From Echinometra lucunter (taxonomy: Eukaryota; Echinodermata; Echinoidea; Camarodonta; Echinometridae), in the NCBI GenBank assembly GCA_029962745.1, contig CM057171.1, positions 18,379,633-18,443,632 on the forward strand: a stretch of 64,000 nt of DNA, in the 5' to 3' direction. The notes under the pieces were generated by a model that saw only the letters and a program-made list of their open reading frames with translations, ran no database searches and was not told the origin of the DNA. The position numbers and the translations under genes are program-made. Below, one piece after another: positions 1 to 64,000 of the stretch (positions within the stretch are counted from its first letter, which is position 1; every line of letters starts with the position of its first letter).

Positions 1-39
1 AAATGTGGTCTACTACCTTTAAACTTATGGATAAACACT

Positions 40-1480
40 CTGGAGCGTCGCTAGCCCTTTTTCAGTGTGTGTGTGTGTGTGTGTGGGGGGGGGGGGGTTG
101 TAGAGGCCACTGATTGCCGACAAACAATGCAACCGATTACCGACGACCAACGTCTATAAATTCAATCGTATAAAGCCCACTAGGCATGTTCAATTATGTG
201 CCACTATTATATTTTCCTTCGTCTTTCCTACACATTTCAGTCGATTTCAACAGATTTGGTGACTTTTATATGAGCGAGCGCATATTTGGTCACTTTGCTT
301 CCAGAATTCATTCGCTTTCCCCAACCATCCTGTAGCTGAATCTGGCTACTATACGAGCGAGCGCAGCGAGCGAGGAAAAAATATAGACCCTTATTCTCCT
401 TTTCATGGTAGAAGTGATGATTCTTTATCGAAATACAAGATTGACCTATAAGATATCTAAATTATACATTTACATTTGGTCACCTCGCTTGCCGAATTCG
501 TTTGCTTTCCCATACCATCTTGTATCTAAATATTATACGAGCAAGCGAGGAAGAATATAGATACTGCTTATCGCGGTAGAAGTGATAATTCTTCATCATA
601 ATACACGATGGACGGTGGACCTATAAGATATATAAATTATATATTTGGTCACCTCTCTTGCCCAATTCATTCGCTTTCAAAGGCCATAATAGATTTATTC
701 GAGCGAGCGCAGCGATTGAGGAAAAATATATATACTCTTTTGCATGGTAGGAGTGACAATTCTTTATCAAAATACACGATGGAATTAGCTATGAGATATC
801 TAACTAATACATGTACATTTGGTCACCTCGCTTGCCGAATTCGGTTGCTTTCCCAAATCATCTTGTATCTAAATATAATACGAGCGAGCGCAACGAGCGA
901 GGAAAAAATCTGTAAAATCCTTTCTATGGTAGAAGTAATAATTCTTCATCAAAGTATACGAAGGGCCTATAAGTTATCTGAACTATATATTTGGTCACCT
1001 CTCTTGCCTAATTCATTCGCTTTCAAAGACCTTCCTGTATCTAGATATTATACGAGCGAGCGCAGCGAGCGAGGAAAAATATACATACTCTTTTTCATGG
1101 TAGAAGTGCTAACTCTTCATCCAAATACATGATGGGCCTAAAGATATCTAAATCATGCTATATTTGGTCACCTCGCTTGCCGAATGTGTTTGCTTTCCGA
1201 AAACATCCTGTATGTAAATATTATACGAGCAAGTGCAGCGAGCGAGAAAAAAAATACTCTCTTTCATGGTACCATTGCTATTTCGTCATCAAAATACACA
1301 AGCAAATAAGCCGAATATGACTCTTCTTGAACACCTTACTTCTCTTTTCTTTTTTCCTGCTTCCTCATCCCTCTCCCACTTTTTTTTTTTTTTGCCGACA
1401 GCGATCGCGAATTTGCCGACAAGAATTTTGAGTTGGGGTGTCACACCCCCACACCCCCGCCCCCTCTAGCGACGCCCCTG
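40..1480. mobile_element. hAT-like non-autonomous DNA transposon with internal tandem repeats
   Basis: The ends are imperfect inverted repeats: CTGGAGCGTCGCTAG on the left, and CAGGGGCGTCGCTAG when the right end is read on the other strand (13 of 15 match). The flanks TAAACACT (32-39) and TAAACATT (1481-1488) form a near-perfect 8-bp target duplication, which is typical of hAT elements. No transposase is present. The interior holds about six copies of a ~175-bp unit whose most recognisable part is GAGCGAGCGCAGCGAGCGAGG (near 353, 537, 700, 881, 1053 and 1226). ORFs read through this array are repeat artefacts. Confidence 0.7.
240..1320. repeat. ~175-bp tandem repeat array inside the hAT-like element
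   Basis: Roughly six diverged units spaced 163-184 bp apart. Each has a 'GGTCACCTCGCTTGCCGAATTC' type segment, a GAGCGAGCG block, and a 'CATGGTAGAAGTG' segment. Related units recur in the element at 10,755-11,790. Confidence 0.75.
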
Positions 1481-1488
1481 TAAACATT

Positions 1489-2030
1489 CCCCCTTCCCCT
1501 CTCAGTATCACATCCTACTTTGATTTCTTAATGACAAAAAAAATAATGACTTAAAAGCCTGCCCAAAACTTTCTTCTCTACAGTAGAATGAATTACGGAC
1601 AGGGAAAAAAAATGATATTAGCATGATTAGGGTAGCTCTTAGCTATTTTAACTTATACCTAACTGACTACGATTATAGTATTTCGAATTATTGTGTTAAT
1701 AAAAAAAACGGCCTTCGTGGACCTGACATATCTGTGGAATATAAAGGAGGGTGATAAATTTTATTTTTCATTTAAATATTCAATACTCCATTGTAATGAC
1801 ATCCAGTAATACGGGATATCAAATTAGAAAAAAAAATCACTTACCAATGAACTTATATTTGTGTACTGTCAGTAGCATAATAGACAGGATAAACCCGATG
1901 TGAAGCCACAAATGATTCATCTTCCTCTGGGAGAAATAACAAACAAAGAAAAATCATTAGGTGAATGTCTAAGTTAAGAAAATTAATAAAGTTGAAGACA
2001 AACGGTTATAATGGGGGAGGGAGTATCAGT
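1489..2030. other. unannotated AT-rich spacer
   Basis: I see no exon-like ORF, RNA gene or clear repeat boundary here. Confidence 0.5.
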
Positions 2031-2062
2031 TCTAGGGGCCCGTTGCATAAAACTGACTATAA

Positions 2063-2200
2063 TAGTAACTTTGCTACAACAGTAACTCTTCATGGAATAC
2101 TGAATTTTGATTGGCTGTTGAGCAGCATGCCATACTCACAGCCAATCAAAATCCAGTATTCCATGGCGAGTTACTATAATGGCAAAGTTACTGCTATAAT
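2063..2200. repeat. fold-back (inverted repeat) segment
   Basis: Arms of about 60 bp (2063-2124 and 2139-2200) share GGAATACTG..TTTTGATTGGCTGT in inverted orientation around a short AT/GC loop. Confidence 0.7.
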
Positions 2201-2644
2201 AAGTTTTATATCCCTTCTATGAATATTCATGAGTATTCTAAATATATGATTGGTCAAATGGTGCTCACGTGATATAAGATAACTTCACTAGGAAAAACAA
2301 ATCTCTGCCAGAGCTCCGAATATCTTTAATTTTTTTTTCCTGGGCAGAACTGCATATGCTATTCACTATTTACTATTTTATTCCAAGGCACCACTGCGAG
2401 AGCTCACAGTTCATTGACAAACTTTGTTTCGAACGCGCAGACTTGTACTTGTAGAGTCCGGTCCTTATTATACGGACTGCTCATAACCTTGACGCCTGCA
2501 GTACCGGCGCAAGTCACCGGTACTTTGGCCCCGCGCTCTAGCGCCCGATCCAGATCAGCTGGTTCGGATCGGATGTAAACAAACATGGCGGCCTTCTTAG
2601 ACCTTACATAGTTGGGCCTTTTCTTCGAAGATTTCATTGGAACT

Positions 2645-2913
2645 CACTATGAACATGGCTGACAAAGAAAGCGGACAAAATAAACAACCTCTCATTCTAC
2701 CCTTCACAATGGTGCTGGTAGTCAAAAGAACATCCCTTCACAGCTATTATGTTTAATCATGTAGTTCCAGGTGAATATGCATGTGACGCCTGTTCCACAT
2801 ATTTTAAACAATAGCTGTGAAGGGATGTTCTTTTGACTACCAGCACCATTGTGAAGGGTAGAATGAGGGGCTGTTTATTTTGTCCGCTTTCTTTGTCCGT
2901 CATGTTCATAGTG
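2645..2913. mobile_element. CACTA-ended palindromic MITE, copy 1
   Basis: Long inverted arms (over 100 bp each) start with CACTATGAACATG and end with its complement. They share the segment CTGGTAGTCAAAAGAACATC. The flanking trinucleotide ACT is duplicated (2642-2644 and 2914-2916). CACTA termini with a 3-bp duplication are the signature of the EnSpm/CACTA superfamily, although the arms are too long for a classical member. A second copy with its centre in the opposite orientation lies at 9521-9789; both are 269 bp. Confidence 0.65.
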
Positions 2914-3854
2914 ACTGTGAACATATTTGTCGTGCATAGGGCATGATCTATATTTCCGTAGAATACAGCAAAATGTTCACCATGCATGATTTCGTCCATC
3001 CTGTCCATTGAGTACAAATAGCCAACGTTAGTATGGAAACATCTGGTTAGTCAAATATTGTCTTATGTTGTGTTTTTTTTCATTAGTTGTAAAGAAGAGA
3101 TATAAAACAAATATTCCAGGCATTTAGTTCGAAAGTATAGTGGAAATTATACTCTTCGGAGAGAGTGGCAATAGTTTACTATTTTTACTCGGAAAAAAAC
3201 AGCGCTATATGCCAGTCCCTCCTCAGATGAATAATTCCATTATACATTCTCACAGCTTGGTATATTTCTATATTATATCGTACGTCTTAAATTTATCTAG
3301 ATAGGATTGGTCGAGAACTTCTCATGTGACTAAAAGTAATTTCACCATGAAAAAAAACGGATATGGCGTGACGTCAATCTCGGTATATTTTCCGCTATAC
3401 CAAGATTCTGACGTCATTTTTTAGGATAACGAGATATTTAGCTATCGACATCCGATAATATGAGACTGAGCGCGTCAAACTCCAGCGTGTATGCTCCTGC
3501 GCTGCATGTGCATTGCATTGTACGTGCATTGCATTGTACGACGACTTTATATGCAACGGCACTCATTCAGTTTTCATGGGTGCGTTGTAAATATTTACAA
3601 CAAATAACTGAAACATGAAACTATAGGCATTGTAAATGTGTTTGAGTTTTCCAGTTTTCATCGTTTCTTGTTTACTTCAAGTTTTCATCCTTATTGTTGG
3701 ATTGTTGGCTTTAAGCAATGACCTTGTGTGACTAGGCAAAATTAAAAAATGTATATCGACTTTTTTATTATTACTTTTTTATGTATGATACATTTTGTCT
3801 CTTGTGTATACTATAGGATATAAATCAAATATGTCATGCACTCTTTTCGAAGTA

Positions 3855-3966
3855 CCAGTTGAAATTATGGATTCTTCGGTGACTGGCATAGTTATTATTT
3901 TCTGAGGGGTTGCGCCCCTCAGAAAATAGTGCTATGCCAGTCACCTCAGAATCCATAATTTCAACT
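3855..3966. repeat. fold-back segment
   Basis: AGTTGAAATTATGGATTC.. is repeated in inverse as GAATCCATAATTTCAACT around a GC-rich inner palindrome (CTGAGGGGTTGCGCCCCTCAG). Confidence 0.75.
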
Positions 3967-4017
3967 AGAACTTCTCAGTGCATGGTATATTTGATTATTA
4001 TGCAACGGGCCCCTAGA

Positions 4018-4393
4018 GTGTATCATCTTACATAATTATGCTCCTTCTCTGGTTTTAATTCTCAGAAAAAAATCAGTGGAGAAATAAACTTTGCTCTAGG
4101 TCTGTGAAACATTTTGCCCGTTCTACCCGAACTTTGGAGTAACTATGCATGCATATATATATATACATTAAAGTGGAATTATACAGCTACGTCCTTCGCT
4201 GTCTTGCGTGTTTCATTTTATATGCCATTAAACAAGACAGGGCCAATCATGTTAATGGGTTGTGCACACATTACATTTATATATATACATTATATATATA
4301 TATATTTATATATATTTATATATATTCTACCATATTTACCACAAATTACTATACAACACAACTACTACTATTAGCAGATTAGTACTACTGCTA

Positions 4394-4449
<56 letters not shown>

Positions 4450-4989
4450 TTCCCACTACTGCTACAACCACAGCACTACTACTACCATGACTACTGCTGC
4501 TGTACAACTGCTTCCATGACTACACTACTACAACTAAACATCTTCTACAGCGACCACAAATACAAGGCATAAATGTGATGATACGAATGGATCTGTTTAC
4601 AGTCATAGCTGAATATGACTTTTTCTCTAAAATCAGGACTCAGTTCATTAACCAACTATTAAATGGCAAATATTTGCTGAAAAGTGGGTTTACTTTTAAA
4701 GCACTCCAGCATATACGAAAGTGGCCTTGCACCCTGTAGGCTGTGCAGTGAAATTGGAATTACTTATTATAGACATGGATAGACAAAGGAAATTCCGACC
4801 TAATTAAGCTGTTGTAATCAGGCCAAATAATGACTGTTTTAACTTTTTTTCAGCTGTCAGTGTCTGAAAATAATGAGGCCTAACAACAACGAAAACAAAA
4901 AGTTCAAAACATTCAGTCCTTTGCATCCTTTATACCCATATAATAACATGTACTACGCATCACATAAGAATAATACCAACATTCTTTGT
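4018..4989. repeat. microsatellite-rich spacer: (TA)n and (CTA)n
   Basis: A (TA)n-rich tract lies at about 4277-4326 and a pure ACT/CTA trinucleotide run at about 4384-4449. The remainder to 4989 shows no recognisable gene. ORFs here are poly-Tyr or poly-Ile artefacts of the repeats. Confidence 0.8.
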
Positions 4990-5584
4990 CACTGGCGTAG
5001 CCAGGAATTTTCAACAGGGGGGGGGGGGCAAGGCGAGGGAGTGAAGCGACCGAGCAGGGGGAGGGTGTGGGAAATCCCCTCTCACGGTAGGGAGATATTT
5101 TCAAATCGATTATGAAAATGGCATTTTCTGCCCACCAAAATTCAGTATTGCGAGTAACTTATATGAGAAGTGGCACATCGGAGGGGGGGGGGGGGGGCCA
5201 AGGCGAGGGTGTGTGAGGGGGTATCCCCCTCCGAAAGTAGGGAGATTTTTTGAAAAATCGTGCATGAAAGTGGCATTTTCTGTACACTAAAATTCAGTAT
5301 TGGGGTAACTTATATGAGAAGTGGCATATAGGGGGGGGGGGCGCAAGGCGAGGGAGCGAAGCGAACGACCGTGGGGAGGGTGTGATCCTCCTCCCACAGT
5401 AGGGAGGTTTTTGAAAATTCGTGCGTGAAAATGGCATTTTCTGCACACTAAAATTCAGTTTTAGGGGTGACTTATATGAGAAGTGGCATATTTACGTTTT
5501 ACTTTCATTTCGCAGGTGGACTCGAAAGTTTTTTGGGGGCCATGGCCCCCTTGTCCCCCCCCCCCCCCCTCAGCTACGCCAGCG
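4990..5584. mobile_element. hAT-like non-autonomous element, 595 bp, perfect 8-bp TSD
   Basis: The termini are CACTGGCGTAGCCA and, inverted, CGCTGGCGTAGCTG. TTCTTTGT is duplicated exactly at 4982-4989 and 5585-5592. The interior has three ~155-bp units (starting near 5026, 5190 and 5330). Each runs from a G-tract through GGCGAGGG and a GTAGGGAG block to AATGGCATTTTCTG and a 'TTATATGAGAAGTGGCA' segment. A fragment of the same family lies at 7806-7935. Confidence 0.75.
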
Positions 5585-5592
5585 TTCTTTGT

Positions 5593-6335
5593 GATGGCAT
5601 TGACTAATGACATCATCTTCACTAATAGCAGTTTGCTTTGTAAATACATGAATTACATGCACAAACCTTCAAACTTGTTCCTCGCTTCCACTCTTTTTGT
5701 ATTCCATTGATCATCCTCTTCCTTTTCTAAATGTTTTTCTATTAACATGTGAATTCACGTATCTACAAGTATATGCCTCACCTATAATCATAGTAGGTGG
5801 GTTAGGGTCATTTTTTTTTTCTTTCGATTTTCGTGACACGGCGGACAAAAGCACCATATCTGGTGTTAAGCTTCCTTAGGTTAAATAAATTGATTTCAAC
5901 CCGAAACACGTACGTAACCACCGTAACGGAGCGTAATTCAGGTCAAGCCAGTATTCGACCACTTTTAGGCAAAACCCATTTTATAGTCTTATTACAAAAT
6001 CATTTTAACAGTTTACGCGAATCATGTAGAAGTTCATATATTTTTCCTGTTTCAACAATAGAATAACTCTTGGGGAACAAAAATTGCCATGACAATTTCG
6101 AGTTTCATTTCTGTACAGTGGAGGCAGTTTTCGGCCTACCAGCGCTGGTATCCGGCCAATACAAACCCCGTGGAGAGTTCTCCTGTGTTGAACAATATGC
6201 CTATATCACAAAGCACCGAGCCATGCGTTCCACCAGAGAGGTACCGTTTACTTCGATAAGGGCCGGTCGAATACCAGCGCAATTGTGTCACATACTTAAA
6301 TAATAGGCCCTACCCTACTGTAGCATTTGTAGTAT
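5593..6335. other. unannotated spacer
   Basis: No supportable gene. Short ORFs on both strands lack domains or splice context. Confidence 0.45.
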
Positions 6336-6357
6336 AAGACTGAGGGTTCCATGACAA

Positions 6358-6620
6358 GTGCTCCGCGACAATTGCTCCGCGACAATTGCTCCGCCGACAT
6401 TTGCTCCGCCGACATATGCTCCGCCGGCATTTGCTCCACCGACATTTGCTCCGCCGACATATGCTCCGCCGACATATACTCCGCCGACATTTGCTCCGCC
6501 GACAATTGCTCCGCCGACATATGCTCCGAAATGACGACATTTGCTCCGCCGACAATTGCTCCGCCGACATATCGTCCGAAATACGAATTTTGCTCCGCCG
6601 AAATTTGCTCCGCCGAATTA
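6358..6620. repeat. 15-bp minisatellite array, left arm
   Basis: About 16 units of TTGCTCCGCCGACAT with A/T variation and two interruptions of the form CCGAAATGACGAC or similar. It mirrors the array at 8070-8297. Confidence 0.85.
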
Positions 6621-6699
6621 TATAGTCATCAATAAATTGATGATAATTCCAATCTCCTGCGACAATTGATCATGATTATATTGACAATTATTTTTTCTA

Positions 6700-6792
6700 C
6701 AATCATTTGGATATTTTTGTCATAAAAGCGCTCTTCTCCTTCTTCTTCTCCTCCTTCTTCTTTCCCTTCGTCTTCTTCTTCTCCTCCTCCTC

Positions 6793-6823
<31 letters not shown>

Positions 6824-7743
6824 TTCTTCCTCCTCCTCTTCTTCTTCTTCCTCTTCTTCTTCTCCTTCCCTTTTCTCTTTGTTCTTGTTCTTGTCCTTTT
6901 CTTCCTCTTTTCATCATCTTCTTTACCGTTTTCTCCCTCTTTTCCTTTTCCCTTTATACTTCTCTTTTCCATCCATCTTCTGCCTACAAAGTTCATATCT
7001 TTTATGTTCCTATAAATATTGTGTTTACTATTGTATATTATGATGTCTCTTTTAATCACGGTCAATGTTGTCTTCTTGTCACTTGCACTATTCATTTGTA
7101 AAATCATTGGTAATTCAGCCTGCTGCATGGCTGCGATGATGATATGTGAGTAAAAACCATTATTATATTATTATTCTCATATTTCAAACATTGCAATTTC
7201 TTAATCAATTGAATGCAGATCATAACCACACAGTGAATCAATCTGCTTTTAATGTATTCTTTTGATAATCGCAGAGGTTCATGGAATTTCGCAATAACCA
7301 GATTCTCAGCTTGTTATGTCACATTCATTTACAGTTTTTATGGCGACGCATCCCATCTACATTCTTTGTATTCCTGGTGTATAAACTTCATTGCAAGTTG
7401 TTTAATTTGTATTTTGCAAATTTAGTTATTACAGCAAAAGATTAATTTCATTTACTTCCCCTGGATTAATATTTCCCCCAAATCTTCACAAACTTTTTCT
7501 TTCTTTTTTTTTATAACTATTTTTCCGTACATTTAAAATTCAATCTTCATAATTAATTTTTCACATGTAATTGCTCCTTGCATGTATATTATTTCAGTTT
7601 CCTTTTAACTCTTAATATAATATGAATATTGTCTTATCTTGTAAATATGATAATATGAGTCATCGGACTTTTGCCATGTACCAATTATTTCCTTTTACAA
7701 TACAAACGAAATTGAACTGAATTGAATTGAATTTGAACTGAAT
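6700..7743 (+). mobile_element. LINE 3'-end-like sequence with TTC-rich tract
   Basis: A long pyrimidine-rich tract (about 6735-6960) is followed by AT-rich DNA. It ends at 7650-7743 with ATCGGACTTTTGCCATGTAC.., then AAACGAAATTGAACTGAATTG and a short (TTGAA)n-type tail. A very similar end, with TCTTCGGACTTTTCATTTGG and a (TTGAAC)n tail, occurs at 41,099-41,175. Conserved 3' ends with short tandem tails fit CR1/L2-group LINEs; no coding part remains. The 5' limit is arbitrary. Confidence 0.4.
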
Positions 7744-7805
7744 AACAATGTAGATTGGTCAGCGGCAAGAATCAACAAAAGAGGAATATTATGCGGTAAA
7801 AACAT

Positions 7806-7935
7806 TAAAAAATTTTTTTTTAATCTCCCTACCGTGGGAGGGGGGATTAACCCTCTCCACCAGCTTCCGACCGCTCGGTCGCTTCGCTCCCTCGCCTCGC
7901 GCCCCCGCCCTGTTGAAAATTCTTGGCTACGTCAA
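7806..7935 (-). mobile_element. fragment related to the 4990-5584 hAT-like family
   Basis: Read on the minus strand it has a CGTAGCCAAGAATTTTC-like end, then a GGCGAGGGAGCGAAGCGACCGAG-type block and a CCTACCGTGGGAGG block, as in the internal units of 4990-5584. Confidence 0.55.
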
Positions 7936-8069
7936 AGAGTATGCTCTCCATTTCATTTAATGGTACCGATGGAGCAATTGTCACAGTTCAAGCGTTGTGC
8001 CTTCGAAATTGATTCGGCAGAGAAATTGCCGGAGAAATTGTCGGCGAGTCACATTATTGTCGAAATAAT

Positions 8070-8297
8070 TTGGCCGAGCATAATTCGGCGGAGCAAATGT
8101 CGTCGTTTCGGAGCATATGTCGGCGGAGCAATTGTCGGCGGAGCAAAAGTCGGCGGAGCAATTGTCGGCGGAGCAAATGTCGGCGGGGCAAATGTCGTCA
8201 TTTCGGAGCACATGACGGCGGAGCAATTGTCGGAGGAGCAAATGTCGGCGGAGCAGTTGTCGGCGGAGCAAATGTCGGCGGAGCATATGTCGTGTCA
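8070..8297. repeat. 15-bp minisatellite array, right arm (inverted)
   Basis: Units of GGCGGAGCAAATGTC, the reverse complement of the 6358-6620 units, with A/T variation. Confidence 0.85.
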
Positions 8298-8307
8298 CCA
8301 AGACTGA

Positions 8308-9520
8308 GACACATGAAATTATCATGACCTAAAACTGGCAATATCTTGAAATATGGCACAGCTTATGGTATAAAGATGCATGATGACCGACACATCTAAG
8401 ATATGATTTCGAAATCGAGAATAAGGCCTACAATAAGCTAGGTCCAGCTTGTTACACTCCTGAAATGGCGTGAAGGGCCAGCTTATATTTTTCATTATGT
8501 CGACAGATCATAACTGATCACTTTGATACAAATCACTGTAATGTAAAGCTGATTTCATTTTCCTTTTTACAAATCAAGTTTGGTCCTGCAACATTTTTTT
8601 TTCTTTTATCGCTAATGACGTCTACAACATGGACATTTATGATCAGAGACAGATCGCAAACTGATACAAAGTCATTCCATTTTTCGAGCCTACCACTTTT
8701 TTGAAAAGGGTATATTTCTTGCACGAACATCAGTTTTCCAAAATCCCACTATGAAAAAATGTTGGTTTGACAACGAGAGAGGCAAGTTAATATACCAAAA
8801 TAAAGTATTCTTGGAACATTGCTACCCTTATGATGTTGGGAAGTACAACTCGTGATATAGTTTTCAAAGATGTAATTTTACGCATGATATATTAAAAAAT
8901 CTACTAGTATTGTAAACAAACTTCATATTTCATTGCCACTCCCATCAAAATCTTATTTTTTTGAAAAGACCAAAGGATCAAGAATCATGCATCCTCTTTT
9001 ATATAAGCTTCTTACTATATTTTGTTGATGATTTGATTACGTTGAGCATTAAAAATGTAACACAAATCACGTACATCATGTACATTGCATTGTGTATCCT
9101 CTTAGGTTTTGCTATAACCTGATGTCTCTCAATTTAGAAGTGTTCTTTATTGGTTTAGAGCAATATTACTCCTTATTTTAGATTTTGCTTGAAATCACAA
9201 GACTCATCAGTTGTCATGAATATCGACCTAATATTCCAGATACAATGGCAGTGTGAGTGTGTAATCCGTCAATCAAGTAAACCAATAGTCATTTATTCTG
9301 AAAAGTATTCTGTTTCATATATCATAAAACAGCATCAAGTCATAAATTACATAATGTTTACAGGAAATATTTCATCATGGAATATCTTACAAATCATGTA
9401 TAAACTCCTAGCCCTCGGCGTCTATGCTTATCAAACTTTGTCTTTTCTTCTGTGGAGGAAAGTCATAACAATTTTATTCATCAGAAAAAAAAAAAGAATT
9501 CACAATTACAAGCCTCAATA
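8308..9520. other. unannotated AT-rich spacer
   Basis: No gene, RNA or repeat boundary that I can support. Confidence 0.45.
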
Positions 9521-9789
9521 CAATATGAACATGACGGACAAAGAAAGCGTACAAAATAAACAACCCCTCATTCTACCCATCACAATGGTTCTGGTAGTCA
9601 AAAGAACATCCCTTCACTGCTATTGCCTAAAATATGTGGAACAGGTGTCACATGCATATTCACCTGGAACTACATGATTAAACATAATAGCTGTGAAGGG
9701 ATGTTCTTTTGACTACCAGAACCATTGTGAAGAGTAGAATGAGAGGCTGTTTATTTTGTACGCTTTCTTTGTCCGCCATGTTCATAGTG
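9521..9789. mobile_element. CACTA-ended palindromic MITE, copy 2
   Basis: Same family as 2645-2913, with the central segment inverted relative to copy 1. It begins CAATATGAACATG (one change from CACTATG) and ends CATGTTCATAGTG. It is flanked by a 3-bp ATA duplication (9518-9520 and 9790-9792). Confidence 0.65.
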
Positions 9790-9792
9790 ATA

Positions 9793-10429
9793 TCAGTTTC
9801 AAAACAAACTGAATAATCAAATTCATGTGAATAAAACACCCAGTAACAGGCAGAATCTGTTACTCTCAAAAAAATTGTGTTTTCTTCATTATTTGCCCCT
9901 GCTATAAATCAGTGATTTCCATTCAAGTAAACTTTTAAGATCATAGTGAGGGCGCCTTTTAACAAATTATTCGTTAAAATCGTTATTATATATGTAAACC
10001 CGGCTTTTTAATTTTGATATGAAATGGATTGTGTTAAGATGCCTATGAATTAATTTTACAAGCAATTTTTCTTAATGATTTATGATAATTCAACCTGAAA
10101 TTTATGTTTTCTATATGTTTGATGGCGGCCATTTTGGAATTTTCATTTTGGAGGAGTAAAAAAAAAAAAAAAAAAATGGCAAGGCCATAAGGAGTAGTCA
10201 TGCCAAATTTGGTGCTTTTGTCCGCTCTGTCACGAAAATATGCCTAATCCACCCCACTGTCAGGATAATGTTGTGCTTTCTTCTTCCCTTTCTCCCTCTA
10301 TCCTATCTTTTCGATGTCTCTTTTCTTACATGCTCTTTCTCCTTTACCCTTCTGTATCTCGTTAGTTTGTTTTAATTTCAGTAGGCTACTGTGACTTCCG
10401 TGCATTATAGTTAAGTATTTGCATCACCT
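9793..10429. other. unannotated spacer
   Basis: AT-rich, with an A-tract near 10,159 and a pyrimidine-rich stretch near 10,275-10,350. No gene is supported. Confidence 0.4.
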
Positions 10430-10876
10430 CGGTCTTGGAGGGGAAAGCGAACCTGATCACTGTGACCCTCGGGTCTCTCCTCCCGATATTGGGATGTGCG
10501 GATGTACCTCTGCACTGGGGTTGCCCCTGCCCCTACTCTTCTTGGGTTCTCAGTGGGTTCACAACTCGCAAAGGTGGTGACTCTCCTCTACACTTGGCCT
10601 CCATTTAATCCTGTCCGAGGGACGGAGTGTTTTCCACTGAAACATAGCCCGTGTGTATGAAACAGGGTAAGGCGGGCACGTTAACACACAACGCTGGCTT
10701 CAGCCATCCGCCCAGGGTGGACTTGAACTCACGATCTTTGGTTCGACATGCAAACAGAGGCGTCGATCCATTTTTCGGATTGGGGGGGGGGGGGGGCAAG
10801 ACGACCAAGCGGAGATGAACCCACGGCTACTATTTGTACACACACACACACACCCTCACATATATACATTTATCTA

Positions 10877-10924
<48 letters not shown>

Positions 10925-11830
10925 CATACATAGGCCTGTATCAACGTGAAGCATTTTCAAATTGGGGAAATTAGGCAACTTGCTATGTGAACCATCCTGC
11001 TTTTTTTTTCAATTTTGCGAGCGAGCGAAGCGAGCGAGCAAAAAATAACAAATTTCTTGTTATGAGAGAAGGGTTTAGTTATCATACTGGCATAAATGAT
11101 ACCTAATATATATGTATATGGTTACCTCGCTGCCAAATATGAACTCTACTTTGTCACATCGTTGGTCCATTGTTGCTGCCCCCCAAACCACTCTGTTTTT
11201 TAATATTACGAGCGAGCAAAGCGAGCGAGGATGCACACACTGTTTTTCATGGTAGATGTAGTAAACCCTTCGGCAAATTACGCTGTGAGCCAATGAAACA
11301 TGTACATTATCTATTCGGTCTCATCTCACCGAATTCGTTTGCTTTTCAAAACCATTAATATGAAACGAGCGAGCGCAGCGAGCGAGGAAAAGTATACCCT
11401 TTTCCATAATGATAGAAGTGTTATTTCGTCATCATAATAATGTGATAAAAATGTGATATGCGCTATACAAGAACGGAATATTATTATCATCATTATCATC
11501 AGAATACACTATAAACCTGTCATGCCTGTATGATATCTAAATAATACATCTGATCACCTGTGTGCCGAATATGACACTGTTTTAGCTACCTCGCTTGCAG
11601 TCCGAATCCATTCTGTTTCTACCATAGCGAGCAAAGTCAACGACCGATCCCGGCAAAATTATATGGATTATTGGGAAATTATTGGGGGGGGGGGGGGTGG
11701 CAAAATGATATCTTTGCCCCCCCCTCCCAAAATTTTCTTTGGGGGGCAACTGCCCCCGCTGCCCCCCCCCCCCTAGGATCGACGCCTCTGCATGCAAACA
11801 CTTCACCGACTAAGCCAACTTGTATCCTAT
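10430..11830 (-). mobile_element. tRNA-derived SINE split by a hAT-like insertion
   Basis: On the minus strand, 11,799-11,825 reads as the 5' half of a tRNA-like head with an A-box-like stretch (GGCTTAGTCGGTGAAGTG). It continues across the insertion at 10,754 into ATGTCGAACC.. and a B-box (GAGTTCAAGTCC) near 10,719-10,735. The non-tRNA body extends to about 10,430. Removing the inserted element and one TSD copy restores a continuous head. Confidence 0.6.
10755..11790. mobile_element. hAT-like non-autonomous element, 1,036 bp, perfect TIR and 8-bp TSD
   Basis: CAGAGGCGTCGATCC at the left end and its exact complement at the right end form a 15-bp TIR. CATGCAAA is duplicated at 10,747-10,754 and 11,791-11,798. 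G-tracts lie just inside both ends. The interior has a (TA)n tract (10,876-10,922) and several GCGAGCGAAGCGAGCGAG units (11,018, 11,210, 11,366 and a diverged copy at 11,625) related to the array at 240-1320. No transposase. Confidence 0.8.
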
Positions 11831-12225
11831 AGTGACGTATATCTTCGATATTTTATATTTTGCAGTAAATTCTTATTGTCGCATGTCTCTTAATCAGGAA
11901 TATGATGTAAAAAGATCTTGTTGTTTATGTTCTTTTTTCCTGAATGCATATTTTGTTGAATGAATAAGTGAATAAATAAAAATTCCTGAATAGCAACTTT
12001 CCTGCGCTAACTTATTTAGGCATAATTCTTAGTCTTAGGCTCATAACCAATTGGTTGACAAGTATTTTTATAATTTATAATATGTCTAACTGGGTAACAA
12101 AATTCACATCTGAGTCGCAATATTCGACATATTTTTTTGTCTATGTAGTCTGACGAAATTTATCACAGGACCGTGACACTTGAACCCTCATACTCTTCTG
12201 CACTCACCCCCCCCCCCCCCCTCCC
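11831..12225. other. unannotated AT-rich spacer
   Basis: No gene supported. A C-tract at about 12,207-12,221 precedes the inverted repeat that follows. Confidence 0.4.
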
Positions 12226-15200
12226 CGCCAGCGCATATTTTTTTACACTAGAGTTCTGCCATATTGGCGATAAAATTCAGGAAAACCGGTGGTAAATGAG
12301 GCTAACTCTAAGCACACGCATACAAGGTAGCAACAAATACGGTACGAACAGGGAGGTGAGAAGAAATTATACATGTTCAACTGCTAGTGGGCTTAAGCGA
12401 CAAGGTCAAGGGAAGCAAGAAAATAATTGAAAAGAGAAAGGATCACAGATTGAAGGGAAAACAAAGAAATGCATAAGGAAAAGAGGTGATAGACTGAAGG
12501 GAAAACAAAATACATAAGGAGGTGATAGATTAATAGATTAGGAACTTTTAGAAAGAGAACAGAAGGTATGATAGAAGGAGAATACTGAGAGAGATTGGAG
12601 GATGGAAATTCAAAGAAAACCTAGATTAAGGCGTTGAAATTGATGCACTTTGCTACCATGACACTTTTATCTATTTCCGAATGTACACAGACAGCAACAA
12701 GTATACCCCCCTCCATAAACACTCAAACTCACTGGAGTCACACAAAGAGAAAAGACTGAAATAAACAAGGAAAATAGAAAGAGAAGTACAAGGAGAAGAG
12801 GAGAGAAGGGGACCTGTTGACCAGAAATTGCAGTCACGCATCGTAGCCTATAATCAGAACGTGATGTGACAAATCGAACATTCTTGTTTTTTTCTGGTTT
12901 TAATAGAAAATAATAATGATAATAATAACTGGATTTATATAGCGCCTTTTCCAGAGGATACAAGGTGCTATCAATATACGTCTAAGAGGAATACAGAGCA
13001 TTATATGGTTCCAGAATTTTTTTTTCACGTATACCTGGATCAGCCACTACAGGCATCGAGTTTCTGGTCGATCTAAGCAAGCTGCCAATTTATGATTTTT
13101 TATCATTTTTTATTATTATTATTTTTTAAACTTATTACCATTATTATCATCATTATTGTTATTGTTATTTGGCATGCAAGTTTTTAAGGCACTCTACGGT
13201 ATAGTAAAGTGATGCATTGGTGAATTCAGAATAAGCATATAAACAATCTGAACATTTTACTACTTTAACGTTTCTTAACAGTTCAATTCCCAATGTCATG
13301 TATAAACAGCATTATCCTTTCAAAAGCTATGGGTATTCGAGGATTCTGGAACCATATACAGCATTGTATTATGTCGCTCTATTGGAGAAAACAAGGAATG
13401 TTTTTGATTTGTCATATGTTCTGATTAATGTCCTAGTGTTCTACTCACATGTTCTGATTAAACTAAAGAATGTTTATTTTGCCACTATCATTGCTTGAAA
13501 GCAACAGGATTTGAATCACGTTTAAAAGATGAAGATGGAAGAATGGATTGGAAAAAAAGGTTAAATGAGAATAAATAAGAATAATACAGAAGTGAAATGG
13601 AAAGATAAAGCTAAATAGAATAGAAACAAGGAAAGACGTGATGGAAGAAAAAAAAATATTTTCATGATTATAGGGAAGGACAGAAGACAAGATGAAAGAA
13701 GGTGGACTAGAGGCAAACAGGAAAAAAGAAAGACATAGAAAGATAGAACTGCTTAACATTGAATTGTATCAATATGTAAACATAATACATATTTATATTT
13801 GTAATTGCACTCATGTCAAATAACTCCAGTATAGAACTATAAAAATTTTCAAATAAAAATGTCAGTTATCTTCACTTTATTCTGTCACCATTACAATTTA
13901 CACCATTTCATTCCATGCGTACCAAGTAATGATTGTTGTGGTTGTAACGATTATTTCACATATTAACCCAAATATTTTGATATTTGAAAAAAAATCATTA
14001 ATGACGGAGACTGGCGAATTTAAACAAAACCGTATAAATAATGTAGTCCAATATGTAAGGAGTAGCAGTAACTTTCTACATGTAGGATATTATGTGATTT
14101 ACTTCTTTGTTTCAATTAAAACAACATTCATATTGATTATATCAACATAATATAAAGTGAAAGAAAATAGTTTCTTCATGAATAATTTTTGTGTGATTGT
14201 GTGATTGTTTATGTTTGTAAATGTGATGAAAAATACTGATAATAATAACAAATCAGAACGGATGCAAATACACTCTACTAACCATGAAAAAATCCAATAT
14301 CCGTATGATCATAAAAATTATGTTGCAAGAGAGAATCGTTCCGAAATCATATAATATAATAGTAAAATAATAGTATTAAAATCTATGGCAGGCTCACGGT
14401 AAATGAACCTAAGTTTAGCCAAAAAGGAAGGGGCAACGGGAGCGATCACCCCCATCCAAATACGCAAAAGGGGAAAAAAGAATGTGAGCAAGAAAAAAAG
14501 GGTAAAAGAAGGTAAGAAAAGAGATTAAAAAACGATAAAAACCTCTGCATCCTCCCCATGCACTGACCTGTATACTCCCACCCAGGGAACGCACTTGGTG
14601 CACAACATGTAATTCGCACGCTTCGCATGCTCATCACTATACCGCCCCCAATGATTTTTTCTTCTAAAATTGTAACTGAGAGAAATTATCAATTATACAT
14701 TTTTAAACAAATATATTTTCCAAAAATGGCTTCAAATACTGCTGCTATTATATTATACTGCTCTATTCGAGAAAATTACTTTTTTCTACTAAAATTATAA
14801 CTGAGAGTAATTATCAATGATAAATTTTTAAGCAAATACATCCTTCACAAATGGCCACTAATACTGCTGCTATTGTATTCTATTGCTCTATTGGAGAAAA
14901 CAAAGAATGTTTGATTTGTCATGTTCTAGTTATGTTCTAATCACATGTTCTAATCAAAACAAAGAATGTCATTTGTCACGTTCTGGTTAATATACGATGC
15001 GTGACTGCAATTTCCAATCAACAGCTAGGTCATCTGGTTATACAATAAGATCCCATGATGAATTCTTTGTCATATATATATATATATAAAATTATAACTG
15101 AGAGTAATTATCAATGATAAATCTTTAAACAAATAATCTTCCTCGAATGGCCACTAATACTGCTGCTATTGTATTCTATTGCTCTACTGGAGAAAGCAAA

Positions 15201-16144
15201 GAATGTTTGATTTGTCATGTTCTAGTTATGTTCTAATCACATTTTTTGGGTTTAAATCGCATACTGTTAGGATGTTTCTATGAACCAGAAAGTTGAAATA
15301 TTCTATATCAATAATCCTTGGTAAGCTTTAAACCTGTATCCATTCATACAGGCCCTGTGATGATGACTGAAAATGCATTTCTGGCACACCTGTTTCCTTG
15401 ATCATACTGGCTCAAATTTGTGTGACTTCTTCAACTGGGGGGGGGGGGGATATTGTTGCTGTCTGTAGGCATTGTGTGAAACAGATTACCGTGTCAGAGT
15501 CTCAGTAGCAAGGAGCATCTTTCTGTGAATTTCTTTCCCCTTCGCTCCTCTTCTCTTTCTACCATACCTTGCTCTTTCTATTTCCTTGTTTATTTCAATA
15601 TTTTCTCTTTCCTCTTCTGTTACTGTATTTCTTTAATATACATTCTTTGATTTTTCATTCATTGTTTCGGTTACTTTGTTTTCCCTTCCGAATCTCTCCC
15701 CTGCTCTTTTGCGTATGTGTTTCTCTGTTTTCCCTTCAATCTGTCACCTCTTCATGTATCTCTTTGCTTTCAATCTCTCCCCTTCAGTAGGCCTGTTTTC
15801 CTTTCGATCTATCCCAATCTCCTTTCCTTACGTTTTTCTTTTTTCCCTTCAATCTATCACCTCCTTTCCTTATGTATTTATTTTTTCACCTTCAATCTAT
15901 CACTTCTTTTCCTTATATATTTTCTTGTTTCCCTTGTCGTGTAAATACTCGCGGCAGTTAATTGTAATATATGTTATATCCCAATATCCTTACCCCTGTA
16001 TACATACATCCGTTCGTATACCGTGCACATGTTTGGTACATTGTGTGCGTTGACGAGTTAGACTCATTTACCACCGGTTTTCTTGAATTTTATTGCAAAT
16101 ATGGCAGAACTCTAGTGTAAAAAAGATATGCGCTCCCTGCCAGC
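12226..16144. repeat. ~85-bp inverted repeat pair enclosing 3.9 kb
   Basis: 12,226-12,309 (with TTTACACTAGAGTTCTGCCA and AAAACCGGTGGTAAATGAG) recurs as its reverse complement at about 16,054-16,144. It may be the ends of an old DNA transposon. No transposase is visible between, and the interior includes other repeats, so it could also be two fragments in opposite orientation. Confidence 0.5.
14664..15245 (+). repeat. three-copy direct repeat
   Basis: Segments beginning AATTGTAACTGAGAGAAATT (about 14,668), AAATTATAACTGAGAGTAAT (about 14,800) and the same at about 15,089 are related. All continue through CTAATACTGCTGCTATTGTA and CTCTATTGGAGAAAACAAAG. A diverged fourth piece lies at about 13,350-13,470. 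Confidence 0.7.
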
Positions 16145-16716
16145 CATCCCATGATTATCACGTTCCTGAACTTGGATTGTAGTATTTCTGTACATGTATA
16201 CGTCCCCGTTCTAGTGACAATCTTTGTTTTGTCTTGTAATGTTCTCAATTTTCCCCCTTTTCATTCCCCCCTTCTCATATAGCTTCCTCTTTCCCTTCTA
16301 CCATTCTTTTAATCCGACATATGAATTGTGTTGCATGTATTACAATATTATATGCTTTTTCTCACTTTGTGTGATCGCTTTCTGTTATTCTATATAGTAT
16401 AATTAGTATTTTGAGTGATCTGTGGAGAAAATAAAATAATCTGGAAAAGCCCTTGCTAATACCCGGGTATTTCGGAGGTATTCTGCAGGTGCACTCTGTC
16501 AAAGTACACATAACAAAAGGGAGAAAACACAAAATACAAATCTGTGGGTAAAGTTCAGCACCGTACCGGGATTATAAATTCTTTACCTCCTGGGAACATA
16601 ATGAATGGGTCCTACGTCACAAGACACCACTGACGCTGCACTGATCTCGAATAGAAAATCAGAATACAGTAGTAACAATGGGTTTTTCCCACTTTCAGGA
16701 TTTATTTACACAGCGC
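16145..16716. other. unannotated spacer
   Basis: Pyrimidine-rich, then AT-rich; no gene supported. Confidence 0.4.
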
Positions 16717-17408
16717 TAAAGGGAACCAAAACCCTGGAAAATCAATTTCAATTAAAAGAGAGGATAGGGAGTAGCAATTTAAAACAAGTTCCATCAAAAT
16801 CTGTTACAAGTTGAGAAAGTTCTGGAAGTTTGAAAAGTCTCGATGTACTTTCTATGGTTGTCCTCAAATTGGCAATGGTGCTTCAAAATAAAGGTTTTTG
16901 TGGACAACTCGCAATAAGTTTTGTATACAAAATTTCATACTTTCTCCATGATCTCTATAGGTGCAGCCTGTCTCCTTAGCTCAAGATATATCATGGGAAA
17001 ATGTAATAATAATAATAATAATAATGATAATACTCAGTTTTTATATAACGCAAATTACAATTAAGTCTCTAAGCGCTATGGAAAAGAAGAAAAGCAAGAA
17101 TGTATTTGAAAAACAATATGTAGACTGAGCTCACAAGGAGACAAGCAACATCTTTAGAGAGAATGGAGAAAAAAAAAGAAATTTTGTGTACAGAACATAT
17201 GAAGAGTTGTCCACAAAAACTTGTCATTTTCTAGCAGCATTGCCAATTTGAGGATAACCATAGAAAGTAAATAGAGACTTTTCAAACTTTCATAACTTTC
17301 TCATTTCGTAACCGATTTTGATGGTACCTTTTTGAAATATAAATTACTTCTCCCTGTCCTCTCTTTTCATTCAAACTGATTTTCCCCATTGTTTTGGTTC
17401 CCTTTAAG
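16717..17408. mobile_element. fold-back element with ~200-bp arms
   Basis: The left end AAAGGGAACCAAAAC and the right end GTTTTGGTTCCCTTT are complementary. The arms (about 16,717-16,915 and 17,200-17,408) also share CCATAGAAAGTA and TTGTGGACAAC-type segments in inverse. The middle has an (ATA)n tract and a 'TTTATATAACGC' segment. Confidence 0.7.
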
Positions 17409-17587
17409 GCTAGATATTTCAGAATTGCTGTCAGTATCACCCATCGCAGAGTGCCTGGTGGTGCCAACACCCAGGAGGGTAGATATGTGGGTTGAGAATT
17501 CTTGTAGTTAATCGCCCCAAAAACTGCGAAAAAGAACTTTGAATAAATATTTGCAGATGGTGTGACCACCATCTGAACAATTATTCA

Positions 17588-17752
17588 GGGGAGCGTTTCA
17601 TGAAAGGACTTGTCGGATGTTTTATCCGACAAAGTCTGTTTTATCCGACAGTTGCCATGGTAACAATCCTTCTCAGCCAATCAAAATCAAGGAAAGATGT
17701 CAGATCTGACAGCTTGTCAGACGACAAATGTTGATGAAATGCCCCCCCCCCC
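17588..17752. mobile_element. fold-back MITE with GTTTCATGAAAGGACTTGTCG end
   Basis: A G-run plus GTTTCATGAAAG at the left and GATGAAATGC plus a C-run at the right. The inner GTCGGATG/TCCGACA and CAGATCTGACAG palindromes fold back on themselves. Confidence 0.6.
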
Positions 17753-18104
17753 GCGCTTGGCTGCCTCGGATTAGGGTATCTAGAGACTGAAAACTTTTCA
17801 TCTTACAGCCCTTGCATGGGTTTTATGGTTTTGCGAGCCTATGGGCAATTAAAATATGAAATTAGGCCTACTACAATTATAGGGGTTTTATTTCGTCTTC
17901 TCATATTCATTACGTTTTATTGTTTTTTTTTTTCTTTGCCCCTCGCACGGCTCTGACCAATACTCTCATGAGACGTCGCCTGGCTGACAGAAGGGCGTTA
18001 ACGCGCTTGCACACTGTACCTTTGGCGTAGCGAAATCAAGTAACGTCCTTCTGCCAGCCAGGGGGGATGTTATTGCAATGCAAGACACTACATATTTCAT
18101 ACCG

Positions 18105-18400
18105 GCTCATTACCATACTATAATCTCGCCTTTCAATTACAAGGTCGTGAGTTCGAATCCCACACCAAGACGTTAATTTCCTTCAGCAAGACATTCATCC
18201 ACATTGTGCTGCACTCGAGCCAGGTGAAGTATATGGGGACCTGGTAGGAATTTATTCCTTGAAACGCAGACATGGCAGAGCGCGTTACAGCTGCTCTGCT
18301 AAAGCCAGTGTAATAATGCCGCATTACTGTAGAGCGCTTAGACTTTAGAGACTTGTGTTAGGCGCTATATCAGCAAGTGAAATAGAAGTTCATTATCCAA
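18105..18400 (+). mobile_element. tRNA-derived SINE-like fragment
   Basis: A B-box (GAGTTCGAATCCC) at about 18,150 is followed by ~230 bp of body ending in TAGGCGCTATATCAGCAAG. The A-box half is eroded. ORFs on either strand are not genes. Confidence 0.45.
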
Positions 18401-19217
18401 TAATGAACACATAAGACATACAGAGAAACAGTTCTAAAGGATAATAGGAACCAGAAAATAGCATGAATGCTAATCGACCCTGGTTCCTTTAAATTATCTT
18501 AATGCATTGTAAGGCTAAACAGAATAAACAATATCATTATGCTGTGAAACAACAAGACTATAACACACGCAAAGGGATAAACTCAGTATCAAATGATGAG
18601 CCTCTTATTAACCGAATACTAAATATCTAGCAGTTTAATAGTCATTCATGTAACAGGTATTCCACAAGTGTTTTTCTAAAACATTATCATAATCAAGAAA
18701 GAAATAGAAATTCGATTAATCATTCTTGAAATATGTTTTCAACATATTTTTCGAAATTTTATTTCATAACAGATCAGCTGATAACAGATCACCCATGGAA
18801 CTTCATAGCCACGTAAAAGATAAATCATAACACATATTGATAATCGTCGGTCCGTGAATCATGTTTTATTTAATTTGCCTCACCCCAGATTAGAAAAATT
18901 ACAGAATGTGGCTGCTCGTGCGGTAACACTCTGCGCCCAGAATGCAGTCCCATTAGACAGTTAAAACTTTTCTCAAAGCACCCCACTGATTGCCCTTGGA
19001 AGAACGGGTAAATTGTTTATGAAATTCGATTGCAATTCAGTTTAAGTTCAAGCTCAAGTTTATTTTCCCATTTCTCAGCTTATTTCACTAAAGAGTAACA
19101 ACAGCAAAAGATACATTAAAAAGCAAGTTGATAAAGTAACAATACAGTACAGCATTCCAAAACAAACATAGTAGTGAATGAAGTGAAATGAAAACATGGA
19201 CGCATAGTCCATTACGG
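18401..19217. other. unannotated AT-rich spacer
   Basis: No gene supported. Confidence 0.4.
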
Positions 19218-19406
19218 GGAGGGGGGGGGGGGGTGTTTCATAAAGCTGTTCGTAAGTTACGAATGACTTTACGAACGACTGGTGATACCTGCTTGGGTGC
19301 TAATCAGATTCTCATTCATTTACATGTAGCACAAGAAGGTATCACCAGTCGTGCGTAAAGTCGTTCGTAACTTACGAAAAGCTTTATGAAACACCCCCCC
19401 CCCCCG
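19218..19406. mobile_element. G-capped fold-back MITE, near-perfect palindrome
   Basis: A G-run plus TGTTTCATAAAGCTGTTCGT opens the element, and the complementary arm plus C-run closes it. The arms are about 75 bp, with only a short divergent centre. Confidence 0.8.
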
Positions 19407-19627
19407 GTTACAAGTTTACGAATATTTTCTCCTTTGATATGTTTGAGGGGCTCAGTTATAACGATAGCTCAAGGTGATATCGAGACTGGGCTATGCCTCA
19501 AGATGACTAACTGAAATAGCTGTTTTCATATCTGTTAGCATACTTACTCTTAATGAAATATTCATTAAAGGGAACGAACGCCCTTAAATCATGCTCTTTA
19601 GTCTAGGCCCCATAAAGTCTCGTATAC

Positions 19628-20355
19628 GGGGGGTCCATGTTCCTAAAGTTACTAAGGACTTACGAACAACTTGAATATGGCAAGCAAAATGGGATTCTCA
19701 ATCATTATACATCGCATCAGCTAAAAGTGAAATATGCAGACGTAGATTAACATTACTTTTGTTCACAAACATTGTTACTGCGAAATACCTTTTTGCCACA
19801 ATTTAACTGAGATTATGGGATATGCAGTCACACACATTGTTTAACCCACACAGATACAGTGTCACCTTTAGGAGACACTTTTGCAGTATCTGTTGGTCCA
19901 GAATGTTGGGCAGTACATATTATACATGAGCAGAAAGAGAAAAATGCACTGACAAATTTGAGCCCATTCCCATCGCCGTGTGGTGTGGCGTTCTCGAATT
20001 AGAGCAGTTTAACTGTTACTAATCATCAAACTCTTTAAATTGGCAACACAGTGAATAATACATAATCAATATTTCCATGTTCAAATTGGCAATTTCTGAT
20101 TAAATTTTACAATTATATTTAATTTTGGTTTATGTTATATCCATATTTATTTTTTTCAAGCTATGCACGCGTGGAAAAAAAATTTTTTTATTGCCAATTC
20201 GAGGATTGAAGATGATTAATTTAGACCTCAAGAAAGTTCTGTACTGCTATGGGTTAAACGTCAGGAAAAACTTTGGGCATCGCATTTGGTACTTCATATT
20301 CCAGTTGTTCGTAAAGTCCTTCGTAACTTTACAAACAGATTTATGCCCCCCCCCC
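19628..20355. mobile_element. fold-back element, related ends
   Basis: The left arm (AAAGTTACTAAGGACTTACG and AACAAC, preceded by a G-run) and the right arm (GTTGTTCGTAAAGTCCTTCG and AACTTT, followed by a C-run) are complementary. The termini resemble those of 19,218-19,406. Confidence 0.55.
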
Positions 20356-20403
20356 TTGAATTCATAATCTGGCCTCCTGGTCACTACAGGCCACGACATC
20401 AAC

Positions 20404-20707
20404 CAGGGTGTCGATTATTGATTCGTGGTTGGGGGATGATTGGTGTGGAATATCCTTGGAGCGAGAGCGAAGCGACCGAGCGGAGGAAGGGTGTGGGAGG
20501 AAGTCCCCACCCCTCCTCCTTCTCCCCTCCCACGGTAGGGACTTCTAAAAAAAAAAATCTCATTTCAGAGCATTTGAGAGTGGTTTTAAGGGAATCATTA
20601 ACGCGCTAAATTCCATAATTTTCTTTGAATTCTTGATTTTGGTCATTATTGCAGTGTACCATATTGGGGAAAAAACCCCCCCCCCCCCCACCGGGATCGA
20701 CACCATG
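20404..20707. mobile_element. hAT-like element, 304 bp, perfect 8-bp TSD
   Basis: The termini CAGGGTGTCGAT and (inverted) CATGGTGTCGAT match at 11 of 12 positions. ACATCAAC is duplicated exactly at 20,396-20,403 and 20,708-20,715. The interior has the GAAGCGACCGAGCGGAGG and CCCACGGTAGGGA blocks seen in 4990-5584. Confidence 0.75.
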
Positions 20708-20715
20708 ACATCAAC

Positions 20716-21022
20716 AACCAATTTAACCGCAATATCGATCTCATAGGCTGTCGGGTTACTGGTAACTACAAGATTTTTTTTTTTTGATAGAAAAAAAAAC
20801 AAGTAAAGTCATTAGACATGGTAGATGAAGTGGGTGAAAATGAGTTATTCTTTTTCTTACATGTGACATGTACATGTATGACTTCAGTATGTTGTAGGTC
20901 AGAATTCAAGTGCTGCTCATTTTGGTTTAAGCATCCGGGCACAAAGAAAAATGTTGTTGAAAGTACTTAACAAGAATCTTTTGCTTATAAAATGTCCATT
21001 TCTCTCTCTCTCTCTTTCTCTC

Positions 21023-21070
<48 letters not shown>

Positions 21071-21157
21071 TCTATGTATATATATTTCCCTTTTCTTTTC
21101 TATCACTTCTGCTTTTCGCCTTTTATGCTCGTCTCATAGCCATCAAACCATCCCCTT

Positions 21158-21188
<31 letters not shown>

Positions 21189-21959
21189 ATGATCTCTCTT
21201 CTTTCCTCTATTATGCCTGTAAGTTTGGGGACTTTGCATGTATCTGGAGGGGCAGCACTCATCTTTCTTCTGTTCCTTTTCCTTTAGGCTGTACATTAAA
21301 AAATAATCAGTTTAAAGGATAACATGCACACAACAAAAATCTCTCTTCTGTCTTTTCTTTTCTTTTCTCTTCTCGCTTTTCTTTTCTTTTCTTTTCTCGA
21401 CTCCCAGTCACGTCTTTCGGATGGTGACGTTAAAAAAAAAGGTCGGTCCCAGATGTATATTGTCCCAGATATACATCTGAAATTTAAAAAATTTTTAGGG
21501 TACATTCAGAACCAATAATTGTTCCGAGAACAACTGAAAATTCCCCTCCCTTTCCCACTCTTTCTTCATATTCTTTCAATTTCGCTCTTCGCTTTTGTTT
21601 GCCCATTTTCCCCCTCTAAGCTTGTATAGGTGCAGTGTCACGTTGAGAAAAAAAAAATTTGCGTTAGATTCAGTAACATTTGTTCTTTTCCCCCCTTTCA
21701 TTCTTCTCTTCTCTTCCGTTTTTTTTTTTTTCTTCTTTCTATGAATAGACGTGATAGGTGTAGTATCATGTTTTTTTTACTCCTATCTATCAACTGTTTA
21801 AGTACTTTATGGCTTGTATTCTCTTTTGATCTCACCCCCTACACACACACGCACACATACCCACCCACACTTATGCACATAATTTTCTCTATTTCTCCCA
21901 ACAAACAGGTGTCACATGCACAGACAGTTATTGATATTATTCCATGATGCATATTTGTT
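20716..21959. other. simple-repeat-rich spacer
   Basis: (TC)n at about 21,001-21,026 and 21,166-21,188, (TA)n at about 21,027-21,066, and TTTTC-rich and CA-rich tracts. No gene supported. Confidence 0.6.
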
Positions 21960-21961
21960 TA

Positions 21962-23633
21962 GGTGGTCTGTCATCTTTGACAGATCACCTCTTAATTTCG
22001 TCAGAATTTTCTTTATTTTTCTTTATTCTAGACACTTTTTTGTGCACTCGAAATCTCAGAATCGGCTGGTTCAAATTGCATGAAATTTTGGTCAGTTATC
22101 AATCGTCATAAGATCTTGCCGTTCCAATTATTTTTATGTTCATTGGGTCATCGTGACGTCATCCAGGCGCCATTTTGTGAAAATCACCTTAGGGTCATAT
22201 CTTCATAACGGATGGTCATTTCTCATTCACGTTTGGCATGATCAAAGTTCATATCAGTCCAAACAATTTCATGTATTGAGACGCACGCGTACGCGTACGT
22301 CCGCGCGTCAGCGCGCGCGCAAAAATTAAAAATGCTCAGAATCGACTCATATTCATTTTGCACACGTTTCAGGCCATTTTAAGCATTTCAAAAATTTGCG
22401 CGCGTCCGCGTCCGCGCGCGCGTCATGCGCGTGCGCAGGTCCTGAATGACGCAAAAACGCCGTTTTTTCACTTGATTCGCATTCCTGACACTTTTCTTAA
22501 CAATTTCCATCAATTTAGAACTGATTTCGACTAATCAAAAGGTCACACGCGCACGTCAAAGTTCAAAATCCGTGCGCGCGTCTATGGGGAAAATAATGTA
22601 AAAACACGCAAAAACATGCCCCTTTAAAATCCGCCATAGCTCCTCAGAATGCATGGATACCCCCATTTTTTTTTTACATATTCTGAAAGTTTATGAGTTG
22701 TAGATGTGAATCCATGACAAAAATTTATCTTATGGATGTTCTCACGTCATCCTATTCTTATGTGAACTCAAAATTTTGATTTTTAATTTTTGACGTTATA
22801 TTTTTTTCCTTTAACCAAGACTATCTCACTTATTATTCATCAATTTTCGCCAAGATTTCGATATGTTGTAGCTGAGACAATTTTCTACAAATATTTTGAT
22901 CATTGTTACTCATTTTGATGACGTTATCATGGTCTAAATTCACGATTAAAGGTACAATGTCAATTTTTCTCAATTTACGTGTATTCTCTATGGGACATGA
23001 CTTTTATGTAATTCTTGATTCTACATTCTCGTCTTCTTTGATAAACATTTCCTTATTTCTGCTTGATTTTCGCCCATCTTTAAGTATGTTGCAGCTGAGA
23101 AAATTCTCTATCTTAGGCGTTCACATGTTTTTTAAACAAATGTCGAATACATTTTGAAATTTCGACTGGAAAACCTGATATTAGAATTCCGTTTTGAATC
23201 TACGTGTTATCTCTATGAGCTGTTTTCAGGTATACCTTCAAAGCACTTGCCTCACATGCTCAAGGTACCTGGTTCGAGCCCCGGACGGAAGGGGGGCAAA
23301 TTTTTCCTTTTGCTTTCTTTTTACATGTTATATTCCTATCCTCTTTAACTATATAATTACATATACAGTCACAGTCAATGAAATAAACTGCTGATTTTGG
23401 CCCGCTATGACAATTGCAATGCAGTGCACAGTAGTTTATGTATAACCCTATAGAAAATCTGATTAGTTAAGGTGAATTTAAGCTTTGGATCATCTTTCAA
23501 ATATTCTGCAATATCAAATCATCCAATGTCTATGACGTTAGTCTCCTATCGAGACGTAAAAATTTGATCAAAAGTCTTACCAACGAATTCATCACAATCC
23601 ACGTCGAAACCTAAAAGATGCCGACAGACCACC
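21962..23633. mobile_element. 1.7-kb element with 11-bp TIR and TA target duplication
   Basis: GGTGGTCTGTC at the left and its exact complement at the right, each flanked by TA (21,960-21,961 and 23,634-23,635). A TA duplication points to a Tc1/mariner-type or similar mechanism, but I see no transposase. The interior has unusual CpG-rich tracts (about 22,280-22,320 and 22,395-22,440) and, at 23,269-23,285, a B-box-like GGTTCGAGCCCCG. Confidence 0.55.
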
Positions 23634-23780
23634 TAATTCGTCATGTGACGAATTCAAATGTCTCGTTTTCTGTTTACTTTCGGGAATGTTGGAGGAGGGA
23701 CATGATAACTACCCCTCCTCCCATTTTTGTGTAAATATAACCCTGGCTTTTTGGATGCTACATTCGTTGAAGATATTTCA

Positions 23781-23982
23781 GGGGGGTGTTTCACAAAGAT
23801 TTAAGTTTGACTAAAGTCGCACTTAAATTCTTACTTGCGTGCTGTATATTACGCATCACCGCATTGGCCAGATCATGCTCAGGGGACGCGCACTATCAAT
23901 GACATTACGCGTTGTATACCGGATACGCATTGGCGCTTAAGCACGACTCTAAGTCAAACTTAACTCTTTGTGAAACACCCCC
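23781..23982. mobile_element. G-capped fold-back MITE
   Basis: GGGGGGTGTTTCACAAAGAT with TAAGTTTGACT at the left matches AGTCAAACTTAACTCTTTGT with GAAACACCCCC at the right in inverse. Confidence 0.75.
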
Positions 23983-26900
23983 AGCTACTGTAAATCTGCT
24001 GAGAGCAAGGCGTTGAGTTCAACCCACTGGCTACTGGAGCCAGGTGACCCCTGTATTAAGCAAATGGGAATGAAAGAATTTAGTAGTCTAGGGGTTAAGC
24101 TAACTAGGAGTATCGGTATTTCTTTTCTCCTCAGTCTTTACTGCTCAGTTAAAGAGCTTACCTTTCTACAAGCGCTATTTCATTGATCGACTTGCAATAT
24201 TCCGACATGAAATTCCGCCGCTCATCAGTAATATTCCAGTATTCCAGTCTGCCATTTACACCTCCAACATTCACACATTAACCATGTTAACTGCAACTTG
24301 CAACAGCCGAGCATACACGCACGTCTCGTCCCGACGGTTAGCATACTGTTGATCCATGGGACCCATTCTTTAGTTTAATGAGGCATTCCTAGAAGTGAAT
24401 CTAACACCATATTTGGCACTGGAGCATTTACACCATGGATCACTATTCATATGGACTATATGCATTCCTCACACACCTCGATTTAACATGAGAAAGCCAT
24501 GAGCTTGACGAACACAGATTCGTCGTTATGTTTATTCAGTATTGTTCAATGATTTGGAGCGTTTTGCCTCTATTGTTATTTTCGTTGAAAAGATATTATT
24601 ATTTTTTTGTCGCGAGGCAACAGACATAACTTCACATCCATGCAAGGATGCGAGTAGGTATATGACCTCCTCCCCCTACACACACATCACCCTCGCACAC
24701 ACCCCTCCACCTGCACACCCACACGCGTGCACACATTCATGTTACACTGAGGAAATAAAAAGCTGCTCTGATATGCATCTCCTTTCTCATTTTCAGGAAA
24801 CATTAATCAATTCTCATATAAAATAAGCACAGCATATCAAAGATGGATGTAATTATTGAAAGTGAGACATGGGTAATTTTTGACGAATATGCAGTATATT
24901 TTTGTCGTGTACATTGACATATTGTAGCATTGAACTTCGAGGACAAAACTGGGAAAATTTGTCCTGTTTCCAAAGTAAGGGAGTTCTTTGTAAACATGGG
25001 AAAGACACATGAATAACACCGCAGAAGGCTGATCAGAATTTCTTGTGTAGGAAGAGGAAGGCACCTGTCTCGTGAAATATCAATTCTTATAAATCATAAT
25101 AACAATGACATTGATAATAAAAAATGAATAAATAAGAAGTATAATAATAACATAAAAAGTAATAAAAACATTAAGATATTATTACTGTTATCATAATTTG
25201 TATAATCATTAGTATTATCTTTATTAGTATCAATTGTAATGATGATGATGATAATGATAATAATATAAATAATAATAAGAAGAAAAAGAAGAATAATGAT
25301 AATAACAATGTTAATCAGCAGCATCAGCATCATAGTAATAATAACGATAGCAGTAACAATTATGAATATTTATAGAGAGCTCATATCCCCCACGCTAGGT
25401 GCTCAAGATGCTAAAATATTGTCATCCTGATTTTATAGGCTGCCGAAATCAATGCATACAGGATTCAAGGAATTGTTTCCTACCGGAAAACATAACACCT
25501 GGATGGAGAATGGCAAACAGATCAATGTCTTGTCAAAAGACTTTTAATAGTGCCGTGCCGGGATTCAAACCTACGAACCTAGCATCTCCACTAAATTGTT
25601 TAAACCTACAAGTGCCTAAATGAAATAGAAATTATATAAAAAATATCAAAATTTGATATATTAAATGGTTCTTTTTTCATTTATATTTAGGCAAATACTG
25701 TGGATTCATGAAACGGAAGCATCGATGTTAATTTGCATAAATATCATTTCCAGCCAACGAAATACATTAGAAATGTATTTTGTCCTCATAATCTAAAAAA
25801 AAATAACATCACACAATCTTGCTCGAATGTGTGCTTGGGTCTAAGAACTAAAGTTAAAAAAAAATACTCCAAATATGAGCAGGACTGGCTTCCGTTTTCA
25901 AAAGAATGCTTGGAAAATGCAGTTCTTATATATTTTTAGTGTTGCTTATCAATATGCAACTGATTTGCGAAATAATGTAATGATAACGTTAAAACCACAG
26001 TGTCTTATTCAAAGAAAGGTGAAAAAAGGCATAAAGAAACATGTTATTACAATTATATTACAATTTGCATGTTCATGCATTTCCTATGTTAATCAGGCGA
26101 TAAGGTGCTTGTAACCTCAAACTACTGAACTACAACACCTCTACAAGAGATAGTGGAACACTTAGAAGAGGAAAAATAGGTTATCCGTGAAGTCAAGAAA
26201 GCATATCACAATAGGACTTGTCGAAAAGTAAAAACTTAAATATCCTCTTTCTCTCTCTCTCTCTCTCTTCATTACAATCTAAGAAAAAAAAAAGTTTCAG
26301 GGGATGAAATTACAATCATGGTTCCTTTTATAACATTGCATTATTTTTCACAAAATCTGACATTTTCCTTCACGATATTACCTGAATCAGTTTTGAAACT
26401 CCAGAAGCAAGCCATTCTTTAAGTCCCCCCCCCCCCCAAATAGTCAACTGAAATAGAAATATCATATGATATTGTGGACGGGGTAAACGTCATAAAATGC
26501 TTCCTGGACTTACATAAAGTCCCTTATTAGGTAGACTAAATAGCAAAGTAAATTTTACGACATGAAGGTTCAAGCAATTTACATTAGAAATCCAATGCAC
26601 ACCTAAAACAGGGGCGGTGATACAGGTGGGTTAGGGACCGGCGACTGCCCCCTATGATTTTTCAAGTGATCAAAGATTTTTTTTTTTAAAAAGGAGAAAA
26701 AAAGAACAGAGGAAGCAGAAGAAAGAAGAGTATAGGGGAAAGAGAATGCTGGCTCATACAACTATATCCCACCCTTATTTGTTCATTTGAAACTTAAATA
26801 AACACACTATGGGTCATCTTACCCCCCCCCCCTCCTCTATCAAAATACCCTGGCGCCCTAATGACTTAAAATGAAATACTTTAGTGAACGTGCCTTTTTG

Positions 26901-28511
26901 ACATTGCAAGCAAATGCAGTCAACCGTTTAAGATGTATTGACACAGTCGGAAGCCCCTCGAAATTACTTTTCTTTTGTTCAAATTGTGTGAATAACCCAA
27001 GGAGCATGAGGAGTGAAAAAAGTTAGGAATTTCCAAGCGAGTGTGACGTTATTGGAAGAGGAGAAAATGAAACCTGAAAATTCTGTTGTCTTTTGAAATG
27101 AGTAAAAGATTATGAATTAGTTGGATAGTAAAGTTGTAGCTATTGTAATGTTTGCTAAAAATGCAGTAAATGTGTTTATGGCTTAACATTTTATACAAGT
27201 GATCTCTTGCTTTGTTTTGCTGTGCACTTTTTTCAATATTGTCTTGATATTGATTTTAAATTAATGATTTGTCTTTGTTAGAAATCGAATTTCTTATCTG
27301 GTGTTACTTCACGAAGTTCATTAAACTAAAAAGATGTATTTCATTAAATGAAATTATTTCGTTCAGCACTCTTAAAATGTGATTACGCAGTCTTTAAAGA
27401 AAGGTTAATGAAAAGGGCCTGTTATGTTCTACATTCATGTCTAATTAATTATACAGTGCGTCCTAAAAATAGTTTTTGTCTGAAAAGGTCTCACCATCTG
27501 AATACTTCAAAGTATTTTCAGGGAGTTTTCACACCTGTGGATAGCCCAGGGTCGCTTCTATCGAATGAAAAAAATCGGAAAATATCTATTTCGAGTAAAG
27601 CAAAGATAAATTTTGTGAAAGGGTGAAATCTCAGACTTTATTGTCCTGGTTGATGTCTGCGAAGATGAGAGGGGTGCAACTGTAAAGGCAATTAAATTTT
27701 TCGTATTCTGATGGCTCTTTGAAAATTTATAATGGAATATCATTTGGTGTGTGCATGTTTTGAAAGATATCATTAACATGTCATGCTTGGGTGAGCAATT
27801 GGATAGTTTGGTTGTTTTGAAATAAATAAAAGTCCGAAGTTTCTCCAACATGCTTTATAGAATCTTCTTTTAAAACGATCGCACTTGACAATAACACATT
27901 GCCAAGGCTGTGTCAAATCATCGTGTCATCAATGATCAGATTATAACCGTAATTCAAGAGATGGTTTATTAACATAAAAATCAGTACGTGATTGGCAGCC
28001 CAAGGGCTGAAAATATCATGTTTATAATGTAAAAATGCATAAAGATTGCTCATAGATGAAAAAAAAAATGAAATAAGAATTACAATATTCACAATATAAA
28101 TAAATATAAAAACATAAATCAAAATCAAACATTAAAATTTAAGTAAGATTTCAACTGAAATGGAGACTATGAAACGATAATGACGGAATTCTGTATAATT
28201 AAAGATGTTATAAGTATTACTGGAGTTTAGTAAATTACCAGATACATGATGAAATGCCATTATTTACCTAAACATTATATAAAAAAGCAGTATCATGGAA
28301 AAGTGTCGTCTTTATTGCAGTATCACATAATTATGAATATGTAAATACAGATGTAATTTTTCACCATCAGTAAATATTCCTTAATAATGTGATCAACACT
28401 ACAAACTGCGTAAATAGAATTATAAAATTAATATCAATTTTATATGATAATCATGTGTTCCTGTATTTTCCACGAAAAAATATAAATTTAACATATGTAA
28501 TTCACCACTTG

Positions 28512-28545
<34 letters not shown>

Positions 28546-28647
28546 AGTCAGACGAAATGCAGTAAAAAATAGTATTTCAGGATTATTGTAAATAGTACTG
28601 TTACAACACTGACATACAATAATTTATGATACAGGCTAAATATAAAG
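23983..28647. other. 4.7-kb AT-rich region without a recognised gene
   Basis: Contains (CA)-rich DNA near 24,680, ATA/ATT-rich tracts at 25,100-25,360, and a SINE-like piece at about 25,400-25,620 (minus-strand B-box near 25,560: GTTTGAATCCCGG). No ORF has domain features or convincing splice context. Confidence 0.5.
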
Positions 28648-29236
28648 AGCTTATTTCCAAAAGACGCTAAAGCCATTTTTCACCGAAACCAAGGTATTGG
28701 TAGGACTCAGTGCTTGTTCCATATGCGGTTCAATATGACTCATTTGAATATTGAAAAAAAAAAAATCAGGAAAGTAGAGCAAAAATTGGTTTTTAAAAAT
28801 ATGTGTATTTCCAAAAGGCGCTAAATCCGCTTTGCTAAAATTAAAGACTTTTATTTAAACTGTTTTCATTCTTCGAAACATCAACTTTTGAGAGTTGCAA
28901 GTACCAACATTAATCATCTAACAAATGAAAATGAAATAAATCCTGCATAAGTGTTTGGGGTTTTTTTTATCAGAATGAATGTATTTTTTATTTGTACAGA
29001 TTTAGCGCCTCTTGCATTTTTTTCTCAAAACATTGGAGTTTATGTATAAAATATAAAGAATTTTGAAATATACTACTCATGCGGAATATTTTCATTCTAT
29101 TTCTTGGATGTCTAATATGCTAGTACTTCCAACTGTGCAAAAAAATTATCGTTCGAAGAAAGAATATGGACTGAATAAAAATCCTTGATTTACTCGAAAT
29201 CACTCTAAGTAAATTTAGCGCCTTTTGGAAATAAAC
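28648..29236. mobile_element. ~590-bp inverted-repeat element
   Basis: TTATTTCCAAAAGACGCTAA at 28,651-28,670 and TTAGCGCCTTTTGGAAATAA at 29,214-29,233 are complementary with one mismatch. Further copies of the motif occur inside (about 28,809 and 29,002). Confidence 0.55.
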
Positions 29237-29644
29237 CCTTCACATGCACCTTTCCAGCTGCATAGTAATCACAAACATATTCGAAAACAAATTATAGTAC
29301 AGCAGAAAAAGATTATTATGCCACACAAGAAATACCCTAACTCTAGGGATAGATAAGAAAAACTTGAAGCAAAATCTTATGAAGATAATTGTCTGCAATT
29401 AATTTGAGCCCCAAGAAAATCAACGTTTTCAAGAATCGCATAATAGGCTACAATTTTCATTTTAAAGTATTACTTGTATGTATATATATATATATATTGT
29501 GATTAGGTAACATATACAACTGCTTTGGTAACTCTCATAGAAATAAATACATGTGAGACAATGGAGAGAATAACAGCGTAGCATGAATCAAAGTTCCCCA
29601 GAGCTGTCCTACCATTTTTGGAAATTTTGCAAAGGTTGAAAAAA

Positions 29645-29716
29645 TGTCTCCGCCGGGAATCGAACCCGGGCCTTTGGCTGTGAACGCCAATGCCTTAACC
29701 ACTAGACCACGGAGAC
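29645..29716 (-). tRNA. tRNA-like gene, anticodon UCA (opal-suppressor type)
   Basis: The minus strand folds into a complete 72-nt cloverleaf. It has a 7-bp acceptor stem (GTCTCCG/CGGAGAC), a 4-bp D stem with AGTGGTTA loop, an anticodon stem TTGGC/GCCAA with loop GTTCACA, and a T arm CCGGG-TTCGATT-CCCGG. The discriminator is A, followed directly by six T, a Pol III terminator. The loop places UCA at positions 34-36, with U at 33. The body resembles Glu/Val tRNAs and is far too short for tRNA-Sec. A decayed copy of this locus with its flank lies at 41,500-41,690, so it may be part of a repeat family rather than a working gene. Confidence 0.65.
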
Positions 29717-30324
29717 GGGCCAGTGGTTTCGGCGACTCCAAATTCGCTTAACCGACAGATTGACAAATCTTCAACCCTCACTAGTTAATTCCTTTGTTGG
29801 TGGCAGATGAGTTTCGAACAACGACATGCCGCACACCTCAGCTGGATCCGAGCGAATGCTTTGGGATACATGTATATCTTGGAATAATTAACATTTTGTG
29901 ATCAGGTAACATATACAACAGCTTTGGCAACTCTCGGGCGCAGCCCCGAAATGAATGGTACTATTAGAGGCACCTAGGCCCATAGTTTTAACCAGAAACG
30001 GGAAATTATGGCAGAGCATATTTGTTTTATATTATGGATAAAACATTTAAACAAAAGAAGGAAATAGAGCAATGTCTTGTGGTCTTGTACTCATATCCTT
30101 AATATTCAAATTAATACAAATTCATGTATTATCGAAAGCTGCATGGCGCTGAACGGTATGCGGAAAATGTGATCGGAAATTGAAAAACGCAGTAGCCATA
30201 ACAACTCAGGAGTTGCCCATGGTAGGCATTCGAGCTCCCGTACGCACGTTTAATATTTGTATTTTAGGATAGGTGATTGTTTCATCCCGATCAATTTTTA
30301 TCCAAAATATAAATACTATATATG

Positions 30325-30364
<40 letters not shown>

Positions 30365-30376
30365 ATACATATATAG

Positions 30377-30414
<38 letters not shown>

Positions 30415-31990
30415 ATACATATGAAAAGAGCTACATAATTCAAAGTAACAAATGAAATATGAATTTTTTATCCATAAGAGCATATATTTCGACGGTTTAT
30501 TATTAAAGCTGAACTCATGGGGTCATTTACAAATTCTCCTATATCTGTAAAGCACATGAGATACTATTTCTCGTTTATTTATTTATTCATTTATTCATTT
30601 ATTCATTAATTTTGGTGATGAACAAATTATCAGTATTCCTAGGGGAAAATATCTAAACCATCCCACATCTTAAGACATGACTGCCACTAGATTTTCTTTT
30701 CTTAAGTGCAGTATGATGAGACATAACATTTTGATAACGTTTATTCTTCGTGAGTGAGGTCCTGAAATTTGAGGAACATGTATTTTGAACCTGCTCGGCG
30801 AAGAAATTGTATTAGCTACAAGTCCCATGTGTGGCCTACTAAACGCCAAACCTGACCAGTACATTTATAAGATTTAGGTTTAATTCCTTTTCCCCAAGAA
30901 GCCAGCCAAATCGGCCAGTTGTTCTACTGGAAGCCTAACAATTTATCTCCCGTTATTTTGCTAGATCTTCTTTGAATTAGGACCTCGAGACCTGTCCAGT
31001 ACATTTATAAGATTTATGTTTTAATCCCTTTCCCCCCAGAAGTCTAGTTTAGGTTGCAAGGTATTTGCTGTGCTTTAAGCCCACCGCACACTATACGATC
31101 CGACTGTGACCCAATTTCGAACAAATGGCATTTTGCATTAAATATGAAAGTTTGAACAAGTGGGAGTACATTCTCCTATCCCGCGAATTCTTCTGAAACT
31201 TCTAATTAATATATGAATTCCATAGATTAACTACTATACCATACAATTAAATGTTATACTGTGATTGACTACAACTTACCGATGCTTGCAGTAATTTTAT
31301 CACAGTGCTTTAAGAATATATTACATAAAAAATGTAAGTAAGCTTAGTGAAATGGAACACAAATCCATATTGCTATTGTTTAACACTCTGGACTTGTCTT
31401 TCCTGGCCGCTCCGTTTTGTTAAGTTCCGCCTGTCCAGCTTGCATCGGCAGTTGTCGCCATGTAGAGTCCGATAACTTCTAAACGATTCAATAGTTTATA
31501 ACTTATCCGCTTATATCCGATAAAAAAGTTACTATAATGAGTACACCACTACTTGTGGGTGGTTCAGATATCTCGTTTAGCTCTCCTATAACCAGGGCTT
31601 GCGGCGCTCTAATTCTGGGGCATGCTAATCAGTTGCGATATTGATCGTCGTTTACAATGTTCGGGTACATGTATTTGCGTTTTCTAGCAACAAGCCACCT
31701 AATCGACCCCCCCCCCCCCCCCCCCCCCCCATCTAGCAAATAAATGTGTTTTCACACGTTTACTAAAATTGAATTCTTCTAATGAATTTTTTTTTTTTTT
31801 AATCGCAGAAGATTTGATGTTAGTTAAGCAAAGTTCATGCACGAAGACAAGGTAAGCAAGAACTGAACTCGGCCTGTGATGACGCAATTACAAGGAAAGT
31901 ACATTTACATTTCTACTAATGTGAAGGGAAAATTTGGTTAGAGTTTTATGATGGATACGCCACGGCGTATTGGTGGCTCCCAAAACAAGA
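29717..31990. other. unannotated spacer downstream of the minus-strand receptor gene
   Basis: Holds the conserved flank of the tRNA-like locus (to about 29,850) and (TA)n tracts at about 30,320-30,412. Two related ~55-bp pieces (CAGTACATTTATAAGATTTA at about 30,859 and 30,998) are present, plus a long C-tract at about 31,708-31,730. No gene supported; the 3' UTR of the receptor gene should lie in the right-hand part. Confidence 0.45.
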
Positions 31991-32015
31991 ATCCACGATT
32001 CGCACACCATGGTCT

Positions 32016-32339
32016 TTAAAAGTAGGTGTCTATGTCTCTATCATAGCTGTCATACGGTCCAGTCTGTCTTGACGCTCCATTCGTGAACGATTCCTTGGTA
32101 TTGTACCCACTGCTTGTTGGAAGTCCATACGAAAACCCATTCGCGTCCACCGATCGGCGGTAGTGCAGTCCCTTGGGTTCGGTATCATGGAAGAACATGT
32201 CGCCTACAGTCGAGGCATTTCTTCTCGAACCCAGCTCCAGCTGGTCGTTGAGCTCGTGAATGAACGACGAAGCGATGTATCCAGAATGCGTCGGGTCGAC
32301 GCTTCTGCTCCGCTGTCGGTTTGCCCTCGAGTTATTCTC
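32016..32339 (-). CDS. last coding exon: cytoplasmic tail and stop
   Basis: The acceptor AG is at 32,340-32,341, in phase 0 with the previous exon. It encodes 107 residues from [13 protein letters not shown] to DIDTYF, followed by TAA at 32,016-32,018. The segment is polar with several Ser-Arg pairs and Tyr residues concentrated at the end ([14 protein letters not shown]). I see no ITAM, PDZ-ligand or kinase motif that I can name. Confidence 0.75.
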   Translation of the reverse strand, partial: ENNSRANRQRSRSVDPTHSGYIASSFIHELNDQLELGSRRNASTVGDMFFHDTEPKGLHYRRSVDANGFSYGLPTSSGYNTKESFTNGASRQTGPYDSYDRDIDTYF

Positions 32340-34202
32340 CTGGTTCGTTCAGTAGATAAGAAAGATAAGAATTCATTAGAAAGGGAAGAACCACTGACAA
32401 AACACCAGTGTGTTGGATATCAAGCAAGGGCGTTCGGCTACAGGCTGTTTCAAACTCTGTTTTATAACATAAGGACAAAAATTATGCTAGCTCAATATTT
32501 CCGGGGGGGGGGGATCCTTAACTTCAAATAGGTGAAAACACCTTAATTTACCAAGGCTTTTCAAGAACTTTAATGAGGCAGCAGGTCCAACATCTTATTG
32601 ATTTTCTTTTCGTTTAGCAGCTTAAGAGGTTTTAATATCCAATATTGTTCATGAATTACTACTTGACTTCATTGTTCGACTATGAACCTCCATATTCGAT
32701 GGGACTAAAGCTGAATCAAAATGAACTGCCCATCCCTCTACTGAAACAACAACACCACCTTCATAACTATTTAAAAATGAACTGGATATAGTTCTTACGT
32801 GTACAAACGGCTCACTCTGCCGATATCGTGACGGTCTGCGCCCCTCGCGGTTGCTTGCCCTCCTATAGTTACCCGTCATTCCGTACAGTCTCCTATTCTT
32901 CATTTCTCTTTCCCATTGGTAATATTGTATCCACCTCATTCTGCGGTAGGCAAATGCCATGAAGCCCATGGCCACGAGAAGGAGGAGGAACAGGACGGCA
33001 ACGATGGGCAGGGCGATGAAAAGGGCTGTTCTCGTGTCATCGACATCAGCACCACCATCAACGCCGCTATCGACAATGTTTTCACAGAGACTGCCAGTAT
33101 AGCCATTTGGACACCTGGAAGGTATAATGAAGCAGTTTAAGTCATTGCCATTCAATATGAGTGTTGCCCTTTACAGGATGTAGGCCCATTGTGTTAATAG
33201 TTGTTGTTGTTGTTGCTGTTGTTGTTTGGGTATATAGGCGATTTTCACTCAAGTGTGAATATTTTCGTCTCCTTTTTGTTTTCTTTTAAAAGGATTATAT
33301 TTCGAAAATAATGTACTTGGAAATACCGAATTTTTAAGCTTTTATACTTAGGACTGAAGAGGTCAGAGGCTGACGAGTAAATGACGGGCAAATGACCTGA
33401 ACCTGTGGTAAACAAGTTATAGAGTTTTCTACTACTACCTCTACTTCGAACGCGTTGTTTGATAGCAATACATCATTTACGGCGTTCATATTGTAAGGGT
33501 GATGATCAAGTAAAGTTCTAAAACATTGTGACTGGTAATTATTCTGTGACCTGACAGATGAAATGTGATATGTACCCTGTCATGTTACTGTTATGAGTGC
33601 TAGAGCACTCCAGTCTGTAGGCAAACCTGTTACGCACAAGGGACAGACATTCCATTCGGTTTTCGGCTGCTACATTAGCATTTAATTTTTTATTCCTATA
33701 ATAAAGCCCGAAGGATACTCCTTTCCCTGCAAAAGTCCGACCTCGTCCCGAGGACTTATCTTGCGGGCGTCCTCATCTAGACTCGACTACGGAGATTTTT
33801 GTCATCTTAATAACAGACCTTGCAGATAACTAGAAATAAACCTGTGACTATGTTTGCGAATGAATCCACACGGTCTGATTTTACTGCTGATTGATTATGA
33901 TGATGATTTTTCTCATAAAGATACCCCATCTCTTCGCCCGAAAACCCAATAGGAGGTCAAACTTAATCAAAAATGATGCAAGTTGAAATTCTAACCAATA
34001 TAAGCATGATAAGGTTAGGAGGAGTTTATATATCTTATTATTTTGTCCAAACTACTAACCCATTACCACGATTAAAGAATGTGATAATGTGATAAATAAT
34101 AGTCTTCACATCATGGAAATGTAATATCTTTCTATGGGACACATAGTTAATAGTTTCGTGCACTGCCATTCTTCTCGGTATTCTCACATTTTGCGTGGCT
34201 GA

Positions 34203-34251
<49 letters not shown>

Positions 34252-37200
34252 TTTATATATAATAATAATAATCTAATAATCTCTTTCATGACCCCCTTGG
34301 TTCTCCTATACTTCGTATGCGTGTTTAGATTCTGCGTGTGTATGTGTGTGTGTGGGTGTGTGTGTGTGTGTCTATGTTTCCTAGAATAAACATTGTAGAA
34401 TTTTTAGCGGTGTTTTTGCTATGTATTACCACATGCATGCCTTATAAAAGCTAAACCAGCCACACATTACAAGTTAATCGGAGCTACACGGAAACGTACG
34501 ATTTCATTTCATATATAATTTGCTGTATTTACCAGCAAGGCCGTCATACATATTCACTGATATTTACATGTTAAAAAAAAAATTGGTCATGTTGGTTGGT
34601 GATAGGCCTACGGAATGCGACAATAGCACCATTCGCCGAACATGTTTTGCTTTGGGGGTTAGGGTTTCTATGTCAAAACAGTATGTCAAGTGAAAGATAT
34701 TCAATATCTTCCAAATATCATACTGAAAGATAAATCATCCTCTGAATACAAGACCGTACGCAGGAATTTCTAAATGGGGCAGGGGGGGGGGGGGTGGGGT
34801 AAGAATGCGTACAATGTTTGAGGAAACTCGCAAGCGAAGGAGCGAAGTGAACAAGCTTGTAATGATGGAGTTTTTGCATTGAATTCTTGAAATTTAACGA
34901 TCTGGTGCACACTTTGCAATGGGTGGATTGTTTGGAAAATTTCAATAAAAGCATGTGGCTTGAAAATTTCCTGAGGGCGACTCCCCCCGGTCCCAGCTGC
35001 GTGCAAGCCATGTCTGAATAGACATCACAACGACTAGTGAGGAGATCAGTTAACGGACCCGTACGCACTCTTGCAACACGCAACTAAATTTCTACACATT
35101 TCTTTATTTTCTTGATCATGTTTCTTCCCCCATGTCCCTGTTAAGTCATAAAAGGTCACGTAAGTTTTCATTATATACTTTCTAGCTATGTACAAGTTGA
35201 TTTTTGAGGGCATTGCTCCTCTATAAAGAATGTAAAAGGAGAATAAACTCACGTGCAGGATATACCTACGAAGTTACCTTCTGCTGAACATACACCACCA
35301 TTGCGACACGGATCGGCTTCTGAACATACGTCATTCAGCATGTTCAGTTCTCCTGACCCTGAAAGTGAAAATTGTTTGCTCAATAAGCAGTCAGACATAA
35401 ACAATTCAAAGACGGTGTTTTACACACACATAGTACAAATTGATTTGTATAGAATTGATTTAAACAGAACAAAGAGCCTTAATTTTACTAGAGGTGTATT
35501 GGCCTAGTGGATACGTCGTCTGACTGCAGATCACATGATTCGCGATTCGAGTCCGTGACACTCGTGTCTTTTGGGCCATAATAGCAGCCATGCCAAGGAA
35601 GTGTAATAATAGTGGAGCAGCAGGAGTGTCAAGTCTCACAGACATGATCACAAACAATCTATTGACTCACAATGTTGGTCCACACGCACACACAAGTCTA
35701 CATCACTCTACTCCAACAGTTTGGGTACACCTGAACTGATTTTCAGATCTGGAATTTTGTCCTTTCTTTCGCAGTTTTCGTCCATCGTCTGAAATTGACA
35801 TATTCGTTCAAAGTTTAGACCTTTCTTTCCCAGTTTTTGTCCATCGTCTGAATTTGTCATGTTTTGAACCCTTTGACCGCCCTTATACAGTGTGTATCAA
35901 TAAAAACGTGATACTTTTGAAACGATTATAAAAATTATATTTCAAAATATTTCGAAGAGTTTTTCATGTTGATAGATGCACAGGGGGCTCATCTATCAAG
36001 TGCCACTCACAAAACAAATTTTAATTCATATTTGACCGAACACTGACTGTTTTTGTTCAGGGTGTGAAAAATGACTTGCGCCAAAATGAAAGAAGAGGGA
36101 CAATTAAACCATCGGTCTAAACAAGTACTCCCATTCAAAGAAATTGCTGTTTGCCACGAAGTTGCCCGATGGCTTGACAGGTTGACTGACTGGTGCATTG
36201 TTTGGGCATTTCATTTGTCAATAATTTGATCAATCAATTGATTGATTGGCTGTTGATTAAATGATTACCTTATTGACTGACTAGTTGTCTGAATGACTGA
36301 CTGAATGGTTGAATGATCGATTGTTTGAGCATTCTATTTATTAATAATTTGATCAATCAGTCAATTGACTTGTTGATTGGCTGTTGATTAAATGATTACC
36401 TTATTGAATGGTTGATTGATTGACTGACTGACTGACTGACTGAATGGCTGAATGGTTGGATGACTGACTGATGCAATGACTGATTGATCTATCAGTTGCG
36501 CCTAATTACAGAAAAGAGGGACTATCAAATAAGCAGTCCGAACAAGTAATCCTATTCAAACAAACTACTTGTTTGCATAAAATCATGATAAAGTTTGGGT
36601 AGTCTAGGGATCTTGAATCAATTTTTTATCATAATTTTCATGATTTTAGTGATTTCACTTAGGCCATGGGCTAGTGGGGGTCATAGTGCACCCCCGGTGT
36701 GACTTACGGAAATGGTTATTTTCATGTAGCCCTGGGTCTGACAATTCAGAAAATTGATGTTGCCAGCAAAAAAATTGTGATGGAAGATACCCCCCATGGA
36801 CTTTTTGACCACGCCCACTTTTACAGCTGATTGTAGAAAATTAGGGGTATTGATAGTTTGTAACTGCTCTAACTTTGCAATTCTTCACATGTATATGTTG
36901 TATGACCCCTTAAAATGTCGGCCTAATTGAGTTCTACAAGTTTGTGGTACATTTTTATGCAAATTTTTATTGTGAAAAGGTCATCAGAGGTCAAAAGGTC
37001 ATAAATTTCGACCTTTAGATGTAATATAGAACAAATGCAGGGATTTTTTTTTATTATTACAAAGACTCTATAACAGATTTTTTTTCATTGAAATTTGATT
37101 AAAATTGAAAGTTACACATGTCCAATCATGTTTTGATTTAATACCAGAAAGTTAATGTTGCCAGCAAAAAAAATTGTGATGGAAGATACCCCCCATGGAC

Positions 37201-40200
37201 TTTTTGACCACGCCCACTTTTACAGCTGATTGTAGAAAATTAGGGGTATTGATAGTTTGTAACTGCTCTAACTTTGCAATTCTTCACATGTATATGTTGT
37301 ATGACCCCTTAAAATGTCGGCCTAATTGAGTTCTACAAGTTTGTGGTACATTTTTATGCAAATTTTTATTGTGAAAAGGTCATCAGAGGTCAAAAGGTCA
37401 TAAATTTCGACCTTTAGATGTAATATAGAACAAATGCAGGGATTTTTTTTATTATTACAAAGACTCTATAACAGATTTTTTTTCATTGAAATTTGATTAA
37501 AATTGAAAGTTACACATGTCCAATCATGTTTTGATTTAATACCAGAAAGTTAATGTTGCCAGCAAAAAAAATTGTGATGGAAGATACCCCCCATGGACTT
37601 TTTGACCACGCCCACTTTTACAGCTGGTTGTAGAAAATAAGGGGTATTGATAGTTTGTAACTGCTCTAACTTTGCAATTCTTCAGAAATATGTATCATAT
37701 GACCCTTTAAAATGTTGGCTTGAGTTCTACAAATTTGTGCTACATTTCATGCAAATATCTTTATGGTGAAAAGGTCACTAGAGGTCAAAGTTTCACAAAT
37801 TTTGACCTTTACATCTAACATAGAGCAAATGCAGGAAGTTTTTTCTATCACAAAGACTCTGTAACAGACTTTTTTCATGGAAAATTATTTAAAATTGAAA
37901 GTTACATATGTCCAATCATGTTCTAATTTAATACCAGAAAGTTAATGTTGCCAGTGAAAAAATTTGGATGGAAGATACCCCCATGACAACCCCCACTTTC
38001 ACAGCTGGTTGTAGAAAATTAGGGGTATTGATAGTTTGTAACTGCTCTAACTTTGCAATTCTTCAGAAATATATATCAAATGACCCCTTAAAATGCTGGC
38101 TTAATTGAGTTCTAAAAATTTGTGCTACATTTCATACGAATATCTTTATGGTGAAAAGGTCACAAATTTTGACCTTTACCTCTAATATAGACCAAATTTT
38201 ATAGCAAGTGTTACTCTGAAGTCTTTCATGGCCTGTGATCACAACTAATATTTGGACAATGCAGTTTTTTATACATCATCATTACGAAATGAACCACGTG
38301 ATTTCAATGCCTAAACAAATGCCAGCTTGTATATTACCTTTCCTTAATTAATGAAATCCCTTCATTCTACATACCAAATGCTAAATTCAACCTATTTTCA
38401 AGCATTTGCCTGCTGATATTAAACAAAAACATAATTTCAGCCATGTCATTTTAATTCATTTCCAATTTGAAAATTGTGTTTTAGGATCATGGTGGTAAAA
38501 AAACTGTATTTGCTACATATCATAGGTAAATTTATGTCAAATTTTGCCACCTTTTGACCTGTGGTAACCTTTCCACAGCATAAGTTTGCATAAAACGTAT
38601 CACAAATTTGTAGGACTAGTAAATCAACTTTTTAAAGTGGTTACAGAGAAGATATTAGTGAAGAATTTCGAAGTAAGAGCAGTTATCAACTAATTTTCCT
38701 TTTAAAAAAAAATTTAAAAGTGCATATAACGCGCACAAACTTGTAGAACTCAATTAAGCCAACATTTTAAGGGGTCATATGATATATATTTCTGAAGAAT
38801 TGCAGAGTTAGAGCAGTTACAAACTATCAATACCCCTAATTTTCTACAATCAGCTGTAAAAGTGGGCGTGGTCAAAAAGTCCATGGGGGTATCTTCCATC
38901 CCAGTTTTTTTGCTGGCAACATCAATTTTCTGAATTGTTAGACCCAGGGCTACATGAAAATAACCATTTCCGTAAGTCACACCGGGGGTGCACTATGACC
39001 CCCACTAGCCTATGGCCTAACTGCTTTATGCATGGGTGAGAATTGATGTGCAAAATTACATCAAGATCTTAAAGGCACGCAATTCACAATTCACAGACAC
39101 ATCAAATCTACATGACAGTCATTCGGTCAAGAATAAAAGTACCAAATTAATAACTCTTCAGATCATTCATTCAATCAATCAATCAATCAATCAAACAGTC
39201 AATCAACAATCAGCCCATTAAACATCACCTGATAGATCAATCAGTCAATGCATCAGTCAGTCATTCAACTATTCAGCCAACCAGTCAATCAATAAGGTAA
39301 TTATTTAATCAACAGCCAATCAATCAAATGATTGATCAAATTATTGATAAATAAATGCCCAAACAGTCGATCTGTCAGTCAACCTGTCAGGCAGTCGGGC
39401 AACTCTGTAGCAAAGAGCAATTTCTTTGGATGAGAGTACTTATTTAGACCGCTGGTTCAATTGTCCCTCTTCTTTCATTTTGGCGCAAGTCATCGTTCAC
39501 ACCCTGAACAAAAAAGTCAGTGTTCGGCCAAGGGTGAATCAAAATTTGGTTTGTGAGTGGCACTTGATAGATGAGCCCCCCGTGCATCTATCAACATGAA
39601 AAACTCTTAAAAATATTGTTAAATGTAATTTTTTTAACTGTTGCAAAAGTGTAACGTTTTTATTGATACACACTGTATAAGGCTTCCAAATGGAGAAGGT
39701 CTATTAATTCTTGCCCGGGCTGTATGCTTGAATATCGTTCTAAGCTGGATAACTGCTGCAATAATCGGATAGCTGACATTTCATAAACATGCACGCCTAC
39801 TTTCAAATGATTCCACTCAAATTGGGTTGCTGGGTTTGTTTGTTTGTTTGTTTTTGCGGGGGGGGGGGGGGTTGGGGAGGGGGTTGAGGTTCTCACTTTC
39901 CACAATGACTCCTTCAATACTGTTGATGGCAGCTGTCAAGATGGATGTTAAATCTTGCCCTAGGATATCTTCCATCAACGTGACGTCGATTAAGATCAAT
40001 GCTGAAATGAAACCCACTCGGTCGTCATTTGCCGACAGGGCGGTCCCGTTTGCGTTAGCTACTTGAGAAGTACTTTTGACAGCCTCCACGACCTTTTCCG
40101 ACATGAAAAAAAAAAATGATTTACTTAATATCTATTGGAATAAAAGGCAATTATGATGACCTTATATCGTCTTAGTTCCTATCATTTAGAATAATGTGGT

Positions 40201-43200
40201 TGTAATGGAATAAGTACCGATCAGATTGCATTCATTCCAGGGGACCCCCATAACTTCCACAAAGAACCATCATAACCATGGTTATAGCCTGGCTGCCGTA
40301 AGGAGCTGAACGCATTCGAGAAACAAGTCAGATAACTGCCTATTTATTGCAGACGTAGTAAAAGTATTTAAACACTTTACAAAAAAAAAAATTAATCAGT
40401 CAGTTCTTGATTTGTTTAAAATGAATCTATAAGCCACTTTTATAGTAGTATTGTTTCCGTTTGAAATGTTATTAAAGAACAGGATGGGGATGACATTTTT
40501 GCGTGTGGGTGTGCGGGTGGGCGAGGGTGGTGCTAGAAATATCGGAAAAGGATTTCAATCATCCCCCACTCCTCGAAACAAATTTCCGCAGGTGAGCATG
40601 GCTATAGCAGAAAACTTGGGGCTAACTTCACGTATCTGTTTCCCTTTCCCTTGGAAAACCCCCGTCCCTCATTTTTCAAGTTTGGGTTAAGTTTTTGACT
40701 TTAACATTTTATAGATTGCTATTTTATATATTGAAATTTTAATGCATGTATAGGGTTTGTGTAATTTTTGATAAGTCATTACGGTTAATAGGTTAATTTC
40801 ACTTTGTTTCTTGTATGTATATATTAATGTAATATCTATTACCTGCTTGCCATCACATTTGCGGTTCTTCTTCTTCTTTCTTCTTTCGTCTTTTCTTCTG
40901 TTTCCTCTGGCCCATCCTTATTTCTTTTCCTTTTTCCCTTCTTCCTCCTCGTATTCTTTTCTGTTCTGTACTTCTTTGCTGTCTCTGTCTCCCTTTTTCG
41001 TCTGGCAAGTTCTTCTTATTTATCTTAATATTTTTAACATATTAAGTTGTAAATGTGTGTTACATGTAGTAGTTTTTTAATGTGAACCAAATATTTTTAG
41101 TCTTCGGACTTTTCATTTGGTATGTCATTTCATTGAATTAATAAACCGAAATTGAACTTGAACTTGAACTTGAAGTGTACATTTATCAACATAATCAAAA
41201 TGATAAAAATTTAATTTTCAGTGAAGAATGTTTCATTGGGACACTTACCATAAACAAAAGATTTTGTACCCTAGATGTCTCGACAGGGATGGCTGCACGA
41301 TTCCTACGGCTAGTGTTTGTGTTTTGAGACATGAGGAAGAAAAACAATCCTGTGCGATGTAAACAGATAAAATGTTACCAAAACTCACACATTAAGTAAG
41401 GGAGGATTGATTCAGTTGTGCAGAATTCATACGTGCGTTTACTTACACACTAAGAAATTAGGGTGCAATTCTGCACCCTTAGTGGTCTGCACCCCTAAGG
41501 ATGCAGACCTCTTGGCTATGACCGTCAACGCCTTCACCACTGGACCACGGAGACTGGCCATTGATTTCGGCGACTCCAAATTCGCTTAACCGACAAAGTG
41601 ACAAATCTTCATACTTCGCTTATATATATTAATTCCTTTGGTGGTGATAAATGAGTTTTGAACAATGACCAGCCGCATGTCTTATTTTATTACTGTCTGG
41701 TCTTTTTTATTATATGGAGCAGGAAAATGGATAATGACCATGACTATTAACTCTTTATGCGCTCAATTAATGTTTAGGAGAAAATAATGACACTTGTTCT
41801 TCTAATATGTTCTTTTAAAAAAGGGTCAACGCATTCGCTCTGTTAGGGGTGAATTTCAGAAGAGAGCATTTAGAGTGAATTTATTCACCCTTTAAGCGTG
41901 ACCTCAGTGATCACTCAAAATCCTTGAGTGATCACTGAGGTCACCCCTCAAAGAATGAATATCACAAATTTTACTCTTAATTCACTCTTAATTCACTCTA
42001 AACATACCAAATGCACTTTCTTCTGAAATTTGTTTTGATTTGATTTGATTTATTTATTTTCTTCTGCATTCATATATGTACAAAAAAATTCACCTCTAAC
42101 AGAGTTAATGCGGGTTCACTCTTTTTTTAATTTTTTATTTTTATTAAAGAGAGTACTTCCCTTATAGTGAAATATCGATACTGGTAATTATTCTATATAA
42201 ATATTACTAAAAGCACACATCCATTTTCAAGTTCCTCTGGTGCAATGGTGGGGGGGGGGGGGATTGATTATTACGATTGTTCAGTTCAATTGTACGAATG
42301 TGCACTGGTGTTGTACGAATGTACATAAGGGCTTTTTTAAAAAATCCATCATTTTGAAGGAGGGTAAGAGAAAGTGATGAAAATATTAAAGAAACATATG
42401 AAAACCACAAAAATAACTGCATATGGCCATGATGGCAATCTTACCTGAACAGTTAGTGTCGTTTTCTGTGCAGTTACCTGCAAAATAATTTTTTTAAATG
42501 ACCACTTGTATAACAAACATCGTATAAAGTTGAAGGAAATCTACAAATTGTTACACATCTAACATCTACTTAATTTTTTTTAAATGCAACAACTTGGTTT
42601 GTGCAGTTCTAGAAATATCTGATTTTAGAACAGAAATAGCTTTAAGCACTAGAACATGTAACACAGGTTTTTTCGAGAGTCCTACTCCCCAAAATAATTA
42701 GGATTCATATTCCTATAACAGGTTCATACTTCCGAAGATAGAATAACACTATGTCTCTTAATTCAAGAAATAAAAAGTGCTCATAGTCAGAAAAATGATT
42801 ATCCATCATTCCGAAAACGAACTGCGACAACGAAATGTAATTCCCTATTTAGAATTCCTCATCCCCCGCTGTATTTTGTTTTCATTTTCAGAAGATTGTA
42901 CCTTCGAAAAACAAATCTTCGAAGTTATGAGCCTTCTAAAAGGCCAACGATGGGAATTATAAAAAAATAACAACCAACAGGCGGCTTATGTGCAAAATTA
43001 TGAACGTCAAATTTCAAGCAGCTGCAGAATCCTCTCTTCCTATCCAGCCGTTTTCAATTGAGAATTATCGATTTGATAGGTAAACCTCCTAATTCATCCG
43101 GAAAAATATTCGGCCTGTGTCTTTTACGATGAAGGAGGGAATTACCTGTGAATATCGGGTTTTTCCTCCTACAACTATACGGCTTTGCATTATTTCCGTA

Positions 43201-44362
43201 AAATACGACCCTACGGTAAAGTATTTCCACTAGGCGGGTGGGGGACAGTATGTCGAATGTTTATTACCGTTTATTTTTTTTTTCCAAATCGGATTTACCT
43301 TTGCAACAAAAGTCTTCGAACTGAAACAAACCTGTTGTAGCTAATATATTTTTCTTTGTCTTCTAGCATGTCTAAAATAAACCCGGTGAAAGCCTATATT
43401 TTTTTTACTATACTTACGCGAACAATTGGGAAAACTTCTGTCGAAATTGCCATCTCTTGTGCAGGTAACTATTGACGTTCCACTGAGCTCATGCGTTGGT
43501 GGACAAGAAAAGTTGCATTGCGCACCGTAGCTAACCGACGTATTATTAGGACAGTTAGTATTCATTTGTAGTTGCGGGTTTATAACAGGTACTTCGCACA
43601 TTACACCTATATTGCAAAGAAAAAAAAAACAATACAGGAGTGCTAGATTACTACGATTTAGAATCATAATGGCTGAGGGCAGAAAATATCCTCACTTTCA
43701 TATTCCGCCGAATATGAGATAATGTAGTTAATGATATAGAGTACTTTGCATAACTTTTTTCTTTTTTCATTATCTGTCGCAAAATTAAAAAAAAAAACAG
43801 AAGGGCAGATATTCAGGCCAAAGAGGCGTTAACATATACACTATGTCTCTTCCCCCACCGCCACCTTACGTCACACACTTTCAAAAAACGCTCCATGGCT
43901 CATCATTCGTAGAGGTGTAGAGGTGTTATGGCCTAGTGAAAAGTATCCGGATCCGCTCAAGCCCCCCCCCCCCCTAAGAAAATGACGATATAGGTGCAAT
44001 TTTACAATCCTCCAGTACCCCCCCCCAAGATTTTGCTCTAGAACAACGTCCTACTATTCGATAGCCAGGAGGGGGTACAATTAGCAGATGGCTGTCCCAT
44101 AAGTGTAATATTTTCTGCACAAAAGAAGTTGCACTGCTCGCCGTAGTTTACTCTCTCATTATTTCCGCAAGCAGTCTCCAATGTCGCGTTTGCCGTAGGT
44201 ATGTCACACGTTACAGCTATATATTTTTTTTTTTTATAAAAGAGACAACCCCCCCCCCCCCGAGTATTAGATTCCTGTAGTTTAGAAATGATGCCCGATT
44301 ATATTCATATAAATAAATATTATACGGTATTATAATGACGAAATTAGATTTTACTGCTGTCG

Positions 44363-44400
<38 letters not shown>

Positions 44401-47400
44401 AACAAGCAAACAGGAAATGGTAGATTATTCAGGCGTAAGAGGAGTTAACTGCCGCTCCCCTCCCCACCCCCTTTACACCACCACCCATTGGCATAAATCC
44501 CGGGGGATGGAAGGATATATCCCCCACTTTTTTGAGATTGGGGATGGCGTGTACAAATATCCCCCCCCACACACACACACACACTTTTTACTGAAGAAAT
44601 GAAATTTGAATTAATCATTTAATAAAATTTGTAATAATCTGTCATAAGCAACCATCATATTTTAGAATTTTTATTTGAAAATAGCTGAAAACCAGAAAAT
44701 CAGTTATTTTTGGCTCGCTCGCTTCGCTTGCTCATCATATGTTAGAATTTTCGTTTGAAAATGCGATTGAAAACCAGAAAAGTGGTTATTTTTGGCTCGC
44801 TCGCTTCGCTCGCTGGCAAAAATAACAATTGAAATGTGTGTAAGGTGGGTCTGTGCAGGGGGGTGAGGGTGCGTGTGTTTTTACTTAAGTGTAGGGGGGG
44901 ATCAAGTATGGGTATTCAGATAACAAAATTATTTAAACGATATTCTAAAAAAAAATTGAATCTAGATAAAAATCTACCAATCTGAATCTGAATTTAAATG
45001 TGAATGTGAATATGACATTAAACTGATCAAGTATAGCCTTATATAAGATGGGTTACTTAAAACAAGGTTTCTGATGCCATTGCGTAATTCGTTATATGGC
45101 CACGACCGTGCTATATAACGCGTTATATTGCACGCTAATATGTGTACAAAATCCCATAGGAAAATGCGTCGCCTTCCAGGAAAAAGGCCGTTATCGACCT
45201 TTTCTCAATTTTCCCGCCATTTTTTTATCATTGCAGAAATGGAAAAAGCATGTCATAAGCTTTCTTCTCGTACCATTCTCGAACCTCAATTTGACGTCAT
45301 TTTGACGTAATAAGCCAAAAAACAAAATTACGCGAGCACGTGAACTGCTCCTCACTCAACGTGCTTACGCGCACAGACCGATTTGCAACAGCGTCCCTTT
45401 TCTGGGAACTATTGCGCATTTTTTGTTCCCGGAAGAAAGACACTATTCTTCGCTCAACGTGCTTACGCGCATAGACCGATTCGCATTAGCGGCCTCTTTC
45501 CAGGAACTGGATTTACGTACTCGCGCATAATTGTTCCGGGAAGAAAGCCGTTAAGGATTAAATGCTAATGATTGGAAAACCTTTAGAGTGTTTTGAATAA
45601 AAGCACAAAATATCAATGAAGAAAAAATCTTGCTCTGTCAGAAAGTTTGAGAGTTAGGACGGAAAAATAATACACTAGCTGCTAAAAGCTAAAAATAAGG
45701 TCAAAACTTCAATCCCGTTTTTCTCGAAAACGTACATTTCGCGCACGTGCGTGTTAGTGGCCCTTTTTCCGGGAAGGCGACGAATGTATCGATAACTTAC
45801 AAATTATCTATAATACGGAGTTCGTTGCACTTTATCAGCGGATGTTGCAATGTTTATAGTTTGGCGAGCTCCGATTCCCATCTTATATAACGCATAGTAC
45901 ATGCTCATTTTCGTCAAATATACCATAAAATGTGCAGCTATAGATAAAATTTTTCTCTCGTGCACTATATCATAGCACTATATATGCACTTGAGAAATTC
46001 TATAACTATGGATGCACATATTACGGTATATTCAACTCCAGAACATGCACTATATTTATGATATCGTCCATTTTGCATGAAAAGATATATGTGGTAAATT
46101 ATGTGACATTCCTTCCACGCGATTCCGACGAATTTTAGTGTAAATGTGCGAGTGAAACGCAATATAACGGTCACACTCAACGGAATGCTCCGACACCTCC
46201 ACGCCGACGAGAAGGAGCTCGGCGTAAAACACACAGCGATTCGCTGTGTACGTGCGGGCAAATGAAACTCCCATTGGTTTTATATGTGTACGGGCACTGT
46301 GTGATGCTGTGTTGACAATGTTTTCGGGGGTCCGAAAATTAAAGGTTTGACATTTTGATTGTAAAATACACCCACATAAATGTGTTTTTATTCAATATCC
46401 TATACATCATAAAGGTTTTATGATACAGTCTCTCATCTCATTTGGCAATGGATTGAAATAGGAAAGATACTTTTCTGAGATTTACCGAAACCCCGGGGGG
46501 GGGGGGGTTACTTCCATTGAAGAGTGGACAGCATCCGCGAGAAAAAAACGCGGAAAAGGGGTATTTTTTCAGGTGTAGGTGCGGAACGCGAATAGAGTCT
46601 CAAAAACGCCCAAAAAATGAAAAAAAAAAGGCCCACTAAATCACGATCATCTAAAACGCGAAAAGGGTATGTAATTTGCACCGACCGGGGGACCGACTGT
46701 AACACGACCCATGAACGGAAAATGTTGTAACGCCTGTGTAAAACATAATGAGACAGTGAATTATCTCGAGATAAAAACGGCTCCAAACTTTCAATGGACC
46801 CCACTATCACTCTCAAGGTATGAAAATGGGAATATTCTCGTTTAGGGTATGAATATCCCAACAGTTAATGAAATCCCCGTTTAGGGTGTGCAAATCTGGG
46901 ACATCTGCACAAAATCCTTGTTTAGGGTGTCCTAGCGGCCTGCCCTTGAATCCTCGTTTAGGGTGTTTTTTTTTTAGGACGATTCTCGCGGATGCTGTCC
47001 ACTCTTCAATGGAAGTGACCCCCCCCCCCCCCCCCCGGGACCAAAACTAGAGTCAAGCTTTAAGGATTGGAAATCAGATTATAAGTTACTTGCTGAACAG
47101 TTCACGCCAGTATAACCAGCAACACAGGTACAATTGTAGGAGTTCACGCCATCTGTACATGTCCCGCCATTTTCACATGGATTAAGACTGCAGTTATCAA
47201 TATCTGTAATAAAAAAAAAATAGTTCTAATGAAATAAAACACTTGAAAAAGGGCGGGAAAGTTTACATGATTCTCATTCACGTAAAACAAAAAAATATCT
47301 GCGTAGATCAGCTAAGAATTTGAGATTAGAAGTTTGCATACTTTTGTTGTACAGTCCAAAGACATTTTTAGAATCAAGGTACATGTACATGTAGATACTA

Positions 47401-48812
47401 AGTTGATATAAGGAAGAAAGAAGTAAGATCACATATATATTAGAATGTTTCAAATCTAAGTGAAACATTTGCACATTTCACTACTCCTAATCCCATCCTC
47501 TCTATCGTTATGAGGTGTACGTTAGTGTAAGCCATCGTAAATCATTATCAGAAAATAAAATGTGGGGTCTGACTTTGTGCGATCACCTTGAATTTACAGA
47601 CACAAACCCTGGTCAATCGAAACACGTTACAGTCTGAACAGAAGACTAAATGAGTTCTAAGGGGATCATGTACTCTAGCTGCCCATGATATTGACACAGC
47701 AAGTAGCATGCATGTTGGATAGGCTATTCTCAAGACGCAGTTCATTCTAATGAATTGTTAATAATGGTCTGTTTTTGCAGCCTAGATTATTATACAAATT
47801 ATTTATTGAATGATTACTTGTAATTAATTTCTTTGTTCTACAAATATTGTTTTCTACAATGACCCCTTGATTAAAATTGCGGTGTGGCCTCTGTTGAGAT
47901 GGTAAGGTTCAAGAGGAACTCAGATATTTTTTTAAAACTTCAATTTGTCTTTTTTTGTTTTTTGTAGCTTCGCTTTCTAGAAATATTTTAACAGGGCGGT
48001 TCATCTTGCAAGAGGCGCCATTTCCTCCAAATGTAAAAACGCTTCACGTTCCTACAGATCCCTTGTTTCGAGGTTACAGCGTAAATGTTCATTATCAAGA
48101 CTAAAGGATTTAGAATCAGATTATAAGTTACCTGTTGAGCAATTCACACCAGTGTAACCAGCAACACAGGTACAGTTGTAGGAGTTCACGTCATCTGTAC
48201 ATGTCCCACCATTTTCACAGGGATTAGGACTACAGTCATCAATATCTGTAATCAAAAGCAAAATAGTTCTAATGAAACAAAACACTTGAAAGGGGGCAGG
48301 AAAGGTTACATAATACTCATCCAAATTTTAAAAAAAAATATTTGCGTAGATCAGCCACGAAATTAAGATTACGTGTGTTATCAGTCTATTACAGCGTAAA
48401 TGTTCATTATCAAGACTAAAGGATTTAGAATCAGATTATAAGTGGTAAAATGTACTCTCGGAAAACCATCTTCTGAAAATTTCATTAGCCCCTAATCACC
48501 TTTCGATATGTGAGAACATTACAATGGCATATTACGTTATCCAAATATGATCTAGATGGACAGTACACATGGTAGAATGGGCTTTTGAAATAGCCACTGA
48601 GTTGATTTTCGAAAGTGCGTTTTATTGTGTTATCGGTCTATTACAGCGTAAATTTTCATTATCAAGACTAAAGGATTTAGAATCAGATTATAAGTTACCT
48701 GTTGAGCAATTCACACCAGTGTAACCAGCAACACAAGTACAGTTGTAGGAGTTCACGTCATCTGTACATGTCCCACCATTTTCACATGGATTAGGACTAC
48801 AGTCATCAATAT
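32016..48812 (-). CDS. partial gene: EGF/CCP mosaic single-pass membrane protein
   Basis: Summary of a gene whose exons are listed below. In order on the minus strand: three EGF exons (phase 1-1), a CCP exon (1-1), a 33-nt microexon (1-1), then exons with phases 1-0, 0-1, 1-2, 2-0, and a last exon starting in phase 0 and ending in TAA. All junctions have GT-AG and the phases agree throughout, which is strong support for one transcript. The predicted product is a cell-surface protein with an extracellular EGF/CCP region, a membrane-proximal EGF, one TM helix and a ~150-residue basic then Tyr-rich cytoplasmic tail. The 5' end (signal peptide) is missing, presumably in or beyond the N gap. I do not recognise the orthologue; a function in adhesion or recognition is inferred from domains only. 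Confidence 0.7.
32799..33114 (-). CDS. exon: end of EGF domain, TM helix and juxtamembrane region
   Basis: Starts after AG (33,115-33,116) in phase 2 and ends before GTAAGA (donor 32,798). It begins [12 protein letters not shown], the last two Cys of an EGF domain begun on the previous exon. A short Gly/Asp-rich linker and a hydrophobic helix of about 26 residues ([20 protein letters not shown] and on) follow, then a basic stop-transfer (YRRMRW) and an Arg-rich stretch. The orientation is type I: EGF outside, basic tail inside. Confidence 0.85.
33115..35252 (-). other. intron
   Basis: Intron of the minus-strand gene inside the membrane-proximal EGF domain (phase 2). It contains (AT)n at about 34,205-34,260, a (TG)n tract at about 34,337-34,370, and a G-tract, 'GGAGCGAAGTGA'-bearing repeat fragment at about 34,751-35,010. 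Confidence 0.7.
35253..35358 (-). CDS. exon: first half of membrane-proximal EGF
   Basis: Acceptor TTTCAG precedes 35,358 (phase 1) and donor GTGAGT starts at 35,252 (phase 2). It encodes [20 protein letters not shown] and [14 protein letters not shown]. When spliced to the next exon the Cys pattern completes a six-Cys EGF ([20 protein letters not shown]). Confidence 0.85.
35491..35565 (+). mobile_element. tRNA-derived SINE head-like segment
   Basis: An A-box-like TGGCCTAGTGGATA and a B-box GATTCGAGTCC are spaced as in a tRNA, inside the large intron. A full cloverleaf is not clear, so a SINE head is more likely than a tRNA gene. Confidence 0.4.
35881..39682. mobile_element. 3.8-kb element with long inverted repeats and internal tandem array
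   Basis: The ends are a perfect ~29-bp TIR starting CCTTATACAGTGTGTATCAA. Homology in inverted orientation continues deep inside: 36,000-36,240 against 39,330-39,560, and 36,660-36,980 against 38,740-39,010. Between them is a four-copy ~397-bp tandem repeat (36,754-38,210). TTGA/TGAC-rich microsatellites lie near both inner arm ends. There is no transposase ORF. It sits in the large intron of the receptor gene. Confidence 0.7.
36754..38210 (+). repeat. four-copy ~397-bp tandem repeat
   Basis: Units begin near 36,754, 37,151, 37,549 and 37,941 with TTAATGTTGCCAGC. Units 1 and 2 are almost identical; units 3 and 4 are more diverged and slightly shortened. Part of the unit recurs inverted at 38,740-38,940. 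Confidence 0.9.
39897..40092 (-). CDS. exon: unclassified ectodomain segment
   Basis: The donor GTGAGA follows 39,897 in phase 1, matching the next exon. The proposed acceptor is the AG at 40,093-40,094 (phase 0), although its upstream tract is poor. The ~65 residues run from [20 protein letters not shown] through a hydrophobic stretch ([15 protein letters not shown]) to SIEGVIVE. The pattern faintly recalls the helical part of GAIN domains, but no GPS is visible and I do not assign it. An in-frame ATG at 40,104 is within the presumed intron. Confidence 0.55.
40105..41248 (-). other. intron with LINE 3'-end-like fragment
   Basis: Pyrimidine-rich DNA (about 40,866-41,000) is followed by a TCTTCGGACTTTTCATTTGG segment and a (TTGAAC)n tail at about 41,148-41,175. 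This is the same layout as 6700-7743 and probably a CR1/L2-type LINE 3' end. Confidence 0.45.
41249..41349 (-). CDS. candidate exon (phase 1-0)
   Basis: Bounded by CGCACAG (AG at 41,350-41,351) and a good donor TTTATG|GTAAGTG. The reading frame is open and links the phase-1 microexon to the phase-0 exon at 40,092. It encodes [17 protein letters not shown].. to [11 protein letters not shown]. The hydrophobic start is odd for an ectodomain, so the acceptor may be elsewhere. Confidence 0.4.
41500..41690 (-). pseudogene. decayed copy of the UCA tRNA-like locus
   Basis: 41,500-41,554 matches the 5' half of the tRNA-like gene at 29,645-29,716, including TCA in the loop, but the T arm is replaced by unrelated sequence. 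The adjoining 41,555-41,690 matches the flank at 29,717-29,850 (GGCGACTCCAAATTCGCTTA). Confidence 0.65.
41826..42116. mobile_element. fold-back MITE
   Basis: Left arm CAACGCATTCGCTCTGTTAG with GGGTGAATTTCAGAAGA. The right arm carries the complements (TTCTGAAATTTG, then AATTCACCTCTAACAGAG and TTAATGCGGGTT). A central perfect palindrome is built on GACCTCAGTGATCACTCAA. Confidence 0.65.
42445..42477 (-). CDS. 33-nt microexon
   Basis: The acceptor TTTTGCAG precedes 42,477 and the donor GTAAGA starts at 42,444. Thirty-three nt, phase 1-1, encode [10 protein letters not shown] plus the split codons. It has two Cys and two N-glycosylation sequons (NCT, NDT). Its phase fits between the CCP exon and the 41,349 exon. 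Confidence 0.55.
43418..43606 (-). CDS. exon: CCP (sushi) domain
   Basis: 189 bp, phase 1-1, acceptor AATATAG and donor GTAAGT. It encodes [20 protein letters not shown] and on, with [11 protein letters not shown], a Leu-Ser-Gly turn, VTCTRDGNF and a final PNCS. The six Cys, the YGxxC segment, the 'C..G.F....P.C' ending and the 63-residue length fit a CCP/sushi module of the six-Cys kind. N-glycosylation sequons at NNTS and NFS are visible. Confidence 0.8.
44085..44216 (-). pseudogene. truncated CCP exon copy
   Basis: After an acceptor (TATATAG), the frame [19 protein letters not shown] and [20 protein letters not shown] aligns with the first two thirds of the CCP exon at 43,606. The C-terminal third, with its last Cys pair and donor, is missing, and unrelated sequence starts near 44,080. 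It is a relic exon duplicate unless a 3' part lies on another exon. Confidence 0.65.
44217..46491. other. intron, repeat-rich
   Basis: A long A-run at 44,366-44,399, two ~83-bp direct repeats with GGCTCGCTCGCTTCGCT (about 44,711 and 44,795), and a duplicated CAACGTGCTTACGCGCA.AGACCGATT segment (about 45,358 and 45,456). No exon recognised. Confidence 0.5.
46492..47039. mobile_element. 548-bp element with ~50-bp TIR and 8-bp near-perfect TSD
   Basis: The ends CCCGGGGG.. and ..CCCCCGGG continue as complementary arms (ACTTCCATTGAAGAGTGGAC and AGCATCCGCGAGAA). Flanks ACCGAAAC (46,484-46,491) and ACCAAAAC (47,040-47,047) match at 7 of 8. The interior repeats 'CGTTTAGGGTATG' motifs. It lies in an intron of the receptor gene, about 40 bp from an EGF exon. 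Confidence 0.7.
47090..47203 (-). CDS. exon: calcium-binding-type EGF (A)
   Basis: 114 bp, phase 1-1. It encodes [19 protein letters not shown] and [19 protein letters not shown]. All six Cys are present, with D-I-D before Cys1 and N..Y between Cys3 and Cys5, as in cbEGF modules. The donor is A|GTAACT. Confidence 0.85.
48132..48245 (-). CDS. exon: calcium-binding-type EGF (B)
   Basis: 114 bp, phase 1-1, [19 protein letters not shown] and [20 protein letters not shown]. As far as I can read it, the protein is identical to exon C. Donor G|GTAACT. Confidence 0.85.
48378..48441 (-). repeat. partial copy of the EGF-exon flank
   Basis: GTGTTATCAGTCTATTACAG.. to ..GAATCAGATTATAAGT repeats the sequence next to exon C (48,628-48,695) and part of that next to exon B, but stops where the exon would begin. 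It is a remnant of unequal duplication. Confidence 0.65.
48699..48812 (-). CDS. exon: calcium-binding-type EGF (C)
   Basis: 114 bp, phase 1-1, same protein as exon B, with near-identical intron flanks. The B-to-C spacing is 567 bp. This is the most 5' exon visible; more copies may lie in the gap. Confidence 0.85.
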
Positions 48813-48946
48813 CTGTAATCAAAAGCAAAATAGTTCTAATGAAACAAAACACTTGAAAAAGGGCGGGAAAGTTTACATAATACTCATCCAAATAATAAAA
48901 AAATATTTGCATAGATCAGCCACGAAATTAAGATTAGAAGTTTGCA

Positions 48947-49446
48947 NNNNNNNNNNNNNNNNNNNNNNNNNNNNNNNNNNNNNNNNNNNNNNNNNNNNNN
49001 NNNNNNNNNNNNNNNNNNNNNNNNNNNNNNNNNNNNNNNNNNNNNNNNNNNNNNNNNNNNNNNNNNNNNNNNNNNNNNNNNNNNNNNNNNNNNNNNNNNN
49101 NNNNNNNNNNNNNNNNNNNNNNNNNNNNNNNNNNNNNNNNNNNNNNNNNNNNNNNNNNNNNNNNNNNNNNNNNNNNNNNNNNNNNNNNNNNNNNNNNNNN
49201 NNNNNNNNNNNNNNNNNNNNNNNNNNNNNNNNNNNNNNNNNNNNNNNNNNNNNNNNNNNNNNNNNNNNNNNNNNNNNNNNNNNNNNNNNNNNNNNNNNNN
49301 NNNNNNNNNNNNNNNNNNNNNNNNNNNNNNNNNNNNNNNNNNNNNNNNNNNNNNNNNNNNNNNNNNNNNNNNNNNNNNNNNNNNNNNNNNNNNNNNNNNN
49401 NNNNNNNNNNNNNNNNNNNNNNNNNNNNNNNNNNNNNNNNNNNNNN
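48947..49446. other. assembly gap, 500 N
   Basis: Exactly 500 unknown bases, with EGF-array intron sequence on the left edge and FN3-array intron sequence on the right edge. The true length and the relative orientation of the two sides are not shown by the sequence. ORFs made of X are artefacts. Confidence 0.95.
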
Positions 49447-52400
49447 CAGTCGTATCCATGCAAATTAAATTAAATTTCCTAAAAGGATGGATACGAAATT
49501 TGTTAGCAGAACAATACAGAATCATCGACATTGACCCCTCAATTTTCATAATCGTGTACATATCCCACTTTCCTTTCCAGAAAATTTGATGGTAGAAAAC
49601 TTGATGGTGACTGAAGAAACAGGAACATCCATCTCCGTTAATTGGAGCAAACCCTCTGGCGAGTTGGATTTTTACGATGTAACCTGTTCATCTCACGATG
49701 AATCTTGGTATGAACGAATTGATGCAGTCCGGACCAATTTCACTTGCACAAATCTAACGTGTGAAACGAACTACACCATTACAGTTGAAACGGTTATTCG
49801 AAACCATAAATGTACTCCAGCTATGATTACAGCACGAACTCGTAAGTATATCAAATATTTTGTTCAGAGCCAGTCGTATCCATGTAAATTAAATTAGAAT
49901 TTCCTAAAAGATGGATACGAAAGTTGTAAACAGAAACAGAATCATCGACATGACCCCTCAATTTTCATAATCGTGTACATTTTCTCACTTTCCTTTCCAG
50001 AAAATTTGATGGTAGAAAACTTGATGGTGACTGAAGAAACAGGAACATCCATCTCCGTTAATTGGAGCAAACCCTCTGGCGAGTTGGATTTTTACGATGT
50101 ACCTGTTCATCTCACGATGAATCTTGGTATGAACGAATTGATGCAGTCCGGACCAATTTCATTGCACAAATCTAACGTGTGAAACGAACTACACCATTAC
50201 AGTTGGAACGGTTATTCGAAACCAGAACTGTACTCCAGCTATGATTACAGCACGAACTCGTAAGTATATCAAATATTTTTGTTCAGAGCCAGTCGTATCC
50301 ATGTAAATTAAATTAGAATTTCCTAAAAGGATGGATACGAAAGTTGTAAACACAACAATACAGAATCATCGACATTGACCCCTCAATTTTCATAATCGTG
50401 TACATTTTCTCACTTTCCTTTCCAGAAAATTTGATGGTAGAAAACTTGATGGTGACCGAAGAAACAGGAACATCCATCTCCGTTAATTGGAGCAAACCCT
50501 CTGGAGAGTTGGATTTTTACGATGTAACCTGTTCATCCCACGATGAATCTTGGTATGAACGAATTGATGCAGTCCGGACCAATTTCACCTGCACAAATCT
50601 AACGTGTGAAACGAACTACACCATTACAGTTGGAACGGTTATTCGAAACCAGAACTGTACTCCAGCTATGATTACAGCACGAACTCGTAAGTATATCAAA
50701 TATTTTTTCAGAGCCAGTCGTATCCATGTAAATTAAATTAGAATTTCCTAAAAGGATGGATACGAAATTTGTAGTAGAAAAATAGAGAATCATCGACATT
50801 GACCCCTCAATTTTCATAATCGTGTACATTTTCTCACTTTCCTTTCCAGAAAATTTGATGGTAGAAAACTTGATGGTGACCGAAGAAACAGGAACATCCA
50901 TCTCCGTTAATTGGAGCAAACCCTCTGGCGAGTTGGATTTTTACGATGTTACCTGTTCATCTCACGATGAATCTTGGTATGAACGAATTGATGCAGTCCG
51001 GACCATTTCACCTGCACAAATCTAACGTGTGAAACGAACTACACCATTACAGTTGGAACGGTTATTCGAAACCAGAACTGTACTCCAGCTATGATTACAG
51101 CACGAACTCGTAAGTATATCAAATATTTTTGTTCAAGAGCCAGTCGTATCCATGTAAATTAAATTCAAATTTCCTAAAAGGATGGATACGAATTTGTTTA
51201 GTAGAACAATACAGAATCATCGACATTGACCCCTCAATTTCATAATCGTGTACATTTTCCCACTTTCCTTTCCAGAAAATTTGATGGTAGAAAACTTGAT
51301 GGTGACCGAAGAAACAGAACATCCATCTCCGTTAATTGGAGCAAACCCTCTGGCGAGTTGGATTTTTACGATGTTACCTGTTCATCTCACGATGAATCTT
51401 GGTATGAACGAATTGATGCAGTCCGGACCAATTTCACTTGCACAAATCTAACGTGTGGAAACGACCTACAACCATTACAGTTGGAACGGTTATTCGAAAC
51501 CAGAACTGTACTCCAGCTATGATTACAGCACGAACTCGTAAGTATATCAAATATTTTGTTCAGAGCAAGTCGTATCCATGTAAATTAATTCAGAAATTTC
51601 CTAAAAGGATGGATACGAAATTTGTTTGTAGAAGAATAGAGAATCATTGACATTGACCCTCAATTTTCATAATCGTGTACATATATCATTCCACTTTCCT
51701 TTCTTTCCTTTCCAGAAAAATTTGATGTAGAAAACTGATGGTGACCGAAGAAAACAGAAACATCCATCTCCTTATTGGAGCAAACCCTCTGGCGAGTTGG
51801 ATTTTTACGATGTTACCTGTTCATCTCACGATGAATCTTGGTATGAACGAATTGATGCGTCCGGACCAATTTCACTTGCACAAATCTAACGTGTGAAACG
51901 AACTACAAACCATTACAGTTTGGAACGGTTATTCGAAACCAAACTGTACTCCGCTATGATTACAGCACGAACTCGTAAGTATATCAAATATTTTGTTCAG
52001 AGCAAGTCGTATCCATGTAAATTAAATTCAGAATTTCCTGAAAGGATGGATACGAAATTTGTTTGTAGAAGATAGAGAATCATCGACTGACCCCTCAATT
52101 TTCATAATCGTGTACATATTCCCACTTTCCTTTCCAGAAAATTTGATGGTAGAAAACTGATGGTGACCGAAGAAACAGGAAAATCCATCTCCGTTAATTG
52201 GAGCAAACCCTCTGGCGAGTTGGATTTTACGATGTTACCGGTTCATCTCACGATGATCTTTGGTATGAACGAATTGATGCAGTCCGGACCAATTTCACTT
52301 GCACAAATCTAACGTGTGAAACGAACTACAAACATTACAGTTGGAACGGTTTTCGAACCAGAACTGTACTCCAGCTATGATTACAAGCACGAACTCGTAA

Positions 52401-55400
52401 GTATATGAAATATTTTTGTTCAGAGCCAGTCGTATCCATGTAATTAAATCAGAATTTCCTAAAAGGATGGATACGAAAGTTGTAAACACAACAATACAGA
52501 ATCATCGACATTGAACCCTCAATTTTCATAATCGTGACGTTTCTTCTCACTTTCCTTTCCAGAAAATTTGATGGTAGAAAACTTGATGGTGACCGAAGAA
52601 ACAGGAACATCCATCTTCGTTAATTGGAGCAACCCTCTGGCGATTGGATTTTTACTATGTTTACCTGTTCATCTCACGATGAATCTTGGTATGAACGAAT
52701 TGATGCAGTCCGTACCAATTTCACTTGCACAAATCTAACGTGTGAAACGAACTAAACAACCATTACAGTTGGAACGGTTATTCGAAAACCAGAACTGTAC
52801 TCCAGCTATGATTACAGCACGAACTCGTAGTATATCAATATTTTTGTTCAGAGCCAGTCGTATCCATGTAAATTAAATTAGAATTTCCTAAAAGGATGGA
52901 TACGAAAGTTGTAAACACAACATACAGAATCATCGACATTGACCCCTCAATTTTCATAATCGTGTCATTTTCTCACTTTCCTTTCCAGAAAATTTGATGG
53001 TAGAAACTTGATGTGACCGAAAAAACAGGAACATCCATCTCCGTTAATTGGAGCAAACCCTCTGGAGAGTTGGATTTTACGATGTAACCTGTTCATTCCC
53101 ACGATGAATCTTGGTATGAACGAATTGATGCAGTCCGTCCGGACCAATTTCAACTTGCACAAATCTAACGTGTAAAACGAACTACATACAAAAACACCAT
53201 TACAGTTGGAACGGTTATTCGAAACCAGAACTGTACTCCAGCTATGAGTACAAGCACGAACTCGTAAGTATATCAAATATTTTTGTTCAGAGCCAGTCGT
53301 ATCCATGTAAATTAAATTAGAATTTCCTAAAGGTGGATACGAAAAGTTTGTAACACAACAATACAGAATCATCGACATGACCCCCTCAATTTTCATCATC
53401 GTGTTACATTTTCTCACTTTCCTTTCCAGAAAATTTGATGGTAGAAAACTTGATGGTGACCGAAGAAACAGGAACATCCAGCTCCGTTAATTGAGCAAAC
53501 CCTCTGCGAGTTGGATTTTTAAGCGATGTTACCTGGTTCATCATCCCAGCGATGAAGCTTGGTATGAACGAATTGAATGCAGTCCGGACCACTTTCAACT
53601 TGCAACAAATCTAACCGTGTGAAACTGAACTACACATACAAACCATTAACAGTGGAACGGTTATTCGAAACCAGAAACTGGTACTACTCACCAGCTATGA
53701 TGAAAGCACGAAACTCGGAAGTAAAAATATCAAATATTTTTGTTCAGAGCAAGTGCGTAATCCATGTAAAATTAAATTCATGAATTCCTAAAAGGATGGA
53801 TACGAATTTGTTAGTAGACAGAATAGAGAATCATCGACATTGACCCCTCAATTTTCATAATCGTGTACATATTCCCACTTTCCTTTCCAGGAAAATTTGA
53901 TGGTAGAGAAAACTTGATGGTGACCGAAGAAATAGGAACATCCATCTCCGTTAATTGGAGCAAACCTCTGGCGAGTTGGATTTTTACGATGTTACCTGTT
54001 CATCTCACGATGAATCTTCGGTATGAACGAATTGATGCAGTCCGAACCAATTTCCACTTGCACAAATCTAACGTGTGAAACGAACTAACAACCATTACAG
54101 TTGGAACGGTTATTCGAAACCAGAACTGTACTCCAGCTATGATTACAGCACGAACTCGTAAGTATATCAAATATTTTTGTTCAGAGCAAGTCGTATCCAT
54201 GTAAATTAAATTCAGAATTTCCTAAAAGGATGGATACGAAATTTGTTTGTAGAAGAATAGAGAATCATTGACATTGACCCCTCAATTTTCATAATCGTGT
54301 ACATATTCCCCACTTTCCTTTCTTTTCCTTTCCAGAAAATTTGATGGTAGAAAACTTGATGGTGACCGAAGAAACAGGAACATCCATCTCCGTTAATTGG
54401 AGCAAACCCTCTGGCGAGTTGGATTTTTACGATGTTACCTGTTCATCTCACGATTAATCTTGGTATGAACGAATTGATGCAGTCCGGACCAATTTCACTT
54501 GCACAAATCTAACGTGTGAAACGAACTACAACACCATTACAGTTGGAACGGTTATTCGAAAACCAGAACTGTACTCCAGCTATGATTACAGCACGAACTC
54601 GTAAGTATATCAAATATTTTTGTTCAGAGCAAGTCGTATCCATGTAAATTAAATTCAGAATTTCCTGAAAGGATGGATACGAATTTGTTAGTAGAAGAAT
54701 AGAGAATCATCGACATTGACCCCTCAATTTTCATAATCGTGTACATATTCCCACTTTCCTTTCCAGAAAATTTGATGGTAGAAAACTTGATGGTGACCGA
54801 AGAAATAGGAACATCCATCCTCCGTTAATTGGAACAAACCCTCTGGCGAGTTGGATTTTACGATGTTACCTGTTCATCTCACGATGAATCTTGGTATGAA
54901 CGAATTGATGCAGTCCGGACCAATTTCACTTGCACAAATCTAACGTGTGAAACGAACTACAACACCATTACAGTTGGAACGGTTATTCGAAACCAGAACT
55001 GTACTCCAGCTATGATTACAGCACGAACTCGTAAGTATATCAGATATTTTTGTTCAGAGCAAGTCGTATCCATGTAAATTAAATTCAGAATTTCCTAAAA
55101 GGATGGATACGAAATTTGTTAGTAGAAAATAGAGAATCATCGACATTGACCCCTCAATTTTCATAATCGTTTACATTTTCTCACTTTCCTTTCCAGAAAA
55201 TTTGATGGTAGAAAACTTGATGGTGGCCGAAGAAACAGGAACATCCATCTCCGTTAATTGGAGCAAACCCTCTGGAGAGTTGGATTTTTACGATGTAACC
55301 TGTTCATCCCACGATGAATCTTGGTATGAACGAATTGATGCAGTCCGGACCAATTTCACTTGCACAAATCTAACGTGTGAAACGAACTACACCATTACAG

Positions 55401-58400
55401 TTGGAACGGTTATTCGAAACCAGAACTGTACTCCAGCTATGATTACAGCACGAACTCGTAAGTATATCAAATATTTTTGTTCAGAGCCAGTCGTATCCAT
55501 GTAAATTAAATTCAGAATTTCCTAAAAGGATGGATACGAAATTTGTTAGTAGAAGAATAGAGAATCATCGACATTGACCCCTCAATTTTCATAATCGTGT
55601 ACATTTTCTCACTTTCCTTTCCAGAAAATTTGATGGTAGAAAACTTGATGGTGACCGAAGAAACAGGAACATCCATCTCCGTTAATTGGAGCAAACCCTC
55701 TGGAGAGTTGGATTTTTACGATTTAACCTGTTCATCCCACGATGAATCTTGGTATGAACGAATTGATGCAGACCGGACCAATTTCACTTGCACAAATCTA
55801 ACGTGTGAAACGAACTACACCATTACAGTTGGAACGGTTATTCGAAACCAGAACTGTACTCCAGCTATGATTACAGCACGAACTCGTAAGTATATCAAAT
55901 ATTTTTGTTCAGAGCCAGTCGTATCCATGTAAATTAAATTAGAATTTCCTAAAAGGATGGATACGAAATTTGTTAGTAGAAGAATAGAGAATCATCGACA
56001 TTGACCCCTGAATTTTCATAATCGTGTATTTATTTATTTATTTATTTATTAAAGTTTTGTTTAAAATAGAGGGTAGGTACATTCAGTAAAATATACTGCT
56101 TTTCAAGTACGCCCTCTAGGACAATACATGAAACAATACCATAATCATACATATAAGTGATATACACAAAATATAATATTCATAAAATACACATAATGTA
56201 ACATGAAATGAAATACGAAAATAACATTAGAAAAATAGGATTAGAAAAAATAAGACTAAGGAGAGGAAAATGAGGGCAGAAATTCTATTTTTATGATTAT
56301 AATGAATATTTTGCTAATCGGCATCCACGCTTGAATGTTTCAAATTGTTTAATTGATTGGACTGTGAAAGGGAGTTTATTAAACAGGGAGCTTGCTTTAT
56401 AAGAAAATGATCTTTTTTTAAATTCAGTTTTGGGGTATGGAATGTCAAGTAGAGAATTTTAAGAGTACCGGGTACAATAGTTAGAGGTGCGATAATTGAT
56501 TAATGATTTTAAATACTTTGGGGCCATGGCATTTATAATTTTAAAGACTAACAAACAGTAGTGATATTTTATTCTTTGCTCAACAGATTGCCAATTTAAA
56601 GTTGTAAGCAGTAAACACTGGGGTGTGTCATAGTCCTTATTTAAAATTAATCTCGCATATCTATTTTGCAGTTTTTGTAATTTTAATAAATTTGTCTTTG
56701 AACAATTTCCCCAAGCAGTGCAACAATAGTCAATATGTGGTAAGATCAAAGCAAAGTAAAGGTTCATTAGAGTTCTGGGGGGTATTAGATGTTTGATACG
56801 ACGGATACAGCCAATAGAACGGGAAATTTTAGTACAAATATATTTGATGTGTTCAGACCACGTTAGTTGCGAGTCAAGTATAACTCCTAGGTATTTTATA
56901 GTTTCGACACACTGTAAGTTATTACCATTAAAATTAATTGAGAGACAATTGTTTTCCAACTTTCTTTTTGACCCGAAAGACATAACCATGGTTTTCTGTG
57001 GGTGTATATACATCTTATTTATATTAAACCTTTTACATATTAAGTTAAAATCATTTTGCAAATTTGTTTGAACTTCAGAAAAATTGCTAGAGTAATTAAA
57101 AATGACAGTATCGTCAGCATAAAGAGATAGCTTAGAATTTTTATGAATTTTTAGATTATTAATGTCATTTGTATACAAGCAAAAAATTAGTGGGCCCAAG
57201 ATTGACCCTTGTGGTACCCCAGATTTAACAGTTAGATATTCACTGCAATGATTATCTATTGTAACACAATGTTGTCTTCCCATCAGGTAAGATTTAAACC
57301 AATCATGCACCTTATTACTTATGCCATACAATATTAGTTTATCAAGTATTATTTCATGTGGAATAACATCAAAGGCTTTCCTAAGATCATAAAATATTGC
57401 TCCAGTAATCTGACCCGAATTCATATTATCCAAAAGATAGTCAGTAATTTCAGTGAGACATGTGATTGTGGAATGGAGTGGTCTAAATCCAGATTGACGT
57501 TCTGATAACAATTTTTTTTGGTTGAGGTAAGAGTACAATTGTTTATGGATAGCTTTTTCTAGAATTTTTGACAGAGAGGGCAGTATTGAGATGGGCCTGA
57601 AATTATCTACACTAAACGTACCTCCTTTATGTATTGGGGTGATTTTTGCAACCTTGAAATCAAATGGGAATATTGAAGATTTTAGTGATTGGTTAAATAA
57701 TAAGGTAAGTGGTTTAGCAATGATATCCGCAGATAATTTAAGTAACTTGGGATGAAGACCGTCCATTCCTACAGCTTTTTTACAATCGATATTGCGTAGT
57801 TCATTTCTAACAAATTCTAATTTGATTTCCTGAAATTCGAAAGTACAATCGGTTTGAGATAAAGTTTTAAAGAATTAAAATTATCTGCAGTGTTATTACA
57901 TATACTAGTTTGTAAATTTGAACTCACCTTATTAAACGTTTCATTCAATACACTTGCCACTTTTTCTTTGTCGGTTATTATTTCATCATCAATTATAATT
58001 GTGTTGTTTACCTCATTTTGCTTTGAAGGTAAAAGTCTTTTCAAAACCTTCCAATTTTTATTCAAATCATTCCCACATTCCGAGAACTCGTTTTGATAAT
58101 ACTCTTTTTTAAGTTTTTTGTTCAGGTTATTTGCTTTGTTTCGATAAAATTTGAACTTATCCCCAAAACAATCACATTTCGTGGTCTTATACTTTTTCTT
58201 ATAATAATCACGGTCTCGTGCTAAAGTAATATATTCATCTGTAATCCAAGGCACACCATTTCGCTTTCTTCTGTACATATTCCCACTTTCCTTTCCAGAA
58301 AATTTGATGGTAGAAAACTTGATGGTGACCGAAGAAACAGGAACATCCATCTCCGTTAATTGGAGCAAACCCTCTGGCGAGTTGGATTTTTACGATGTTA

Positions 58401-61400
58401 CCTGTTCATCTCACGATGAATCTTGGTATGAACGAATTGATGCAGTCCGGACCAATTTCACTTGCACAAATCTAACGTGTGAAACGAACTACACCATTAC
58501 AGTTGGAACGGTTATTCGAAACCAGAACTGTACTCCAGCTATGATTACAGCACGAACTCGTAAGTATGTCAAATATTTTTGTTCAGAGCCAGTCGTATCC
58601 ATGTAAATTAAATTAGAATTTCCTAAAAGGATGGATACGAAAGTTGTAAACAGAACAATACAGAATCATCGACATTGACCCCTCAATTTTCATAATCGTG
58701 TACATTTTCTCACTTTCCTTTCCAGAAAATTTGATGGTAGAAAACTTGATGGTGACCGAAGAAACAGGAACATCCATCTCCGTTAATTGGAGCAAACCCT
58801 CTGGAGAGTTGGATTTTTACGATGTAACCTGTTCATCCCACGATGAATCTTGGAATGAACGAATTGATGCAGTCCGGACCAATTTCACTTGCACAAATCT
58901 AACGTGTGAAACGAACTACACCATTACAGTTGGAACGGTTATTCGAAACCAGAACTGTACTCCAGCTATGATTACAGCACGAACTCGTAAGTATATCAAA
59001 TATTTTTGTTAAGAGCCAGTCGTATCCATGCAAATTAAATTCAGAATTTTCTAAAAGGATGGATACGAAAGTTGTAAACAGAACAATACAGAATCATCGA
59101 CATTGACCCCTCAATTTTCATAATCGTGTACATTTTCTCACTTTCCTTTCCAGAAAATTTGATGGTAGAAAACTTGATGGTGACTGAAGAAACAGGAACA
59201 TCCATCTCCGTTAATTGGAGCAAACCCTCTGGAGAGTTGGATTTTTACGATGTAACCTGTTCATTTCACGATGAATCTTGGTATGAACGAATTGATGCAG
59301 TCCGGACCAATTTCACTTGCACAAATCTAACGTGTGAAACGAACTACACCATAACAGTTGGAACGGTTATTCGAAACCAGAACTGTACTCCAGCTGTGAT
59401 TACAGCACGAACTCGTAAGTATATCAAATATTTTTGTTCAGAGCCAGTCGTATCAATGCAAATTAAATTCAGAATTTTCTAAAAGGATGGATACGAAATT
59501 TGTTAGCAGAACAATAGAGAATCATCGACATTGACCCCTCAATTTTCATAATCGGGTACATTTTCTCACTTTCCTTTCCAGAAAATTTGATGGTAGAAAA
59601 CTTGATGGTGACTGAAGAAACAGGAACATCCATCTCCGTTAATTGGAGCAAACCCTCTGGAGAGTTGGATTTTTACGATGTAACCTGTTCATCTCACGAT
59701 GAATCTAGGTATGAACGAATTGATGCAGTCCAGACCGATTTCACTTGCACAAATCTAACGTGTGAAACGAACTACACCATTACAGTTGGAACGGTTATTC
59801 GAAACCAGAACTGTACTCCAGCTATGATTACAGCACGAACTCGTAAGTATATCAAATAATTTGTTAAGAGCCAGTCGTATCCATGTAAATTAAATTAGAA
59901 TTTCCTAAAAGGATGGATACGAAAGTTGTAAACAGAACAATACAGAATCATCGACATTGACCCCTCAATTTTCATAATCGTGTACATATTCCCACTTTCC
60001 TTTCCAGAAAATTTGATGGTAGAAAACTTGATGGTGACCGAAGAAACAGGAACATCCATCTCCGTTAATTGGAGCAAACCCTCTGGCGAGTTGGATTTTT
60101 ACGATGTAACCTGTTCATCTCACGATGAATCTTGGTATGAACGAATTGATGCAGTCCGGACCGATTTCACCTGCATAAATCTAACGTGTGAAACGAACTA
60201 CACCATTACAGTTGGAACGGTTATTCGAAACGAAAACTGTACTCCAGCTATGATTACAGCACGAACTCGTAAGTATATCAAATATTTTTGTTAAGAGCCA
60301 GTCGTATCCATGGAAATTAAATTAGAATTTCCTAAAAGGCTGGATACGAAATTTGTTAGCAGAAGAATAGAGAATCATCGACATTGACCCCTCAATTTTC
60401 ATAATCGGGTACATTTTCTCACTTTCCTTTCCAGAAAATTTGATGGTAGAAAACTTGATGGTGACTGAAGAAACAGGAACATCCATCTCCGTTAATTGGA
60501 GTAAACCCTCCGGCGAGTTGGATTTTTACGATGTAACCTGTTCATCTCACGATGAAACTTGGTATGAACGAATTGATGCAGTCCGGACCTATTTCACCTG
60601 CACAGATCCAACGTGTGAAACGAACTACACCATTACAGTTGGAACGGTTATTCGAAACCAGAACTGTACTCCAGCTATGATTAAAGCACGAACTAGTAAG
60701 TATATCAAATATTTTGTTAAGGGCCAGTCGTATCCATGGAAATTAAATTAGAATTTCCTAAAAGGATGGATACGAAATTTGTTAGTAGAAGAATAGAGAA
60801 TCATCGACATTGACCCCTCAATTTTCATAATCGTGTACATATTCCCACTTTCCTTTCCAGAAAATTTGATGGTAGAAAACTTGATGGTGACTGAAGAAAC
60901 AGGAACATCCATCTCCGTTAATTGGAGCAAACCCTCCGGCGAGTTGGATTTTTACGATGTTACCTGTTCATCCCACGATGAATCTTGGTATGAACGAATT
61001 GATGCAGTCCGGACCTATTTCACCTGCACAAATCTAACGTGTGAAACGAACTACACCATTACAGTTGGAACGGTTATTCGAAACCAGAACTGTACTCCAG
61101 CTATGATTACAGCACGAACTAGTAAGTATATCAGATATTTTGTTAAGAGCCAGTCGTATCCATGTAAATTAAATTAGAATTTCCTAAAAGGATGGATACG
61201 AAATTTGTTAGTAGAAGAATAGAGAATCATCGACATTGACCCCTCAATTTTCATAATCGTGTACATATTCCCACTTTCCTTTCCAGAAAATTTGATGGTA
61301 GAAAACTTGATGGTGACCGAAGAAACAGGAACATCCATCTCCGTTAATTGGAGCAAACCCTCTGGAGAGTTGGATTTTTACGATGTAACCTGTTCATCCC

Positions 61401-63248
61401 ACGAATCTTGGTATGAACGAATTGATGCAGTCCGGACCAATTTTGCTTGCACAAATCTAACGTGTGAAACGAACTACACCATTACAGTTGGAACGGTTAT
61501 TCGAAACCAGAACTGTACTCCAGCTATGATTACAGTGCGAACTCGTAAGTATATCAAATATTTTTGTTCAGAGCCAGTCGTATCCATGTAAATTAAATTA
61601 GAATTTCCTAAAAGGATGGATACGAAATTTGTTAGCAGAAGAATAAAGAATCATAGACATTAATCCCTCAATTTTCATAATCGGGTACATTTTCTCACTT
61701 TCCTTTCCAGAAAATTTGATGGTAGAAAACTTGATGGTGACTGAAGAAACAGGAACATCCATCTCCGTTAATTGGAGCAAACCCTCTGGCGAGTTGGATT
61801 TTTACGATGTTACCTGTTCATCTCACGATGAATCTTGGTATGAACGAATTGATGCAGTCCGGACCAATTTCACCTGCACAAATCTAACGTGTGAAACGAA
61901 CTACTCCATTACAGTTGGAACGGCCATTCGAAACCAGAATTGCTCTCTAGTTATGATTAAAGCACAAACTAGTGAGTAGGGTATAACATCATGTGTTTTG
62001 CTATGGGTCATCATCCATGTAAATTTAGTTAAAATTTCCTACAATTTATAACAAAGTTTAATACAATAATTGTCAATAGAATAATACAAAATCACCGAAA
62101 TGGCACATGAATTTACATTATCCTGTACAAACTCTTACTTTCCATCCAGAAAACTTTTTATACTTAATGTATACTTAAATCTCTAGCCACACATACACGT
62201 AAATGAGAAATTTGCTGTCGCATGTCGGATCGAATATAGCATGGATCCTACTAGAATTTAGAGAGGCCAGTACATTCCAGCGCATGCAGTGTTTTTCGCG
62301 TTGTCAGCATAATGTTCGTGTATTCGCAGGTGGGCTGGTTCGTATGGGATGTTCGATCTCATTAACACGCAGTACCTCGCGCAGAACTGGATTACAGTGC
62401 TCTTCACCGCGATATTTGCCAGCATTGCGTGAAGCGCCATCTATACACCAAGTCCGCGTAGCTTTAAAAGTTGTCGTCTATTTCAATTCGATCATAATTT
62501 CCCACAATATTTGATATGATGGTTGTAAGTTTACAATATGGAATCTCTAATATGGCCTGTGAATTTACATTATTCTTTCAATATTTTCACCTTCCATCCA
62601 GAAAACCTTACAGTAGAAAACTTGACAGTGAATGAAGTAACAGGAACATACATCTCCGTTAATTGGATCCGACCGTCTAGCGAGTTTGATTTTTATGATG
62701 TGACCTGCTTATCCCGCGATGAATCTTGGTATGAACGAATTGATGCAGTCCGGACCAATTTCACCTGCTCAAATCTTACGTGTGAAATGAGCTACATCAT
62801 TACAGTAGGAACGGTCATTCGAAATCAGAATTGTACTCCAGCCGTAGTTACAGCACAAACTCGTAAGTATGTTATATTTTTTCATGGTTTTGTTAAGAAT
62901 CGTCATCCGGGTACGTTTACAATATGGAATCTCTGACATGGCCTGTGAATTTACATTATCATTTAAATATTTTCACCTTCCATCCAGAAAACTTTACGGT
63001 AGAAAACCTGACCCTCACTGAAGAAAGAGGAACATCCATCTCCGTAAATTGGAACCGACCGTCTAGTGAGTTTGATTTTTATGATGTGACCTGCTCATCC
63101 CTTGATGAATCTTGGTATGAACGAATAGATGCAGTCCGGACCAATTTCACCTTCACAAATCTAACGTGTGAAACGAACTACACCATTGCAGTAGGAACGG
63201 TCATTCGAAACAAGAATTGTACTCAAGTAACAGTTACCGCTCAAACTC
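49447..63248 (+). CDS. partial gene: tandem array of 26 FN3-like exons
   Basis: Summary entry; exons follow. The consensus exon is 261 bp, phase 1-1. It starts after TTTCCTTTCCAG and ends ACT C|GTAAGTATATC. The 87-residue domain has FN3 hallmarks: ENLMVENL at the start, SVNW (core Trp), DFYDV (core Tyr), NYTITVGTV (strand F Tyr) and a terminal ARTR-like end. It also has four Cys (DVTC, FTC, LTC, NCT) and up to four N-glycosylation sequons (NFT, NLT, NYT, NCT), suggesting a disulphide-stabilised, heavily glycosylated extracellular stalk or ligand-binding region. No signal peptide, TM or catalytic domain is in the window. It could belong to a receptor phosphatase, adhesion molecule or similar; I do not name it. 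Confidence 0.8.
49581..49841 (+). CDS. FN3 exon 1 (intact)
   Basis: 261 bp, phase 1-1. It differs from consensus at TVETVIRNHKC, which loses the last sequon. First unit after the gap. Confidence 0.85.
50001..50259 (+). pseudogene. FN3 exon 2 (two 1-base deletions)
   Basis: 259 bp. One base is lost at the DVTC codons (about 50,100) and one at FTC (about 50,162). The frame breaks, while splice sites are kept. Confidence 0.75.
50426..50686 (+). CDS. FN3 exon 3 (intact, consensus)
   Basis: 261 bp, phase 1-1, full open frame, all four Cys and sequons. The following intron is a good reference for the intronic hairpin (50,718-50,765). Confidence 0.9.
50850..51109 (+). pseudogene. FN3 exon 4 (1-base deletion)
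   Basis: 260 bp; one A is missing in the RTNFT codons (about 51,005). Confidence 0.75.
51276..51537 (+). pseudogene. FN3 exon 5 (indels)
   Basis: 262 bp: one base deleted near 51,316 and two inserted near 51,458 and 51,468. Confidence 0.7.
51716..51974 (+). pseudogene. FN3 exon 6 (many indels)
   Basis: At least eight single-base indels, including in ENL, VNW and the NCT region. The preceding intron has a duplicated TTTCC segment. Confidence 0.7.
52138..52396 (+). pseudogene. FN3 exon 7 (many indels)
   Basis: Several one-base losses and gains, for example near 52,159, 52,227, 52,356 and 52,385. Confidence 0.7.
52563..52826 (+). pseudogene. FN3 exon 8 (indels, altered donor)
   Basis: Frame broken at several places; the donor reads GTAGTA instead of GTAAGT, consistent with a one-base loss. 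Confidence 0.7.
52989..53263 (+). pseudogene. FN3 exon 9 (indels, small duplications)
   Basis: Longer than consensus because of a repeated GTCC near 53,137 and an insertion near 53,190 (ACATACAAAAAC). Confidence 0.7.
53430..53716 (+). pseudogene. FN3 exon 10 (heavily disrupted, donor lost)
   Basis: The most damaged unit. It has over a dozen small insertions and a GT-to-GG change at the donor (CTCGGAAGTA). Confidence 0.7.
53891..54157 (+). pseudogene. FN3 exon 11 (indels)
   Basis: An extra G directly after the acceptor, plus several indels in the SWYER and FTC regions. Confidence 0.7.
54336..54600 (+). pseudogene. FN3 exon 12 (nonsense codon and frameshift)
   Basis: GAA to TAA in SHDES (about 54,454), a 3-base insertion adding Asn before TIT, and a 1-base insertion near 54,560. 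Confidence 0.75.
54767..55030 (+). pseudogene. FN3 exon 13 (+1/-1 frameshift pair)
   Basis: An inserted C near 54,819 and a lost T near 54,857 put the region around the core Trp out of frame. The rest, including an extra Asn, is open. Confidence 0.7.
55197..55457 (+). CDS. FN3 exon 14 (intact)
   Basis: 261 bp; the single visible change is MVAEETG. Confidence 0.9.
55625..55885 (+). CDS. FN3 exon 15 (intact)
   Basis: 261 bp; DLTC and IDADRT replace DVTC and IDAVRT. The LINE lies in the intron that follows. Confidence 0.9.
56029..58271 (-). mobile_element. 5'-truncated CR1/L2-like LINE inserted in an array intron
   Basis: The inserted DNA interrupts the standard intron exactly between ..AATCGTGTA and CATATTCCC.. 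TGTA flanks it on both sides (56,025-56,028 and 58,272-58,275). The minus-strand 3' end is a (TAAA)n microsatellite tail and no endonuclease domain remains. Target-primed insertion of a 5'-truncated copy explains this. Confidence 0.85.
56297..58265 (-). pseudogene. reverse transcriptase ORF, frameshifted and with an internal stop
   Basis: The first part (58,265 to about 57,850) starts at KRNGVPWITDEYITLARDRD, the linker seen between endonuclease and RT in Jockey/CR1-group LINEs. A one-base shift near 57,850 leads into the RT proper: NFRPISILPSLSKILEK, QSGFRPLHST, the F-x-D motif A (FYDLRKAFD), motif B SGVPQGSILGPLIF, the catalytic YADD box (SLYADDTVIF), and LGVILDSQLTWSEH. A stop at 56,459-56,461 is followed in the same frame by a further ~53 codons with the typical SLFNKLP segment, ending at 56,297. 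The copy cannot be autonomous. Confidence 0.85.
58299..58559 (+). CDS. FN3 exon 16 (intact, consensus)
   Basis: 261 bp; first exon after the LINE. Its donor is GTAAGTATG rather than GTAAGTATA. Confidence 0.9.
58726..58986 (+). CDS. FN3 exon 17 (intact)
   Basis: 261 bp; SWNERID replaces SWYERID. Confidence 0.9.
59154..59414 (+). CDS. FN3 exon 18 (intact)
   Basis: 261 bp; CSFHDE and PAVITART differ from consensus. Confidence 0.9.
59582..59842 (+). CDS. FN3 exon 19 (intact)
   Basis: 261 bp; ESRYERIDAVQTDFTC: a Trp is lost, and Asn to Asp removes the NFT sequon. Confidence 0.9.
60008..60268 (+). CDS. FN3 exon 20 (intact)
   Basis: 261 bp; RTDFTCINLTC and RNENC differ from consensus. Confidence 0.9.
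60435..60695 (+). CDS. FN3 exon 21 (intact)
   Basis: 261 bp; DETWYER, RTYFTCTDPTC and MIKART. Two sequons are lost. The exon ends ACT A rather than ACT C. Confidence 0.9.
60861..61121 (+). CDS. FN3 exon 22 (intact)
   Basis: 261 bp; RTYFTC; ends ACT A like exon 21, pointing to a shared duplication. Confidence 0.9.
61287..61544 (+). CDS. FN3 exon 23 (intact, one codon shorter)
   Basis: 258 bp. A clean 3-base deletion gives SSHESW; NFAC loses a sequon; MITVRT. Confidence 0.9.
61711..61971 (+). CDS. FN3 exon 24 (intact, transitional)
   Basis: 261 bp; NYSITVGTAIRNQNCSLVMI and KAQT at the end; donor GTGAGT. Its downstream intron departs from the array consensus. Confidence 0.85.
62150..62528. 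other. relic acceptor/exon start followed by unidentified CpG-richer insert
   Basis: TCCATCCAG at 62,141-62,149 followed by AAAACTTTTTATAC looks like the first bases of a lost FN3 exon. From about 62,165 unrelated, CpG-richer sequence runs to about 62,528. Short ORFs exist on both strands (62,203-62,514 plus; 62,258-62,440 minus) but lack recognisable domains. Confidence 0.45.
62602..62862 (+). CDS. FN3 exon 25 (intact, divergent)
   Basis: 261 bp; ENLTVENLTVNEVTGTYISV, NWIRPSSEFDFYDVTC, EMSYIITVGT and PAVVTAQT. All four Cys are kept. Its flanking intron sequence pairs with exon 26, not with exons 1-24. Confidence 0.9.
62988..63248 (+). CDS. FN3 exon 26 (intact, divergent, one Cys lost)
   Basis: 261 bp; NFTVENLTLTEERGTS, NWNRPSSEFD, NFTFTNLTC (second Cys replaced by Phe) and TQVTVTAQT. 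The donor GTAAGTGG continues to an exon outside the window. Confidence 0.9.
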
Positions 63249-63748
63249 GTAAGTGGATTTATTTGATTGTTTACCATCTTTCTATGATTTTTCTTCTTCT
63301 TCCATTGTTGATTCATAACGTCCTTTTGAAAAGCTTCTTCCCCGTCCCCTGCCTCCCTTATATTTGATCAACATATCCTTTGAAACTTTTGTCATTGGTT
63401 GAACTCTAAAATTGTTGTTGAACAGTTCAAATGATTTTTGTGGACTAAGTGCATCAGTGTAAAACTGAGGATGTCGCTATCATTATTGAAATCATGAATT
63501 GAATAGTAATTTCACAAAGTCAATCACAGGCATTAAGTGGGGGGGGGGTATATCTATGAACTTGTTGTACAACCTATAAGCCTTCACCGCCAAGAAATGA
63601 AATTGTGAAAATAGGCGATCCAAATTCAATTCAATAAGAAGATTGGTGGGCTTGACATTCCTCTTTTATTGAAAATCAGTTACTTTTTCCTTTCACATTT
63701 CTCCTAATTCAGTTGACCAAAAAAAGGTAATCTTTCACTGTTCATCTG
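63249..63748 (+). other. intron (start), no further exon seen
   Basis: AT-rich with a short G-run at about 63,539-63,548; no FN3 unit is recognised here. Confidence 0.55.
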
Positions 63749-63893
63749 AGCCCCGTCTTACAAAGAATTGCGATTGATTCAAATCAATCGCAACTTCGAG
63801 ATCTCAACTCCTACCTCTTAGGTACACAATTGAGATCAATATTAAAGTTGCGATCGATTTGAATCAATCGCAACTCTTTGTAAGACGTGGCCC
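63749..63893. mobile_element. fold-back MITE with CGTCTTACAAAG ends
   Basis: GAGCCCCGTCTTACAAAGAA with TTGCGATTGATT at the left; the complementary GATTTGAATCAATCGCAACT with CTTTGTAAGACGTGGCCC at the right. Confidence 0.75.
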
Positions 63894-64000
63894 TGGACAA
63901 TTTTGATGAAGTCAGTGTATAGACAATGTGCCAATTAAACAATTAAACGTGTGCAATTTCCGGTTGTTTCATTCAATGAGATTTAGCACAAAATCTATAA

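Follow-up and report, generated by a model that had tools for sequence, protein, structure and literature searches.

A tandem array of near-identical FN3 exons in Echinometra lucunter as a probable coding-exon VNTR of a putative giant membrane-anchored glycoprotein

The genomic stretch of 64,000 nucleotides from Echinometra lucunter analysed here (C21:18379633-18443632, referred to as the window) contains 26 tandem copies of an FN3 exon at 49581-63248 on the + strand, and the repeat unit of approximately 427 bp consists of one FN3 exon and its intron. Frame-neutral coding exons thereby recur with their introns in tandem, near-identical units, as in a coding-exon VNTR. The array is likely to be an expanded VNTR of this kind. 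The gene to which it belongs would encode a giant glycoprotein, probably anchored in the membrane, in which the number of copies would set the length of a rod. When spliced in series, the FN3 units would form a rod of at least 29-40 domains (about 2,500-3,500 residues) that could be glycosylated at the five N-glycosylation motifs of each consensus domain, and that would be followed by a mucin-like part rich in Thr, Ser and Pro, by a furin-like site, and by a single transmembrane helix with a short tail. The copies would be kept alike by unequal crossing-over, which would also change their number, so that alleles should differ in the length of the rod.

Tandem Repeats Finder detected the array at 49447-61978 with a score of 13,414 and a period of 426, which is far beyond chance. 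Copies 1, 3, and 14-26 (15 of 26) are intact; 14 of these are exactly 261 bp, and copy 23 measures 258 bp. All 15 intact exons are preceded by AG, followed by GTAAGT (GTGAGT in copy 24), and have phase 1-1, so that they could be skipped or added without a frameshift, as had been stated in the initial annotation. The 261-bp phase 1-1 exons described there were thus recovered among the intact copies, whereas 11 of the 26 copies (2 and 4-13) are frameshifted in the assembly, with small indels in exons and introns alike. Similarly, the earlier value of ~166 bp for the introns agrees with the 165-167 bp found between clean copies 14-24, the LINE-bearing intron excepted, but not with introns 15 and 24, which are longer (630 bp for intron 24); intron 15 holds a LINE fragment of 2.2 kb with reverse transcriptase. 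Compared with a reference copy, copies 1-24 displayed 87-100% identity, with the low values in indel-rich copies (87% and 17 gap openings in the noisiest), and copies 25 and 26 displayed 87% and 84%. The array therefore has 26 tandem exons, as annotated initially, but near identity is confined to 24 of them, copies 25 and 26 being two older copies at its 3' edge. The start of the array contig, which follows a 500-N gap, already lies within the array, and 26 is for this reason a floor. The features of the array, of the exons downstream of it, and of a neighbouring gene (gene A) are listed in Table 1.

Table 1. Positions of the array, the exons inferred downstream of it, and gene A; coordinates beyond 64,000 continue the numbering of the window and refer to exons outside it, on the same strand and contig as the array
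Feature	Position	Strand	Remarks
Gene A	32649..48915	-	Paralogue of the array gene in the membrane-end module only
Gene A, transmembrane-like + tail exon	33.1 kb	-	
Gene A, exon shared with array gene	40.0 kb	-	
Gene A, RRNR exon	41.3 kb	-	
Gene A, Sushi-like exons	44.1, 43.5 kb	-	Cut-off 20.7 bits; one exon above it at 23.4, the other just under at 20.5
Gene A, EGF exons	48.8, 48.2, 47.2 kb	-	EGF 38.5 bits
500-N scaffolding gap	48947..49446	.	Directly followed by the array contig, the first bases of which already belong to the array; 5' end of gene missing
FN3 exons 1-4	49581..51109	+	1, 3 intact; 2, 4 frameshifted
FN3 exons 5-13	51276..55030	+	All frameshifted in assembly; many indels, taken for long-read sequence left unpolished
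FN3 exons 14-15	55197..55885	+	Intact
LINE fragment	56029..58271	-	Antisense in intron 15; RVT_1 123.7 bits; TGTA on both flanks
FN3 exons 16-24	58299..61971	+	Intact; divergence grows towards 3' edge
FN3 exon 25	62602..62862	+	Diverged edge copy
FN3 exon 26	62988..63248	+	Diverged edge copy, last FN3 exon found
Thr/Ser/Pro-rich frame, next inferred exon	starts ~64135	+	Phase-1 acceptor after exon 26; stop 64745
Long Thr/Ser/Pro open frame	64868-67696	+	943 residues, Thr+Ser+Pro 52%, composed of repeats
Exon with RRKR	73.5 kb	+	No Pfam family at cut-off
Further exon	75.7 kb	+	No Pfam family at cut-off
Exon with hydrophobic transmembrane-like stretch + tail	86493-86810	+	Read by eye; no Pfam family at cut-off; ends at next gap

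The FN3-like character assigned initially was corroborated by the match of the consensus exon to Pfam fn3 (PF00041) at 49 bits, above the curated cut-off of 25. The consensus domain contains four cysteines besides its N-glycosylation motifs, and the joined edge copies 25 and 26 resemble tenascin-R (E 4e-11) and fibronectin (E 7e-8) among solved structures. The AlphaFold model of 15 exon translations had a pLDDT of 45.3 and was unusable. In a search with a three-domain query, 3,169 candidates shared words with the query and none reached E <= 0.001, and a plasmid DNA search gave no match. The gene was not found in print in a literature search of limited library and terms; a sea urchin paper (PMC3812683) was checked and proved unrelated.

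Searches of the genome (743 Mb, 2,266 contigs) identified the unplaced contig C720, which is 15,288 bp long, is made of 31 array copies (23 in frame), and breaks off within the array on either side. The DNA search placed the unit, among the matches listed, in the window, on C720, and three times on contig C14 at 83-85% identity; it scored seven of eight candidate regions and contained 2 of the 31 C720 copies among these matches, by which absence elsewhere is weakly shown. A genome search for FN3 candidates was scored for 150 of 1,190. At a site identical to that in window intron 15, C720 carries the same LINE; the alignment of the two spans 2,284 positions and contains 11 mismatches and 41 gap openings. 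In the best register the window copies match C720 copies 14 places on, with a mean of 3.0 substitutions per unit over 15 units, as compared to 5.27 per unit for the next best of 29 offsets. This register is fixed by the LINE and copies 11-17, whereas copies 5-12 alone determine it weakly (21 versus 24 substitutions for two placements on C720) because of a repeated block in that contig. The near-zero difference in substitutions suggests that C720 and the window represent the same allele. Window copies 1-4 fit the four-copy blocks of C720 poorly (22 substitutions in four units at best), and may represent another allele or a misjoin.

Relative to the LINE, C720 has 29 copies to the left and the window has 11 to the right, which brings both contigs together to about 40 copies; the total falls to 29 should two duplicated blocks in C720 have arisen by erroneous assembly. 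These blocks are formed by C720 copies 5-9, which equal copies 10-14 (0 substitutions and 2 gaps in 2,137 bp), and by copies 15-20, which differ from copies 21-26 by 3 substitutions and 8 gaps. Mis-joined reads could in principle have inflated an array with far fewer true units, in line with its noisy middle, the gap at its edge, the overlap of an unplaced contig with a placed one, and the five-unit block repeated without a substitution. Nevertheless, copies 16-26 are clean and each of them is distinct, and dropping the repeated blocks (11 units) still leaves 18 copies to the left of the LINE and 11 to its right, and such inflation is regarded as most improbable. The finding of 31 copies on C720 also contradicts the proviso, raised with the initial annotation, that only a few copies might be real.

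Over 3,921 bp, window copies 5-13 differ from C720 copies 19-27 by 21 substitutions, 64 insertions, and 45 deletions, corresponding to a ratio of indels to substitutions of approximately 5:1. Unconstrained decay is expected to leave mostly substitutions, and uncorrected long reads mostly indels. As indels far exceed substitutions, the frameshifts of copies 5-13 are read as long-read or assembly error. The broken copies are also relevant to the possibility that the array is dead or untranscribed, i.e., a once-coding tandem repeat that now expands as a satellite: as assembled, the frame is lost in 11 of 26 copies in the window and in 8 of 31 on C720, the C720 copy adjoining the LINE (copy 30) has an in-frame stop, and a LINE has been inserted. 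Against this stand the indel character of the breaks in copies 5-13, the fact that the breaks in C720 include its noisy right end, the intronic position of the LINE, and the preservation of splice sites and reading frames in the clean copies, for which pN/pS amounted to 0.26. A dead array thus appears unlikely, although the outcome of the variant counts depended on the variants included. When each distinct variant was counted once, 26 were nonsynonymous and 11 synonymous, and neutrality was not rejected (P 0.20), whereas variants present in at least two copies comprised 6 nonsynonymous to 7 synonymous changes (6/13, P 0.014) and were depleted of amino-acid changes.

The pN/pS determination was performed on 40 exons (14 from the window and 26 from C720), of which 31 near-identical ones were compared and window copies 24-26 were treated apart. 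The remaining six of the 40 were left out, namely C720 copies 12, 21, and 26, which are frameshifted, and C720 copies 2, 5, and 10, which are in frame and were removed by a last-residue filter only. The 40 exons did not include window copy 23 (258 bp), the broken window copies, and C720 copies 27-31. For the 31 clean copies, pS was 0.042, similar to the intron diversity of 0.047, and pN was 0.011. When window copy 16 and C720 copy 1 were compared with the edge copies (25 and 26) and with the three copies on C14, pN/pS values of 0.25-0.48 were obtained, and pairs within the C14 copies gave values of 0.43-0.77. The low ratios point to purifying selection on the FN3 domain, less clearly so on C14.

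Among 31 units (8 from the window and 23 from C720), diversity was 1.8% in exons and 4.7% in introns, indicating that introns are less alike than exons. The initial annotation had taken near identity of both as a sign of very recent duplication or gene conversion; the identical multi-unit blocks agree with recent duplication or homogenisation. Mean nearest-neighbour difference was 0.17% in C720 copies 1-27 versus 2.04% in window copies 14-24 (38 units in total), and copies 25-26 differ from the array copies by approximately 15%. Identical blocks in the interior together with a diverged edge are predicted by unequal crossing-over, and this pattern, of which the gradient is seen at the 3' edge only with the 5' edge missing from the assembly, points to that process. 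Taken together, the sequences point to an array shaped by unequal crossing-over under purifying selection.

The low exon diversity also bears on a reading in which the array serves as an exon bank, with one or a few FN3 exons chosen per transcript, or with variable skipping, so that splicing would generate diversity. In arthropods, Dscam, a cell-surface gene, has tandem duplicated exons, and its alternative exons differ and are mutually exclusive. The array resembles it in having tandem duplicated exons in what is probably a cell-surface gene, and all 15 intact exons are frame-neutral and hence skippable. Unlike those of Dscam, however, the exons hardly differ here: with the diversity, pN, and pN/pS given above, choice among them would alter almost nothing, and the introns are near-copies too. 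Exon choice is for that reason very unlikely, and the Dscam-like idea put forward speculatively in the initial annotation is not upheld. Of the two options named there, a very long FN3 stalk or an exon bank, the first is the more likely in view of the mucin-like and transmembrane-like exons downstream, the joins to which are inferred.

These downstream exons (Table 1) would extend the array gene through the first Thr/Ser/Pro frame, putatively joined to the long frame, and over a further 19 kb, in a tentative exon order, to the transmembrane-like exon. As the Thr/Ser/Pro, RRKR, and transmembrane-like exons share the strand and the contig of the array, the latter probably encodes the ectodomain of a membrane mucin. 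The long Thr/Ser/Pro frame at 64868-67696 is itself a repeat array in which several periods overlap (51 bp, for example), and likely constitutes a second length-variable part of the gene. A SEA-like designation considered for the 75.7-kb exon was dropped, as it had no Pfam match. No further exon of the FN3 kind was found in the 60 kb downstream of the window, and two weak FN3-like matches there (E 0.01 and 0.034; 35-39% over 36-40 residues) were taken for chance.

Gene A resembles the array gene in the RRKR, 75.7-kb, and transmembrane-like exons, at 57-70% identity (62% over 24 residues for the RRKR exon); how the array contig is oriented with respect to this gene derives from scaffolding alone. 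The three membrane-end exons are also present on contig C2048, together with a Sushi-like match to gene A, and occur partly on the next contig as well. Judged by these sequences, the membrane-end module seems to be common to the relatives and the outer part to vary among them. Just left of the window, at C21:18375660-18376139, lies a further transmembrane-like exon with tail that is 83% identical to that of gene A; its match contains two TAA stops and it is possibly a pseudogene. Within gene A, two adjoining EGF exons at 48124-48915 (-), directly beside the 500-N gap that also borders the array, encode identical EGF domains, which suggests recent exon duplication in gene A too. Elsewhere in the window, at 29645-29716 (-), a tRNA gene was detected (Rfam 61 bits; anticodon TCA according to ARAGORN), the body of which we take to resemble tRNA-Glu; it could thus be either an atypical tRNA that reads UGA or a repeat derived from a tRNA.

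In the paralogue on C14, a signal-peptide-like exon, identified by eye and with a phase-1 end, precedes three FN3 exons, and a short Thr/Ser/Pro frame comes after these, in an order matching that of the array gene; no membrane-end or transmembrane exon was found within the 20 kb fetched. Its signal-peptide-like exon was found only on C14 among the stretches tested. A second exon of this type, 71% identical to the first, is located at C14:6678731-6679111 (-) and is perhaps another tandem family member. Moreover, contig C1198 carries at approximately 18.6-25.4 kb a second FN3 gene, with 33-40% identity per domain to the array gene. This gene has a tandem unit of its own, which is ~1.7 kb long and comprises two FN3 exons; four copies that were compared differ by 0.8-2.2%. 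Recent duplication of FN3 exons is therefore not unique to the window.

Several known systems resemble the array in part. The LPA KIV-2 repeat, with 1-40 units per allele, a unit of 5.6 kb with two exons, and demonstrated allelic variation (PMC11462820), likewise consists of near-identical tandem exon-intron units that each encode one in-frame folded domain and is hard to assemble; it encodes a kringle in a secreted plasma protein, whereas the unit described here encodes FN3 in one exon and measures 0.43 kb. In the polymorphic mucins of Schistosoma mansoni (SmPoMuc), a 27-bp exon encoding 9 residues recurs in a 1-kb unit up to ~20 times (PMC2576457). These share with the array a mucin gene in which an exon and its flanking introns stand in nearly identical tandem, and they could not be assembled; gene conversion is favoured by their authors and an edge gradient was not observed (PMC2576457), whereas the array has a 3' edge gradient and, unlike SmPoMuc, a folded FN3 domain. 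A very long FN3 array is also found in the sea lamprey tenascin TN50, which has 131 FN3 domains, many with identical amino-acid sequences (PMC11401434); there, EGF domains precede and a fibrinogen-related domain follows the FN3 domains, whereas here Thr/Ser/Pro and transmembrane-like exons follow, and the downstream frames that were read showed no tenascin end. On the basis of these accounts, domain-exon VNTRs are already known (LPA KIV-2, SmPoMuc, TN50), and the array is probably another one, in a different gene.

To our knowledge, coding VNTRs of whole folded domains are few. They are badly assembled; in the present case the unit is short and the copies are numerous. With its five- and six-unit blocks and its 3' gradient, the array appears to have been captured mid-process, which makes it a test of how unequal crossing-over and purifying selection shape a domain array. 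We tentatively propose, as a possibility that goes beyond the reading of the array as a coding-exon VNTR, that the FN3 copy number acts as a fast-changing molecular ruler, with alleles ranging from ~29 to well over 40 units, such that the length of the glycoprotein might differ by many FN3 domains between individuals, alongside the second coding repeat (Thr/Ser/Pro). Selection might then maintain the domain sequence and let the length drift or diversify, for example in cell-surface recognition. If its length is allelic, the array would correspond, in an invertebrate and within a membrane mucin, to the repeat of LPA.
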